This document shows positions 1-38,389 of a stretch of 38,389 nucleotides of DNA, piece after piece (the stretch's first letter is position 1; each line of letters opens with the position of its first letter). A program made the position numbers and the translations under genes. The stretch comes from a virus. The stretch covers positions 1 through 38,389 of IMG/VR virus record IMGVR_UViG_3300021961_008384; one strand, written 5' to 3'. Under the pieces are notes generated by a model, which worked only from the letters and a program-made list of their open reading frames with translations, made no database searches and was not told where the DNA came from.

Positions 1-248
1 CTGCCATAGTAGACATTCTGGACATCATAATATAGGTTCTGCCTGTCATCGAAGTCGATCTTCCGGCCAATGATCTGTCCCCACGATGAGGCATTGCCTA
101 GTTTGATCGCTTTCAATACCTTTTTGGTATCCGTCCAGTGATCCACCAGTTTATAGCCTAGTCCGCCTGGATAGCCGTCCCAATGTTGATATGCGGAAAT
201 GATCGTTCCGTCTTTCTGTTGTAGTCCTATTCTTGCTCTTGTTGCCAT
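1..248 (-). CDS. Conserved phage hypothetical protein (3' end cut by window edge)
   Basis: The leftward reading frame opens at ATG 248 and runs off the left edge after 82 codons, so the C terminus is missing. The start is fixed by a strong Shine-Dalgarno GGAGGTG about 6-12 nt upstream (near 254-260). The N terminus reads MATRARIGLQQKDGTIIS, followed by AYQHWDGYPGGLG. I recognise this pattern (RARIG, a short strand, then YQHWDGYP) from small hypothetical proteins of T4-like and other phages; no function is known to me. It is the last visible gene of the leftward early-style block and has its own sigma70-like promoter just upstream (284-311), so it is probably transcribed early by host polymerase. 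Confidence 0.8.
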   Translation of the reverse strand, partial: MATRARIGLQQKDGTIISAYQHWDGYPGGLGYKLVDHWTDTKKVLKAIKLGNASSWGQIIGRKIDFDDRQNLYYDVQNVYYG

Positions 249-283
249 TTTTTACACCTCCATATTAAAAATGTTTATAATTC

Positions 284-311
284 ATTATAGCACAATTACC
301 AAATGCGTCAA
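284..311 (-). promoter_or_regulatory. Sigma70-like extended -10 promoter (copy A)
   Basis: On the minus strand, -35 TTGACG (306-311) is followed by a 16-nt spacer and -10 TATAAT (284-289), with TGC just before the -10 (extended -10). The 16 nt after the -10, GAATTATAAACATTTT, are identical to those of the promoter at 1163-1190. It drives the gene at 1-248. Both hexamers are near consensus. Confidence 0.7.
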
Positions 312-312
312 C

Positions 313-693
313 CTAGTCTGCCCTACCTTCTGCATAGGCTTCTAGACCATATTTCTTTAGAACATCGCAAAAGGCATCCATAGCCGTTTCCTTTATGTCC
401 AATGATTGTGTGGAACAATGAGAATGTCCTTTCATAATATCATATGAGGATATCCTCCAACCTCCCCTGTATCCATTGGAACCAATCCCGTTGTCTTTCA
501 ACCAACTAACCAATCTGCCCCTCGCAGGATATATCGTCACACTTGCGAATCCACAGTACATTGGCTCACCGTGCTTCTCCACATATTCGGTCGCCGCCTC
601 TCGGGCCTGTTCACAAGCCTCTTGGAACATCGTTTTAGGTTCCACGCCATATCCATTAAATTTTAATAGTTCTTTCGTTTCTTCTTTAATCAT
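313..693 (-). CDS. Conserved phage hypothetical protein, 126 aa
   Basis: A leftward gene starting at ATG 693 with a clear GGAGGT Shine-Dalgarno site 6 nt upstream. The central part (residues about 46-80) reads YCGFASVTIYPARG, then RLVSWLKDNGIGSNGYRGGW. I have seen this pattern in small phage hypothetical proteins, but I know no function. No signal peptide or membrane segment is visible. Its start overlaps the end of the 62-aa gene at 686-874 by 8 nt, so the two are probably translationally coupled in one operon (1137 down to 313). The stop codon sits next to the -35 box of the promoter for the next gene. Base composition looks richer in GC than in the genes after 1300. Confidence 0.8.
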   Translation of the reverse strand: MIKEETKELLKFNGYGVEPKTMFQEACEQAREAATEYVEKHGEPMYCGFASVTIYPARGRLVSWLKDNGIGSNGYRGGWRISSYDIMKGHSHCSTQSLDIKETAMDAFCDVLKKYGLEAYAEGRAD

Positions 694-874
694 TACTGAC
701 CTCCACTCGGTATCCGTGAATTGAAATGTATTTGATCATATTGCTCACGGCTTCCAATCGATCAGTTCGGCAAGGTATGCCCGTGCCATTTAGGTCACAA
801 CCAAGATCCAGTTTTATCTTCTCTCCCAGATCCTCCAGTTGTCTCATCTCTTTGACAGTTAGAACGTCTGACAT
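686..874 (-). CDS. Small hypothetical protein, 62 aa
   Basis: This leftward gene starts at ATG 874, overlapping the stop codon of the upstream gene (TAATG arrangement), and has a GGGAGG-type ribosome site inside that gene. The protein is MSDVLTVKEMRQLEDLGEKI, then a middle with two cysteines, then NMIKYISIHGYRVEV. I do not recognise a family. The tight coupling on both sides (TAATG with the gene at 874-1137, 8-nt overlap with the one at 313-693) supports it as a real operon member. Confidence 0.7.
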   Translation of the reverse strand: MSDVLTVKEMRQLEDLGEKIKLDLGCDLNGTGIPCRTDRLEAVSNMIKYISIHGYRVEVSND

Positions 875-1137
875 TATGCCGCCTCCCTGTGTTTAATTTC
901 ACTTGCTATCGCTTCTTTGACTGAGTTCACGCAGATCCTTGAATCTGATGAGCCCCAACCCTCGTCCTCTGGAAAATCTTCTGTGTAGAACATCACTGAT
1001 TCATATATCACATCCAACAAAGTTGGATCTGTGATGCCCAAATCTGAGATGGCTCTGAACATCATATTCTGAGTCAACCCATCTTCTCCACCGTATTTTT
1101 TGTCTAATGCTTTGTATATGTCTGACATTTTATTCAC
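874..1137 (-). CDS. Small acidic hypothetical protein, 87 aa
   Basis: First gene of the leftward operon 1137-313. The start at ATG 1137 is supported by a perfect GGAGGT Shine-Dalgarno site about 8 nt upstream and a sigma70-like promoter at 1163-1190. The protein (MNKMSDIYKALDKKYGG at the N terminus) is acidic in the middle, has no membrane segment, and belongs to no family I recognise. An internal ATG at codon 4 is a less likely start because it is further from the ribosome site. Position and promoter suggest an early-expressed accessory protein, perhaps acting on the host, but nothing in the sequence proves that. Confidence 0.75.
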   Translation of the reverse strand: MNKMSDIYKALDKKYGGEDGLTQNMMFRAISDLGITDPTLLDVIYESVMFYTEDFPEDEGWGSSDSRICVNSVKEAIASEIKHREAA

Positions 1138-1162
1138 CTCCGTTTTAAAATGTTTATAATTC

Positions 1163-1190
1163 AGTATAGCACGGATACAGATACCGTCAA
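1163..1190 (-). promoter_or_regulatory. Sigma70-like extended -10 promoter (copy B)
   Basis: On the minus strand, -35 TTGACG (1185-1190), a 16-nt spacer and -10 TATACT (1163-1168) preceded by TGC. The next 16 nt (GAATTATAAACATTTT) match promoter copy A at 284-311 exactly. It drives the operon 1137-313. Confidence 0.7.
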
Positions 1191-1280
1191 TTGATCTAGC
1201 AAAATAAAAGTTAATAAAATCAACAACTTATTCCAGATCACTTTCTGCGTGTTATTATATAATATAAAGTGAGCACCAGA

Positions 1281-1308
1281 TTGACAGATCTAAGATCCAT
1301 AGTATTAT
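1281..1308 (+). promoter_or_regulatory. Sigma70-like promoter with ATG at the expected +1
   Basis: TTGACA (1281-1286), a 16-nt spacer and TATTAT (1303-1308), then only 6 nt to ATG 1315. A TATAAT at 1306-1311 with a 19-nt spacer is an alternative -10. There is no Shine-Dalgarno site before the ATG, so a leaderless transcript is possible. Confidence 0.5.
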
Positions 1309-1314
1309 AATGAT

Positions 1315-1482
1315 ATGAGCTATACTTTAGAAACGAAAGAAGAAACAGCACAAGAGATCTATCACAACGGTTTCTATGCGAAATATTTCCAAGAACAATA
1401 TCCCACTTGGCAGGAGTTTATGCTGTCAGCGGACTTTGAAGATGAGTGTGATAGATTGATGAGCAAGTTCTCGGGCATATGA
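1315..1482 (+). CDS. Small hypothetical protein, 55 aa
   Basis: A short frame from ATG 1315 to TGA 1480-1482. The protein begins MSYTLETKEETAQEIYHNGF and ends with DRLMSKFSGI; it is rich in aromatic residues (YAKYFQEQYPTWQEFM) and looks like a compact helical protein. No family recognised. No Shine-Dalgarno site is visible. A promoter with near-consensus boxes ends 6 nt before the ATG, which argues both for a real gene and for leaderless translation. Its stop overlaps the next possible start (ATGA at 1479). Confidence 0.6.
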   Translation: MSYTLETKEETAQEIYHNGFYAKYFQEQYPTWQEFMLSADFEDECDRLMSKFSGI

Positions 1483-1676
1483 GCATCGAAGGATTGATAG
1501 GTGGAATTATGATGTTGGTTGTATCAGCATCATCTGGAACTGTGGATTCCAAAACTGTATGGAATACGGCAGTCCTCATAGACAAGGCCAGTCAGCATAA
1601 GAATTGGTCTGGTTCGGTCCACGAGGAATCTTATTCTGGTTTGAAAAACATAATCCTAAAAGTAGGACAGAGATAG
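1479..1676 (+). CDS. Possible small hypothetical protein, 65 aa (weak)
   Basis: The frame starts at ATG 1479 in an ATGA overlap with the stop of the 55-aa gene, which is the main evidence for it. The protein has a short hydrophobic stretch near the start (LIGGIMMLVVSAS, residues 6-18) and a polar remainder. Other frames over the same bases carry stretches that look at least as protein-like (for example a segment read as FGPRGILFWFEKHNP near 1618-1660 in a different frame). That could mean a decayed or frameshifted gene, so the coding frame here is uncertain. Confidence 0.3.
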   Translation: MSIEGLIGGIMMLVVSASSGTVDSKTVWNTAVLIDKASQHKNWSGSVHEESYSGLKNIILKVGQR

Positions 1677-1681
1677 TAGAG

Positions 1682-2152
1682 TTATTTTTTAGGTTTGATT
1701 ATTTTAGATTTGATCTTTTTACCAGCCAATGGAGATCGTGCCTGCGGTCTGTCTGAAAGAGTACCTCCTCGATTGATCTGCGCCTTTTTCAATCTTCGAG
1801 AACCTGCTCCAGATCGTTTTGTGATCGCCATCTTTTTACCTGCGATTCGAGCCTTTTGCTGTCTTTTTGCTTTTATTTTGGCACCCTTACTCACATTCCT
1901 TTGAGCGAAACAGGTGGATGGTTTGGCAACGATACGACCTTTTCGTGGACCTGCGGTACATCTAAAGCCGGGTTTTAGACCTTTGCCTTTGACTCTGCGG
2001 AGGATCTGTGATACTCCTTCGTCAATATACGACGCTAAATCCAGTGTCTGGTTGCCATTATGTGATACTATATCTTGTGCCGCAACATCTTGTGTCTTGC
2101 TTTCCTGAACGGCACTAGATGATTTGAGTTGTATGATTTCTGTGATCTTCAT
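1682..2152 (-). CDS. Very basic protein with MKITEII start; possible internal head protein
   Basis: A 156-aa leftward gene from ATG 2152. After an N-terminal part of about 60 residues comes FRCTAGPRKGRIVAKPSTCF (residues about 63-82) and then a tail very rich in Lys and Arg (AKRQQKARIAGKKMAITKR, ending KSKIIKPKK). I recall related Lys/Arg-rich proteins with the CTAGPRKGR-like motif in T4-like marine phages, without a function. The first residues MKITEII are shared with the divergent gene at 2349, and ITE fits the (I/L)xE cleavage rule of the T4 prohead protease. I infer a DNA-binding protein packed in the head. An ATAAATA box lies about 12 nt upstream of the ATG on the minus strand. Confidence 0.75.
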   Translation of the reverse strand: MKITEIIQLKSSSAVQESKTQDVAAQDIVSHNGNQTLDLASYIDEGVSQILRRVKGKGLKPGFRCTAGPRKGRIVAKPSTCFAQRNVSKGAKIKAKRQQKARIAGKKMAITKRSGAGSRRLKKAQINRGGTLSDRPQARSPLAGKKIKSKIIKPKK

Positions 2153-2173
2153 TGTATCCTTATTTATTGTATC

Positions 2174-2257
2174 CTAAACCTAAACTAACAAACTAAACTA
2201 ACAACTAAACTAATAAACTAAACTAATAAACTAAACTAATAAACTAAACCTAAACAA
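2174..2257. repeat. 13-bp tandem repeats CTAAACTAAYAAA
   Basis: Units begin at 2180, 2193 (12 bp), 2205, 2218 and 2231, flanked by partial CTAAAC copies at 2174, 2244 and 2250. The last three full units are identical. They lie between two divergent genes and next to a large hairpin. They could be iterons (origin) or an operator array; the sequence alone does not decide. Confidence 0.85.
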
Positions 2258-2283
2258 CTGACACACAAAATATTACAAACAAG

Positions 2284-2324
2284 AGTTGATCTCACAAAAT
2301 GCTACATTTTGAACAAGATCAACT
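2284..2324. repeat. Large inverted repeat (two-part hairpin)
   Basis: Outer arms AGTTGATCT (2284-2292) and AGATCAACT (2316-2324) pair perfectly over 9 bp. Inner arms CAAAATG (2295-2301) and CATTTTG (2305-2311) pair over 7 bp with a 3-nt loop CTA. No T-run follows on either strand, so it does not look like a plain terminator. Confidence 0.75.
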
Positions 2325-2334
2325 TTCTTATTCT

Positions 2335-2344
2335 AAGTAAATAC
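2335..2344 (+). promoter_or_regulatory. Candidate T4-like late promoter box (AAGTAAATAC)
   Basis: An AGTAAATA box close to the T4 late consensus TATAAATA, 5 nt before the GTG start at 2349. The match is imperfect and the genome is AT-rich, so it is tentative. Confidence 0.3.
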
Positions 2345-2348
2345 AGTT

Positions 2349-2591
2349 GTGAAAATAACAGAAATTATAGATGCTTCAAAGTTTGAAAACATAGGTCCTG
2401 CTCCTAAAGGAGTATGTTCTCGTCCAGCATCATCACTGCCAGCATCTTGGCTGTCTAGTTGTAAGTCACAAGGCAAAAGAAAACGCACAGGTAATAGACA
2501 AGAAAAAGTCAAAGGTAAAACCATACGAGTGGCTGGTAAAAAGATCAAAGGCAAGAAGTATGGCGGACCACTGCCAGATTATTCTGCATAA
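2349..2591 (+). CDS. Basic protein with MKITEII start, partner of the divergent 1682-2152 gene
   Basis: An 80-aa gene starting at GTG 2349; no ATG lies nearby in frame. The N terminus MKITEII is identical to that of the divergent gene, although the codons differ (GTG AAA ATA versus ATG AAG ATC), so the protein sequence is what is conserved. The middle has two cysteines in GVCSRPASSLP and SSCKSQGKRKR, and the C-terminal half is strongly basic, with TIRVAGKKIKGKK resembling ARIAGKKM in the other protein. The two look like diverged paralogues of different length. ITE again fits the prohead protease (I/L)xE rule, so an internal head or DNA-compaction role is my inference. Confidence 0.7.
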   Translation: MKITEIIDASKFENIGPAPKGVCSRPASSLPASWLSSCKSQGKRKRTGNRQEKVKGKTIRVAGKKIKGKKYGGPLPDYSA

Positions 2592-2639
2592 CCTCAAAAA
2601 ATACAATAACTAATAGCGAGCCAATAGCGAGCCATTACT

Positions 2640-3830
2640 ATGTCTACAGGTACAATTAAAATTTGTTGCGATTTCTTTGACAAAAGAAGTTATGAGGAGC
2701 CATGGCAACGCTTCGTGATGTTCAACGGTCCTGAAGATGTTTATACTCTTCATCCAAAATTGCAAAAAACTACACTGGCAGAATGCGTGCCAGGCGATAA
2801 TGTTTTTTTTATGCTGTATCTTAGTCCCAGAGAATCTCATATGTTTTTTATGTCAAAGGACGAGTCTTTCTTTCAACGATTACGAGACCTAGATGCAAAA
2901 ATATTATTGAATCACGAAGGATTCAATTTATTCACCTATGGAGATAATATTTTTAATCACCCATTTGCTCTTGATGTGCGTGAACATCTATATTGGAAAA
3001 TAAAGAATTTTTTAGAATCCAAAGGCATACCAGAACGCAGACTATATTTTATTCACAGTGCTCAAGGGTACTTAGACGAAATTAAAAAAATGCAGACAAC
3101 CAAAATACAGTGGTTCGATGCTCCGTATCACGTAAAGTCCAAACATCTACAATGCAATCTATTTTTACCGTGGATGAACACTGTGAAGGTCCAGGCGGAG
3201 AATCCCGGATTTGATTACAAATATTCTGCTCTATTTGGAGGAAGACCCACACAATTTAGATATGATATATTGAAATCTCTCTACCATAAAGGCTTATTAT
3301 CTTACGGGAAAAACTCTATGAAACAATATGCAGGAGGTGATGCTGAGTTTGATTCACAACTACCTATCGTCTATGATGGCACCATAGACAAATGGTGGGA
3401 CAAAGACTACAACGAAACCAATGTGTTTAAAGACATATTTCTATGGGTGGTTGGAGAAACATTTGTACCCAATGGCTATCCCAACTTCTCTGAAAAAACT
3501 GCTAGAGCAATACTGTACGAAAGACCTTTTGTGATATTTGGGCACCCAGGCACTCTTAAATACCTGCACGAATTGGGTTTTAAAACATTCAGTGACTTCT
3601 GGGATGAGTCTTATGATTCAGAACCCGATCAAAACAAAAGAATATCTATGATTGTTGACATTGTGTCTAACATTTGCAAACATCCAAATTTAAATCAACT
3701 GTACAAAGATATGCAATCAGTTATTCAGCACAACAAACAGAAAGCCACAGAAACAGATTATGTGCAAGAAGTTTATGAATTTTTAAATGATAGTCTTACT
3801 TGTAGACCACATTATTGGAATGGTCAATAA
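2640..3830 (+). CDS. Glycosyltransferase-like protein (paralogue 1 of 5)
   Basis: A 396-aa protein starting at ATG 2640. The C-terminal third carries the signature of a family repeated five times in this window: FSEKTARAI, then RPFVIFGHPG, LKYLHELGFKTFSDFWDESYD, and a helical end with KRISMIVDI. The layout (variable N-terminal half, then an EK motif, a Rossmann-like strand ending in FG, and a conserved GFKTF helix) resembles the C-terminal nucleotide-sugar binding half of GT-B enzymes such as GT10 fucosyltransferases or exostosins. The family is common as hypothetical proteins in marine T4-like phages as I recall. The sugar donor and acceptor are unknown. The 3' end overlaps the convergent radical SAM gene by 35 nt. 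Confidence 0.8.
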   Translation: MSTGTIKICCDFFDKRSYEEPWQRFVMFNGPEDVYTLHPKLQKTTLAECVPGDNVFFMLYLSPRESHMFFMSKDESFFQRLRDLDAKILLNHEGFNLFTYGDNIFNHPFALDVREHLYWKIKNFLESKGIPERRLYFIHSAQGYLDEIKKMQTTKIQWFDAPYHVKSKHLQCNLFLPWMNTVKVQAENPGFDYKYSALFGGRPTQFRYDILKSLYHKGLLSYGKNSMKQYAGGDAEFDSQLPIVYDGTIDKWWDKDYNETNVFKDIFLWVVGETFVPNGYPNFSEKTARAILYERPFVIFGHPGTLKYLHELGFKTFSDFWDESYDSEPDQNKRISMIVDIVSNICKHPNLNQLYKDMQSVIQHNKQKATETDYVQEVYEFLNDSLTCRPHYWNGQ

Positions 3831-4644
3831 TAGACTCTTTGTCTGTTTCAACAGGACACTGTCTACATATTGAATGAGGTTTACCAAAGTTTTTAATAAA
3901 TTTTTCAAGTTCTTCATTATCACAATTTAGATCTAACCCAGTGTTTGTGTAAGGTTCCCACAGTTCTATATTTGGGTTATTAAATTTTTTTAGTATGTGT
4001 GGGGTGAGCCCAGCAGTACCACACTTATAGAGTTTGCCTTCAAATAATAATGGACACTTTTTTTGTACACACAATTGATTAAATGCATCTGCAGGATTAT
4101 TATCGTGCGGTTTCATATCACTGTATGTGCCTTTAAAGGTTTGATAGAAACGTTCTGGTCTGTTGATTTGAAATTTAAACTCGTTATTGGTACTCCATCT
4201 ATTGATATGAAATTCTGTAACCGGTTTCCACTCAAATCTATTCATAATATATTTGATCATTCTGTTAATACGATCATCTTCAACGTGTACACTTATTTTA
4301 AGAACACTGTTTCCTAATTCATATAGAGTATCTATTATTTCTAAATTTTTCTCTAATAGCAATCCGTTGGTTACAAATCTTATTTGAGCAGTGGGTAATA
4401 TTTGCCTTGCTCCTATAATCCACTCGTTGATGTGAGGATGTATCAACGGTTCACCTCCCATAAACCCAATTGCTTCAATGTTAAGACGTTGATTCCATTG
4501 TTCTAGCCATTCTTTAGTCTGTGACCATTGTCCGTAGTCTCCTTGATGCTTTAAATCGCTGAAAGTGGTACAGCCTTTACAAGAAAGGTTGCAACTTCTT
4601 AGCACCATTACTTCTAAGAATGGTAAATTAAGTTTAGTGTTCAT
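3796..4644 (-). CDS. Radical SAM protein with C-terminal cysteine cluster
   Basis: A 282-aa protein. The radical SAM cluster motif CxxxCxxC is C18-C22-C25 (RSCNLSCKGC), followed by the SAM-binding GGEP at 63-66 (FMGGEPLIHP). The C-terminal half has further cysteines, including CPLLFEGKLYKCG and C260-x2-C263, in a layout like SPASM or twitch auxiliary Fe-S domains, so it may bind a second cluster. Such enzymes modify peptides or small molecules by radical chemistry. It lies between two glycosyltransferase-like genes: convergent overlap with 2640-3830, divergent with 4666-5685. No small precursor-peptide gene is evident next to it. The start at ATG 4644 gives the family's usual short N terminus. 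Confidence 0.88.
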   Translation of the reverse strand: MNTKLNLPFLEVMVLRSCNLSCKGCTTFSDLKHQGDYGQWSQTKEWLEQWNQRLNIEAIGFMGGEPLIHPHINEWIIGARQILPTAQIRFVTNGLLLEKNLEIIDTLYELGNSVLKISVHVEDDRINRMIKYIMNRFEWKPVTEFHINRWSTNNEFKFQINRPERFYQTFKGTYSDMKPHDNNPADAFNQLCVQKKCPLLFEGKLYKCGTAGLTPHILKKFNNPNIELWEPYTNTGLDLNCDNEELEKFIKNFGKPHSICRQCPVETDKESIIDHSNNVVYK

Positions 4645-4665
4645 ATATGTATATATAATTATTAA

Positions 4666-5685
4666 ATGTTAAACTTTCAATATTATTCTAGCGTTCCAAA
4701 CTACATCAAACAAGACTTTGATAGATATGGTTATCATTTTGAAGATTGTAAAGATCCATTCACTACAAATGTTATTTTTTATGAGCACGATATTTCTTTT
4801 GTTATAGAAAATATTGAACAACTTAAACATAACCAACATATAATAATTATTGATCATCATTTTGTACAGCACAACCGATTATTAAAATTAGACTCATTAG
4901 TTGAAAAAAATACTGTTATTTTAATCGGTACTCAATATCTTAAACCATTGTACAAAAACTTAACCACACTACAGATAGGCTCTTCGGAACTATGGTGCAA
5001 ACACGATGTAATGAAATATGTTATTGATTGTTGGATAACAAAAAGAAAATGGAGTGCAAGTAATCCATGGTTATTACTGTCTGCTCACGGTACTATGCCT
5101 TTCCATAAATCAAGAAATCATTTCATAGATAATTTAAAAATCAAATTAGAAAATAAAATTTTTACTAATCCTACCACAGGACCAGACCTATGGGATAGAA
5201 AAAGAGAGTTTGATGACTGGATAGAAGAAACATTTGGTAATAGAAATATGTTAGGAGGGTTTGGCTCAGGACTTCCTCGATTTGATTTTTATGATGCAAC
5301 ATCAGCTGAACTTGTATTAGAAACAATATATGAAACTGAAACAGTGCATCTGAGTGAAAAAACTTGGAGACCAATTGCTTGTAACGTGCCTGCTCTATTT
5401 TTACTTAACAGTGCTAATTTAAAATATCTCAATGAGCTTGGATATAAAACAAGTTCAACTTTTTATAAAGAGTTAGAACAATGCAAAAGTTATACTGATG
5501 TATTATTACTGGTAACAGCACAAATAGACAAACAAGATTTTACAATACTACAACAAGATGCTGAGTATAACTACAATCACTTTTGGAGATATCACAGTGT
5601 ATGGAGTGACTATGTACCAAATCTTAAAAAAGTATTTGGCCATTCTCCTATAGAAGATATTTCAATAAGACTTAATAAAGTATAA
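4666..5685 (+). CDS. Glycosyltransferase-like protein (paralogue 2 of 5)
   Basis: A 339-aa protein with the family signature in a diverged form: TVHLSEKTWRPIACNVPALF, then LKYLNELGYKTSSTFYKEL. The usual DESYD segment is replaced, and FG of the strand motif is LN here, so it may have changed specificity. The N-terminal half has no recognisable motif. It starts at ATG 4666; a TATAAT at 4654-4659 ends 6 nt before the ATG and no Shine-Dalgarno site is visible. The 3' end overlaps the convergent methyltransferase gene by 14 nt. Function is inferred from the shared C-terminal motif only. Confidence 0.78.
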   Translation: MLNFQYYSSVPNYIKQDFDRYGYHFEDCKDPFTTNVIFYEHDISFVIENIEQLKHNQHIIIIDHHFVQHNRLLKLDSLVEKNTVILIGTQYLKPLYKNLTTLQIGSSELWCKHDVMKYVIDCWITKRKWSASNPWLLLSAHGTMPFHKSRNHFIDNLKIKLENKIFTNPTTGPDLWDRKREFDDWIEETFGNRNMLGGFGSGLPRFDFYDATSAELVLETIYETETVHLSEKTWRPIACNVPALFLLNSANLKYLNELGYKTSSTFYKELEQCKSYTDVLLLVTAQIDKQDFTILQQDAEYNYNHFWRYHSVWSDYVPNLKKVFGHSPIEDISIRLNKV

Positions 5686-6442
5686 ATTTATTTTCTTGCC
5701 ATTTAAACACAAACTTCTTCTTGGCCTGGACAACATTAATTCTATAAGGTTTCAATGGAAAATGTCTGTATGTGCTTTCACAACGACAAATTATGTCGTT
5801 ATATAAAATTTCATCGTCTAAAAATATTGTTGCATCTTTATAGTGTTCTAGATCTAATTCAAATTCAATGTCTTCAAAACAATTTGCTTTAGATAAGTCA
5901 TACACATATTTGTTTTCAGTTTCTTTAATAGTCTTAAATTGGTTACAGTTTTCATAGAAGCCAGCTGGTAAATGTTCACTATCAATCAACACAGTTGGGT
6001 CTTGATCAATAATACCATCAAACACAGATGCTTTAATTCTATATCGATTAGCAGTACATTCAGCATCATTATAATAATTTTTAATGTGTTGAAAAAAAGA
6101 TTTTATTATAAAATTATTTTTAAACTGGCAACCAGTTATCTCCATTAATATAGATTCAACATCTTTTATTTTTACATTTAAAAAGTTATCTTCAATAATC
6201 TCAACGTTCTTACCTTTATACTTTTCTTTTAAAAATTGTGCTTTTGCTTTTCTTATTTCTATACAATATACTTTTTTTGCACCAAACTCTAAAGCATAGT
6301 CTGTAAGTATTCCTGTACCTGCACCAATATCTAAACAGATTTTGTTTTTAACAATTGGTTGAATTGTTTTTTTAAAAAACATATTACGACCAACATCATT
6401 GAGCATTGGAATATGATCTGATATTACAGGATTATAAAACAT
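5672..6442 (-). CDS. Class I SAM methyltransferase, PRMT-like
   Basis: A 256-aa protein. Motif I is CLDIGAGTGILTDYALEFGA (36-55), with acidic E62 at the end of strand 2 (VYCIEI). The segment before motif I, HIPMLNDVGRNMFFKKTI (10-27), matches the layout of protein arginine methyltransferases (ML.D..R...Y..AI). After strand 4 there is LMEITGC, giving one glutamate of the PRMT double-E loop; the second is not evident. So either it is a diverged PRMT-like enzyme or it uses another nucleophile. It is the second gene of a leftward pair; its ATG overlaps the stop of the amidinotransferase gene (TAATG), which ties a methyltransferase to arginine or guanidine chemistry. Confidence 0.85.
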   Translation of the reverse strand: MFYNPVISDHIPMLNDVGRNMFFKKTIQPIVKNKICLDIGAGTGILTDYALEFGAKKVYCIEIRKAKAQFLKEKYKGKNVEIIEDNFLNVKIKDVESILMEITGCQFKNNFIIKSFFQHIKNYYNDAECTANRYRIKASVFDGIIDQDPTVLIDSEHLPAGFYENCNQFKTIKETENKYVYDLSKANCFEDIEFELDLEHYKDATIFLDDEILYNDIICRCESTYRHFPLKPYRINVVQAKKKFVFKWQENKFILY

Positions 6443-7506
6443 TAAAAGTAATCTTCCATTGTGCCTTCTCTATAAAGGTCTTGAGTGAGACAGTGTACTC
6501 CACCGTCCCAAAACCAACGATGTCTTTGATTACATATAATTGGTTCTATCTTGTGTTTTTTAAGAAAATTAAAAACTTTTTCGTTGTAATTATTAACTAA
6601 TACACACTCTTCGTTTATAGAGAGCATATTAACTTCAAAAACTGTTTCTTCGCAATAGCCAACCCAATCACCTAGCCAACTTTCAACATAGCCGATCAGT
6701 CTATCGTTGTCCTCTTCACCTTCGATCCACCACTTGCCTCCTACTTTTGCTTTCATTTTACGAAACGGAGATAGCTGATCCCAGTACTTGTCTTCCAAAT
6801 AACAGATATCCCATCCAGGAAATTTCTCATTATAGTTTTGAAGATCATGCAGAGTTACAATGACTCCTGGTTTTAATATGCACCAAGTAGCATCGCCGTG
6901 TCCTCCCATCTCTTCGGTGGCTTGTATGTTAACTCTAAATCCTTCTGACTCCCATTTGTTTTTGTGATATTCAATTAATGGCGAGTCTTTCCACCCAGGC
7001 TGATTGGTACCCCAAAAGATATCTTTGCCTAATAGATGTATGAAAGAAGTACTCAGTAACCTCTGTTGATCTGGCGTTTGTGGTCCATTAATATGCATCT
7101 CATAGGTGTAACTAGAGTCTGAATAATCCATATATTCTTTTGGAAAATGTAACTTGTCTTTGCCTATTTGGCTGAACAGTGTTTGATATTCTGGAAGATT
7201 ATTCGCCACATAAACATTTTCTCCAATAACTGCCATATCATCTCTGGTTTGTTGAGGCGGTTTTCTTGCATATTGAGATAGATCTACAGGAGTGTTCTCC
7301 ATATTAGGTCTGTGTACTTCTACGCCAAAACTTTTAAGAGTACGACTTAGATTTTCTAAATCTTCTTTGGTCTCTTCAATCACTCGTGCTAGTGGTGATA
7401 GAATTTTATTATCTTTTAAATGTTTAAATTTTTCAATTGGAAATACATCTCCCACAAGACAGGTTTTTAGTGGATGAAATGTACAATAGCCTTTTACTGG
7501 TATCAT
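6442..7506 (-). CDS. Amidinotransferase-like protein (arginine deiminase / GATM superfamily), 354 aa
   Basis: The family transfers an amidino group from arginine, or hydrolyses guanidines, through a cysteine intermediate. The catalytic pieces are visible: EEMGGHGDATWCILKPG with H203 and D205, and GGVHCLTQDL with C339 near the C terminus. The N terminus MIPVKGYCTFHPLKTCLVGD matches the usual first strand, which supports ATG 7506; a longer frame extends upstream but would overlap the divergent gene at 7550. Its sequence is only distantly similar to the second amidinotransferase at 12160, so it may act on a different acceptor. It heads a leftward operon with the PRMT-like methyltransferase. A -10-like box ends 7 nt before the ATG. 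Confidence 0.88.
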   Translation of the reverse strand: MIPVKGYCTFHPLKTCLVGDVFPIEKFKHLKDNKILSPLARVIEETKEDLENLSRTLKSFGVEVHRPNMENTPVDLSQYARKPPQQTRDDMAVIGENVYVANNLPEYQTLFSQIGKDKLHFPKEYMDYSDSSYTYEMHINGPQTPDQQRLLSTSFIHLLGKDIFWGTNQPGWKDSPLIEYHKNKWESEGFRVNIQATEEMGGHGDATWCILKPGVIVTLHDLQNYNEKFPGWDICYLEDKYWDQLSPFRKMKAKVGGKWWIEGEEDNDRLIGYVESWLGDWVGYCEETVFEVNMLSINEECVLVNNYNEKVFNFLKKHKIEPIICNQRHRWFWDGGVHCLTQDLYREGTMEDYF

Positions 7507-7513
7507 CACATTA

Positions 7514-7542
7514 ATTATACTAGGTTTAGTTGTTGTTGTAAA
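7514..7542 (-). promoter_or_regulatory. Sigma70-like promoter, possible leaderless start
   Basis: Minus strand: TTTACA (7537-7542), a 17-nt spacer, TATAAT (7514-7519), then 7 nt to ATG 7506. No Shine-Dalgarno site lies between. Plausible, but AT-rich sequence can give this by chance. Confidence 0.4.
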
Positions 7543-7549
7543 TAAGAAT

Positions 7550-8521
7550 ATGCTTATAGATGCTGACGCCCATATTGCCACACCAGATTGTTTCGAAACA
7601 CTCAACAATAATCAATTCATCGACAGGTATCTAACACATTATCAAAAAACTGGTAATTTAAAAACAGCAGAACAACAAAAAAAAGAAGCACAAGAGCTAG
7701 GAGTTACTCATCAAGTCTTGAATTTTTTTGGTGCTAATACAGGATTAAACTATCAACACTCTCCTGACGATGCAGTAAAAATTGCACAAGTTTATAACAA
7801 TTCTATGTCTACTGTTGTAAACAACAGTGATGGGTTCTTTTCAGCCACCGGTTGGATACCTATGCAAAATACATCAGCATCATTAACAGAAATAGATAGA
7901 ATTAAAAAGCTAAATCTTTTTGCAGTGTTTGTAGATGATACTATTGCTTGGGGCAGAGCCGAGTGGGCAAAAACAATCTTTAAAAAATGTGCAGAACTAA
8001 ATCTTCCTGTGTACATTCATTTTACAAAAGTTGAGCACAATGTTAATAACAGTTTAATGGATATTGATGATGACGATATTATTAAAAAGTTACAGCTCAA
8101 TACGTGGAACTTACAATGTAACCTAGATGGCTCAATTGATTTTTTAAAAATGCTGTATAGTGTGATAGAGAGTGAGTGGTTGGACGAGTTTAAAACAATT
8201 AAATTTGTAATTGCTGAACGAGGAATTGATTGGATCAAACCGTTTGTTCAATTTTGTGATAAACATACAGGCAAAGATACGCTTTCCTTATTACAAAAAC
8301 ATTTTTGGTTTACTACCGAACCAGAACACAAAAATTTTATACAAGACGCAGAATATATAGGATGGAATAAAGTTTTATTTGCAAGTGATCACGGACACAA
8401 TGCAGATTGTGGAGGTGCTAATTTTGGTTATGATTTAGATACTATTAAAAAATTTAATCTACAAACAGATATAGTTGAATTAATCACTTATAAAAATTTT
8501 CAGCAGTTAATTCGTTCGTAA
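7550..8521 (+). CDS. Amidohydrolase family 2 (TIM-barrel metal hydrolase)
   Basis: A 323-aa protein, typical in length for the ACMSD-like amidohydrolase-2 family. The first strand reads MLIDADAHIATPDCF, with H8 and neighbouring Asp residues in place of the usual HxH or DxH metal site. VYIHFTK (H157) fits the strand-5 histidine and LFASDHGHN (D280) fits the C-terminal catalytic aspartate (SDxPH in relatives). These proteins hydrolyse or decarboxylate small ring or amide compounds. It is divergent from the amidinotransferase and convergent with the SGNH-type gene, which it overlaps by 22 nt. The substrate is unknown; context suggests a nitrogen-containing sugar or guanidine compound, which is inference. 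Confidence 0.82.
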   Translation: MLIDADAHIATPDCFETLNNNQFIDRYLTHYQKTGNLKTAEQQKKEAQELGVTHQVLNFFGANTGLNYQHSPDDAVKIAQVYNNSMSTVVNNSDGFFSATGWIPMQNTSASLTEIDRIKKLNLFAVFVDDTIAWGRAEWAKTIFKKCAELNLPVYIHFTKVEHNVNNSLMDIDDDDIIKKLQLNTWNLQCNLDGSIDFLKMLYSVIESEWLDEFKTIKFVIAERGIDWIKPFVQFCDKHTGKDTLSLLQKHFWFTTEPEHKNFIQDAEYIGWNKVLFASDHGHNADCGGANFGYDLDTIKKFNLQTDIVELITYKNFQQLIRS

Positions 8522-9108
8522 ACTTTATCAGCCCACTGCTGATTCTGTTCCACAGTCATATGATTGATTGTGCCTATACCCCACCCGTCTTTCTCACCTG
8601 CGGTTTTGGAAAAAGCGAACAAGCTCTCATCTATAAATGTCCCAGACTGTAATCTTATTCCAGCGTTCTTACCTGCAGTCTCAAATGGTTTGAATGACCA
8701 CATCTGTAAGAGTTTTTTATCCACTTTGGACAGCACGTGTTGATCAAAATACTTTATAGCATATTCGTAAGACAACTCGTCTTTATCATAGGAGTGAAGA
8801 TACTTCCAATAGTCATCTAGAGCTCGATACACATTGGTATCCACACCCTCCAGTGGTTGTGTGTTAGCACTCAGTATCAAGTTAGGATGATATAGTCTGT
8901 AAGGTTCAGTCCAACAGAACACACAGATATCAGGCAAACGATGTTGCTCTTTCAAACGATTGAACTGCATTATTGTTGTCCATATGCTCCTGCCAGGCTC
9001 TCCCCAATGCACGATACGAGCATTCAGTTTCTTAGACAGCAATACACACCAACTCTCAGATTCTCGACCTGCACAAAAACTATCACCAAAATATCCTATT
9101 GTTGTCAT
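8500..9108 (-). CDS. SGNH/GDSL-type hydrolase-like protein
   Basis: A 202-aa protein with SGNH-like blocks: GDSFCAG at 8-14 (nucleophile S10), GEPGRSIW as the block II region, and NHMTVEQN near the C terminus with H183 as the candidate catalytic base. The block III GxND motif is not clear (CWTEPYR occupies that place). The family includes esterases and acyl or acetyl hydrolases, many acting on carbohydrate acetyl groups. No signal peptide is present, so it acts in the cytoplasm or is packaged. Its 3' end overlaps the amidohydrolase gene. I am fairly sure of the fold and unsure of activity. Confidence 0.72.
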   Translation of the reverse strand: MTTIGYFGDSFCAGRESESWCVLLSKKLNARIVHWGEPGRSIWTTIMQFNRLKEQHRLPDICVFCWTEPYRLYHPNLILSANTQPLEGVDTNVYRALDDYWKYLHSYDKDELSYEYAIKYFDQHVLSKVDKKLLQMWSFKPFETAGKNAGIRLQSGTFIDESLFAFSKTAGEKDGWGIGTINHMTVEQNQQWADKVYERINC

Positions 9109-9133
9109 TTAATGATAATTATCAGTATATATT

Positions 9134-9658
9134 ATGAAGTATTCATACTCTGACTGGAATGGTAAAACAGGTACTATACCTGTGTTCTGGAACAAAGAAC
9201 ATTACCTGAATTCAGGCTGGTACAGACATCCTGATCGTACACACGGATTTTCTACAGAGGATACCAACTATAAAATATATGGTGATAATTTAGGAGTATA
9301 TATTCCAAAGACTCTTAACTCTACATTTGAACAAGCATTTGATTTTTTTAATTTAGATGAAATAGTATTCTCTTTATCTATGTACGAACCTGGAATGATA
9401 CTGCCTTGGCACAGAGACAACTACCCAACCTACAGCAAAAATAAAGGCATAGTAGAACCAGAAGGCATAGTGAGAGTTATGGTGTTTTTAGAAGATTCTG
9501 CTCCTGGCCACCAATTGTGGATTGATAATAAAATGTGTACAGGCCCTGCAGGATCTTGGTTTGCTTGGCAAGGCAGAACTAAACATATGGCGGCAAACCT
9601 TGGAGAAGTTAATCGTTACGTAATGCAGATTACTGGCATTCTCCCTGAGCAATCTTAA
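9134..9658 (+). CDS. 2OG-Fe(II) oxygenase-like / aspartyl hydroxylase-like cupin
   Basis: A 174-aa protein with the iron triad of 2-oxoglutarate dioxygenases: H93-R-D95 in LPWHRDNYP and the distal H151 in RTKHMAANLGEVNR, with R161 as a candidate 2OG anchor. The middle (VRVMVFLEDSAPGHQLWID) is the usual beta-strand stretch. Length and layout are close to small aspartyl/asparaginyl-hydroxylase-like or prolyl-hydroxylase-like phage enzymes. The substrate is unknown. It is divergent from the SGNH-type gene and overlaps the convergent glycosyltransferase-like gene by 29 nt. Confidence 0.82.
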   Translation: MKYSYSDWNGKTGTIPVFWNKEHYLNSGWYRHPDRTHGFSTEDTNYKIYGDNLGVYIPKTLNSTFEQAFDFFNLDEIVFSLSMYEPGMILPWHRDNYPTYSKNKGIVEPEGIVRVMVFLEDSAPGHQLWIDNKMCTGPAGSWFAWQGRTKHMAANLGEVNRYVMQITGILPEQS

Positions 9659-10574
9659 ATTCACTATTCCAGTTGTTGTTTTCAAAGTGCAGTTTGTTGT
9701 GTATTAAAATATCTTTGAGCTTGTCATACACATCAAAAGGATTTTGTTGAGCAAGTTTGTGCATAGAATCCAACACCATAAAAAATCTTTTAGACATATC
9801 TGGTTCGTCATCATACGATTCATCTATCACAGGCGCAAAACTTTTAAATCCTAGTTTACGAAATGCTTTTAAATGTCCAGGAGATCCAAATATTACAAAA
9901 GGTCTGCCAGCCACCATGGGTTTGGCCTGTTTCTCTGAAAACATAGCAAACTTTGGACTTATAACTGTTTCAACCATTGAACTATAATAGGTTTGATTAT
10001 ATATCTCAGGATCAATAAGATCTGAACACCTTATTTGACTGCCTGAAATAAATGTTTCTGCTGTGTGTTGCTGTGGACGCATTACATACTTGCTCCAACT
10101 ACCTTTGTTCACATCTTTTCCATAATAAGTTAACAAAGTTGAAGACATTACTGGATGTTGTTGAATAAGAGAGTAAATTATATCTTTAGTATCATTCCAT
10201 TCGCCTAGTAATAAATCAAATCGCAGATTAGTTTTTTTTATTTCATAATTAACACAAAGATCTAACAGTTTTTTACATTCAGAATTACGTTTATATAATT
10301 GCCATCCTTCAAAAAACATTTCGTTAATATAATGTAAATTAGATATATCTTTGTGAATAGGTACACAGTTAGCAAAGAAAGTACAGCGAGAAGAATCAAA
10401 TTCTTCTACAAAATCTACAGTTCCAAAAAAGTCATTATTCAGTTCGTAGTTCAATCCAGGCTGACCCAATTTAATGTAGATGTGATCCGCAGTTGCAAGA
10501 GCATTGTTAATTGACTCTCTTAACCTATTAACCTCCGCAGTTCCTCCTGCCCAACTAGTAATTAATTTTTTCAT
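9630..10574 (-). CDS. Glycosyltransferase-like protein (paralogue 3 of 5)
   Basis: A 314-aa protein. The C-terminal signature is FSEKQAKPM, then GRPFVIFGSPGHLKAFRKLG, FKSFAPVIDESYDDEPD and a helix with KRFFMVLDSM. This is the same family as the genes at 2640, 4666, 10571 and 19185; the N-terminal half differs, as expected if acceptor binding varies. It is the last gene of a leftward operon (12138 down to 9630); its ATG overlaps the stop of the previous paralogue (ATGA at 10571-10574). The exact enzymatic activity is inferred only. Confidence 0.8.
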   Translation of the reverse strand: MKKLITSWAGGTAEVNRLRESINNALATADHIYIKLGQPGLNYELNNDFFGTVDFVEEFDSSRCTFFANCVPIHKDISNLHYINEMFFEGWQLYKRNSECKKLLDLCVNYEIKKTNLRFDLLLGEWNDTKDIIYSLIQQHPVMSSTLLTYYGKDVNKGSWSKYVMRPQQHTAETFISGSQIRCSDLIDPEIYNQTYYSSMVETVISPKFAMFSEKQAKPMVAGRPFVIFGSPGHLKAFRKLGFKSFAPVIDESYDDEPDMSKRFFMVLDSMHKLAQQNPFDVYDKLKDILIHNKLHFENNNWNSEFKIAQGECQ

Positions 10575-11539
10575 AATAACACTGCTTCAATCTTGTTTTG
10601 ATTATGACTTAAATATATTTTTTTATTATGCTCTAATAACGGTTCTAAGTCTTTTTGTAAAAAATTTAAATCGTCCAAAGACATAGTTGCAATTTTATCA
10701 ATTTCTTTGTTCATTCTATCTAATCTTTCTTCACCGGTATACTGATCATAAGATTCGTCAATTATATTTGAAAATGTTTTATAACCTATTTTCTGTAGGT
10801 TAGATAGATAATTTTTTGGGCCAAATACTATAAACGGTGTTTTTGTAAAAAGAGCTCTACCTGTTTTTTCAGTTGGATAAAATGTAATTCCATTATGCCA
10901 AGTTTCACATACTACATCTAAAAAAAAGTCATTGTATTTGTCTATGATGTAAAAAGCCTTGTCCCAATTAATATATCCATTGTCAGCGGCAACTGGGTCT
11001 TTGTTTAAAGGTAAAACAGGATAAAAATTTTTAATATTATTTTTTAGTTCTATGTTTTCAGTTTGTTTTAAATAGTAGTTGATAGGAAACTCTTTTTGTT
11101 GAAATGTTTGTAAAGTTTTATCTCTATGATACAAATACAAGTAACTTGATAAACACAATCTAAAAAATCTCGCAGATCCTACAAAACAACCAAAATGTTT
11201 TTTTATTTGTTTATTGTATTCGTACGGTCCTTTATGAGTTTGTCCTGCTAAAAAAACATCACAGCCAAGAAATCTAAAAATGTTAGGCCAATAGTTTGGT
11301 TGTAATAAATTTCCTGTTTCAATTTTTATTCTATTTTTATCTATTCTGTTATTATTACAAAAATTTTCTAAAATATCAATTAGTGTTCTATTATTATGAT
11401 AAATTTCTTTTAGATCTGGCCCCTCACCAATAACCAATGTAAGATTATCGTTGTTTATTTTAAAAGATTCTAAACATTCATAAAGTTCTTCGGTGTTAAG
11501 AATTTCTTTTTCTAAAACAAATATTTCAAAAGTAATCAT
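10571..11539 (-). CDS. Glycosyltransferase-like protein (paralogue 4 of 5)
   Basis: About 322 aa from ATG 11539, which overlaps the stop of the upstream gene in a TAATG arrangement; a longer in-frame start at 11572 would overlap it further and is less likely. The C-terminal signature reads FYPTEKTGRALF, TKTPFIVFGPKNYLSNLQKI, GYKTFSNIIDESYDQYTGEE. The N-terminal half contains a second alpha/beta-like region (LTLVIGEGPDLKEIYHNNR). It is strongly AT-rich like its neighbours. Two paralogues side by side suggest sequential sugar additions or duplication followed by divergence. Confidence 0.8.
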   Translation of the reverse strand: MITFEIFVLEKEILNTEELYECLESFKINNDNLTLVIGEGPDLKEIYHNNRTLIDILENFCNNNRIDKNRIKIETGNLLQPNYWPNIFRFLGCDVFLAGQTHKGPYEYNKQIKKHFGCFVGSARFFRLCLSSYLYLYHRDKTLQTFQQKEFPINYYLKQTENIELKNNIKNFYPVLPLNKDPVAADNGYINWDKAFYIIDKYNDFFLDVVCETWHNGITFYPTEKTGRALFTKTPFIVFGPKNYLSNLQKIGYKTFSNIIDESYDQYTGEERLDRMNKEIDKIATMSLDDLNFLQKDLEPLLEHNKKIYLSHNQNKIEAVLL

Positions 11540-12138
11540 TATAAAAAATAATACTCCATTAGGGTTTCGCACTTGATACCTTTAGTGCGTGATATAAAAG
11601 ACTGTATGGGTTCACAGTCTTTCCAATGAAACTGATTATGATACATTGGCTGATAAGAAAATGTTGCATTAAAAGATTGATCGTTGTTTAACAAAAAAGT
11701 TACTTCACTATCTATATGTTTAAAAGGTTCTAAAAATTTATCTTTAGAATCAATTAATTCAAATTCATAATTGTTGTATTCATTATTATTCTTTTCAATT
11801 ATAAGATCTAGAGGAATAACTGGTAAATTTAAATATTTGGCCACCATAATTCTGCTTCCGCCTGGATGAATATTAATATTTTTGTTTGCATATAATCCCA
11901 CTAATGGTTGGTTAAATTGATGAGTATTTTTTAAATTTTTAAACAGCATTCTTACATTATGAAATGTAATATCATAAGGATCTTTTTCTATAAAAATTCT
12001 AGCTAATCTTTCTAATTCGTTTTCCCAATCAAAATCAATTACCGTAGTGGGAAACTGTTTAAACCGTTTAATACAGTGATTAGACTCTACTATTTGGTAA
12101 ATCCATTTCACTAACTCTGATTCGTTTAGGAGTTTCAT
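11539..12138 (-). CDS. ParB/sulfiredoxin-like domain protein, about 199 aa
   Basis: First gene of the leftward operon with two glycosyltransferase-like genes. The segment NINIHPGGSRIMVAKYLNLP followed by VIPLDLII resembles the ParB-like nuclease/sulfiredoxin signature (GxHR.xAA..L....IPV), with HPGGSR in place of GxHR. That fold binds nucleotides and occurs in proteins unrelated to plasmid partition. The rest has no family I recognise. I chose ATG 12138 (MKLLNESELVKW); an ATG at 12156 or a GTG at 12159 would add a few residues and come very close to the divergent amidinotransferase gene at 12160. Confidence 0.65.
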   Translation of the reverse strand: MKLLNESELVKWIYQIVESNHCIKRFKQFPTTVIDFDWENELERLARIFIEKDPYDITFHNVRMLFKNLKNTHQFNQPLVGLYANKNINIHPGGSRIMVAKYLNLPVIPLDLIIEKNNNEYNNYEFELIDSKDKFLEPFKHIDSEVTFLLNNDQSFNATFSYQPMYHNQFHWKDCEPIQSFISRTKGIKCETLMEYYFL

Positions 12139-12159
12139 ACTGCTATTTAAATACATCAC

Positions 12160-13176
12160 ATGAAGGTTCTCACTAAAAACGAATACTCGCCATTAAAATC
12201 TGTAATTGTAGGTAGACCTGAATATGCCAGCTGGCCTGTGGGCGACAACTTCTTTGATACTATGCTTAATTTAAGCACATTCAAAGGTCGTCCTGACAGA
12301 GGTACACTGCCAGAAAAAGTCATACAAGAAGCTCGAGAAGATGCTTATCTTTTTATTGATTTGTTAGAAGACGAAGGAGTCACTGTCTATAGGCCAGAAA
12401 TTGTAGATTGGAGAAGAACAATAGCAGGATTAAATCACGTTACCACAGGAATGAGTTCTTGGAGTGCTAGAGATATTTTATTATCTGTGGGAGATATGAT
12501 TATTGAATGTCCTACCCCTTTTGTCAGTAGACAACACGAAGCATCTGCCTATCACGAAATACGAAAACAGGCCATAGCAGATGGATGTCGATGGATTGCG
12601 GCTCCACAACCTCCAATGGAGAAAGCAGAATACAATGTTAAAATTGGCGGTCGAGTAGAACTCACAGAACGATATCCTATCTTTGATGCCGCCAATGTGT
12701 TAAAAATGGACGATAAATTATTGTATCTTTATTCGTCAACAGGCAATATGTCAGGTGCAAAGTGGCTACAAAAAATTGTTGGTTCTGAATTTGAAGTTGT
12801 TGTTTGGGATAATGTATATCCACACGCTCACATCGATTCAACTATTATGCCTATTAGTAAAGATACTGTGATGTTAAATGCTGACCGAGTGTCTGGAGAA
12901 AATCTACCTAAGTTTATTAGACCAATGAAAAAGATTTGGGTACACGATTGTCGGCCTGGCTCTTTTTACAAATTTCCCTACGCATCTAAATGGATAGGAA
13001 TGAATGTGTTGAGTATTAATCCTGAAACGGTTGTGGTTGATGCCATACAAACAGAATTAATCAAACAACTGCAAAATGAAAAGTATAGAGTGATAGAAGT
13101 CACGAACAGACACAATAGAACATTAGGAGGCGGATTTCATTGTATGACCTGTGATCTGGAGAGAGAATGCGGATAG
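12160..13176 (+). CDS. Glycine/inosamine-type amidinotransferase (GATM-like)
   Basis: A 338-aa protein of full family length. The match to GATM and inosamine-phosphate amidinotransferases is strong: IVGRP near the start, PIFDAANV with D176, HAHIDSTIMPI with H224 and D226, KWIGMNVLSI, and the catalytic cysteine C328 in LGGGFHCMTCDLER, which parallels the animal and bacterial enzymes closely. The reaction moves an amidino group from arginine to an amine, for example on glycine, lysine or an aminocyclitol. It opens a three-gene rightward operon: the next gene (nucleotide-sugar dehydrogenase) overlaps by 10 nt. An amino-sugar or related amine is therefore a reasonable acceptor; this is inference. 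Confidence 0.93.
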   Translation: MKVLTKNEYSPLKSVIVGRPEYASWPVGDNFFDTMLNLSTFKGRPDRGTLPEKVIQEAREDAYLFIDLLEDEGVTVYRPEIVDWRRTIAGLNHVTTGMSSWSARDILLSVGDMIIECPTPFVSRQHEASAYHEIRKQAIADGCRWIAAPQPPMEKAEYNVKIGGRVELTERYPIFDAANVLKMDDKLLYLYSSTGNMSGAKWLQKIVGSEFEVVVWDNVYPHAHIDSTIMPISKDTVMLNADRVSGENLPKFIRPMKKIWVHDCRPGSFYKFPYASKWIGMNVLSINPETVVVDAIQTELIKQLQNEKYRVIEVTNRHNRTLGGGFHCMTCDLERECG

Positions 13177-14381
13177 GATTTATAGGATTGGGCAAATTGG
13201 GACTGCCCTGTGCTGAGGAAATGTCACGACAGCATTCCGTAATAGGTTATGACGTTGAACACAGAGTATCTGCACACATAGAGATAACACAAGACATTAA
13301 AAATATTTTTAAAGACACCGAAATAATTTTTATTGCAGTGCCTACACCACACGATCCTCAGTACGATGGATCGCATCCAACCACACAATTACCCAACAAA
13401 GATTTTGATTATTCAACAGTTGTTAATGTTTTAAAACAATGCCAACGATATGCAAACAAGAATCAGATAGTCAGTCTGATCAGCACAGTGTTACCAGGTA
13501 CCACCCGTAGAGAGTTCGCTCAATACACTCGTAATTTTCAATTTGTTTACAATCCTTATTTGATTGCAATGGGTTCTGAAGCCTATGATATGGTCCACCC
13601 TGATATGGTTATTATTGGTACAGAATATGGAGAAGAATCTAGAGCGGCAAAAGTTGTATCACAGTTTTATAAAAAACTTATTCTTAATAATGCACAACAG
13701 ATGACGGGCACGTGGGAGGAAGCAGAAGGATTTAAAATATTCTACAACACAATGATATCTGCTAGACTAGCACTGGTTAATATGATTCAAGATGTGTCAC
13801 AGAGAATTGGTCATATGAATGTGGATAAGATAACTGATGCCTTTAAAAAAGCATCCGTAAGAATAACGGGCAAAGGTTATTACAAAGCAGGAATGGGCGA
13901 TGGAGGTGCTTGTCACCCTAGAGACAATATTGCACTCAGCTGGTTAGCTGAACATTTGGATTTAGGATATGATTTATTTCATGCAATCAGTCATGCTCGA
14001 GAACAGCAGACTCGTAATATGGCCAAGTTTGTAGCAGACATCTGTCGTAAAGAAAATAAACCGTGTGTGATTAACGGCAAAGCCTACAAGCCTTCAGTTC
14101 CATATACTATAGGATCTCCCTCAGTACTTTTAGAACATTATCTAAAAGAACAAGGCGTAGAAGTAATGTTTGCAGACAATGAGACCAAAGATAATGTAAA
14201 TGAAATTATTGATTGTGTATGTGTGATGGCTCACGATCCTCAAACCACATACAATCACACAGGCAAAAAATACGAACAAAAATTATATTTCCAACCAGTT
14301 AAAGGCAATACAATTATAGATCCATGGCGTTGTTTTACGAACAAAAATTATAATGTAATATACTATGGTTCCGGACAATAG
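13167..14381 (+). CDS. UDP-glucose/GDP-mannose dehydrogenase family protein
   Basis: A 404-aa NAD-dependent nucleotide-sugar 6-dehydrogenase. The N-terminal Rossmann motif is MRIGFIGLGKLGLP (G7-x-G9-x2-G12); FIAVPTP and STVLPGTT are typical strand ends; the catalytic cysteine C249 lies in GDGGACHPRDNIAL, the family GGxCxPxD motif. The family oxidises UDP-glucose, UDP-GlcNAc or GDP-mannose to the uronic acid. The C-terminal domain is present, so the gene is complete. It overlaps the amidinotransferase gene by 10 nt and the sulfotransferase-like gene by 17 nt, so the three proteins are made together. The product may feed the glycosyltransferase-like enzymes nearby. Confidence 0.93.
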   Translation: MRIGFIGLGKLGLPCAEEMSRQHSVIGYDVEHRVSAHIEITQDIKNIFKDTEIIFIAVPTPHDPQYDGSHPTTQLPNKDFDYSTVVNVLKQCQRYANKNQIVSLISTVLPGTTRREFAQYTRNFQFVYNPYLIAMGSEAYDMVHPDMVIIGTEYGEESRAAKVVSQFYKKLILNNAQQMTGTWEEAEGFKIFYNTMISARLALVNMIQDVSQRIGHMNVDKITDAFKKASVRITGKGYYKAGMGDGGACHPRDNIALSWLAEHLDLGYDLFHAISHAREQQTRNMAKFVADICRKENKPCVINGKAYKPSVPYTIGSPSVLLEHYLKEQGVEVMFADNETKDNVNEIIDCVCVMAHDPQTTYNHTGKKYEQKLYFQPVKGNTIIDPWRCFTNKNYNVIYYGSGQ

Positions 14382-14955
14382 AACTTTCAGCTGGAATGCT
14401 GGACTTTTGAAAAAAGATCATATGGTATTTCATAGAACCAATAAATCTGCTGGTACATATTTCTTTAATCTATTACTAGCAAATGATTGGAAAGAAATAC
14501 AAGAGCACGAAATAGATGAGCTCGATCATCATTTTGGAATTATTCTGGATCCATATCAGAGAAGAGCCAAAGCCATTACAGAAAGAATTTTTATGGCCAA
14601 CCAACAGTCTAGAATAGATGATGCTGAATTTTTAAGACTGATTGAAGATGCGTGTGTGCTTGATGAGCATATGATACCTTACTCTACACAGTTTAAAGAT
14701 GTACCGCGATTGACTCTGTTTCCGTTGATAAAAACTCATAACATTGTGACTGTTATCACAGAGTTTTTAGCTCAGTATAATATTACTCTATTACTGAAAA
14801 ACATAGACGCACACGAATCAAACTCAGAGAAACTAAACGTGCATAACAAAGTGTATGCAAAGTTAAAATGGGGTGTATTTGAGCACGTTTTTAAAGAAGA
14901 TATACTGTTGTACGAAGAAACTTTAAAAAATTTTATAAATACTTGCAAAAAGTAA
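14365..14955 (+). CDS. Sulfotransferase-like protein
   Basis: A 196-aa protein, third gene of the operon. The N terminus has VFHRTNKSAGTYFFNLLL (21-38), like the 5'-phosphosulfate loop of carbohydrate sulfotransferases (K.AGT), and GIILDPYQRRAKAIT (58-71), like the 3'-phosphate-binding RDPYxR segment with LDP in place of RDP. The rest is diverged and the protein is shorter than most sulfotransferases. If active it would use PAPS to sulfate a sugar or protein. The assignment rests on two short motifs and context, so it is moderate. The stop is followed by only 13 nt before the next gene. Confidence 0.62.
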   Translation: MVPDNRTFSWNAGLLKKDHMVFHRTNKSAGTYFFNLLLANDWKEIQEHEIDELDHHFGIILDPYQRRAKAITERIFMANQQSRIDDAEFLRLIEDACVLDEHMIPYSTQFKDVPRLTLFPLIKTHNIVTVITEFLAQYNITLLLKNIDAHESNSEKLNVHNKVYAKLKWGVFEHVFKEDILLYEETLKNFINTCKK

Positions 14956-14968
14956 AGGAACATTTAAA

Positions 14969-15391
14969 ATGGCTGGACAATATCAACACAAAAGATACTT
15001 TAAACAGTACAATTATGACACATCGTCTTATGAAACATTTTCAAGCGTAGAAGACGCTCAAACTAAACTAGTATTTGGCTCTTGTTTCGACGCAGGATCA
15101 CCAACAAAATCTTACAGTTTAGAAGACTCAGGACAAACTCTTGTGGTCAAGTATCAATTTAACTCAGATGCAGAACAAACTACTTTTAAAGATACTGTCG
15201 ACACTGCTTGGGCGAGTGGTACTGCTTTAAACGGTAACACAGCTACAAAAAATCCATTAAGAATAGGCAATCCAGACTGGGAATCAGTAACTCCTCCGAT
15301 GGTAGAAGTATTAAAATGCTTTCACGTAAAAACTGAATGGTTAAACAGTGATGACACTGTTGCTTTAGTATCTGATTCTTTAGTAAACTAA
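14969..15391 (+). CDS. Probable virion protein, 140 aa, unknown family
   Basis: The gene starts at ATG 14969 with an AAAGGA ribosome site 9 nt upstream and ends just before a strong terminator. The protein (MAGQYQHKRYFKQYNYDTSS at the start) is rich in Ser, Thr, Asp and aromatic residues, has no membrane segment, and has the composition of a beta-rich structural protein. Its terminator stem is the same as that of the gene at 20935, another probable abundant structural protein. No family is recognised; decoration, head or tail protein are all possible. Confidence 0.75.
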   Translation: MAGQYQHKRYFKQYNYDTSSYETFSSVEDAQTKLVFGSCFDAGSPTKSYSLEDSGQTLVVKYQFNSDAEQTTFKDTVDTAWASGTALNGNTATKNPLRIGNPDWESVTPPMVEVLKCFHVKTEWLNSDDTVALVSDSLVN

Positions 15392-15401
15392 TATTCAAAA
15401 A

Positions 15402-15429
15402 AAAAGGGCGACATTTCTGCCGCCCTTTT
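15402..15429. terminator. Bidirectional intrinsic terminator between convergent genes
   Basis: AAAAGGGCG (15402-15410) pairs with CGCCCTTTT (15421-15429) over 9 bp with a 10-nt loop; A-run and T-run on the two sides let it work on both strands. It sits between the ends of 14969-15391 (+) and 15453-15767 (-). Confidence 0.9.
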
Positions 15430-15452
15430 ACAACTTAACTAAAAAGTTTTAA

Positions 15453-15767
15453 TTATGCAGAGTGATTGATCACTTTTCTGCCTGACTTCTTCAATAGAGA
15501 AATGATGTTTGATTTCATTTCTAAAGCAGAAGACTGAGGAGCAGTACCGATCACGTTTACTGTAAAGTCCAAACCTTTTGATAAAAGTTTGTTAGTAGCA
15601 GTTTTTCTCGCAGTGTTTTTTACTGCTAGGTTTCTGAACTTGATTTTTCCACCGTGAACTTGACCATTTACCATGTAAGCTCTTGCTGGCTCCGCGAATA
15701 CACCAATTTGTTTAGCTCTTGTTCTGAACTCTCTAGTGTATACAACGTATTGTGTGCTTTTTGCCAT
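15453..15767 (-). CDS. Basic hypothetical phage protein, 104 aa (or 125 aa)
   Basis: A leftward gene. From ATG 15767 the protein starts MAKSTQYVVYTREFRTRAKQ; a longer form from ATG 15830 adds MFFGLFRSNKTVSSKTKEEK. Both starts have a fair ribosome site (GGAAGAG before 15767, AGAGG before 15830), so I prefer the shorter one only because the extension looks low-complexity. The protein is basic, with a central GKIKFRNLAVKNTARKTATN and no cysteine cluster. No family recognised. A sigma70-like promoter (15890-15917) and a 5' leader hairpin (15858-15875) lie upstream, and a terminator downstream, so it is a single-gene transcription unit. Confidence 0.72.
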   Translation of the reverse strand: MAKSTQYVVYTREFRTRAKQIGVFAEPARAYMVNGQVHGGKIKFRNLAVKNTARKTATNKLLSKGLDFTVNVIGTAPQSSALEMKSNIISLLKKSGRKVINHSA

Positions 15768-15857
15768 TGTTTTCTCTTCCTTTGTTTTTGAAGAGACAGT
15801 TTTGTTAGATCTAAATAATCCAAAAAACATAAGTGCCTCTTTCTGTTATAATTGTGC

Positions 15858-15875
15858 TATCAGAATATCCTGATA
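15858..15875 (-). promoter_or_regulatory. Leader hairpin upstream of the 15767/15830 gene
   Basis: TATCAG (15858-15863) pairs with CTGATA (15870-15875) around a 6-nt loop, between the promoter -10 and the ribosome site. It may stabilise the mRNA or be a protein-binding site. Confidence 0.45.
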
Positions 15876-15889
15876 ACATATAAAAATAT

Positions 15890-15917
15890 ATTTTAAACTA
15901 TTTTAGAAAAATGTCAA
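15890..15917 (-). promoter_or_regulatory. Sigma70-like promoter
   Basis: Minus strand: consensus -35 TTGACA (15912-15917), a 16-nt spacer, -10 TAAAAT (15890-15895). The 16-nt spacer matches the other sigma70-like promoters of this window. Confidence 0.5.
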
Positions 15918-15943
15918 CCGTTAATTGTAATCTTTTTTGGTAA

Positions 15944-16597
15944 TTATTTTTTCACAATAGATATGGAAAAAAATGCATCATTAGTTTTAAGTTGAAAGTT
16001 TTTCTTATGAGCAATAACCACTTCTATATTACAATAATTAAATTTTTCCGTATTAGGTGCTATCTCCCAACTGTATAAATTACCAAATCCGTTTTTTTCT
16101 GCATTAAAATTATGATTAGCAGGAATTTGTGCTGTAAAAACTTTTAAATCTTTATTCCATACAATTCCGTGCTCTTGTACTTGTAAAATGTAATCTTTAT
16201 GTAGTCGAGCTCTCCATGGAAAAGCAATTAATGTAAAGTCCCACTCATACTCAGCATTATGTTTTTCTGCAAAATAAGTGCCGTGTAGCATTTCTGGATG
16301 AAATATTTTCCTACATATAACATTCTGCTCACCGCGATACTCCACAGGCATTGCGATTGTGTAAGAGTTTTGTAATAAAGATCTTAAACCTAAACACGCT
16401 CTAGCTGTATTATTATACCTGTCGTGATCTGTTGTATAGTTTTCTAAATTATTTTTAAGATTTCTAAACCACGCAGGCAAATAATTAATAGTTTTAACAG
16501 GTGGATTACATTCTAAATCTTTTACATATTCATCCAGCCTTGCAGATTCCCAAGTAAGTAGTTCGTTCACATAGAATTCTTTAGGTTGGTATAACAT
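15944..16597 (-). CDS. Conserved marine phage hypothetical protein, 217 aa
   Basis: A leftward gene whose ATG (16597) overlaps the stop of the DUF1178 gene (TAATG). The sequence has LPAWFRNLKNNLE, then ARACLGLRSLLQNSYTIAMP, a layout I recall from phage proteins annotated as DUF6065-like (PxWFK...KxCxG...GYIIP), followed by a beta-rich second half (FPWRARLHKDYILQV). The assignment to that family is uncertain. No membrane segment. Function unknown. Confidence 0.7.
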   Translation of the reverse strand: MLYQPKEFYVNELLTWESARLDEYVKDLECNPPVKTINYLPAWFRNLKNNLENYTTDHDRYNNTARACLGLRSLLQNSYTIAMPVEYRGEQNVICRKIFHPEMLHGTYFAEKHNAEYEWDFTLIAFPWRARLHKDYILQVQEHGIVWNKDLKVFTAQIPANHNFNAEKNGFGNLYSWEIAPNTEKFNYCNIEVVIAHKKNFQLKTNDAFFSISIVKK

Positions 16598-17043
16598 TAA
16601 TTGTCTTTAATATTGGGCACGTGAAAGAGATCAACCCCGTCATCTAACAGATCGTTTATCTGCTCTTTGGTAGGAGTACCATAGAACTTATCGTCTCGTT
16701 GTCCTTCGGATGCTTTGATGGCTTCATCATAAAACTTATCACCCACATTCTCAAACTCTGTTTCTATCTGTTTTTTTATACGACGCATCACAGTTTTGGC
16801 CTGTGAAGCCAACATCATTTCATCACTTGTTATGCTCTTGCGATAAGACTCTAACTTCTTTTCTGTTTTCTTCTTTTTAGAAGTTTGTACACCAGGAGCC
16901 ATGAGTGCTTTGTCCACTTTACCACTATCGCACACAGGACAGGTCAGTTGTCCTTTCTTTTTTTGTGTATCAAATGATTTGCTGTCTGGAAACCACCCAT
17001 CGAATTCGTGTTCTGAATCACATATTAAACGATATTTGATCAT
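16597..17043 (-). CDS. DUF1178 zinc-ribbon-like protein of alphaproteobacterial type
   Basis: From ATG 17043 the protein reads MIKYRLICDSEHEFDGWF, then a TCPVCDSGKVDKALMAP segment: the DUF1178 signature, with four metal-ligand candidates in CDxxH and CPVC. An in-frame ATG at 17049 adds two residues. In bacteria DUF1178 proteins are about 140-150 aa, as here, and end with a short acidic segment; here the end is DDGVDLFHVPNIKDN, similar to the family ending. The middle (30-110) is Lys-rich and helical. The family is typical of alphaproteobacteria, so this gene was probably taken from a host. The function of DUF1178 is not known. It is coupled to the downstream gene by TAATG. Confidence 0.85.
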   Translation of the reverse strand: MIKYRLICDSEHEFDGWFPDSKSFDTQKKKGQLTCPVCDSGKVDKALMAPGVQTSKKKKTEKKLESYRKSITSDEMMLASQAKTVMRRIKKQIETEFENVGDKFYDEAIKASEGQRDDKFYGTPTKEQINDLLDDGVDLFHVPNIKDN

Positions 17044-17066
17044 ATACATACTTATTATAAACTATC

Positions 17067-17093
17067 TTGACAAAAAAACAATCTATATATAAT
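17067..17093 (+). promoter_or_regulatory. Sigma70-like promoter, possible leaderless start
   Basis: TTGACA (17067-17072), a 15-nt spacer, TATAAT (17088-17093), then 8 nt to ATG 17102. No Shine-Dalgarno site. Confidence 0.45.
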
Positions 17094-17101
17094 ATAACAT
17101 T

Positions 17102-17266
17102 ATGGTTAAAATACTCTCAGAAATAGAAAAATTAAAATTAGAAAACAGTAATTTAAAATTTCAAATATCTGAATACCAACAGATTGTGGCTGAACTATCT
17201 GCACAATTAAAAGAACACAAAGACACCAACGACTTTATTAAATCTTTCGAAGCAGACAAAAAGTAA
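17102..17266 (+). CDS. Small coiled-coil protein, 54 aa
   Basis: From ATG 17102 to TAA 17264-17266. The sequence, beginning MVKILSEIEKLKLENSNLKF, has Leu/Ile at heptad spacing through residue about 36 and few prolines or glycines, so a dimeric coiled coil is likely. Such small proteins often act as adaptors or antagonists of host factors, but nothing specific is visible. A near-consensus promoter ends 8 nt before the ATG. The 3' end overlaps the convergent membrane-protein gene by 29 nt. Confidence 0.65.
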   Translation: MVKILSEIEKLKLENSNLKFQISEYQQIVAELSAQLKEHKDTNDFIKSFEADKK

Positions 17267-17636
17267 CAGCATCTGTTCTTCGACGAAACTTTATATAATC
17301 CTCAGTATAATAAACATTGCACGGACCCCCGTATTTCCTTAGAGCCTCTTCTTTTTGCCACATAGAAAACATATCCTCGTCTTTTATATAAACTCGTGTG
17401 CCCCACACCAACGGCCACCAATGTATAGGATTAGATCCGTATTCTACATATATAAACATATAAGGCAATGTCAACACTATCGTAAAAGGTTCTGCCCACC
17501 ATGGAATAATATCAAATGTTGTCCAGTCTATGAAATGAACAATGCCCCACCAAATACCTACAATTACCAAAAAAATAATCAATAATTCTAGGTTCTCGCC
17601 TTCTTCATGACGATCTCTGTAATACAACCGTGTCAT
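17238..17636 (-). CDS. Small membrane protein with two transmembrane segments
   Basis: From ATG 17636 (a TTG at 17654 is in frame but less likely) the protein has about 132 residues. A charged N terminus (MTRLYYRDRHEEGENLE) precedes LLIIFLVIVGIWWGIVHFI and a second hydrophobic stretch around FTIVLTLPYMFIYVEY, then a soluble tail with RKYGGPCNVYYTEDYIKFRR. Trp content is unusually high. The topology of a small two-helix inner-membrane protein fits a superinfection-exclusion, lysis-control or stress protein; I cannot choose among them. It is convergent with the coiled-coil gene. Confidence 0.7.
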   Translation of the reverse strand: MTRLYYRDRHEEGENLELLIIFLVIVGIWWGIVHFIDWTTFDIIPWWAEPFTIVLTLPYMFIYVEYGSNPIHWWPLVWGTRVYIKDEDMFSMWQKEEALRKYGGPCNVYYTEDYIKFRRRTDAVTFCLLRKI

Positions 17637-17694
17637 ACATATTATATAGTACAACTTTTTCTAATAGACAAATATAAATTTTATGTTATTATAG

Positions 17695-17702
17695 AGTAAA
17701 TA
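17695..17702 (+). promoter_or_regulatory. Candidate late promoter box (AGTAAATA)
   Basis: A T4-late-like box 7 nt before ATG 17710. Imperfect match to TATAAATA. Confidence 0.3.
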
Positions 17703-17709
17703 TTACATT

Positions 17710-18012
17710 ATGCAGAAAAAAACTCGTAGTATTCTAGAAGAACTATCGTCAGCAAGAACAAATGTTGATCCAGAAAACTTTGTGGAATCAAGAGCATCAC
17801 ATATTATAGACTCAGCAATTAATCTTATACAATACATTCGAGAACACTTCGATGATCAAACAGCATTTACATTAGAAAAGAAATTCAATTCAGCTATAAA
17901 AAATTTAGATGGTAATAAGTTTTCCAAAGGAGTGAGCAAAATTAGAGAACTTAAAGATCTAAAAACACAATTCACAATCAAAAAAGGCGAGCTCACAGAC
18001 GAGGAAGATTAA
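17710..18012 (+). CDS. Conserved hypothetical protein, 100 aa, helical
   Basis: Starts at ATG 17710 and ends in a TAATG overlap with the next gene at 18012. The sequence (MQKKTRSILEELSSARTNVD onward) is charged and helical with no cysteine and no membrane segment. Coupling with the ligase-like protein suggests related roles. I do not recognise the family, although a gene of this size beside the DUF6267-like gene would be consistent with a conserved T4-like structural neighbourhood. Confidence 0.75.
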   Translation: MQKKTRSILEELSSARTNVDPENFVESRASHIIDSAINLIQYIREHFDDQTAFTLEKKFNSAIKNLDGNKFSKGVSKIRELKDLKTQFTIKKGELTDEED

Positions 18013-19229
18013 TGCTCGTTGAAGAGGTATTACAAGAGTTTAAAAGAACTCATCTAGAACACATAGAAGATATTGTATTAACCAATGGTTATGAGGGTGG
18101 TGTTACTGTGGTGGGATATTTCACCGACATCTACAATATGCTGAAAGGATCTTCTGCAAACTCACTGCAAGTATCTGTTAAATGGGATGGAGCGCCTGCT
18201 GTGATATGTGGCATCAATCCAGACAATGGCAAGTTTTTTGTGGGCACTAAATCAGTGTTTGCTCAATCTGCCAAAATCAATTATACCAAACAGGACATTG
18301 CTCGTAACCACGGCACAGATGATCTAGGACAAAAGTTATTAAAATGTCTAGTACATCTACCCAAACTGAACATACAGGGAGTGGTACAGGGAGATATGAT
18401 GTTCACAGACAATGATCTAACCACGCAAGACATCAACGGTGGTAAGTTCATCACATTTAAACCCAATGAGATTGTGTACGCCGTGCCTGAAGACTCAGAC
18501 ATAGGCAAACAAATTGCATCTGCCAAAGTGGGCATAATATTCCATACCACGTACACAGGAGAACGATTAGCAGATATGAATGCCAAAGCGGGTGTGGATG
18601 TTGCTAGTTTTACAAAGACTGCAGATGTGTGGTTTGATAATGCTTCATACAAAAACGTTGCAGGTTCTGCCACATTTACAAAAACAGAAAGCACAGACTT
18701 TGCTAAAGGCATACAAATTCTTAAGACGTTATTAAATGGAGTTCCTAAAAATCTTTCCGCAATGTTAACCACCAACAAAGATTTTGTACCAATGTTTCAA
18801 ATGTACATCAATGCAGAAATTAAACAAGGCAAAGTACCCACAGATGTAAATGCTTTTCTAAAAGGGTTTCAACAGTTCTATCTAGACAGAATGCAACAGC
18901 AGTTGGCAGGATTAAAAGCACAGAAGGCCATCGCTCTACGACAACAGAAGATGGCAGAGATGCCTAAGTTCCTTGCCACAATGCGAAAACCTCTATCAGC
19001 AATGTTGGCATTCTACAAACAGGCACAGGCATTAAAAATGCAGGCACTACAAAAAATGAATCAGGCAATGCAGGTGGGCACATTCGCTCAGACTGATGCA
19101 GGGTTAGAAGTCACAGACCCAGAAGGCTTTGTGGCAGTGGGCACAGACGGTGGTGCTGTTAAGTTAGTGGATCGACTAACGTTCTCAAGAAGAAATTTGA
19201 CTGCTATCAAAAAATTTGAGCAGTCGTAG
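18012..19229 (+). CDS. DUF6267-like protein with ligase/nucleotidyltransferase motifs
   Basis: A 405-aa protein of a family common in T4-like marine phages, which I recall as DUF6267. It shows the ordered motifs of the ATP-grasp-unrelated covalent nucleotidyltransferases (DNA/RNA ligases and capping enzymes): motif I K57-W-D-G60 in SVKWDGAPAVI, a motif III-like GDMMF (127-131), a IIIa-like VGIIFHTTY (173-181), a motif IV-like EGFV (371-374) and a motif V-like VKLVDR with K384. Motifs IV and V are displaced to the C terminus by an insertion of about 190 residues, mostly helical and rich in Gln, Met and Lys (300-365). If active, K57 would be adenylylated. Virion or repair role unknown. The gene is coupled to the 100-aa gene upstream and overlaps the convergent gene by 45 nt. 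Confidence 0.85.
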   Translation: MLVEEVLQEFKRTHLEHIEDIVLTNGYEGGVTVVGYFTDIYNMLKGSSANSLQVSVKWDGAPAVICGINPDNGKFFVGTKSVFAQSAKINYTKQDIARNHGTDDLGQKLLKCLVHLPKLNIQGVVQGDMMFTDNDLTTQDINGGKFITFKPNEIVYAVPEDSDIGKQIASAKVGIIFHTTYTGERLADMNAKAGVDVASFTKTADVWFDNASYKNVAGSATFTKTESTDFAKGIQILKTLLNGVPKNLSAMLTTNKDFVPMFQMYINAEIKQGKVPTDVNAFLKGFQQFYLDRMQQQLAGLKAQKAIALRQQKMAEMPKFLATMRKPLSAMLAFYKQAQALKMQALQKMNQAMQVGTFAQTDAGLEVTDPEGFVAVGTDGGAVKLVDRLTFSRRNLTAIKKFEQS

Positions 19230-20237
19230 AATACTGTCTCCCACAACACCTTTCACTGTGTTCTTATCGAAAAATAACTGTCGATTGTGTGTTCTTATCT
19301 CTTTTGTTCTTTGATACAGTTCTGTACTATCCATTTCTGTTATGGATCTCACAGTTTTTACAATCTTCTCTATTTTTTTGTCCTCGTCAGTTTCATTATC
19401 ATATGTCTCATCAAACACCTCAGAGAATGTTTTGAATCCTAATTGTCTCAACCATTTTAAATAATGATTGTTTCCGTGCACCACAAAGAGATGTTCAGCA
19501 ATAATGGCTTTCCATATTTTTTCAGTTATAAAAATATTATCTCCTACATTGGTTTCAGATACGATACTAAAGGTTGTGTCATTGTAGGGTGCTTCGAATA
19601 GATCCTGATCCATACCTCGATAAGGATAATTCTTTCGATCCACCCACGGCAACTCGTATTCTTCTGGTAATCGTATGCCCAAATCAATAAAAGACACCAG
19701 ACTGTTTTTCAATAGTTGTTGCTGTGATAGTGCATCATACAATTTTTTTCTATGTTTCCTATACATATTTTTATTTAGATATAAAAAATCATATTTTTTA
19801 TCTGAATGATCAAACATAAATTTTCTATTTTGATGTTTCTCATACATCATGTGCCAAAAGAATGAAACATCTCCCTCCCACCTTGTGACTTGTTTATCCT
19901 TTAACAGATTTTTGTACACGTCAATTGATATGTTATTGTTAGACTCCCATGGATGAGCAATGATAAAAACAAATCCTAAATTGTGTAGTTTTTCTATTCT
20001 CCTACCTATGTCATGGATGTACTCTTCATTCCGCCAACTTTTATGATAAGAATCTCGATGGTCTATTAAGGCAATCTTCCGGTCATATTTGTTTAGATTA
20101 AACTCTGGTAATTCATAATAGTTGGCAAAATAATCAAAGGTCTCGTTTGGTACATTAGCAAATCTCCAATAATTTTCAAAATAGAAATGATCTCCCATAT
20201 GCATCAGATCAGTTAAAACAAGATTATGTTTGGTCAT
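19185..20237 (-). CDS. Glycosyltransferase-like protein (paralogue 5 of 5)
   Basis: About 350 aa from ATG 20237 (MTKHNLVLTDLMHMGDHFYF); a longer frame to 20312 would overlap the divergent gene and is rejected. It is the most complete member: the N-terminal half has KYDFLYLNKNMYRKHRKKLY and NSLVSFIDLG, typical of the GT-B-like phage family, and the C-terminal half has FITEKIWKAIIAEHLFVVHG followed by LRQLGFKTFSEVFDETYD. The ITEK motif is like that of GT10 and exostosin enzymes. Unlike the other four it lies outside the main island, inserted antisense among structural genes, with a 45-nt overlap with the DUF6267-like gene. Confidence 0.8.
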   Translation of the reverse strand: MTKHNLVLTDLMHMGDHFYFENYWRFANVPNETFDYFANYYELPEFNLNKYDRKIALIDHRDSYHKSWRNEEYIHDIGRRIEKLHNLGFVFIIAHPWESNNNISIDVYKNLLKDKQVTRWEGDVSFFWHMMYEKHQNRKFMFDHSDKKYDFLYLNKNMYRKHRKKLYDALSQQQLLKNSLVSFIDLGIRLPEEYELPWVDRKNYPYRGMDQDLFEAPYNDTTFSIVSETNVGDNIFITEKIWKAIIAEHLFVVHGNNHYLKWLRQLGFKTFSEVFDETYDNETDEDKKIEKIVKTVRSITEMDSTELYQRTKEIRTHNRQLFFDKNTVKGVVGDSILRLLKFFDSSQISS

Positions 20238-20253
20238 ACTCAAGACGGTAAAT

Positions 20254-20826
20254 ATGGCTATGTTAATGCCCTTTTTACAGTATGTATCTGAAGCTCGAGT
20301 AGTCAGACGCAATAATGACCTAGAAAGATATACCTTTCAGGATATACAGGAAAGAGTGTATGTCAGTTTCCTTGCTCTATCACTGTTAAAAAACAACAAA
20401 GAAACACAGGACTGGGCTAAGAGCTATGCTGACCAAACCATGGCATATGGTGCTTTTGACATTGTGAGAGGGTCAGCTAATGACCTACACAATCTACTCG
20501 CGGTGCTGGATGGTAGAAAAGATATTCTACAGAAATTACGAAACAAAAGAGACGCTGAAGTACAGAGACAGCGTTCTCCATTCCCTACACTGTTCACCAA
20601 AAGATATCTACGCAAACTCACAGATGATTACAGTTTCCTCTATAGATTGGAAAGAGAGTTGAGAATACATAACTCAAGATACAGACAGATGAGAAGATCC
20701 ATTGCAGATTGGAATCAACAGACAGCAACTGATAAGAAAAAAGTTTTGAGAGATCTTAGTGCTGTTTTGTTAGATCTTATGCCAAATTCTGATATTCATC
20801 GTAAAATTAAGACAATATTAGCATAA
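20254..20826 (+). CDS. Conserved phage protein, about 190 aa, possible virion component
   Basis: I place the start at ATG 20254 (MAMLMPFLQYVSEARVVRRN); an upstream in-frame TTG at 20230 would overlap the divergent gene. The body is helical and rich in Arg and Lys (RKLTDDYSFLYRLEREL, RYRQMRRSIADW). The N terminus FLQYVSEA resembles capsid-targeting leaders of T4 internal proteins (MKTYQEFIAEA), and VSE could approximate the prohead protease site, although V replaces I or L. I infer a head-associated protein with low certainty; no family is recognised. Confidence 0.7.
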   Translation: MAMLMPFLQYVSEARVVRRNNDLERYTFQDIQERVYVSFLALSLLKNNKETQDWAKSYADQTMAYGAFDIVRGSANDLHNLLAVLDGRKDILQKLRNKRDAEVQRQRSPFPTLFTKRYLRKLTDDYSFLYRLERELRIHNSRYRQMRRSIADWNQQTATDKKKVLRDLSAVLLDLMPNSDIHRKIKTILA

Positions 20827-20880
20827 AACCATTATATTACAGCATAATTTACCAATTTATGGACTAAATAGATTTAACGC

Positions 20881-20897
20881 ATTGCCTGAGCGGCAAT
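20881..20897 (+). promoter_or_regulatory. Leader hairpin before the 20935 gene
   Basis: ATTGCC (20881-20886) and GGCAAT (20892-20897) form a 6-bp stem with a 5-nt loop, about 38 nt upstream of ATG 20935. There is no T-run, so a 5' leader structure is more likely than a terminator. Confidence 0.5.
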
Positions 20898-20934
20898 TCG
20901 CCCATTTTAACTAGAGAACAAAAAGGAGAATAAA

Positions 20935-21342
20935 ATGGCAATATCAAAAAATAACTTCTCACTAAACCAAAACTATGAAGTTGGTTCAGTAGATGTAAAA
21001 CTTTTCACAGTAGACTTTATCAACACTATGGCGTCTGAGACAGGTGATGTATCATCTGGTTCAACAACTGCTGGTATCGATCTTGTGAGAAACACAATCA
21101 ACCAATACGTGACTATCTTAGCAGAAGGTCCATTAACTGATTCAGGAACTCAAAAAACTTTTATGGTTAGAGCTGATCAATTAGATGAGTTATCTGCTAC
21201 TACTACGTTAGCGGCATTACAAACTGCAATCAGAGCGTTAGATCAGTCTTCAGCGGCTTATCCTAACATTCAAGCAAACATCACGTCAGCAACAGTTACA
21301 GAAACTAAACTTGGTATCTTAACTGCGGCGGCTGTAAGCTAA
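20935..21342 (+). CDS. Probable abundant virion protein, 135 aa
   Basis: Starts at ATG 20935 with a very good AAGGAG Shine-Dalgarno site and ends before a strong terminator. The protein (MAISKNNFSLNQNYEVGSVD onward) is small, acidic, poor in Lys and free of Cys, and rich in Thr, Ala and Ser with alternating hydrophobic residues (TTLAALQTAIRALDQ). Composition, strong ribosome site, leader hairpin and own terminator point to high expression, as for a head decoration or tail protein. No family is recognised. Confidence 0.8.
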   Translation: MAISKNNFSLNQNYEVGSVDVKLFTVDFINTMASETGDVSSGSTTAGIDLVRNTINQYVTILAEGPLTDSGTQKTFMVRADQLDELSATTTLAALQTAIRALDQSSAAYPNIQANITSATVTETKLGILTAAAVS

Positions 21343-21369
21343 TAGTCTACCGTAAGGTAACACTTTACC

Positions 21370-21405
21370 AAAAGGGCGGATCTTTAATTAGGTTCGCCCT
21401 TTTTT
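21370..21405 (+). terminator. Intrinsic terminator, same stem as at 15402
   Basis: AAAAGGGCG (21370-21378) pairs with CGCCCTTTT (21395-21403) with a 16-nt loop, followed by more T. The 9-bp arms are identical to those of the terminator at 15402-15429. Confidence 0.9.
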
Positions 21406-21407
21406 GT

Positions 21408-21436
21408 TTGTATAAATTAAAGTAACAGTTTATAAT
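21408..21436 (+). promoter_or_regulatory. Possible promoter with ATG at +1
   Basis: TTGTAT (21408-21413), a 17-nt spacer, TATAAT (21431-21436), then 6 nt to ATG 21443. It directly follows a terminator, so the next gene needs a promoter here. Confidence 0.4.
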
Positions 21437-21442
21437 GCATAG

Positions 21443-21916
21443 ATGTATTCATTCGCTATTCAGACACTAGTAGACATCACAGAGAATGGAAATCTCAAAA
21501 AAGAATTTCCATTTAAGACTCTGTCTGGGGAACTGATACACGATAAACATTCACTGGAAATTGCTCGCAATCAGAATTCTAATTTTACAACACTGATTCA
21601 ACTGCTACAAATGAGAGGTAATATTGGGTGGGATAAACCACCCATACGATCTGAGCTGGTATTGACTCAGGATAGAACATTTGGATCGCACTACGAAGGC
21701 AAAGCCAACTGTTGGACCTTTATGTGGGAAACAGAACAGCCAGAAATCTACAATGATATGAGCACACCTTGTGGCAGTCTTGTGACGGATTTTGATTGTG
21801 TGCCCATACTAACGTTCTGTAAAGAATCTGTAACGTTTCCTGCCAACACATTCATTACTCAGGATCACAAATTTAAAAACACTCAGTTTACCTATCTTGG
21901 TATTCAGACTAAATAA
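21443..21916 (+). CDS. Conserved T4-like marine phage hypothetical protein, 157 aa
   Basis: Starts at ATG 21443. The N terminus MYSFAIQTLVDITENGNLKK and the later NFTTLIQLLQMRGNIGW are a pattern I recall from hypothetical proteins of T4-like cyanophages. It has FGSHYEGKANCWTFMWETEQ in the middle and four cysteines overall. No membrane segment. Function unknown; its place among structural genes makes a virion or assembly role possible. No Shine-Dalgarno site is seen. Confidence 0.75.
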   Translation: MYSFAIQTLVDITENGNLKKEFPFKTLSGELIHDKHSLEIARNQNSNFTTLIQLLQMRGNIGWDKPPIRSELVLTQDRTFGSHYEGKANCWTFMWETEQPEIYNDMSTPCGSLVTDFDCVPILTFCKESVTFPANTFITQDHKFKNTQFTYLGIQTK

Positions 21917-21985
21917 ATGTACATTAAGGCTCACCCAGGCAATCTCAGGCAACACTATAAACAAACCCTAACAAGGAAACAATGA
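21917..21985 (+). CDS. Possible 22-aa leader peptide
   Basis: ATG 21917 opens MYIKAHPGNLRQHYKQTLTR and ends in TGA 21983-21985, overlapping the next ATG (ATGA). It fills the gap between two genes exactly, which could allow translational coupling, but with 22 codons chance is a real alternative. The ribosome site AAGGAAA for the next gene lies inside it. Confidence 0.25.
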   Translation: MYIKAHPGNLRQHYKQTLTRKQ

Positions 21986-22215
21986 GCACTGATCTCGAAA
22001 AACAGAACCTGGAAGCACACGTAGACCTTTGTGCAGAACGCTACAAAGGATTACACGATCGCTTGACTGCTATTGAGCAAACACTTAATCGCATCAATGC
22101 AGATATGGTTCAGAGTCAAAAAGGCACAAGCAGAACGCTCATCGCCACAGCAGGCACAGTGGTAGCAGGACTACTATCCACGATAGTCGTAATCCTGATG
22201 AAAATGCCTGGCTAA
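21982..22215 (+). CDS. Coiled-coil plus one transmembrane helix protein (XhlA-like topology)
   Basis: A 77-aa protein starting at ATG 21982 after an AAGGAAA ribosome site. Residues 1-47 are a coiled coil (HVDLCAERYKGLHDRLTAIE with heptads), and residues about 50-74 (TLIATAGTVVAGLLSTIVVI) are a membrane helix near the C terminus. This topology matches XhlA/haemolysin-type phage proteins that sit in the inner membrane and may help lysis. The same plan is frequent in T4-like cyanophages next to structural genes, where its role is unproven. Confidence 0.72.
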   Translation: MSTDLEKQNLEAHVDLCAERYKGLHDRLTAIEQTLNRINADMVQSQKGTSRTLIATAGTVVAGLLSTIVVILMKMPG

Positions 22216-22233
22216 AAAATATTCAAAACAAAA

Positions 22234-22470
22234 ATGTACGCAAGATTATCACGATATGTTCGTGTATATGTAACTGAAAGACAGATAGAGTTCGTTCACA
22301 AGTATGAGAAACGTTTTCCTATGCTACAGACTCAATTTGATGTGGAAGACATAGCCACAGCTCAAACACTTGCTTCTAAAGGTATATTGGTAAGAAAAAA
22401 ACTTTCTGACAACACACAATATAATTTAAATACAAACATACGTTTTGAAAATGACGGAAACAAAAACTGA
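22234..22470 (+). CDS. Small hypothetical protein, 78 aa
   Basis: Starts at ATG 22234 (MYARLSRYVRVYVTERQIEF). It is basic in the first half, with a short repeat-like LVRKKLSDN toward the end, and has no membrane segment or cysteine. No family recognised. The end overlaps the next gene by 20 nt, which supports a rightward operon running through 22963. Confidence 0.7.
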   Translation: MYARLSRYVRVYVTERQIEFVHKYEKRFPMLQTQFDVEDIATAQTLASKGILVRKKLSDNTQYNLNTNIRFENDGNKN

Positions 22471-22963
22471 ACTACAACGACAGATAGAAGCATACAATCT
22501 CAAAGATAGATTGAAAAATCTTGCTGAGCGAGAACTAGAACGACAACCGTTTCGTCATCTACCCAAACAATTTTCCAAAGGTATTCTTATAGGTAACATT
22601 GCAATTGTCCCTCGTAAAGTGGATGATTCACGGTTCGTGTATGTGATAGCAGATATGGTGAATGCAAAGATACTGTACGATTCAATCAATCTAAAACAGA
22701 CTGCTATACTAGTAGCACATCATCTAGCTGATGGTATGTCTGTGCCAGAATCAATACTAAACACAGACGAACACTTTGCATCTAAAATATTTGAAATCTC
22801 AAACTTTCGTAGATTCATTCGTTCAGCGAAACTAAACAAAGACGAAGCCAAAGAATTTATATATCAAGAAAAATTAAATCAAGCAAACCGTCAAGCGGAT
22901 CGTTTGAAGCGTGAAATACAGTCAAACTTTGATTCCACATTCCGTATGAACTTCGCTAAATAA
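22451..22963 (+). CDS. Conserved phage hypothetical protein, about 170 aa
   Basis: I use ATG 22451 (MTETKTELQRQIEAYNLKDR); a TTG two codons upstream is also in frame. The protein has a helical N terminus, a central alpha/beta stretch (GILIGNIAIVPRKVDDSRFV, then YVIADMVNAKILYDS), and a helical basic C terminus ending RMNFAK. No catalytic motif is evident. Its position directly before the large acidic structural protein suggests a head or assembly role. Function unknown. Confidence 0.75.
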   Translation: MTETKTELQRQIEAYNLKDRLKNLAERELERQPFRHLPKQFSKGILIGNIAIVPRKVDDSRFVYVIADMVNAKILYDSINLKQTAILVAHHLADGMSVPESILNTDEHFASKIFEISNFRRFIRSAKLNKDEAKEFIYQEKLNQANRQADRLKREIQSNFDSTFRMNFAK

Positions 22964-22976
22964 CGTAAATAACATT

Positions 22977-23822
22977 ATGCACAGCAAAGAATTTACAAAA
23001 CCCGTAACAGCAGAGAGTTTGTTAAAAACGTTTGAAACTCGTTTTGGACAAACAGTAAACCTAACTGGTATGACAGTAGAGCAAATGGAAGATGTTGCTA
23101 ATCATATCAGAACAAAAATTCACACTCTAACAGACAATATGCACTTTGGACACGAGTTGAAGAACAACGAGTATCAAAAATCACAGGCAATGTTAGACAT
23201 AGTTAATCAGGCAGTAAAAGAAGCAGGACAAGGTATCAACACAAACATACCTCCAGCACAACAGGCTGTAATTAAAAAAATTCAAAACATACCCACTCTT
23301 AACCCGCAGGACAAAGATCAGTTGATTGGTGCTATGGTACAGAAAGAATCAGAAGTCAAAGAAGGCATTGAACAACAATCAGAATTAATTCTTGCCGCAA
23401 AAGATATGATGGACAAAGTAACAGGTTACCTTGAAGATCTTGCTTCAATGAAAACAGAAGGTATGTTATCATTAGCAGATTCAATCAGAGATGAAATGGG
23501 TGCAGACAAAGCAGATGCTTTCGTTGCTAAAATCCAACCTGCTATTGAGTCAGCAGAAGCCGCTCTATCACAAACTAGAGAAGATTTAGAAAGTGGTGTG
23601 AGAATATTAACTGGTGAAGAAACAGCCGCAGAACCAATGGGCGAACCTGAAGCAGATTTAGATTCAGAAGAAGACTTAGACTCATTAGACTCTGACTCAG
23701 ACGAGTTCGGAGCCTCAGACGCAGAAGCAGGTGGAACTGAACCAGAAGGCAGAGAGCAAAGAGAGTCAAGAGAAGTTTTCGAAACCACATCAAGAATATT
23801 ATCTAAACTCGCAAGGAGATAA
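22977..23822 (+). CDS. Conserved T4-like marine phage virion protein with acidic tail
   Basis: A 281-aa protein. The middle (ILAAKDMMDKVTGYLEDLAS, then LADSIRDEMGADKADAF, then ALSQTREDLESGVRILTGEE) matches a virion structural protein that I recall as widespread in T4-like cyanophages. The C-terminal 60 residues are extremely acidic (Asp, Glu, Ser) before a short basic end (ILSKLARR). The composition resembles scaffold or tail-associated proteins. A TAAATA box precedes the start. The next gene follows after 4 nt, so the two are an operon. Confidence 0.85.
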   Translation: MHSKEFTKPVTAESLLKTFETRFGQTVNLTGMTVEQMEDVANHIRTKIHTLTDNMHFGHELKNNEYQKSQAMLDIVNQAVKEAGQGINTNIPPAQQAVIKKIQNIPTLNPQDKDQLIGAMVQKESEVKEGIEQQSELILAAKDMMDKVTGYLEDLASMKTEGMLSLADSIRDEMGADKADAFVAKIQPAIESAEAALSQTREDLESGVRILTGEETAAEPMGEPEADLDSEEDLDSLDSDSDEFGASDAEAGGTEPEGREQRESREVFETTSRILSKLARR

Positions 23823-23826
23823 TCCT

Positions 23827-24186
23827 GTGAGGTTCTTTGAGTTCCAAGACAGCAAAACAATTGAACTGCAATCAGCAATAGTGAACACTCTCAACAGTAT
23901 CCGAGGTGATGCCAACGATGCTGAGCAAACCACAGAAATCAGTTTTGCCGCACTGGATCAAATAATGAAGAACACAGGCTATCCACAGTTCACTTACTCA
24001 TTATTCAAATCAATGTATGACTCGTCCGACGCACTTAAAAGTGTAGTGGATGATTTTAATCAAGAAAAGATTATTCTCAAGACTGAAAAAACAATGGCCA
24101 AAGACGAACCTATGAATTACGACGACACTGGTTCCACTGATGTGGTAAAGAAAATGGCTAAATCCGCTCTTAAAAGAAGATCATAA
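23827..24186 (+). CDS. Conserved phage protein, 119 aa, GTG start
   Basis: A frame opens far upstream but overlaps the preceding gene; the likely start is GTG 23827 with AAGGAG about 9 nt before it, giving MRFFEFQDSKTIELQSAIVN. The sequence is helical (AALDQIMKNTGYPQFTYSLF, then KSVVDDFNQEKI) and ends in a basic tail. I recall similar small proteins after the acidic virion protein in T4-like cyanophages. Function unknown; likely virion or assembly. Confidence 0.8.
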   Translation: MRFFEFQDSKTIELQSAIVNTLNSIRGDANDAEQTTEISFAALDQIMKNTGYPQFTYSLFKSMYDSSDALKSVVDDFNQEKIILKTEKTMAKDEPMNYDDTGSTDVVKKMAKSALKRRS

Positions 24187-24206
24187 TCGTTCAACTAATT
24201 AACTGT

Positions 24207-24617
24207 ATGGATATCATAGATCTAGGTCTAGAATCATTAAAATTAGGACTATTGTCATCTGATAGATTCTGGAATAAAAAATTAATAATTTTTAACACAG
24301 CCAGTCAATGTGGCTTTACCAAACAGTTAGCAGATTTTCAAAAAATATACGAAGAAGGTTTAGCCGTTCCGATAGCTATTCCCACAAACAATTTTGGCAG
24401 TCAAGAACCAGGCGATGACTATGAGATTATTCAATTTGCTAAAAATCGTTATGGTGTAACATTTCCAATTTGTAAAAAAACAAACACAGATCATACATTT
24501 TTTAAAAAGTTTGGCACTCCTGATTGGAACTTTAACAAATATCTTTTCAATGAGAAACACGAATTTGTAAAACAATTCAATGCCTATACACTACCAATGG
24601 ATGTGTTAAATGCCTAA
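24207..24617 (+). CDS. Glutathione peroxidase-like protein
   Basis: A 136-aa protein, somewhat shorter than the usual 155-180. The peroxidase motif is clear: LIIFNTASQCGFTKQ with peroxidatic C35, followed by the second motif PTNNFGSQEPGDDYEIIQF and the third VTFPICKK; PDWNFNKYLF supplies the tetrad tryptophan. The glutamine of the tetrad (NQFG in relatives) is asparagine here (NNFG), so peroxidase activity may be weakened. The family reduces peroxides with glutathione or thioredoxin. It overlaps the radical SAM gene by 8 nt; such an enzyme could protect an oxygen-sensitive Fe-S enzyme or act during host infection stress. Confidence 0.85.
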   Translation: MDIIDLGLESLKLGLLSSDRFWNKKLIIFNTASQCGFTKQLADFQKIYEEGLAVPIAIPTNNFGSQEPGDDYEIIQFAKNRYGVTFPICKKTNTDHTFFKKFGTPDWNFNKYLFNEKHEFVKQFNAYTLPMDVLNA

Positions 24618-25887
24618 ATCCTATTGTGATTATCCATGGAGACATCTATATGTGCATACTTCTGGACATCAAAAAATATGCTGTATGAGTGAGGATAATA
24701 TCCTCAAAGACGATGGCTATCATCATTACAATAGTTCTCGAGATGGCTTGTTTGACAGTTGGAACAGCGAGTATATGAAAAATATACGAAAGAAAATGAT
24801 TGCAGGCGAATCTATCCCTAACTGTGAGAAGTGTGTGCGTTCTGAAACAGAAGGGTTGCAATCAATGCGAACAGAACTTTATAGGAAAAAAAATATAGCA
24901 AGAACAAACGCAGATGGATCTGTGGATCATTTTCCAGAGTCGGTTGAATTACATTTTGGAAACACTTGTAATCTTCACTGTAAAATGTGCAGTCAAATGT
25001 TCAGTCATTCTATTGGCAAAGAGCTAATCAAAATGGGTGAACAAGATCCTGACTTTTTACAATGGGTCAAGAAAGAGTCTGGGGTGTTAAACAATTGGAC
25101 AGGTGAATTAGACATAGTATATGACTGGTATAAAAATGATAAAATTAAAAATAGTATATTTGAAAACGTAAGCAAACACGTTCAAAATTTAACAGTTATT
25201 GGAGGCGAGCCCACTATCATAAAAGAATTTTACGAATTATTAGATTATTGTCATAGAGCAAATACTCTGAAAGAAAAAAGTTTAATGGTTACAACCAACA
25301 TGACCAATACAAATAAAAATTTAAGCACTTGGTTAGGTAACCTTAGACATTTTACTATTCATGCTAGTATAGATGGAATACAAGAAAGGAATACCTACAT
25401 ACGTTTTCCGTGCGATTGGAACAGTGTTTTAAAATCAATTGAATTCTATAAACAAACAATCTTAAAACATAAAAATGGGAATTTTTCTTTTGCACCAGCA
25501 ATACAATTATTAAACATTGATCAATTAGACGATCTAATTAATTTCTTTATAGAAAATTTTATTACTAAAAATTGTGATATTGCTTGGGTATCACAAGTCA
25601 GATATCCAATTATATGCGATTACTCAATAACACCTACCGACTACAAACAAAAGATTGCAGAGAAATTGTCTATATCAGCTGACAAAATACAAATAGAAAA
25701 GATTAAAAATAATTTAAAAGCTCACGCAGAAGATATTATGAGAGAATTATATAATAAAGATCAAAAAAGAAACTATCAAAAAATGTTTATTAGATATAAT
25801 GACTTTCAAGACAGTTTTAGAAAAAAACAAACTTGGAGACAATTATTACCTGAATTGGAAAAGTCTTTGACTGATTCCTTAAAATAA
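24610..25887 (+). CDS. Twitch-type radical SAM protein, 425 aa
   Basis: The core motif is C120-x3-C124-x2-C127 (GNTCNLHCKMC), followed by the GGEPT motif (LTVIGGEPTIIKE). An N-terminal Fe-S domain carries C6, C24, C25, C72 and C75 (SGHQKICCMSEDN, PNCEKCVRSETEG), the arrangement of the twitch domain placed before the core. The same N-terminal pattern (CDYPWRHLYVHTSGHQKICC) occurs in radical SAM proteins of cyanophages and pelagiphages, as I recall. The substrate is unknown; peptide modification is common for such architectures. It starts 8 nt inside the GPx-like gene and precedes the exonuclease with no promoter between. Confidence 0.9.
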   Translation: MPKSYCDYPWRHLYVHTSGHQKICCMSEDNILKDDGYHHYNSSRDGLFDSWNSEYMKNIRKKMIAGESIPNCEKCVRSETEGLQSMRTELYRKKNIARTNADGSVDHFPESVELHFGNTCNLHCKMCSQMFSHSIGKELIKMGEQDPDFLQWVKKESGVLNNWTGELDIVYDWYKNDKIKNSIFENVSKHVQNLTVIGGEPTIIKEFYELLDYCHRANTLKEKSLMVTTNMTNTNKNLSTWLGNLRHFTIHASIDGIQERNTYIRFPCDWNSVLKSIEFYKQTILKHKNGNFSFAPAIQLLNIDQLDDLINFFIENFITKNCDIAWVSQVRYPIICDYSITPTDYKQKIAEKLSISADKIQIEKIKNNLKAHAEDIMRELYNKDQKRNYQKMFIRYNDFQDSFRKKQTWRQLLPELEKSLTDSLK

Positions 25888-25895
25888 ATTATAAT

Positions 25896-26606
25896 ATGGC
25901 TGTGAAAATATCAAACGAAATTCTACAAAAACAAGGCATTGTAGTAAATGCAAAGTATCCTTATGATCAAATCAAACGAGTAACCACAGAAGGTCGCAGA
26001 CATTATGCTACACCCGACGGAAGACAAGTACCATCAGTAACCACTATACTTTCTGCTACCAAAGACATGACACACCTTAATGCTTGGAAGAAAAGAATAG
26101 GCGAACAAGAGGCACAGAGGATTGCTACAGAATCAGCCAACATCGGCACAGTGATGCACCGCAGTCTTGAGAAGCACGTGTTAGGGCAAGATCGTACACC
26201 TGGCAGTAACCTCATACAACAAAAAGCACACGCAATGGCTAATGTGATCATTGAGCACGGTTTAAAAGATGTATCAGAGGTTTGGGGGTCGGAGATCAAT
26301 CTCTACTATCCAGAACTGTATGCAGGCACTACAGACCTTGTGGGGGTATGTCACGGTGCACCTGCCATAATGGATTTCAAACAGGCACGCAAACTAAAGA
26401 AAGCGGAATGGGTGGAAGACTATTTCCTACAGTTGGTGGCCTATGCGGAGGCACACAACAAGTTATTTGACACGGACATACGCACGGGTCGTATCTTTAT
26501 ATGCACACAGAAAAACGAATATCAGACCTTTGAAATAGACGATTACGACAAATGGTCCGACCGGTGGTATCGCAGAGTAGAGCAATATTATAAGTCCATT
26601 CTTTAA
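25896..26606 (+). CDS. PD-(D/E)XK exonuclease, RecB/Cas4-like
   Basis: A 236-aa protein with all expected nuclease motifs: H88 in GTVMHRS, E133 in GSEINLYY, D147 in AGTTDLVGV, D160-F-K in AIMDFKQA, and Q179xxxY183 in YFLQLVAYAEAH. This is the core of PD-(D/E)XK nucleases of the RecB/lambda-exonuclease type, commonly annotated as exonuclease in T4-like cyanophages. It probably acts in host DNA breakdown or recombination. An ATAAATA late promoter box follows immediately for the tail fibre gene. Confidence 0.88.
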   Translation: MAVKISNEILQKQGIVVNAKYPYDQIKRVTTEGRRHYATPDGRQVPSVTTILSATKDMTHLNAWKKRIGEQEAQRIATESANIGTVMHRSLEKHVLGQDRTPGSNLIQQKAHAMANVIIEHGLKDVSEVWGSEINLYYPELYAGTTDLVGVCHGAPAIMDFKQARKLKKAEWVEDYFLQLVAYAEAHNKLFDTDIRTGRIFICTQKNEYQTFEIDDYDKWSDRWYRRVEQYYKSIL

Positions 26607-26614
26607 TATAAATA
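26607..26614 (+). promoter_or_regulatory. T4-like late promoter (TATAAATA)
   Basis: An exact TATAAATA followed by C, 9 nt before ATG 26624 of the tail fibre gene. It is the best late-promoter match in the window. Confidence 0.7.
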
Positions 26615-26623
26615 CTGTAAATT

Positions 26624-28222
26624 ATGGCAGTTGTTCAGATATCACGTATTCAACACAGAAGAGGTCTTGCTACAGATCTACCACAACTTGCGGCTGGCGA
26701 GTTGGGTTGGGTTGTTGATGAACAAAGATTATATATTGGAAACGGCACAGTAGCAGACGGTGCTCCTGCTGTAGGTAATACAGAAATAATGACTGCTGGG
26801 TCATCTAGTTTTCTTACAGCAATATCATACATTTACAAAGGATATCTTGGTGCATCCACACCTATCGTTACAGGTAACGGTATAGATATTACTCGAACAC
26901 TACAACAGAGATTAGACGATTACGTATCTATAAAAGCATTTGGTGCCACCGGAGATGGTAGTACAGATGATACTGCGGCTATTCAAAGAGCACTAGATGA
27001 ATTGTACACAGACACAGACAAAACAGATTCTCGATCTAGAAGAAAACTTTTCTTTCCAGCTGGTCAATACAATATCAGTTCTTCCATTACAATACCACCT
27101 TACGCAACAATAGAAGGTGAAGGTATAGACAAGTCAATCATTTATTATTCAGGGTCATCAGCTCCTGTAGCGAAAACACAGGACAATGCAGGCAACGAGT
27201 ATGGTGCTATGACCACTGTAGCAACTAATATTAATATCGAAGGAATGACGTTCAAAAACGGAACTGCACACAATGGTGTGAGTTTGGATTCAGTAACCAA
27301 TGCTCGTTTTGTGAGATGTAAATTTCAAGGCACATATGCGGCAGGCGGTGCTGATGTAACAACTTCAAAAGGTGTTACAATAAGATCAACAAATGCTTTA
27401 ACTTGTTCAAATATTATTTTTGATTCTTGTGAGTTTACAAAATTTGCACGATTGGCAGATTTCTCATATGATGCAACTTCTATTAAATTACACGACTGTA
27501 AATTCTCCACAGGAAGATATGGTGTATACGTAGGAGAAGCAGTGGATGGATCTACAAATGGTTTAACTATTGGTCCTAAGGATGTAAAAATTACAAGTTC
27601 AACATTTGATAACATTTATTCAAATGGTATCAGAGTAGACGGAACAGCATCAGGAGCTAATTCTGGTGTCGGAGAAGTAAGAGGTGTTGTAAGTTTTAAT
27701 AACTTCTTTGCACGAACAGTAGGAACGGCTAATGATGATGTTAATTTAACAGATGGTTACTCTCCTATCATTCTTTTCAATACAGACGAATGTTCAAGTT
27801 TATTAGATTATTTTGATGGAACTCAAAGAAGATCAACTAGTATCACTCCAATTCCAGAAGTACAAGGAATAGGAGTATCGCAAAAACAAATTCAACAAAT
27901 TACTCTTGCTGACAACACATCTTCGGCTACCACAACAGGAATTAGATTACACGTTTCAGCAAATAAAAAAATTGTTATCAATTATAAAATTGAAAGAGGT
28001 ACTGGTTATAGAGTAGGTACCTTTGTAGTTAATGCCAATGGCACATTAACTACTTACAATGATGAGTATGAAGAAAACACAGACATTGGTGTTACTCTTA
28101 CTGCTGATATGAGTGATGAAGATTCAACTGTTTCCGGAAACGAAACTGTTACAATAAAATTTACCACTACTTCTACAGGTACTGCGGCTACTATGGATCA
28201 TCAAGTATCTGAAATGGTATAA
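26624..28222 (+). CDS. Tail fibre/spike with Mtd-like N terminus and pectate-lyase-like domain
   Basis: A 532-aa protein. The N terminus (VQISRIQHRRGLATDLPQLA, then GELGWVVDEQRLYIGNG, residues 4-41) is the Mtd-like attachment domain frequent on phage fibres. Residues about 105-360 look like a right-handed beta-helix of the pectate lyase 3 type: VSIKAFGATGDGSTDDTAAI, LFFPAGQYNISSSI and repeated NARFVRCKF/IIFDSCEF strands. The C-terminal part (430-532) is a smaller Thr-rich domain. It is likely a receptor-binding or glycan-degrading spike attached to the baseplate. A late promoter precedes it. Confidence 0.9.
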   Translation: MAVVQISRIQHRRGLATDLPQLAAGELGWVVDEQRLYIGNGTVADGAPAVGNTEIMTAGSSSFLTAISYIYKGYLGASTPIVTGNGIDITRTLQQRLDDYVSIKAFGATGDGSTDDTAAIQRALDELYTDTDKTDSRSRRKLFFPAGQYNISSSITIPPYATIEGEGIDKSIIYYSGSSAPVAKTQDNAGNEYGAMTTVATNINIEGMTFKNGTAHNGVSLDSVTNARFVRCKFQGTYAAGGADVTTSKGVTIRSTNALTCSNIIFDSCEFTKFARLADFSYDATSIKLHDCKFSTGRYGVYVGEAVDGSTNGLTIGPKDVKITSSTFDNIYSNGIRVDGTASGANSGVGEVRGVVSFNNFFARTVGTANDDVNLTDGYSPIILFNTDECSSLLDYFDGTQRRSTSITPIPEVQGIGVSQKQIQQITLADNTSSATTTGIRLHVSANKKIVINYKIERGTGYRVGTFVVNANGTLTTYNDEYEENTDIGVTLTADMSDEDSTVSGNETVTIKFTTTSTGTAATMDHQVSEMV

Positions 28223-28327
28223 CCGTCAGTTGTAAAATAATCTACCCACATTTCTTTTTTTCCTATAGACACACAACGATTCCTTCGTTATACTAGCATA
28301 TAAAAATAAACAAGAACGACGGAACCG

Positions 28328-30799
28328 ATGACAGAAACTATTTCCACCACCAATAAAAAAATTCAGATAAATACCCATACAAAAACTAAAACAATCACTG
28401 ACTCGAACATTAAAATTATGACTGCGACCAATCCTTCTACCATCAAGATTACCAAGAGGGATGGCACTCAGGAGTTATTGGACATCAACAAAATTCATTT
28501 CGTCGTAGAAGAGGCCTGCGAGGGACTGTCGGGTGTGTCAGCATCACAGATCGAGATACACGCCAACCTACAATTCTTTGATGGTATCTCTTCTAAAGAC
28601 ATTCAAAACGTATTGGTGCGTTCGGCCAACGACCTCACCACACTAGAAAATCCTAATTACCAATACGCCGCTTCAAGACTTTTATTATATGATGTAAGAA
28701 AAGAAGCTCACGGTCAGTATGAATATCTTCCACTACTAAAATTGATTATGAGAAATATTAGATTAGGAGTTTATGATAAAGGCATAGTGGAGAAATACAA
28801 TAAGACTGAAATTAAAAAACTCAACACTTGGATACGCAGAGAGCGAGATCTCAATTTCGCCTATGCTGGTTTGAGACAGGTTGTGGACAAATATCTTGTG
28901 CAGGATAGATCATCAGGACAACTGTATGAAACTCCTCAGGATATGTATATGATGATCGCCGCAACTTTGTTCGCTGACTATCCAAAAAACAAAAGGATGA
29001 ACTATGTTAAAAGATATTATGATGCAATTTCGCAATTCAAAATTAATATCCCAACTCCGGTCATGGCAGGTGTTAGAACACCTATACGTCAATTTGCAAG
29101 TTGCGTTTTGGTGGACAGTGACGACACTCTGTCTTCTATTTTTTCTAGCGATATGGCTATTGGTCTGTATGTGGCACGCCGTGCAGGCATTGGTATCAAT
29201 GCTGGTAGGATCAGAGGGATCAACGCAAAGATAAGAGGCGGTGAAGTACAGCACACAGGTGTGGTACCGTTCCTCAAGAAATTTGAAAGCACTGTGAGAT
29301 GTTGCACACAGAATGGTGTGCGAGGCGGTTCTGCAACTGTGCATTTCCCTATATGGCATCAAGAGATTGAAGACATACTGGTACTAAAGAACAACAAAGG
29401 CACAGAAGACAATCGAGTTCGTAAACTGGATTATTCCATACAGATCAGCAAACTGTTCTATGAAAGATTCATCAATGATCAAGAGATCACTCTGTTCTCT
29501 CCACACGAAGTTCCGGGACTGTATGACGCATTCGGAACCGAAGCATTTGACGAACTATATGTGAAATATGAGAAAGACAAATCTGCCAATGGTAAGAAAA
29601 TATCAGCACAAGAACTGTTCTTTGATCTTTTGAAAGAGCGAGCAGAAACAGGACGTATCTACATAATGAACATCGATCACGTGAATTCTCATTCTTCATT
29701 TAAAGACAAAGTTTCTATGAGCAATCTCTGTCAAGAGATCACTCTGCCCACAACACCTATCAATCATATCGATGATGTGGATGGGGAAATAGCACTCTGC
29801 ATCCTTTCCGCTATTAATGTAGGATCATTGAATCATCTGGAAGAATTAGAAAATCTTTGTGATCTAGCAGTGAGAGCACTAGAAGAGATTATAGACTATC
29901 AAGAATACCCTGTGAAAGCGGCAGAGATATCCACTCGAAAAAGAAGATCGCTGGGCATAGGTTACATTGGGTTGGCACACTATCTTGCAAAGATGGGATT
30001 GAAATATGAAGACAACAACGCTTGGGACGCTGTGGACAGGCTGTCAGAAGCATTCCAATTCAATCTATTGAAAGCAAGTAATAAACTAGCAGAAGAAAGA
30101 GGTAAGTGTGAAGCATTTGATAGGACCAAATATGCGGATGGTCTCCTACCGATAGACACCTACAAGAAAGACATAGACAAGATCGTGCCACACAAGACTC
30201 GATATGCTTGGGAGGCTCTGAGAAAGGACATCGCCAAGTTTGGATTGAGGCACAGCACATTGTCCGCACAGATGCCATCAGAGAGTTCTTCAGTTGTCAG
30301 CAACGAGACGAACGGTATTGAACCACCGAGAGCATTGTTATCCATTAAGAAAAGTAAAAAAGGACCACTCAAACAGATAGTGCCAGGCTTTCCTAAATTA
30401 AAAAATGCCTACACTCTGTTGTGGGAAATGAAAAGCAACGAGGGTTATATTAATATTGTGGCAATGATGCAGAAATATTTTGATCAGGCTATATCTGGTA
30501 ACTGGAGTTACAATCCGCAGAACTACGAGAACAACGAAGTTCCCCTGTCAGTGATGGCCAATGATCTGTTAACCTCCTACAAATACGGTTGGAAAACTTC
30601 TTATTACCAAAATACCTATGACTTCAAAGGTGAGGAAGAAGATCATCAACCATCTGGTATTGAAACTACAGAAACACAAGATGGAGAAGATGTTGAGCTA
30701 GATCAATTGACAGAAGTCAATGGTCATGCTAAAGTTAATGGACACACTGAATCAGTTATGTCTGAAGAGGATGACGATTGTGAGGCGTGTGTAATTTAA
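28328..30799 (+). CDS. nrdA: Class Ia ribonucleotide reductase large subunit
   Basis: An 823-aa protein, longer than T4 NrdA (754). After a Thr/Lys-rich leader of about 30 residues (an internal ATG at 28418 is an alternative start) comes an ATP-cone (TIKITKRDGTQELLDINKIH). The catalytic cysteines are present: QFASCVLVDSDD (E. coli C225), NLCQEITLP (C439) and ALCILSAINVGSL (C462); the radical-transfer tyrosines are in TSYYQNTYD, and the C-terminal redox pair is CEACVI. It reduces ribonucleotides to deoxyribonucleotides, supplying phage replication, together with NrdB just downstream (3 nt gap). A linker segment before the C terminus is acidic and Glu/Asp-rich. Confidence 0.96.
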   Translation: MTETISTTNKKIQINTHTKTKTITDSNIKIMTATNPSTIKITKRDGTQELLDINKIHFVVEEACEGLSGVSASQIEIHANLQFFDGISSKDIQNVLVRSANDLTTLENPNYQYAASRLLLYDVRKEAHGQYEYLPLLKLIMRNIRLGVYDKGIVEKYNKTEIKKLNTWIRRERDLNFAYAGLRQVVDKYLVQDRSSGQLYETPQDMYMMIAATLFADYPKNKRMNYVKRYYDAISQFKINIPTPVMAGVRTPIRQFASCVLVDSDDTLSSIFSSDMAIGLYVARRAGIGINAGRIRGINAKIRGGEVQHTGVVPFLKKFESTVRCCTQNGVRGGSATVHFPIWHQEIEDILVLKNNKGTEDNRVRKLDYSIQISKLFYERFINDQEITLFSPHEVPGLYDAFGTEAFDELYVKYEKDKSANGKKISAQELFFDLLKERAETGRIYIMNIDHVNSHSSFKDKVSMSNLCQEITLPTTPINHIDDVDGEIALCILSAINVGSLNHLEELENLCDLAVRALEEIIDYQEYPVKAAEISTRKRRSLGIGYIGLAHYLAKMGLKYEDNNAWDAVDRLSEAFQFNLLKASNKLAEERGKCEAFDRTKYADGLLPIDTYKKDIDKIVPHKTRYAWEALRKDIAKFGLRHSTLSAQMPSESSSVVSNETNGIEPPRALLSIKKSKKGPLKQIVPGFPKLKNAYTLLWEMKSNEGYINIVAMMQKYFDQAISGNWSYNPQNYENNEVPLSVMANDLLTSYKYGWKTSYYQNTYDFKGEEEDHQPSGIETTETQDGEDVELDQLTEVNGHAKVNGHTESVMSEEDDDCEACVI

Positions 30800-30802
30800 G
30801 GT

Positions 30803-31903
30803 ATGGCAAAAACAGTATTCAACAGAAATGAAGTGGACTGGAGCAAACAACCCATGTTCTTTGGGGAAGATCAAGCGATCCAGAGATATGACGTGTTCAA
30901 GTATCCACAATTTGACAAACTGAACCAAACAATGTTGGGCTACTTCTGGAGAGCAGAGGAAGTATCACTACAGAAGGATAGAGCAGATTTTCAAAACTTC
31001 CGTCCAGAACAGAAGCACATATTCACATCAAATTTAAAATATCAGACACTGTTGGATTCAGTACAAGGTCGAGGACCTTGCCTAAGTTTCCTACCCTACT
31101 GTTCTAATCCAGAGTTGGAAGGCTGTATTGTTACTTGGGATTTCTTTGAAACCATACACTCCAGAGCCTACACACACATAATGAAGAACGTGTACGCAGA
31201 TCCATCAGAAGTGTTTGACACAATATTGAACGACAACGAGATACTAAAACGAGCAGTGTCAGTCACAGAGAACTATGATCGCTTCTCAGAAATTGCACAG
31301 GACTATGTGGTCAAAGGCAAAGGCGACATGGACGAAGTTAAGAAACAATTATATCTAGCAATGGTCAATGTGAACCTATTAGAAGGATTGAGATTCTATG
31401 TATCTTTCGCCTGCACATTCGCATTTGGAGAACTGAAACTGATGGAAGGATCTGCTAAGATACTTTCACTGATTGCTCGAGACGAAGCAACACATTTAAA
31501 TTTAACCACACACGTGATCAAGGCCTGGCAAAAAGGCGACGACAAAGACATGGTCAAGATTATGAAAAGTCAAGACAAGACTGTGATAGAGATGTTTAAG
31601 AAGTGCGTGGAAGAGGAAAAGGCCTGGGCAAGACATCTGTTCAAGGATGGAAGTATCATTGGATTGAACGAGAGATTATTAGGACAGTACGTGGAACACA
31701 TCGCCAACAAAAGATTAAAATCATTGGGATTTGATCCTGAGTTCGATACTCCAGCAACACAGAATCCCCTGCCGTGGACATCACATTGGTTGAGCTCAAG
31801 GGGTATGCAAGTCGCTCCCCAGGAGACCGAAGTGGAAAGTTATATCGTTGGTGGTATCAAACAAGACGTCAAAAAAGACTCATTCAAGAAATTTTCTCTA
31901 TAA
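30803..31903 (+). CDS. nrdB: Class Ia ribonucleotide reductase small subunit
   Basis: A 366-aa radical-bearing subunit. Iron ligands and tyrosyl radical align almost exactly with E. coli numbering: D85, E116, H119, Y123 (TIHSRAYTHI), E194 (NLLEGLRFY), E228 and H231 (RDEATHLN). The C terminus (KDSFKKFSL) would contact NrdA. It starts 3 nt after nrdA ends, with good coupling, and its stop overlaps the start of the next small gene (TAATG). Confidence 0.96.
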   Translation: MAKTVFNRNEVDWSKQPMFFGEDQAIQRYDVFKYPQFDKLNQTMLGYFWRAEEVSLQKDRADFQNFRPEQKHIFTSNLKYQTLLDSVQGRGPCLSFLPYCSNPELEGCIVTWDFFETIHSRAYTHIMKNVYADPSEVFDTILNDNEILKRAVSVTENYDRFSEIAQDYVVKGKGDMDEVKKQLYLAMVNVNLLEGLRFYVSFACTFAFGELKLMEGSAKILSLIARDEATHLNLTTHVIKAWQKGDDKDMVKIMKSQDKTVIEMFKKCVEEEKAWARHLFKDGSIIGLNERLLGQYVEHIANKRLKSLGFDPEFDTPATQNPLPWTSHWLSSRGMQVAPQETEVESYIVGGIKQDVKKDSFKKFSL

Positions 31904-32058
31904 TGGATAATTTTGACGACGATTTCTTAAAAAACTTTGCTGAAGATCCAGAAAAGTATGAACAGCATCTAGAAGAGCTTATGGAAAGAATTAAAAACCA
32001 TATGCGAGAAACTGCTAACGAAAGCAGTAAAAGATTTTTAGATAAATTCAATCTATAA
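31903..32058 (+). CDS. Small acidic protein coupled to nrdB, 51 aa
   Basis: ATG 31903 overlaps the nrdB stop (TAATG). The protein MDNFDDDFLKNFAEDPEKYE continues as a helical, charged sequence ending DKFNL. It is in a different frame from a longer frame crossing nrdB, which I take as the shadow. No family known; the coupling suggests an accessory or regulatory peptide of the reductase, or an anti-host peptide. Confidence 0.6.
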   Translation: MDNFDDDFLKNFAEDPEKYEQHLEELMERIKNHMRETANESSKRFLDKFNL

Positions 32059-32059
32059 A

Positions 32060-32078
32060 TTGTAAATTTCTTTTACAA
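32060..32078. repeat. Short hairpin after the nrd operon
   Basis: TTGTAAA (32060-32066) pairs with TTTACAA (32072-32078) around a 5-nt loop. It is followed by an A-run rather than a T-run, so it may only be a weak terminator or mRNA 3' end structure. Confidence 0.45.
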
Positions 32079-32089
32079 AAATCAGTACT

Positions 32090-32097
32090 GATAAATA
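32090..32097 (+). promoter_or_regulatory. Candidate late promoter box (GATAAATA)
   Basis: One mismatch to TATAAATA, 6 nt before ATG 32104. Confidence 0.4.
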
Positions 32098-32103
32098 TTA
32101 ACA

Positions 32104-32895
32104 ATGTTTATATCTGACAATAATTTACAAGAACTTAAGAAAAAAGGTTATACTGTTATTAAAAATCTGTTGACTATTGAGAACGTCAATGACTGGAAAA
32201 CATTAATAAAAGAGATAGAAAAAGAAGTTATTCTAGAAACAGCAGGAATTAAAGATTCAAATCCTAATGAGTTTATTGAACCTAACGTGCTTCGAGAAGG
32301 TAACAAATTGTTCATGATTAAATGTAATGGAAAAATACAAACCAGGCCAGAAGGTATAGAACTAATAAAACATTTTGAAGATGAATTTCGAAAAATAAAT
32401 GATGATGTACGATTTATAAAAGATAGAATCATTACTCAAAAACAAGACTATCCTGCTTTCTTACCACATCAAGATAATCCTTCTAGTGTACACGAAGAAA
32501 TTACAAACGAATTCTACAGCGCCTATGTTAGTTTAACTGATACCACTGAACAGGGTGGGTGTCTTTGGGTAGAAGATATAGAACCAAAAAGAACAACTAG
32601 TTTAGAATACTGTCGAGATGGATGTGCATCAGGAAAGACTTGCAAATGTTTTCCTATGAAGATTACAGCTACAGACATTAAGACTTACAGAGGACACAAT
32701 ATGGTTCCAATTGAACTAAAAACTGGAGACTGTATTATGTTTGATGGTTGGTTATTACACGGTACTGCTACTAATACGAGTGATGTAGTAAGACAAACTT
32801 TAATATTTGGTTATGGTGCTATGAGGCAAGAAGATAAAGACACAACAAATGTTTACAAAAAGTACATGATCAAAAGAAAAACAGCACAAAAATAA
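32104..32895 (+). CDS. PhyH-type 2OG-Fe(II) dioxygenase (copy 1)
   Basis: A 263-aa protein with the facial triad: H122 and D124 in LPHQDNPSS, distal H219 in DGWLLHGTA, and R230 as 2OG anchor. The architecture matches phytanoyl-CoA dioxygenase-like enzymes. An unusual cysteine cluster lies between the two metal-ligand sites: YCRDGCASGKTCKC (C170, C174, C180, C182), which could bind zinc or a cluster. The second copy at 35127 shares long stretches of DNA and the same cysteine pattern (YCDDGCASGKSCAC). The substrate is unknown. It starts the second accessory module. Confidence 0.88.
   Translation: MFISDNNLQELKKKGYTVIKNLLTIENVNDWKTLIKEIEKEVILETAGIKDSNPNEFIEPNVLREGNKLFMIKCNGKIQTRPEGIELIKHFEDEFRKINDDVRFIKDRIITQKQDYPAFLPHQDNPSSVHEEITNEFYSAYVSLTDTTEQGGCLWVEDIEPKRTTSLEYCRDGCASGKTCKCFPMKITATDIKTYRGHNMVPIELKTGDCIMFDGWLLHGTATNTSDVVRQTLIFGYGAMRQEDKDTTNVYKKYMIKRKTAQK
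32499..32594 (+). repeat. 96-bp perfect direct repeat, copy 1
   Basis: Identical over 96 nt to 35516-35611 in the second PhyH gene, including silent positions. A further shared stretch of about 39 nt lies near 32690-32728 and its counterpart near 35708-35746. This is more identity than the protein constraint requires. Confidence 0.9.
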
Positions 32896-32896
32896 T

Positions 32897-32910
32897 CCAA
32901 TAAGTATTGG
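32897..32910. promoter_or_regulatory. Dyad CCAATA-AG-TATTGG before the tandem methyltransferase
   Basis: A perfect 6+6 inverted repeat with a 2-nt centre, ending 1 nt before ATG 32912. It overlaps where the ribosome would bind, so it could be an operator or a translation-blocking structure. Confidence 0.35.
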
Positions 32911-32911
32911 T

Positions 32912-34240
32912 ATGGATCCAACTATCGTCGCAGAATGGCTTAAACACGACAGTAGGCGTGTGAGACCTGCTGATTATAATGAGATATATCCACTAACAGT
33001 AGATCTAATTATTAAGAAGACACAATGTCTTCTACCTAGAAAAGTCATACAGAATCAACGTGTTCTTGATTTAGGAGCAGGAATACCTTATTTTGAAATT
33101 TGGTGTAATGAGAATAACGCTCACTACACTGGTGTGGAAATACAAAGAGACATAGCACATACAGCAATGACGTTGATAGATAGTAAAAATAACTTCTTTC
33201 ATGATTCAATAGAAAATTTTATTAATCATTGTAACTTTGATAATTTTGATGTAATTGTTCTATCCTCAACGTTACATCTTACTGAAAACTATCTTTCAGT
33301 ATTAGAAAAACTTTTATCCTCAAGAAAAACTATTATAATTGAAGAAACTATATTAGAATGGGGGAATGGGCCACAACTTACTGTTTGGCGAGATAAAAAT
33401 CAATTTACAAGTGATCCTGAAAAAAGTATCAAAGTTCAAAAATGGCATTCAACTATGGACTTCTTAGAATATTTTATGATCAAATATGGATATACTGTTG
33501 ATAAAAAAGCACACAAAGTTGCTGAGATGGTACTTCCTGAATGGTTTAAAAAATGGAAGTATTTTTTAATAGGAAGATACGATAACACGTCTGCAAAGCC
33601 AATTACAATGCAGGAGACAGAATGGAAGTTTAATGACGAAGTGGCACAGATTTTTGAAGATCATGCCATAAAACACATTCCTGATTATGAACATATAATC
33701 AAACAGTTACCCTCTATTCTACACAGATACAATATTACTACGGATAAAAAAATAATAGATTTTGGATGTGCAACAGGGAGTACATTAAGAACTCTGCGTT
33801 ATAATGGTTATAAAAATATATCAGGAGTTGACTCTAGTCAAACAATGTTAGATAAATGTCCTGACTCTATTGCTAAACTTATTTGTGACGACAAATTACC
33901 TGAAGAAAATTATGATGTAATAATCTCAAACTGGACTTTACATTTCAATGAAAATAAATGGAATCTACTTACAGATTTCAAAAAAAAAATAAATCAGTCA
34001 GGACTGATTATATTATCTGAAAAAACCAAAGAGGTCGACAGAAACATTTATCATAAATGGAAAGCATCTAATGGGTTGACTCAGCAAGAAATTGAAAACA
34101 AAGAAAAAAGTTTACAGGGTAAAATGTTTCTGCACACTAAAAAAGAATATGAAGAACAATTTAAAATACACAATTTTGAATATCAAACAATCAACGATAA
34201 GTTTGGATTTGTAACTTGGGTGCTTCATGTTAGAAAATAA
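32912..34240 (+). CDS. Fusion of two class I SAM methyltransferase domains
   Basis: A 442-aa protein. Domain 1 has motif I VLDLGAGIPYFEIWC (51-65) and acidic E77 (YTGVEI), and ends with the EETILEWGNG segment near 145-153. Domain 2 has motif I IIDFGCATGSTLRTL (281-295), D307 in ISGVDSSQ, and a post-motif with VIISNWTLHF. The two domains are distinct, so this is a fusion, not an internal repeat. Such proteins usually methylate small molecules, lipids or sugars. It ends 14 nt inside the next gene (start 34227), which suggests coupling. Confidence 0.85.
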   Translation: MDPTIVAEWLKHDSRRVRPADYNEIYPLTVDLIIKKTQCLLPRKVIQNQRVLDLGAGIPYFEIWCNENNAHYTGVEIQRDIAHTAMTLIDSKNNFFHDSIENFINHCNFDNFDVIVLSSTLHLTENYLSVLEKLLSSRKTIIIEETILEWGNGPQLTVWRDKNQFTSDPEKSIKVQKWHSTMDFLEYFMIKYGYTVDKKAHKVAEMVLPEWFKKWKYFLIGRYDNTSAKPITMQETEWKFNDEVAQIFEDHAIKHIPDYEHIIKQLPSILHRYNITTDKKIIDFGCATGSTLRTLRYNGYKNISGVDSSQTMLDKCPDSIAKLICDDKLPEENYDVIISNWTLHFNENKWNLLTDFKKKINQSGLIILSEKTKEVDRNIYHKWKASNGLTQQEIENKEKSLQGKMFLHTKKEYEEQFKIHNFEYQTINDKFGFVTWVLHVRK

Positions 34241-35117
34241 ATTAAAAATAGGTGTACAACCAATGTGGGGAGTGGGCTGTCTAGAATGGTTACGGTCTCT
34301 ATCTAAGAGCGGTATAGTGCCAGGTACAGTGTTTACAGATAACCCAGATCACAATCACTACCTTACGGAAGAAGAATGGGATGATTTTTTTTCAGATACT
34401 CGAGATATAATTATTGCAACTAATAATGTTAATTTTAGAAATATTAAATTTCACGGGTTTCTTCTTCAGTACAAACCAAAATATGTAGAAATATACAACA
34501 ACGGAGATCCAGCACATTTAGGAATAGGCTATCATGACAAAGACAAGTTTCTTTTTGATGTACTGTTTCCTAAAATAAAGTGCAAAGTCTACGTTAAGAG
34601 TATTAATACTAAAGCAGGCAATACAGTTAATCTTGATGGATATATTTTGGATAAAGTGCAAGGAATAAATGTAAAAAACAACAATGCCGCAGGATCTACA
34701 TCAGATCAAACATTAGAAGAATCTATCGTATGGGCTAAAAAGAATTTTAATTTACCTGTGTTAGCAAGTGGAGGTATTACAAATAAGAACGATATAGATA
34801 ACGCATTTAGATACGGAGCCGATGCTGTTTTAATAGGCACGTTGTTTGCTGTTGCAAAAGAATCTAATCTGTCCAAAGAAAGCAAACAGATGCTCATATC
34901 AAAAAATAGTAGTGATTTGAAACGAGAACAAATCAACAATAGTAATTTACTGTCTATAGGTACTAGATTAGAAAACGATGATAAGAATTTAAGTAAAAAT
35001 CTTATGCATACTGTTAAAGAAGGCAAAAACGGAATATTGTATGCTGGCAAGGCAATAGATAATATACACGCAGAGAATGATATTAAAACTATTGTATCAG
35101 AACTATTGCAACAATAA
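34227..35117 (+). CDS. Nitronate monooxygenase-like FMN TIM-barrel protein
   Basis: A 296-aa protein overlapping the methyltransferase gene by 14 nt. The best part is the C-terminal half: PVLASGGITNKNDIDNAFRY, then GADAVLIGTLFAVAKES, the FMN-phosphate-binding motif and GTxF of nitronate monooxygenases (2-nitropropane dioxygenases). The earlier strands are more diverged, though YILDKVQGINVKNNNAAGST shows a candidate substrate loop; the N terminus MLENKLKIGVQPMWG is family-like. It could also belong to an IMPDH-related group. A flavoenzyme between two PhyH enzymes suggests oxidative chemistry on one substrate. Confidence 0.72.
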   Translation: MLENKLKIGVQPMWGVGCLEWLRSLSKSGIVPGTVFTDNPDHNHYLTEEEWDDFFSDTRDIIIATNNVNFRNIKFHGFLLQYKPKYVEIYNNGDPAHLGIGYHDKDKFLFDVLFPKIKCKVYVKSINTKAGNTVNLDGYILDKVQGINVKNNNAAGSTSDQTLEESIVWAKKNFNLPVLASGGITNKNDIDNAFRYGADAVLIGTLFAVAKESNLSKESKQMLISKNSSDLKREQINNSNLLSIGTRLENDDKNLSKNLMHTVKEGKNGILYAGKAIDNIHAENDIKTIVSELLQQ

Positions 35118-35120
35118 ATA
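35113..35120 (+). promoter_or_regulatory. Candidate late promoter box (AATAAATA)
   Basis: One mismatch to TATAAATA, 6 nt before ATG 35127, inside the end of the preceding gene. Confidence 0.4.
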
Positions 35121-35126
35121 TTTCAA

Positions 35127-35933
35127 ATGGAACAAAAAAATTTACTAGAATTACAAAACAAAGGATACACAGTCATTAAAAATATGTTCGATCACGAACA
35201 GATAAAAAAATGGAAAAGCACTGTATCAGCAATAGAAAAAGAAGTTATATTAGAATGGGCAGGTGTAAAAAATAAAAAGATTGATGATGCTTATTCAAGC
35301 ATAGTTTATAAAGATGCCAACGGTCCTTATATGCTACGTTGTACTGGAAAATTACAAACCAGACCAGAAGGTGTAGAACTAATAAAACATTTTGAAGACG
35401 AATTTCGAAAAATAAATGACGATGTACGATTTATAAAAGATAGAGTTATAAATCAAAAAAAAGATTACCAAGGACTGTTACCACATCAAGATAATCCTTC
35501 TAGCTTTCATCATACAATTACAAACGAATTCTACAGCGCCTATGTTAGTTTAACTGATACCACTGAACAGGGTGGGTGTCTTTGGGTAGAAGATATAGAA
35601 CCAAAAAGAACTGAAAGTTTAAAATATTGCGACGACGGGTGTGCATCAGGAAAAAGTTGTGCGTGTCTACAAATGAAAATAACTCCTACTGATATTAAGA
35701 TTTATAAAGGACACAATATGGTTCCAATTGAACTAAAAACTGGAGATTGTTTAATGTTTGATGGGTGGTTATTGCACGGTACTGCCGCTAATATGACAGA
35801 TAATATCAGACAAACACTAATTTTTGGTTATGGGGTTTTACCAAAACATCTGCAAAACAATAAAAATATTCTTAAAGATTGTCGTATACCTCAATCAAAC
35901 GATGCTATAACCTTGGGTGATACACTAAAATAA
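35127..35933 (+). CDS. PhyH-type 2OG-Fe(II) dioxygenase (copy 2)
   Basis: A 268-aa paralogue of the gene at 32104. H120 and D122 are in LPHQDNPSS and the distal histidine is in DGWLLHGTA; the cysteine cluster is also kept. Near-identical segments (96 nt perfect) alternate with strongly diverged ones: residues 45-75 and the C terminus (LPKHLQNNKNILKDC onward) differ completely. That mosaic pattern fits duplication with later gene conversion. The pair surrounds the methyltransferase and flavoenzyme genes. Confidence 0.88.
   Translation: MEQKNLLELQNKGYTVIKNMFDHEQIKKWKSTVSAIEKEVILEWAGVKNKKIDDAYSSIVYKDANGPYMLRCTGKLQTRPEGVELIKHFEDEFRKINDDVRFIKDRVINQKKDYQGLLPHQDNPSSFHHTITNEFYSAYVSLTDTTEQGGCLWVEDIEPKRTESLKYCDDGCASGKSCACLQMKITPTDIKIYKGHNMVPIELKTGDCLMFDGWLLHGTAANMTDNIRQTLIFGYGVLPKHLQNNKNILKDCRIPQSNDAITLGDTLK
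35516..35611 (+). repeat. 96-bp perfect direct repeat, copy 2
   Basis: The match of 32499-32594. Recombination between the two copies would delete the methyltransferase and flavoenzyme genes and leave one hybrid PhyH gene. Confidence 0.9.
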
Positions 35934-35936
35934 ATA
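35929..35936 (+). promoter_or_regulatory. Candidate late promoter box (AATAAATA then C)
   Basis: One mismatch to TATAAATA, followed by C as in T4, 5 nt before ATG 35942 of the PAAR gene. Confidence 0.45.
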
Positions 35937-35941
35937 CGTTT

Positions 35942-36364
35942 ATGCCGAGTATGCCAATAGCCCGTAAGGGTGATAAAGAAGCAACACACTGTTCAACACC
36001 TAGAAGAAAAGGTGCATTCAGAACTGTATTTGCTAACGCAATACCTGTAAGTGGTAATGGACACAAAAATACTACCCACTTAAAACCTTGTGGGAAATCC
36101 TGTTGTGGACATTCTGTACCATTGATAGCATCTCAAGGAACTGTGTTTGCTGAAGGTCGTGCTGTGGGCAAAGTCGGAGATGCTACTTGCACAAGCGTGG
36201 TACAAGGTTCTCCAAATGTATTTGTTGGTGGTCCAGTAGGTGGTGGCAAACGCGGAGGCTTTGGATCATTCCTATCAACTGCATTACAAGTAGTGTCATT
36301 TATAGGACCTGCATTACCTGCAGGTGGTGGAGGAGATCTAACATCCACAGAAGGATCATTCTAA
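35942..36364 (+). CDS. PAAR-domain spike-tip protein (T4 gp5.4-like)
   Basis: A 140-aa protein. Residues about 5-95 are a PAAR domain: PIARKGDKEATHC near the start, then GHSVPLIASQGTVFAEGRAV, GKVGDATC, and SVVQGSPNVFVGG. The histidines and cysteine needed to hold the metal at the tip are visible. The remaining tail is Gly-rich with a short hydrophobic stretch (SFIGPALPAGGGGD). This caps the central spike (gp5) of the baseplate and helps pierce the outer membrane. Its stop overlaps the next gene's start (TAATG). Confidence 0.9.
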   Translation: MPSMPIARKGDKEATHCSTPRRKGAFRTVFANAIPVSGNGHKNTTHLKPCGKSCCGHSVPLIASQGTVFAEGRAVGKVGDATCTSVVQGSPNVFVGGPVGGGKRGGFGSFLSTALQVVSFIGPALPAGGGGDLTSTEGSF

Positions 36365-37575
36365 TGCCAGTATATCAAGGACTTCTGAGTCTATCACAGC
36401 AGTCACCTAACTTCTCTGATAATGCTATTTCATCATTGTTAAATCAATGCAACATAGGCTTTGCGGCAAAAACAAAACTACTAATTGAAAAATATTCTGG
36501 TGATGATGTTCTTACAAACAGCAATAAAAGTGATATTGTAAATTCACTAGATAGACATTCTTATCTCAATATTGGTCGATATCTAATAGATTTGCCTAAT
36601 CATACAGCCAAACTGCTCACAGGAGAATTAGGACAGATAGTTCAAGATGATGTTCAATCAACATTTATTGATCATTTAGAAACTGTAATGGGATTTATAA
36701 ACACTCTACCTAGTTTATATGGAACTGATGCAGATTCTATTAGTAGAGGAATAAATGGACACTTTGGAACTTTAGCTGGAGCGATTGATTCTAATTTACA
36801 ACAGGTTGCTAATGATATTACTTTCATAAATTCAAAATCTTTGTCACAAGATAATGACTTTCAAACTGCACTTCAAAATCTAATTGATTACATAGACACA
36901 TTGGTTGATAGTACGGCATTTAACTCTATTACATTTCAAAATTTATTAACATCAATTGATACCGCCGCAGACAGTTTCAATTCTACATTATCGTCTAGCA
37001 TATATGCTGAACGTAGAACAAGACTTATTTCAAACAGATCTGCAATATTAGATCAAATTGCATTAGAGGTTTCTAATCTTGGTAGTATAATTACTTACGA
37101 AAACTCAATTACAAATACGTTATCATATTCTACATTAGCGTCACAGGAAAGTTCTAGAAATCTTCTATTAAGAGTCAGTCAAAACCCATCCTGGAAAGAC
37201 TATTTTGAAAAATATACAACTCGTGCTTCTTATGATAATCCTCTGTATAATAACACGCAGACAGACAGCAGTATTGAAGGTATATTGGATATGGTATTAA
37301 GAATAAGAGGATTGCCAGATGTAACAGACTACGTAGATTTAGATTCTGTAGCCCGTAAAGCTCTACGTGATACTCGACTACAAAGCAAACTAGGCAATTC
37401 AAGAAAAACTACAGAACAAATCATAAAAGAAGCCTGTGAATTACTATCTATCTCTGTAGATTATAAAGATGTGTATGCTCAATCAAAGAGTTTATTATCT
37501 AATATGAATGAGAATGACAGAGAGATTATAAAACGAGAATTAGATTTACACAACGAAGTGAATACTTTATCCTAG
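36364..37575 (+). CDS. Large conserved phage protein after PAAR, probable baseplate/virion component
   Basis: A longer frame begins upstream in the PAAR gene, but ATG 36364 overlapping its stop (TAATG) is the likely start, giving 403 aa. The sequence (MPVYQGLLSLSQQSPNFSDN onward) is helical and Ser/Asn/Asp-rich, with several long coiled stretches (FINTLPSLYG, LQNLIDYIDTLVDSTAF) and no catalytic motif. Coupling with the spike-tip gene suggests a tail or baseplate protein. Its stop overlaps that of the convergent gene in a shared CTAG. Confidence 0.75.
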   Translation: MPVYQGLLSLSQQSPNFSDNAISSLLNQCNIGFAAKTKLLIEKYSGDDVLTNSNKSDIVNSLDRHSYLNIGRYLIDLPNHTAKLLTGELGQIVQDDVQSTFIDHLETVMGFINTLPSLYGTDADSISRGINGHFGTLAGAIDSNLQQVANDITFINSKSLSQDNDFQTALQNLIDYIDTLVDSTAFNSITFQNLLTSIDTAADSFNSTLSSSIYAERRTRLISNRSAILDQIALEVSNLGSIITYENSITNTLSYSTLASQESSRNLLLRVSQNPSWKDYFEKYTTRASYDNPLYNNTQTDSSIEGILDMVLRIRGLPDVTDYVDLDSVARKALRDTRLQSKLGNSRKTTEQIIKEACELLSISVDYKDVYAQSKSLLSNMNENDREIIKRELDLHNEVNTLS

Positions 37576-37781
37576 CGTTTTTTCATTCTACCGTTAGGTA
37601 GAACAACAGTGTTTTCAATAAGATTCCCTGCTTTGTTAGTGTATCTAACGTGAAACTCTACTTTCTCACGTCCACTGTGTGCGGAACGACAGGCCTTCTT
37701 GAAACTGTTTGCTTCAATGGTCTGTATCTCAGTGTCACCTTCTTTTAGGAATTCGTATGTGTGTTTATATTTTGTAGCCAT
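37572..37781 (-). CDS. Small basic hypothetical protein, 69 aa
   Basis: From ATG 37781 (MATKYKHTYEFLKEGDTEIQ); a longer in-frame start would overlap the promoter and is rejected. It looks like a compact beta-rich fold with two helices (NSFKKACRSAHSGREKVEFH) and a basic end (GRMKKR). No family known. A sigma70-like promoter ends 6 nt before the ATG. Convergent with the 403-aa gene. Confidence 0.68.
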   Translation of the reverse strand: MATKYKHTYEFLKEGDTEIQTIEANSFKKACRSAHSGREKVEFHVRYTNKAGNLIENTVVLPNGRMKKR

Positions 37782-37787
37782 AAGAGT

Positions 37788-37815
37788 ATAATAACACAAT
37801 TAAATTTAAAGTCAA
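37788..37815 (-). promoter_or_regulatory. Sigma70-like promoter, possible leaderless start
   Basis: Minus strand: TTGACT (37810-37815), a 16-nt spacer, TATTAT (37788-37793), 6 nt to ATG 37781; GTGT precedes the -10. No Shine-Dalgarno site. Confidence 0.5.
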
Positions 37816-37818
37816 CTG

Positions 37819-38016
37819 TTATCCTCTCGGTATTGCTCTAAAAGGTAAAGGCTCGCCTCGTGCATCTAGGATCAATTCTCCATTGATTGCACCTGACATA
37901 TATTTGCTTTTACCAACTGCTCTGCCGTCATAGAGACAAGGTTTAAACTCTTGTCCTTGATAGAGGTGTTTTCTTTGCTCTTGTCTAGCACCTGGATTGT
38001 TTTTTGATACTGCCAT
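37819..38016 (-). CDS. Small basic hypothetical protein, 65 aa
   Basis: From ATG 38016 (MAVSKNNPGARQEQRKHLYQ); ATG 38022 would add two residues and has a TATGAT box 6 nt upstream. The protein is basic, Gly-rich and short, with one cysteine (FKPCLYDGRAVGKSKYMSGA). No family known. It is divergent from the 38174 gene, and the repeat cluster at 38041-38090 lies between them. Confidence 0.6.
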   Translation of the reverse strand: MAVSKNNPGARQEQRKHLYQGQEFKPCLYDGRAVGKSKYMSGAINGELILDARGEPLPFRAIPRG

Positions 38017-38040
38017 AATCATTTAGTTATCATATGATTA

Positions 38041-38090
38041 AAGATTTACAAGATTTACAAAACGTAAATTTTGTAGTGTAAAAGATTTAC
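38041..38090. promoter_or_regulatory. Operator-like repeat cluster (AAGATTTAC x3 plus inverted repeat)
   Basis: AAGATTTAC occurs at 38041-38049, 38050-38058 and 38082-38090. Between them, ACAAAA (38057-38062) and TTTTGT (38069-38074) form an inverted repeat around CGTAAA. The cluster lies in the divergent intergenic region, a natural place for a regulator. Confidence 0.6.
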
Positions 38091-38173
38091 GCCGTTTACA
38101 TTTTACGACGCGGTTTTTGAAGAAAATTACAATAAGTAAATTTAGTAAAGAAAATCTTAACAAGGAGAAGACA

Positions 38174-38374
38174 ATGACAAGACGAGAAAAACACAACATC
38201 GAGAGCAACTGTGTTTCGTTTGACGACGATTGTTACACAGAAACCAGTGATTATCATACTAATATAGCGGCCATGGACCGTAAGGAATTAGACGCAATTC
38301 AATCTGTAGTCAAAACTGGCGAAGCCTTTATTAGAGATATCACAGCAAAAATCAAACAAGCACTAGGAGCATAA
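38174..38374 (+). CDS. Small hypothetical protein, 66 aa
   Basis: ATG 38174 with a strong AAGGAG site 7-12 nt upstream; the frame extends further upstream but without a ribosome site. The protein MTRREKHNIESNCVSFDDDC continues acidic and helical, ending IRDITAKIKQALGA. No family known. It is followed after 3 nt by another start codon, so an operon continues beyond the window. Confidence 0.7.
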   Translation: MTRREKHNIESNCVSFDDDCYTETSDYHTNIAAMDRKELDAIQSVVKTGEAFIRDITAKIKQALGA

Positions 38375-38377
38375 GAA

Positions 38378-38389
38378 ATGAAAGATAGA
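38378..38389 (+). CDS. Start of a gene cut by the window edge
   Basis: ATG 38378 reads MKDR before the window ends. An AGGAG site lies 8-12 nt upstream, inside the end of the previous gene. Product cannot be told. Confidence 0.45.

Follow-up and report, generated by a model that had tools for sequence, protein, structure and literature searches.

The WbpA-WbpE-WbpG pathway of the Pseudomonas O-antigen leads to an amidino-bearing hexuronic acid, and WbpG employs another chemistry, for acetamidino groups. In phages, glycosyltransferase (GT), UDP-glucose dehydrogenase and radical SAM genes are found in the hypervariable regions of pelagimyophages, which have been given a host-envelope reading (PMC7029224). 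Viral genes of guanidino metabolism have previously been read as creatine-related auxiliary genes, as in a marine survey where viral GAMT was linked to creatine synthesis, the step before it being that of GATM (PMC11360552). Glycan islands in the pelagimyophage region are thus already known; our literature search gave neither a virus-specific amidinotransferase module nor a paper on a phage amidinotransferase together with a glycosyltransferase and a radical SAM protein.

The window analyzed here, i.e. the whole 38,389-nucleotide stretch of IMG/VR record IMGVR_UViG_3300021961_008384, is a genome fragment of a T4-like marine phage. Positions 2640-14955 hold an island of 14 ORFs, which is probably a hypervariable glycan locus with a conserved core at its centre; no near DNA matches were found among cultured phages. 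In dozens of other phage contigs the core genes again lie next to one another, which is not the case in the bacteria sampled, and our analysis suggests that phages make their own unusual, probably guanidino-bearing, sugar decoration.

Gene content of the island

The original prediction had counted twelve genes with touching or overlapping ends. Here 14 ORFs were identified, and nearly all of them abut or overlap; at the extremes, neighbours overlap by 35 bases or are 43 bases apart. Several of the predicted families were recovered by profile and structure-database searches. The radical SAM protein (3796..4644, minus strand) matches PF04055 (E 3.6e-13) and retains CxxxCxxC in the homologue alignment, with an identity of 72% in the relative G001 and 26-27% in cyanophage S-SCSM2R and G008. 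The PRMT-like methyltransferase (5672..6442, minus strand) has PRMT9 (E 2e-7) and CARM1 (E 2e-6) as its best solved-structure matches (PDB phmmer), and the amidohydrolase (7550..8521, plus strand; PF04909, E 4.8e-10) is ACMSD-like (E 0.004) and 41% identical in G001. The nucleotide-sugar dehydrogenase of UDP-glucose type (UDPDH; 13167..14381, plus strand) carries PF03721 and PF00984, matches phrog_9148 (E 1e-84) and UGDH structures, displays the active-site variant GDGGACHPRDN and is about 81% identical in G001-G003. NDP-sugar dehydrogenases are active on several sugars.

Two other names given to the island genes gained no profile support. The 'SGNH-type' protein (8500..9108, minus strand) matched neither Pfam nor PDB sequences, and no convincing match in either was obtained for the 'sulfotransferase-like' protein (14365..14955, plus strand). 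The product of 11539..12159 (minus strand) has no family match, and its start is more likely the in-frame ATG at 12138; the initial HMM scan yielded two ORFs homologous to it. The predicted 2OG oxygenase held at the level of its motif HxD..H..R, but not by any convincing Pfam or PDB match: in this small 2OG-Fe(II) oxygenase-like protein (2OG; 9134..9658, plus strand), a putative assignment by motif, H93, D95, H151 and R161, i.e. the facial triad and the 2OG-binding Arg, are invariant among five divergent members.

As to the four glycosyltransferase-like paralogues that had been proposed, a GT-B fold was obtained for one, GTd (10571..11572, minus strand), and the others are linked via the common C-terminal block TEK..PF..FG..LK.L..LGFKTF..DESYD. 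These are GTa (2640..3830, plus strand), which is GT-B-like by this block and has no Pfam match, the divergent GTb (4666..5685, plus strand) and GTc (9630..10574, minus strand), the latter two recognized by paralogue alignment. GTc and GTd occupy core positions, GTa belongs to the variable cargo, and a fifth paralogue lies outside the island (19185-20243). The AF2 model of GTd (pLDDT 88) has two Rossmann domains, and we regard GTd, from this predicted fold, as a GT-B glycosyltransferase. VIA-align gave Z 9-10 against many GT-B families, with GT10 fucosyltransferase (9.9), EXT1/2 (9.8) and T4 AGT (9.6) at the top and T4 BGT also among the best, a tie that singles out no GT-B family, while Foldseek reached an E of only 2e-3.

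The two amidinotransferase-family proteins

Two amidinotransferases had been claimed, and at the level of sequence and active-site residues the claim holds fully for only one. AT2 (12160..13176, plus strand) is a predicted arginine:X amidinotransferase of the AGAT/StrB1 family. It aligns to StrB1 (1bwd, inosamine-phosphate amidinotransferase) over its full length (residues 5-335, E 1.2e-63) and is nearer in sequence to this aminocyclitol-phosphate amidinotransferase than to AGAT. Asp176, His224, Asp226 and Cys328 are invariant in the AT2 alignment; Asp176, His224 and Cys328, which align to 1bwd 179, 227 and 332, are presumably the catalytic residues, going by their roles in amidinotransferases. 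Among close relatives AT2 has a dN/dS of 0.06-0.07. The bacterial homologues found are at most 38% identical to AT2, and in the tree viral AT2 stands apart from that of the sampled bacteria (SH-aLRT 96%). A viral scan with AT2 as a single protein gave no match, while the AT2 profile gave at least 572.

AT1 (6442..7506, minus strand) belongs to the same family by fold. Its start was placed at 7506 and not at 7608, since with the longer ORF the alignment to relatives begins only at residue 35. The top seven Foldseek matches of its AF2 model (pLDDT 82) are AGAT, SxtG, HsvA and StrB1 (E 4e-19 to 4e-17), and hhalign against AT2 gave a probability of 99.9. It is about 81% identical in G001-G003 and retains Cys339 and His203-x-Asp205, but the position of the conserved FDAA Asp is Ser152 in AT1 and Asn in several relatives. 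Because the Asp-His-Cys set is incomplete, AT1 is labelled here a divergent family relative (pentein) and not an amidinotransferase; judging from the alignment, this unusual paralogue no longer has the conserved active-site Asp. In S-SCSM2R, the AT1 relative adjoins genes annotated KdsA and KdsB.

Co-occurrence of the core genes

From at least 572 matches, the best 80 were taken as viral AT2 loci, a set biased to near relatives, and 66 were non-redundant. In these 66 (among the best 80 of at least 572), UDPDH was found in 75%, 2OG in 75% and GT in 83%, with a median 2OG-to-AT2 distance of 751 bases. Four AT2 loci lacked any module partner. The corresponding figures for nrdB control loci were 0%, 4% and 3%, and out of 80 bacterial AT2 loci none had UDPDH, one had 2OG and none had GT. 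Also within GT-seeded loci AT2 remained tied to UDPDH (p 0.003) and 2OG (p 0.0008), and the core gene clustering consequently exceeds chance against the nrdB, GT-seeded and bacterial controls. The distances of GT and AT1 to AT2 within the AT2 loci were no shorter than under random placement (p 0.13 and 0.16, respectively), so the evidence for these two is presence, not adjacency.

The core thus consists of AT2, UDPDH, 2OG and GT-B enzymes, often with AT1 and 'SGNH', and keeps its position in 11 T4-like relatives. Its order is also conserved in a 343-kb jumbo phage, with a variant in S-SCSM2R and G008. Among the same best 80 of at least 572 matches, the 'SGNH' gene occurs in 14% of the AT2 loci, these being T4-like, while the radical SAM (9%), PRMT-like (0/66), amidohydrolase, 'sulfotransferase' and 11539-12159 genes are found in 0-9%. 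The outer GT genes vary among relatives, like the radical SAM, PRMT-like and amidohydrolase genes. That all the island genes form one pathway, as originally proposed, is therefore supported for about half of them: AT2, UDPDH, 2OG and GT (in T4-like phages also AT1 and 'SGNH') go together, and the cargo is scattered. Purifying selection is strong (dN/dS 0.03-0.08), the GTs meanwhile diverging to 30-45% identity.

One gene absent from the island recurs in its relatives: a miniature sugar aminotransferase of about 197 aa (mini-DegT), with its closest matches among the sugar aminotransferases, WbpE and AHBA synthase for instance, is present in about a third of the 66 phage AT2 loci and absent within 10 kb in about 63% (again among the best 80 of at least 572). 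No aminotransferase was seen within the window, a fragment of the genome.

Palindrome and promoter-like motifs

The 'SGNH' and 2OG genes flank one divergent junction in several T4-like relatives. In the window, this 25-base spacer contains the palindrome TGATAATTATCA (9113..9124), whose core GATAATTATC is conserved in relatives. Eight out of nine copies of GATAATTATC in 241 kb of T4-like islands fall in divergent spacers totalling 1.3 kb, and the expected count in the window is 0.02. The conserved palindrome is limited to the SGNH/2OG-type spacer; a palindromic promoter at every divergent junction was ruled out (mean p 0.59 over 36 junctions).

A late-promoter-like motif, TTTAAATA, is situated six bases before AT2 (12146..12153, plus strand). 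TAAATA lies just upstream of 10 out of 43 gene starts, compared to 3 out of 1334 other ATGs, and [AT]AAATA precedes AT2 in seven of 12 T4-like loci. Within the island, the exact late promoter TATAAATA occurs only at 14934, ahead of the next gene, and a sigma-70 promoter scan remained at chance level.

A proposed sugar pathway and its alternatives

That the product is a sugar is indicated by the NDP-sugar dehydrogenase, a constant partner, by the GT-B enzymes and, for a third of the loci, by the sugar-aminotransferase relative. Our main reading, to which we give a probability of roughly 0.45, is that the virus-specific core serves to synthesize a hexuronate-type sugar that is nitrogen-decorated, probably by guanidinylation, and to add this sugar to a glycan on the surface. 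An NDP-hexose, the likely substrate given the family of UDPDH, would be oxidized to NDP-hexuronate. The phage mini-DegT would then provide an amino sugar in about a third of the loci; here this sugar may come from the host or from an unsequenced part of the genome. AT2, with Cys328, would transfer the amidino group of arginine to the amine, releasing ornithine and yielding a guanidino sugar; the reaction is backed by homology and by the catalytic residues, and the acceptor is a candidate. The product may be hydroxylated or trimmed by the 2OG enzyme, and the GT-B enzymes, with the fold modelled for one, would incorporate it into the surface glycan. AT1 may catalyze a related but altered reaction, and the variable genes flanking the core could alter the final structure phage by phage.

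The island lacks genes for multi-pass membrane enzymes, and the glycan is therefore probably made in the cytoplasm, where it could be assembled on a virion protein or on a lipid carrier of the host, at its inner face. The original prediction placed it on the virion or host surface. We infer the same, and slightly favour the virion, given the structural neighbours and the motif resembling a late promoter ahead of AT2.

A possible, if less probable, explanation is that of an ordinary island for modification of the host O-antigen or LPS, blocking superinfection, with the amidinotransferases as incidental cargo. It agrees with the published reading of the pelagimyophage regions (PMC7029224), and the genomic setting is the same. 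However, the tie of AT2 to UDPDH and 2OG even in GT-seeded loci argues against incidental cargo, and the island encodes neither a flippase nor a polymerase nor any further multi-TM protein: each named window ORF has at most one TM-type hydrophobic segment, and only 10 out of 823 ORFs near AT2 are multi-TM.

Decoration of the phage DNA by AT1 and the GTs, comparable to 7-deazaguanine or glucosylated-hmC phages, appears improbable. The AT1 relatives in jumbo phages do lie with FolE, QueD-type and QueE-like genes, and the GTd fold is as near to T4 AGT/BGT as to fucosyltransferases; yet no FolE, QueD, QueE or DpdA was noticed in the window (a genome fragment) or in relatives of 25-33 kb, nor any QueC among the window ORFs, and four or five GTs with a sugar dehydrogenase better fit an oligosaccharide. 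Synthesis of creatine or a related guanidino metabolite by AGAT-like and GAMT-like enzymes, suggested by the survey cited above and by an amidinotransferase and a methyltransferase both being in the island, is the least probable and was rejected, as the methyltransferase resembles PRMT rather than the GAMT type and is found in none of the 66 AT2 loci, AT2 is closer to StrB1 than to AGAT, and its constant partners are sugar enzymes.

The fixed company of phage AT2 with UDPDH, the oxygenase and the GTs makes the guanidino-sugar reading a concrete and testable pathway. We consider it doubtful, though, that many marine, freshwater and jumbo phages share a virus-specific route from arginine to a guanidino sugar, giving a positively charged, phage-encoded virion glycan not borrowed from a known bacterial pathway. 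The module is common among uncultured phages and seems to be lacking in the sampled bacteria, and since the cultured cyanophage S-SCSM2R bears a version, the product is open to direct search.

Comparison with known systems

The hypervariable (host-recognition) region of pelagimyophages and cyanomyophages is likewise T4-like and marine, with GT, UDP-glucose 6-dehydrogenase and radical SAM cassettes (PMC7029224). A text search of that paper gave no mention of an amidinotransferase, and the present island separates a conserved core from variable cargo. Cyanophage Bellamy and Pelagibacter phage HTVC008M have a UDPDH of 47-48% identity beside a methyltransferase, in Bellamy also with GT genes, but with carbamoyltransferase and NadE-like genes in place of the amidinotransferase. 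A GtrABC-type seroconversion locus differs in its flippase or multi-pass GT, neither of which is found among the named window ORFs. The Wbp pathway similarly combines an NDP-sugar dehydrogenase, a DegT aminotransferase and a nitrogen-decorating enzyme, whereas in the phages the decorating enzyme belongs with the arginine amidinotransferases and the aminotransferase is a miniature, absent in the window. Lastly, AT2 shares full-length homology and the catalytic Asp-His-Cys with StrB1 and L-arginine:glycine amidinotransferase, but the UDPDH, 2OG and GT neighbors that are constant around the phage gene set it apart from the bacterial StrB1-type homologues found, which lack them.

Genomic setting of the island

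The window, an IMG/VR virus fragment of 38,389 bases, had no DNA-level match among cultured phages. Its nrdA is nearest to those of T4-like cyanophages (68-70% identity), and a second, shorter IMG/VR contig is 99.98% identical to it across 12 kb. The island (2640-14955) comprises 14 genes on alternating strands, with ends that abut or overlap. Part of it runs in the order AT1 (amidinotransferase family, 6442..7506, minus strand), an amidohydrolase, the "SGNH-type" gene (8500..9108, minus), 2OG (a small 2OG-Fe(II) oxygenase-like gene, 9134..9658, plus), the glycosyltransferase (GT)-like paralogues GTc (9630..10574, minus) and GTd (10571..11572, minus), an unassigned gene, AT2 (amidinotransferase family, 12160..13176, plus) and UDPDH (nucleotide-sugar dehydrogenase, 13167..14381, plus). 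Elsewhere in the window, a second enzyme cluster (32104-35933) encodes a PhyH oxygenase, a two-domain methyltransferase, a TIM-barrel-like protein and a second PhyH-like oxygenase, and at 24207-25887 a SPASM radical SAM gene adjoins a glutathione-peroxidase-like gene.

In three contigs (G001-G003) the island is adjoined by the same neighbors. Identity to the window is about 81% for AT1 and UDPDH, 63-65% for AT2, 30-45% for most GTs and 72% for the radical SAM gene, which among these three is present only in G001. These contigs also encode a 198-aa DegT-family protein (PF01041), whose relatives of solved structure are sugar aminotransferases. Within the variable region, G001 and G003 carry a TctA transporter gene with a TctC-like neighbor (L013/L014 and L017, about 16.9-20.7 kb), and G003 has a second AT1 paralogue (L017:13994-15061) with Trp replacing a conserved His.

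In eleven T4-like relatives (L023-L026, L028, L029, L033-L036 and L041) the core lies immediately before the g16-g18 genes, usually as AT1, miniature DegT aminotransferase (mini-DegT) or SGNH, 2OG, GT, AT2 and UDPDH, the same order as in the window, with single genes absent or relocated in some. Purifying selection is strong on AT1, AT2, UDPDH, 2OG and mini-DegT (dN/dS 0.03-0.08 in close pairs).

Co-occurrence of island genes

Scanning viral sequences with an AT2 profile gave at least 572 AT2-encoding stretches, of which the best 80 were fetched and reduced to 66 loci, with gene presence scored by family HMMs. The original prediction had placed the whole island in one pathway; in these loci, co-occurrence with AT2 was frequent for GT (83%), UDPDH (75%) and 2OG (75%, median 751 bases), but not for the remaining island genes (0-2%). 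Intermediate were mini-DegT (37%), AT1 (15%), SGNH (14%) and radical SAM (9%). Seeding with mini-DegT instead (59 loci) recovered AT2 in 54% and 2OG in 59%. Control loci seeded with nrdB (64, T4-like) had UDPDH in 0%, 2OG in 4% and GT in 3%, and 80 bacterial AT2 loci had no partners except a single 2OG-like match. Among 55 GT-seeded loci, AT2 was associated with UDPDH (p 0.003), 2OG (p 0.0008) and mini-DegT (p 0.002) by Fisher tests that ignore shared ancestry of contigs. Both 2OG and UDPDH lay nearer AT2 than under random in-locus placement (p 0.0005 each).

The association extends to other phages. A 343-kb jumbo phage has AT1, AT2, 2OG, UDPDH and GT; cyanophage S-SCSM2R groups GTs, mini-DegT, radical SAM, 2OG and AT2; and in one viral contig (G008) the core is joined by genes for an NDP-sugar epimerase and a short UDPDH-like protein. 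In Campylobacter phage CP220 an AT2 relative accompanies radical SAM and nucleotide-sugar-transferase-like genes, and a 642-kb metagenomic phage encodes relatives of UDPDH and mini-DegT at a distance of 5 kb. In a quick AT2 tree, with CP220 on a long branch, bacterial sequences fall on one side of a branch (96%) and all viral ones apart.

Other neighborhoods were seen as well. In S-SCSM2R (L425, region 208449-219237) an AT1 relative is flanked by a KdsA-annotated gene and a 2OG oxygenase gene, with KdsB close. In the cultured phages Bellamy and HTVC008M (L421, L422), carbamoyltransferase and NadE-like genes accompany a related UDPDH; this set may decorate a hexuronate with nitrogen in another way. 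Jumbo-phage-type contigs L006, L008, L009 and L021 have GTP cyclohydrolase I, 6-pyruvoyl-tetrahydropterin synthase and QueE-like radical SAM genes near AT1 relatives, and the AT1 family may therefore also act in 7-deazaguanine DNA modification.

Family assignments and regulation

Pfam cut-offs were passed by the radical SAM protein, the NDP-sugar dehydrogenase and the amidohydrolase, and the methyltransferase is PRMT-like; the SGNH and sulfotransferase calls found no support. AT2 aligns full-length with the inosamine-phosphate amidinotransferase StrB1 (1bwd), a better match than human AGAT, and its Asp176, His224 and Cys328 are kept in six of six aligned members. AT1 is predicted to adopt a pentein fold of amidinotransferase type, with Ser152 at the position of AT2 Asp176, and GTd is confidently modeled as GT-B. 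The putative family of 2OG depends on an invariant HxD..H..R motif. The analysis establishes the families, the catalytic residues, the folds of GTd and AT1, co-inheritance and selection; the substrate of UDPDH, the acceptor of AT2, the role of 2OG and the place of the glycan are inferred.

Of the 43 gene starts in the window, 10 have TAAATA at most 16 bases upstream, compared with 3 among the 1334 other ATGs (p 8e-14). Within the island just two of the 14 genes follow such a motif; AT2 has one upstream in the window, and also in 7 of 12 T4-like loci. The similarity of the motif to the T4 late promoter, TATAAATA, raises the possibility that AT2 and UDPDH are expressed late. Given its short distance from the starts, it may act as a late promoter whose mRNAs have little or no leader. 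The 25-base spacer between the divergent SGNH and 2OG genes (9109-9133) holds the palindrome GATAATTATC; in several T4-like relatives both this palindrome and the length of the spacer, to the base, are conserved.

Comparison with known systems

In the literature searched, subscription papers aside, no paper was found linking phage amidinotransferases to sugar genes. A marine AMG catalogue left out lipopolysaccharide-island contigs and interpreted viral GAMT as creatine synthesis (PMC11360552). Hypervariable regions of pelagimyophages that carry GT, UDP-glucose dehydrogenase and radical SAM genes have already been reported, and were interpreted as O-chain modification (PMC7029224).

Follow-up and report, generated by a model that had tools for sequence, protein, structure and literature searches.

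The window, that is, the whole stretch of DNA analyzed here, is a viral contig of 38,389 bases from IMG/VR that carries ribonucleotide reductase and tail genes and is of the large tailed phage type. We focus on two adjacent genes of this contig, denoted AT2 and MT, and on the genes that surround them (Table 1).

Table 1. Genes at and around the AT2-MT locus (labels of the glycosyltransferase, SGNH hydrolase and dioxygenase are based on motifs)
Feature	Coordinates	Strand	Description
Radical SAM protein	3796..4644	minus	Homologues near AT2 in loci L015 and L002
Glycosyltransferase-like gene	4666..5685	plus	Motif reading, no Pfam match
MT	5672..6442	minus	PRMT-superfamily class I methyltransferase, 256 aa
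AT2	6442..7506	minus	Amidinotransferase-fold protein, 354 aa, ATG at 7506
Amidohydrolase	7550..8521	plus	PF04909; homologue near AT2 in locus L002
SGNH-like hydrolase	8500..9108	minus	GDSF motif, no Pfam match
2OG-dioxygenase-like gene	9134..9658	plus	HxD...H motif, no Pfam match; member of the conserved cassette
AT1	12160..13176	plus	Amidinotransferase, full canonical residue set
Nucleotide-sugar-dehydrogenase-like (UGD) gene	13167..14381	plus	Overlaps AT1; the two are also neighbors in distant phages

AT2 and MT lie on the same strand and are coupled by TAATG, as the earlier note on this DNA pointed out: the junction reads ...CTTTTAATGTTT, with one A common to the TAA stop and the ATG start. 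Phages often use gene overlaps for genes that are expressed together. TAATG alone is weak evidence of a functional pair here because one-base overlaps join other gene pairs in the same window, at 16597 and 18012. The GC content of MT is 26.6%, 10 points below that of AT2 (36.6%), with AT1 and UGD at 38.8% and 37.4%, respectively; given that other genes in the window, at 10571-12159, are also low in GC, composition alone does not prove that MT was acquired separately. The glycosyltransferase-like gene is convergent with MT and overlaps its 3' end by 14 bases; close homologs of this gene are absent near AT2 in the nearest relatives. Homologs of the SGNH-like hydrolase are found near AT2 in loci L017, L018, L020 and L037. 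Elsewhere in the window (32104-35933), a gene for a protein that contains two methyltransferase domains and a nitronate-monooxygenase-like gene lie between two PhyH dioxygenases that resemble each other. The radical SAM protein bears a weak resemblance to viperin (PADLOC 1.6e-12), with the NCBIfam match well short of its cut-off. A function in defence was considered and rejected, the PADLOC matches being weak and generic: that of MT is to the mad2 core, and that of the radical SAM protein is viperin-like.

AT2 has no match in Pfam or NCBIfam, but a profile built from 33 sequences of its family matches AGAT (best 2e-19), SxtG, HsvA and StrB1 in the PDB. The predicted structure of AT2 (pLDDT 83, pTM 0.87) aligns along the whole chain with StrB1 (Z 27.2, rmsd 3.8, 296 residues) and AGAT (Z 26.8, rmsd 3.4, 287 residues) in VIA comparisons, whereas the scores against arginine deiminases (at most about 23) and peptidylarginine deiminases (PADs; about 18) are lower. 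The assignment of AT2 to the amidinotransferases in the earlier note is thus borne out at the level of the fold, which is that of AGAT/StrB (Z about 27), and by the profile. AT2 shares with AGAT, StrB1, SxtG and HsvA the catalytic Cys and His, both guanidine-binding Asp residues and the C-terminal GGxHCxTxD motif, although the identity over the aligned structures is only 18-24%. Specifically, D89, H203, D205 and C339 of AT2 are the counterparts of D170, H303, D305 and C407 of AGAT.

The catalytic triad of AGAT consists of Asp254, His303 and Cys407 (PMC3684758), and it is in the first of these that AT2 departs from the amidinotransferases: the position of D254 is occupied by S152 (codon 7051-7053), so that the superfamily fold, the Cys/His and the two guanidine-binding Asp are present and the third triad acid is absent. 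Most of the phage family shares this change. Among 90 AT2-family sequences, this position holds Ser in 35, Asn in 29, Asp in 8, Thr in 5, Gln in 5, Pro in 4, Glu in 1 and other residues in 3, whereas H203 is retained in 90/90, D205 and C339 in 89/90 each, and D89 in 87/90. A profile scan identified confirmed relatives of AT2 in at least 569 viral contigs. AT2 thus belongs to an extensive and little-described group of phage proteins with the AGAT/StrB amidinotransferase fold.

The non-Asp residue at the D254 position in 82 of the 90 sequences raises the alternative that AT2 is a deiminase-like hydrolase that converts arginine to citrulline and ammonia, or else an inactive relative. The four remaining residues correspond to the Asp-His-Asp-Cys set of PAD4 (Asp350, His471, Asp473 and Cys645; PMC3525017), with which AT2 also shares the superfamily fold (Z about 18), and deiminases are the next best structural matches after the amidinotransferases. 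However, AT2 is more similar to the amidinotransferases (Z 26-27 vs at most about 23) and, compared with PAD4, is a single short domain that lacks the PAD N-terminal domains; the near-invariance of the Cys, His and Asp residues speaks against inactivity. On balance, we consider a hydrolytic or inactive AT2 unlikely. We found no phage amidinotransferase of known function in the literature. A parallel comes from an exchangeable module of the Campylobacter phages CP220 and CPt10, in which, as here, a phage amidinotransferase is a neighbor of radical SAM genes (PMC2853527); unlike the arrangement in the window, that module has a distant amidinotransferase (26% identity) without an adjoining methyltransferase.

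MT carries, ahead of motif I (LDIGAGTG, residues 37-44), the PRMT-type segment HIPMLNDVGRN (residues 10-20; H10..MLND..R19) that the earlier note had recognized, and aligns with PRMT9, PRMT7 and CARM1 from residue 8-11 onward; E62 is present as well. The profile search proposed in that note, performed with MT and its relatives against the PDB, returned PRMTs alone among the best 60 of 293 matches, with PRMT7 at the top (8e-51) and no GAMT chain among those 60, although among the relatives in the profile are some closer to PRMTs than MT is. When MT is the sole query, PRMTs come ahead of KsgA-type proteins only narrowly (2e-7 vs 7e-7), but PRMTs lead in the phmmer, profile, Foldseek and VIA comparisons alike, and the confidently modeled N-terminal half of MT aligns with CARM1, PRMT7 and PRMT6 over about 100 residues (Z 12-14). 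Generic libraries give a different picture: the top Pfam match is RrnaAD (4.7e-8, residues 32-111), the NCBIfam match to KsgA (4.9e-8) is far under the cut-off, and the RrnaAD, TlyA and KsgA matches all have low scores and are confined to residues 30-111, the cofactor-binding Rossmann core shared by these enzymes. The NLPY-type motif of KsgA/Erm is absent, the corresponding position reading MEITG (residues 100-104). Thus, the profile, the structure of the N-terminal half and the segment before motif I show that MT belongs to the PRMT superfamily and not to the rRNA methylases, a placement that, according to the earlier note, would have told against its reading.

Although MT resembles PRMTs such as PRMT7, PRMT9, CARM1 and PRMT6 in the segment before motif I, in motif I and in the first glutamate of the double-E loop, it fails a defining feature of these enzymes. 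The loop, MEITGCQFKNN, contains the first glutamate, E101 (6140-6142), whereas nine residues downstream, at the position of PRMT1 E153, MT has N110 (6113-6115), in agreement with the earlier observation of a single double-E glutamate. In PRMTs, both glutamates hold the guanidinium of the substrate (PMC4860837; PMC12153873), and the E153Q change renders PRMT1 catalytically inactive (PMC11681865). The C-terminal part of MT, where the THW loop and the beta-barrel domain of a PRMT would lie, is short and poorly modeled, with pLDDT below 50 for residues 103-256; R226-H227-F228 is a possible counterpart of THW, which would then be reduced to RHF at best.

A scan of the viral contigs with the MT sequence alone detected no relative, and GenBank phages yielded only weak matches to the core; the real relatives were recovered through a DNA pattern for the PRMT motif and then by alignments. 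By eye, the second double-E position in these relatives is Gln in the phage loci L091, L125 and L128, and Glu in L100, L101, L105, L113, L114, L118, L122 and L130. Several T4-like phages (L100, L105, L126, L130 and L132) encode PRMT-like methyltransferases between or beside nrdA and nrdB, and the same reading finds both double-E glutamates in each of these proteins. Bacterial PRMT-like genes, as read from the sequence, occur near AdoMet-decarboxylase-like genes (L113:2146-2571 and L122:4486-4905). Our literature search on phage-encoded arginine methyltransferases found nothing relevant.

MT might be a working protein-arginine methyltransferase that acts on host or phage proteins and is unrelated to AT2. 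Its placement in the PRMT superfamily, the possible RHF in lieu of THW, and the retention of both glutamates in other phage PRMT-like proteins, several of them encoded beside nrdA/nrdB, are all compatible with such a role. The replacement by N110 of the very glutamate whose substitution inactivates PRMT1, together with the short C-terminal half that is not confidently modeled, makes this possibility unlikely in our estimate.

The earlier note further proposed that AT2 and MT form a functional pair in which transfer of an amidino group is followed by N-methylation, and this part of the proposal is not supported. A phmmer search with MT against every ORF found no MT homolog at the 89 other AT2 loci, in a collection that covers the AT2 loci of relatives and may leave out records very close to the window; the loci devoid of MT include L002-L004, L015 and L016, in which AT2 is 81-85% identical to that of the window. 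Conversely, no amidinotransferase gene was found beside about 20 viral PRMT-like genes. Among the 28 whole records that carry AT2, two have MT-like genes, in both cases away from AT2, and no methyltransferase family is among the 25 most frequent Pfams of AT2-adjacent genes. In L015, AT2 directly overlaps the radical SAM gene, and in L002 the two are separated by one other gene; in the window, MT and the convergent gene lie between them. That AT2 and MT adjoin is most likely a matter of chance in the gene arrangement.

These observations bear directly on a creatine-type pathway, in which AT2 would amidinate an amine and MT would then N-methylate the guanidino product. The overlap of the two genes on one strand is compatible with such a pathway, and so is the link of both superfamilies to arginine or guanidino groups, PRMTs for MT and AGAT/StrB for AT2, which the earlier note stated correctly. 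Against it are the occurrence of the pair in the window alone (0/89 other AT2 loci), Asn in place of the second double-E glutamate in MT, the loss of the triad Asp in AT2, the different base compositions of the two genes, and the kinship of MT with PRMTs, with no GAMT chain among the best 60 profile matches. We therefore regard creatine-type chemistry as quite improbable at this locus: the superfamily assignments of the earlier note stand by profile and fold, and the two-step chemistry built upon them is not supported. Guanidinoacetate methyltransferase has been reported to be strongly enriched in ocean viruses (PMC11360552).

The conserved context of AT2 is a different one. AT1, a second amidinotransferase, is no more than 6 kb away from AT2 in 15 loci that represent 11 distinct AT2 clusters, UGD accompanies AT2 in 14 loci, and the dioxygenase-like gene is a recurrent companion of AT2 along with these two. 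In L060, L072, L085 and L088, UGD, the dioxygenase gene and AT1 overlap in a row, and the next one or two genes belong to the AT2 family. All six key residues of AT1 (R104, D105, D176, H224, D226 and C328) are invariant in 16/16 sequences, AT1 and 15 homologs. A short DegT-like aminotransferase gene lies alongside AT2 in nine loci, and Synechococcus phage S-SCSM2R, a relative that has been cultured, has its AT2-like gene flanked by kdsA/kdsB and two annotated 2OG oxygenases. Taken together, these associations suggest sugar or glycan chemistry for the subset of AT2 linked to AT1 and UGD. Outside this subset, the neighbors are mixed, with DUF6614 the commonest and with cupin, ribonucleotide reductase and helicase genes also present, so that the role in sugar chemistry need not extend to the entire AT2 family.

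In streptidine biosynthesis, the substrate is oxidized, aminated and then amidinated by StrB1. By analogy alone, a dehydrogenase, a DegT-like aminotransferase (in the relatives L002 and L017) and two amidinotransferases are reminiscent of this route; unlike in that route, the DegT-like proteins are only about 200 aa long and are absent from the window. The DegT-like proteins coupled to AT2 (L002:5408-6004, L007:6794-7543 and L017:5417-6004; about 200-235 aa) contain the putative lysine and lack the usual C-terminal part. Other recurrent neighbors of AT2 are a DUF6614 protein (L031:2511-2969), an acyltransferase-like protein of unknown family (L019:4259-5029) and a protein with the motif WPPCPYARKAR (L071:5047-5544). 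A QueE-like gene is present in the vicinity of AT2 in 13 loci; in L005, a QueE-like gene (7573-8448) and a QueD-like gene (3848-4357), both assigned by sequence reading, are a few kb from AT2.

The explanation we favor is that AT2 serves the cassette as an amidinating enzyme and that MT is a separately acquired neighbor, a joint reading to which we assign about an even chance. Under this scenario, AT2 would load C339 with the amidino group of arginine or a comparable donor, H203 would act as the acid/base while D89 and D205 keep the guanidinium in place, and the group would then be handed over to an amine, probably, given the neighboring genes, one on a sugar or a similar small molecule. The Asp that backs the His in the usual arrangement would be dispensed with, leaving a four-residue set as described for peptidylarginine deiminase. 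Jointly with AT1 and the UGD-like, dioxygenase-like and glycosyltransferase-like genes, AT2 may produce a guanidino-bearing sugar or a related small molecule. MT, with its altered double-E loop, would have arrived independently; AdoMet binding is probably retained, and the methylated substrate would be something other than free guanidinium. Observations that run against this favored scenario include the loss of the D254 counterpart, which could make AT2 inactive or hydrolytic, and the overlap of AT2 with MT in the window.

In a more elaborate version, the widespread phage amidinotransferase branch would transfer amidino groups despite lacking the third triad acid and, in concert with AT1 and the sugar dehydrogenase, would supply a phage-specified glycan with guanidino sugars, which in this phage the PRMT-derived MT, its pocket altered from Glu to Asn, would methylate; this version appears highly improbable. 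A KsgA/Erm-type rRNA or DNA methylase identity for MT, as the RrnaAD and KsgA matches might imply, has a very low probability, with those matches confined to the shared core and the PRMT segment in place.

The part of this locus worth following is the AT2 family with its cassette. This family spans hundreds of phage contigs, most of its examined members carry the same active-site change, and some are found near an intact second amidinotransferase and a nucleotide-sugar dehydrogenase. Creatine biosynthesis should not be read into viral metagenomes from such genes. If AT2 is indeed active, the triad Asp would be dispensable for amidinotransferase chemistry, and phages would make guanidino-modified molecules.
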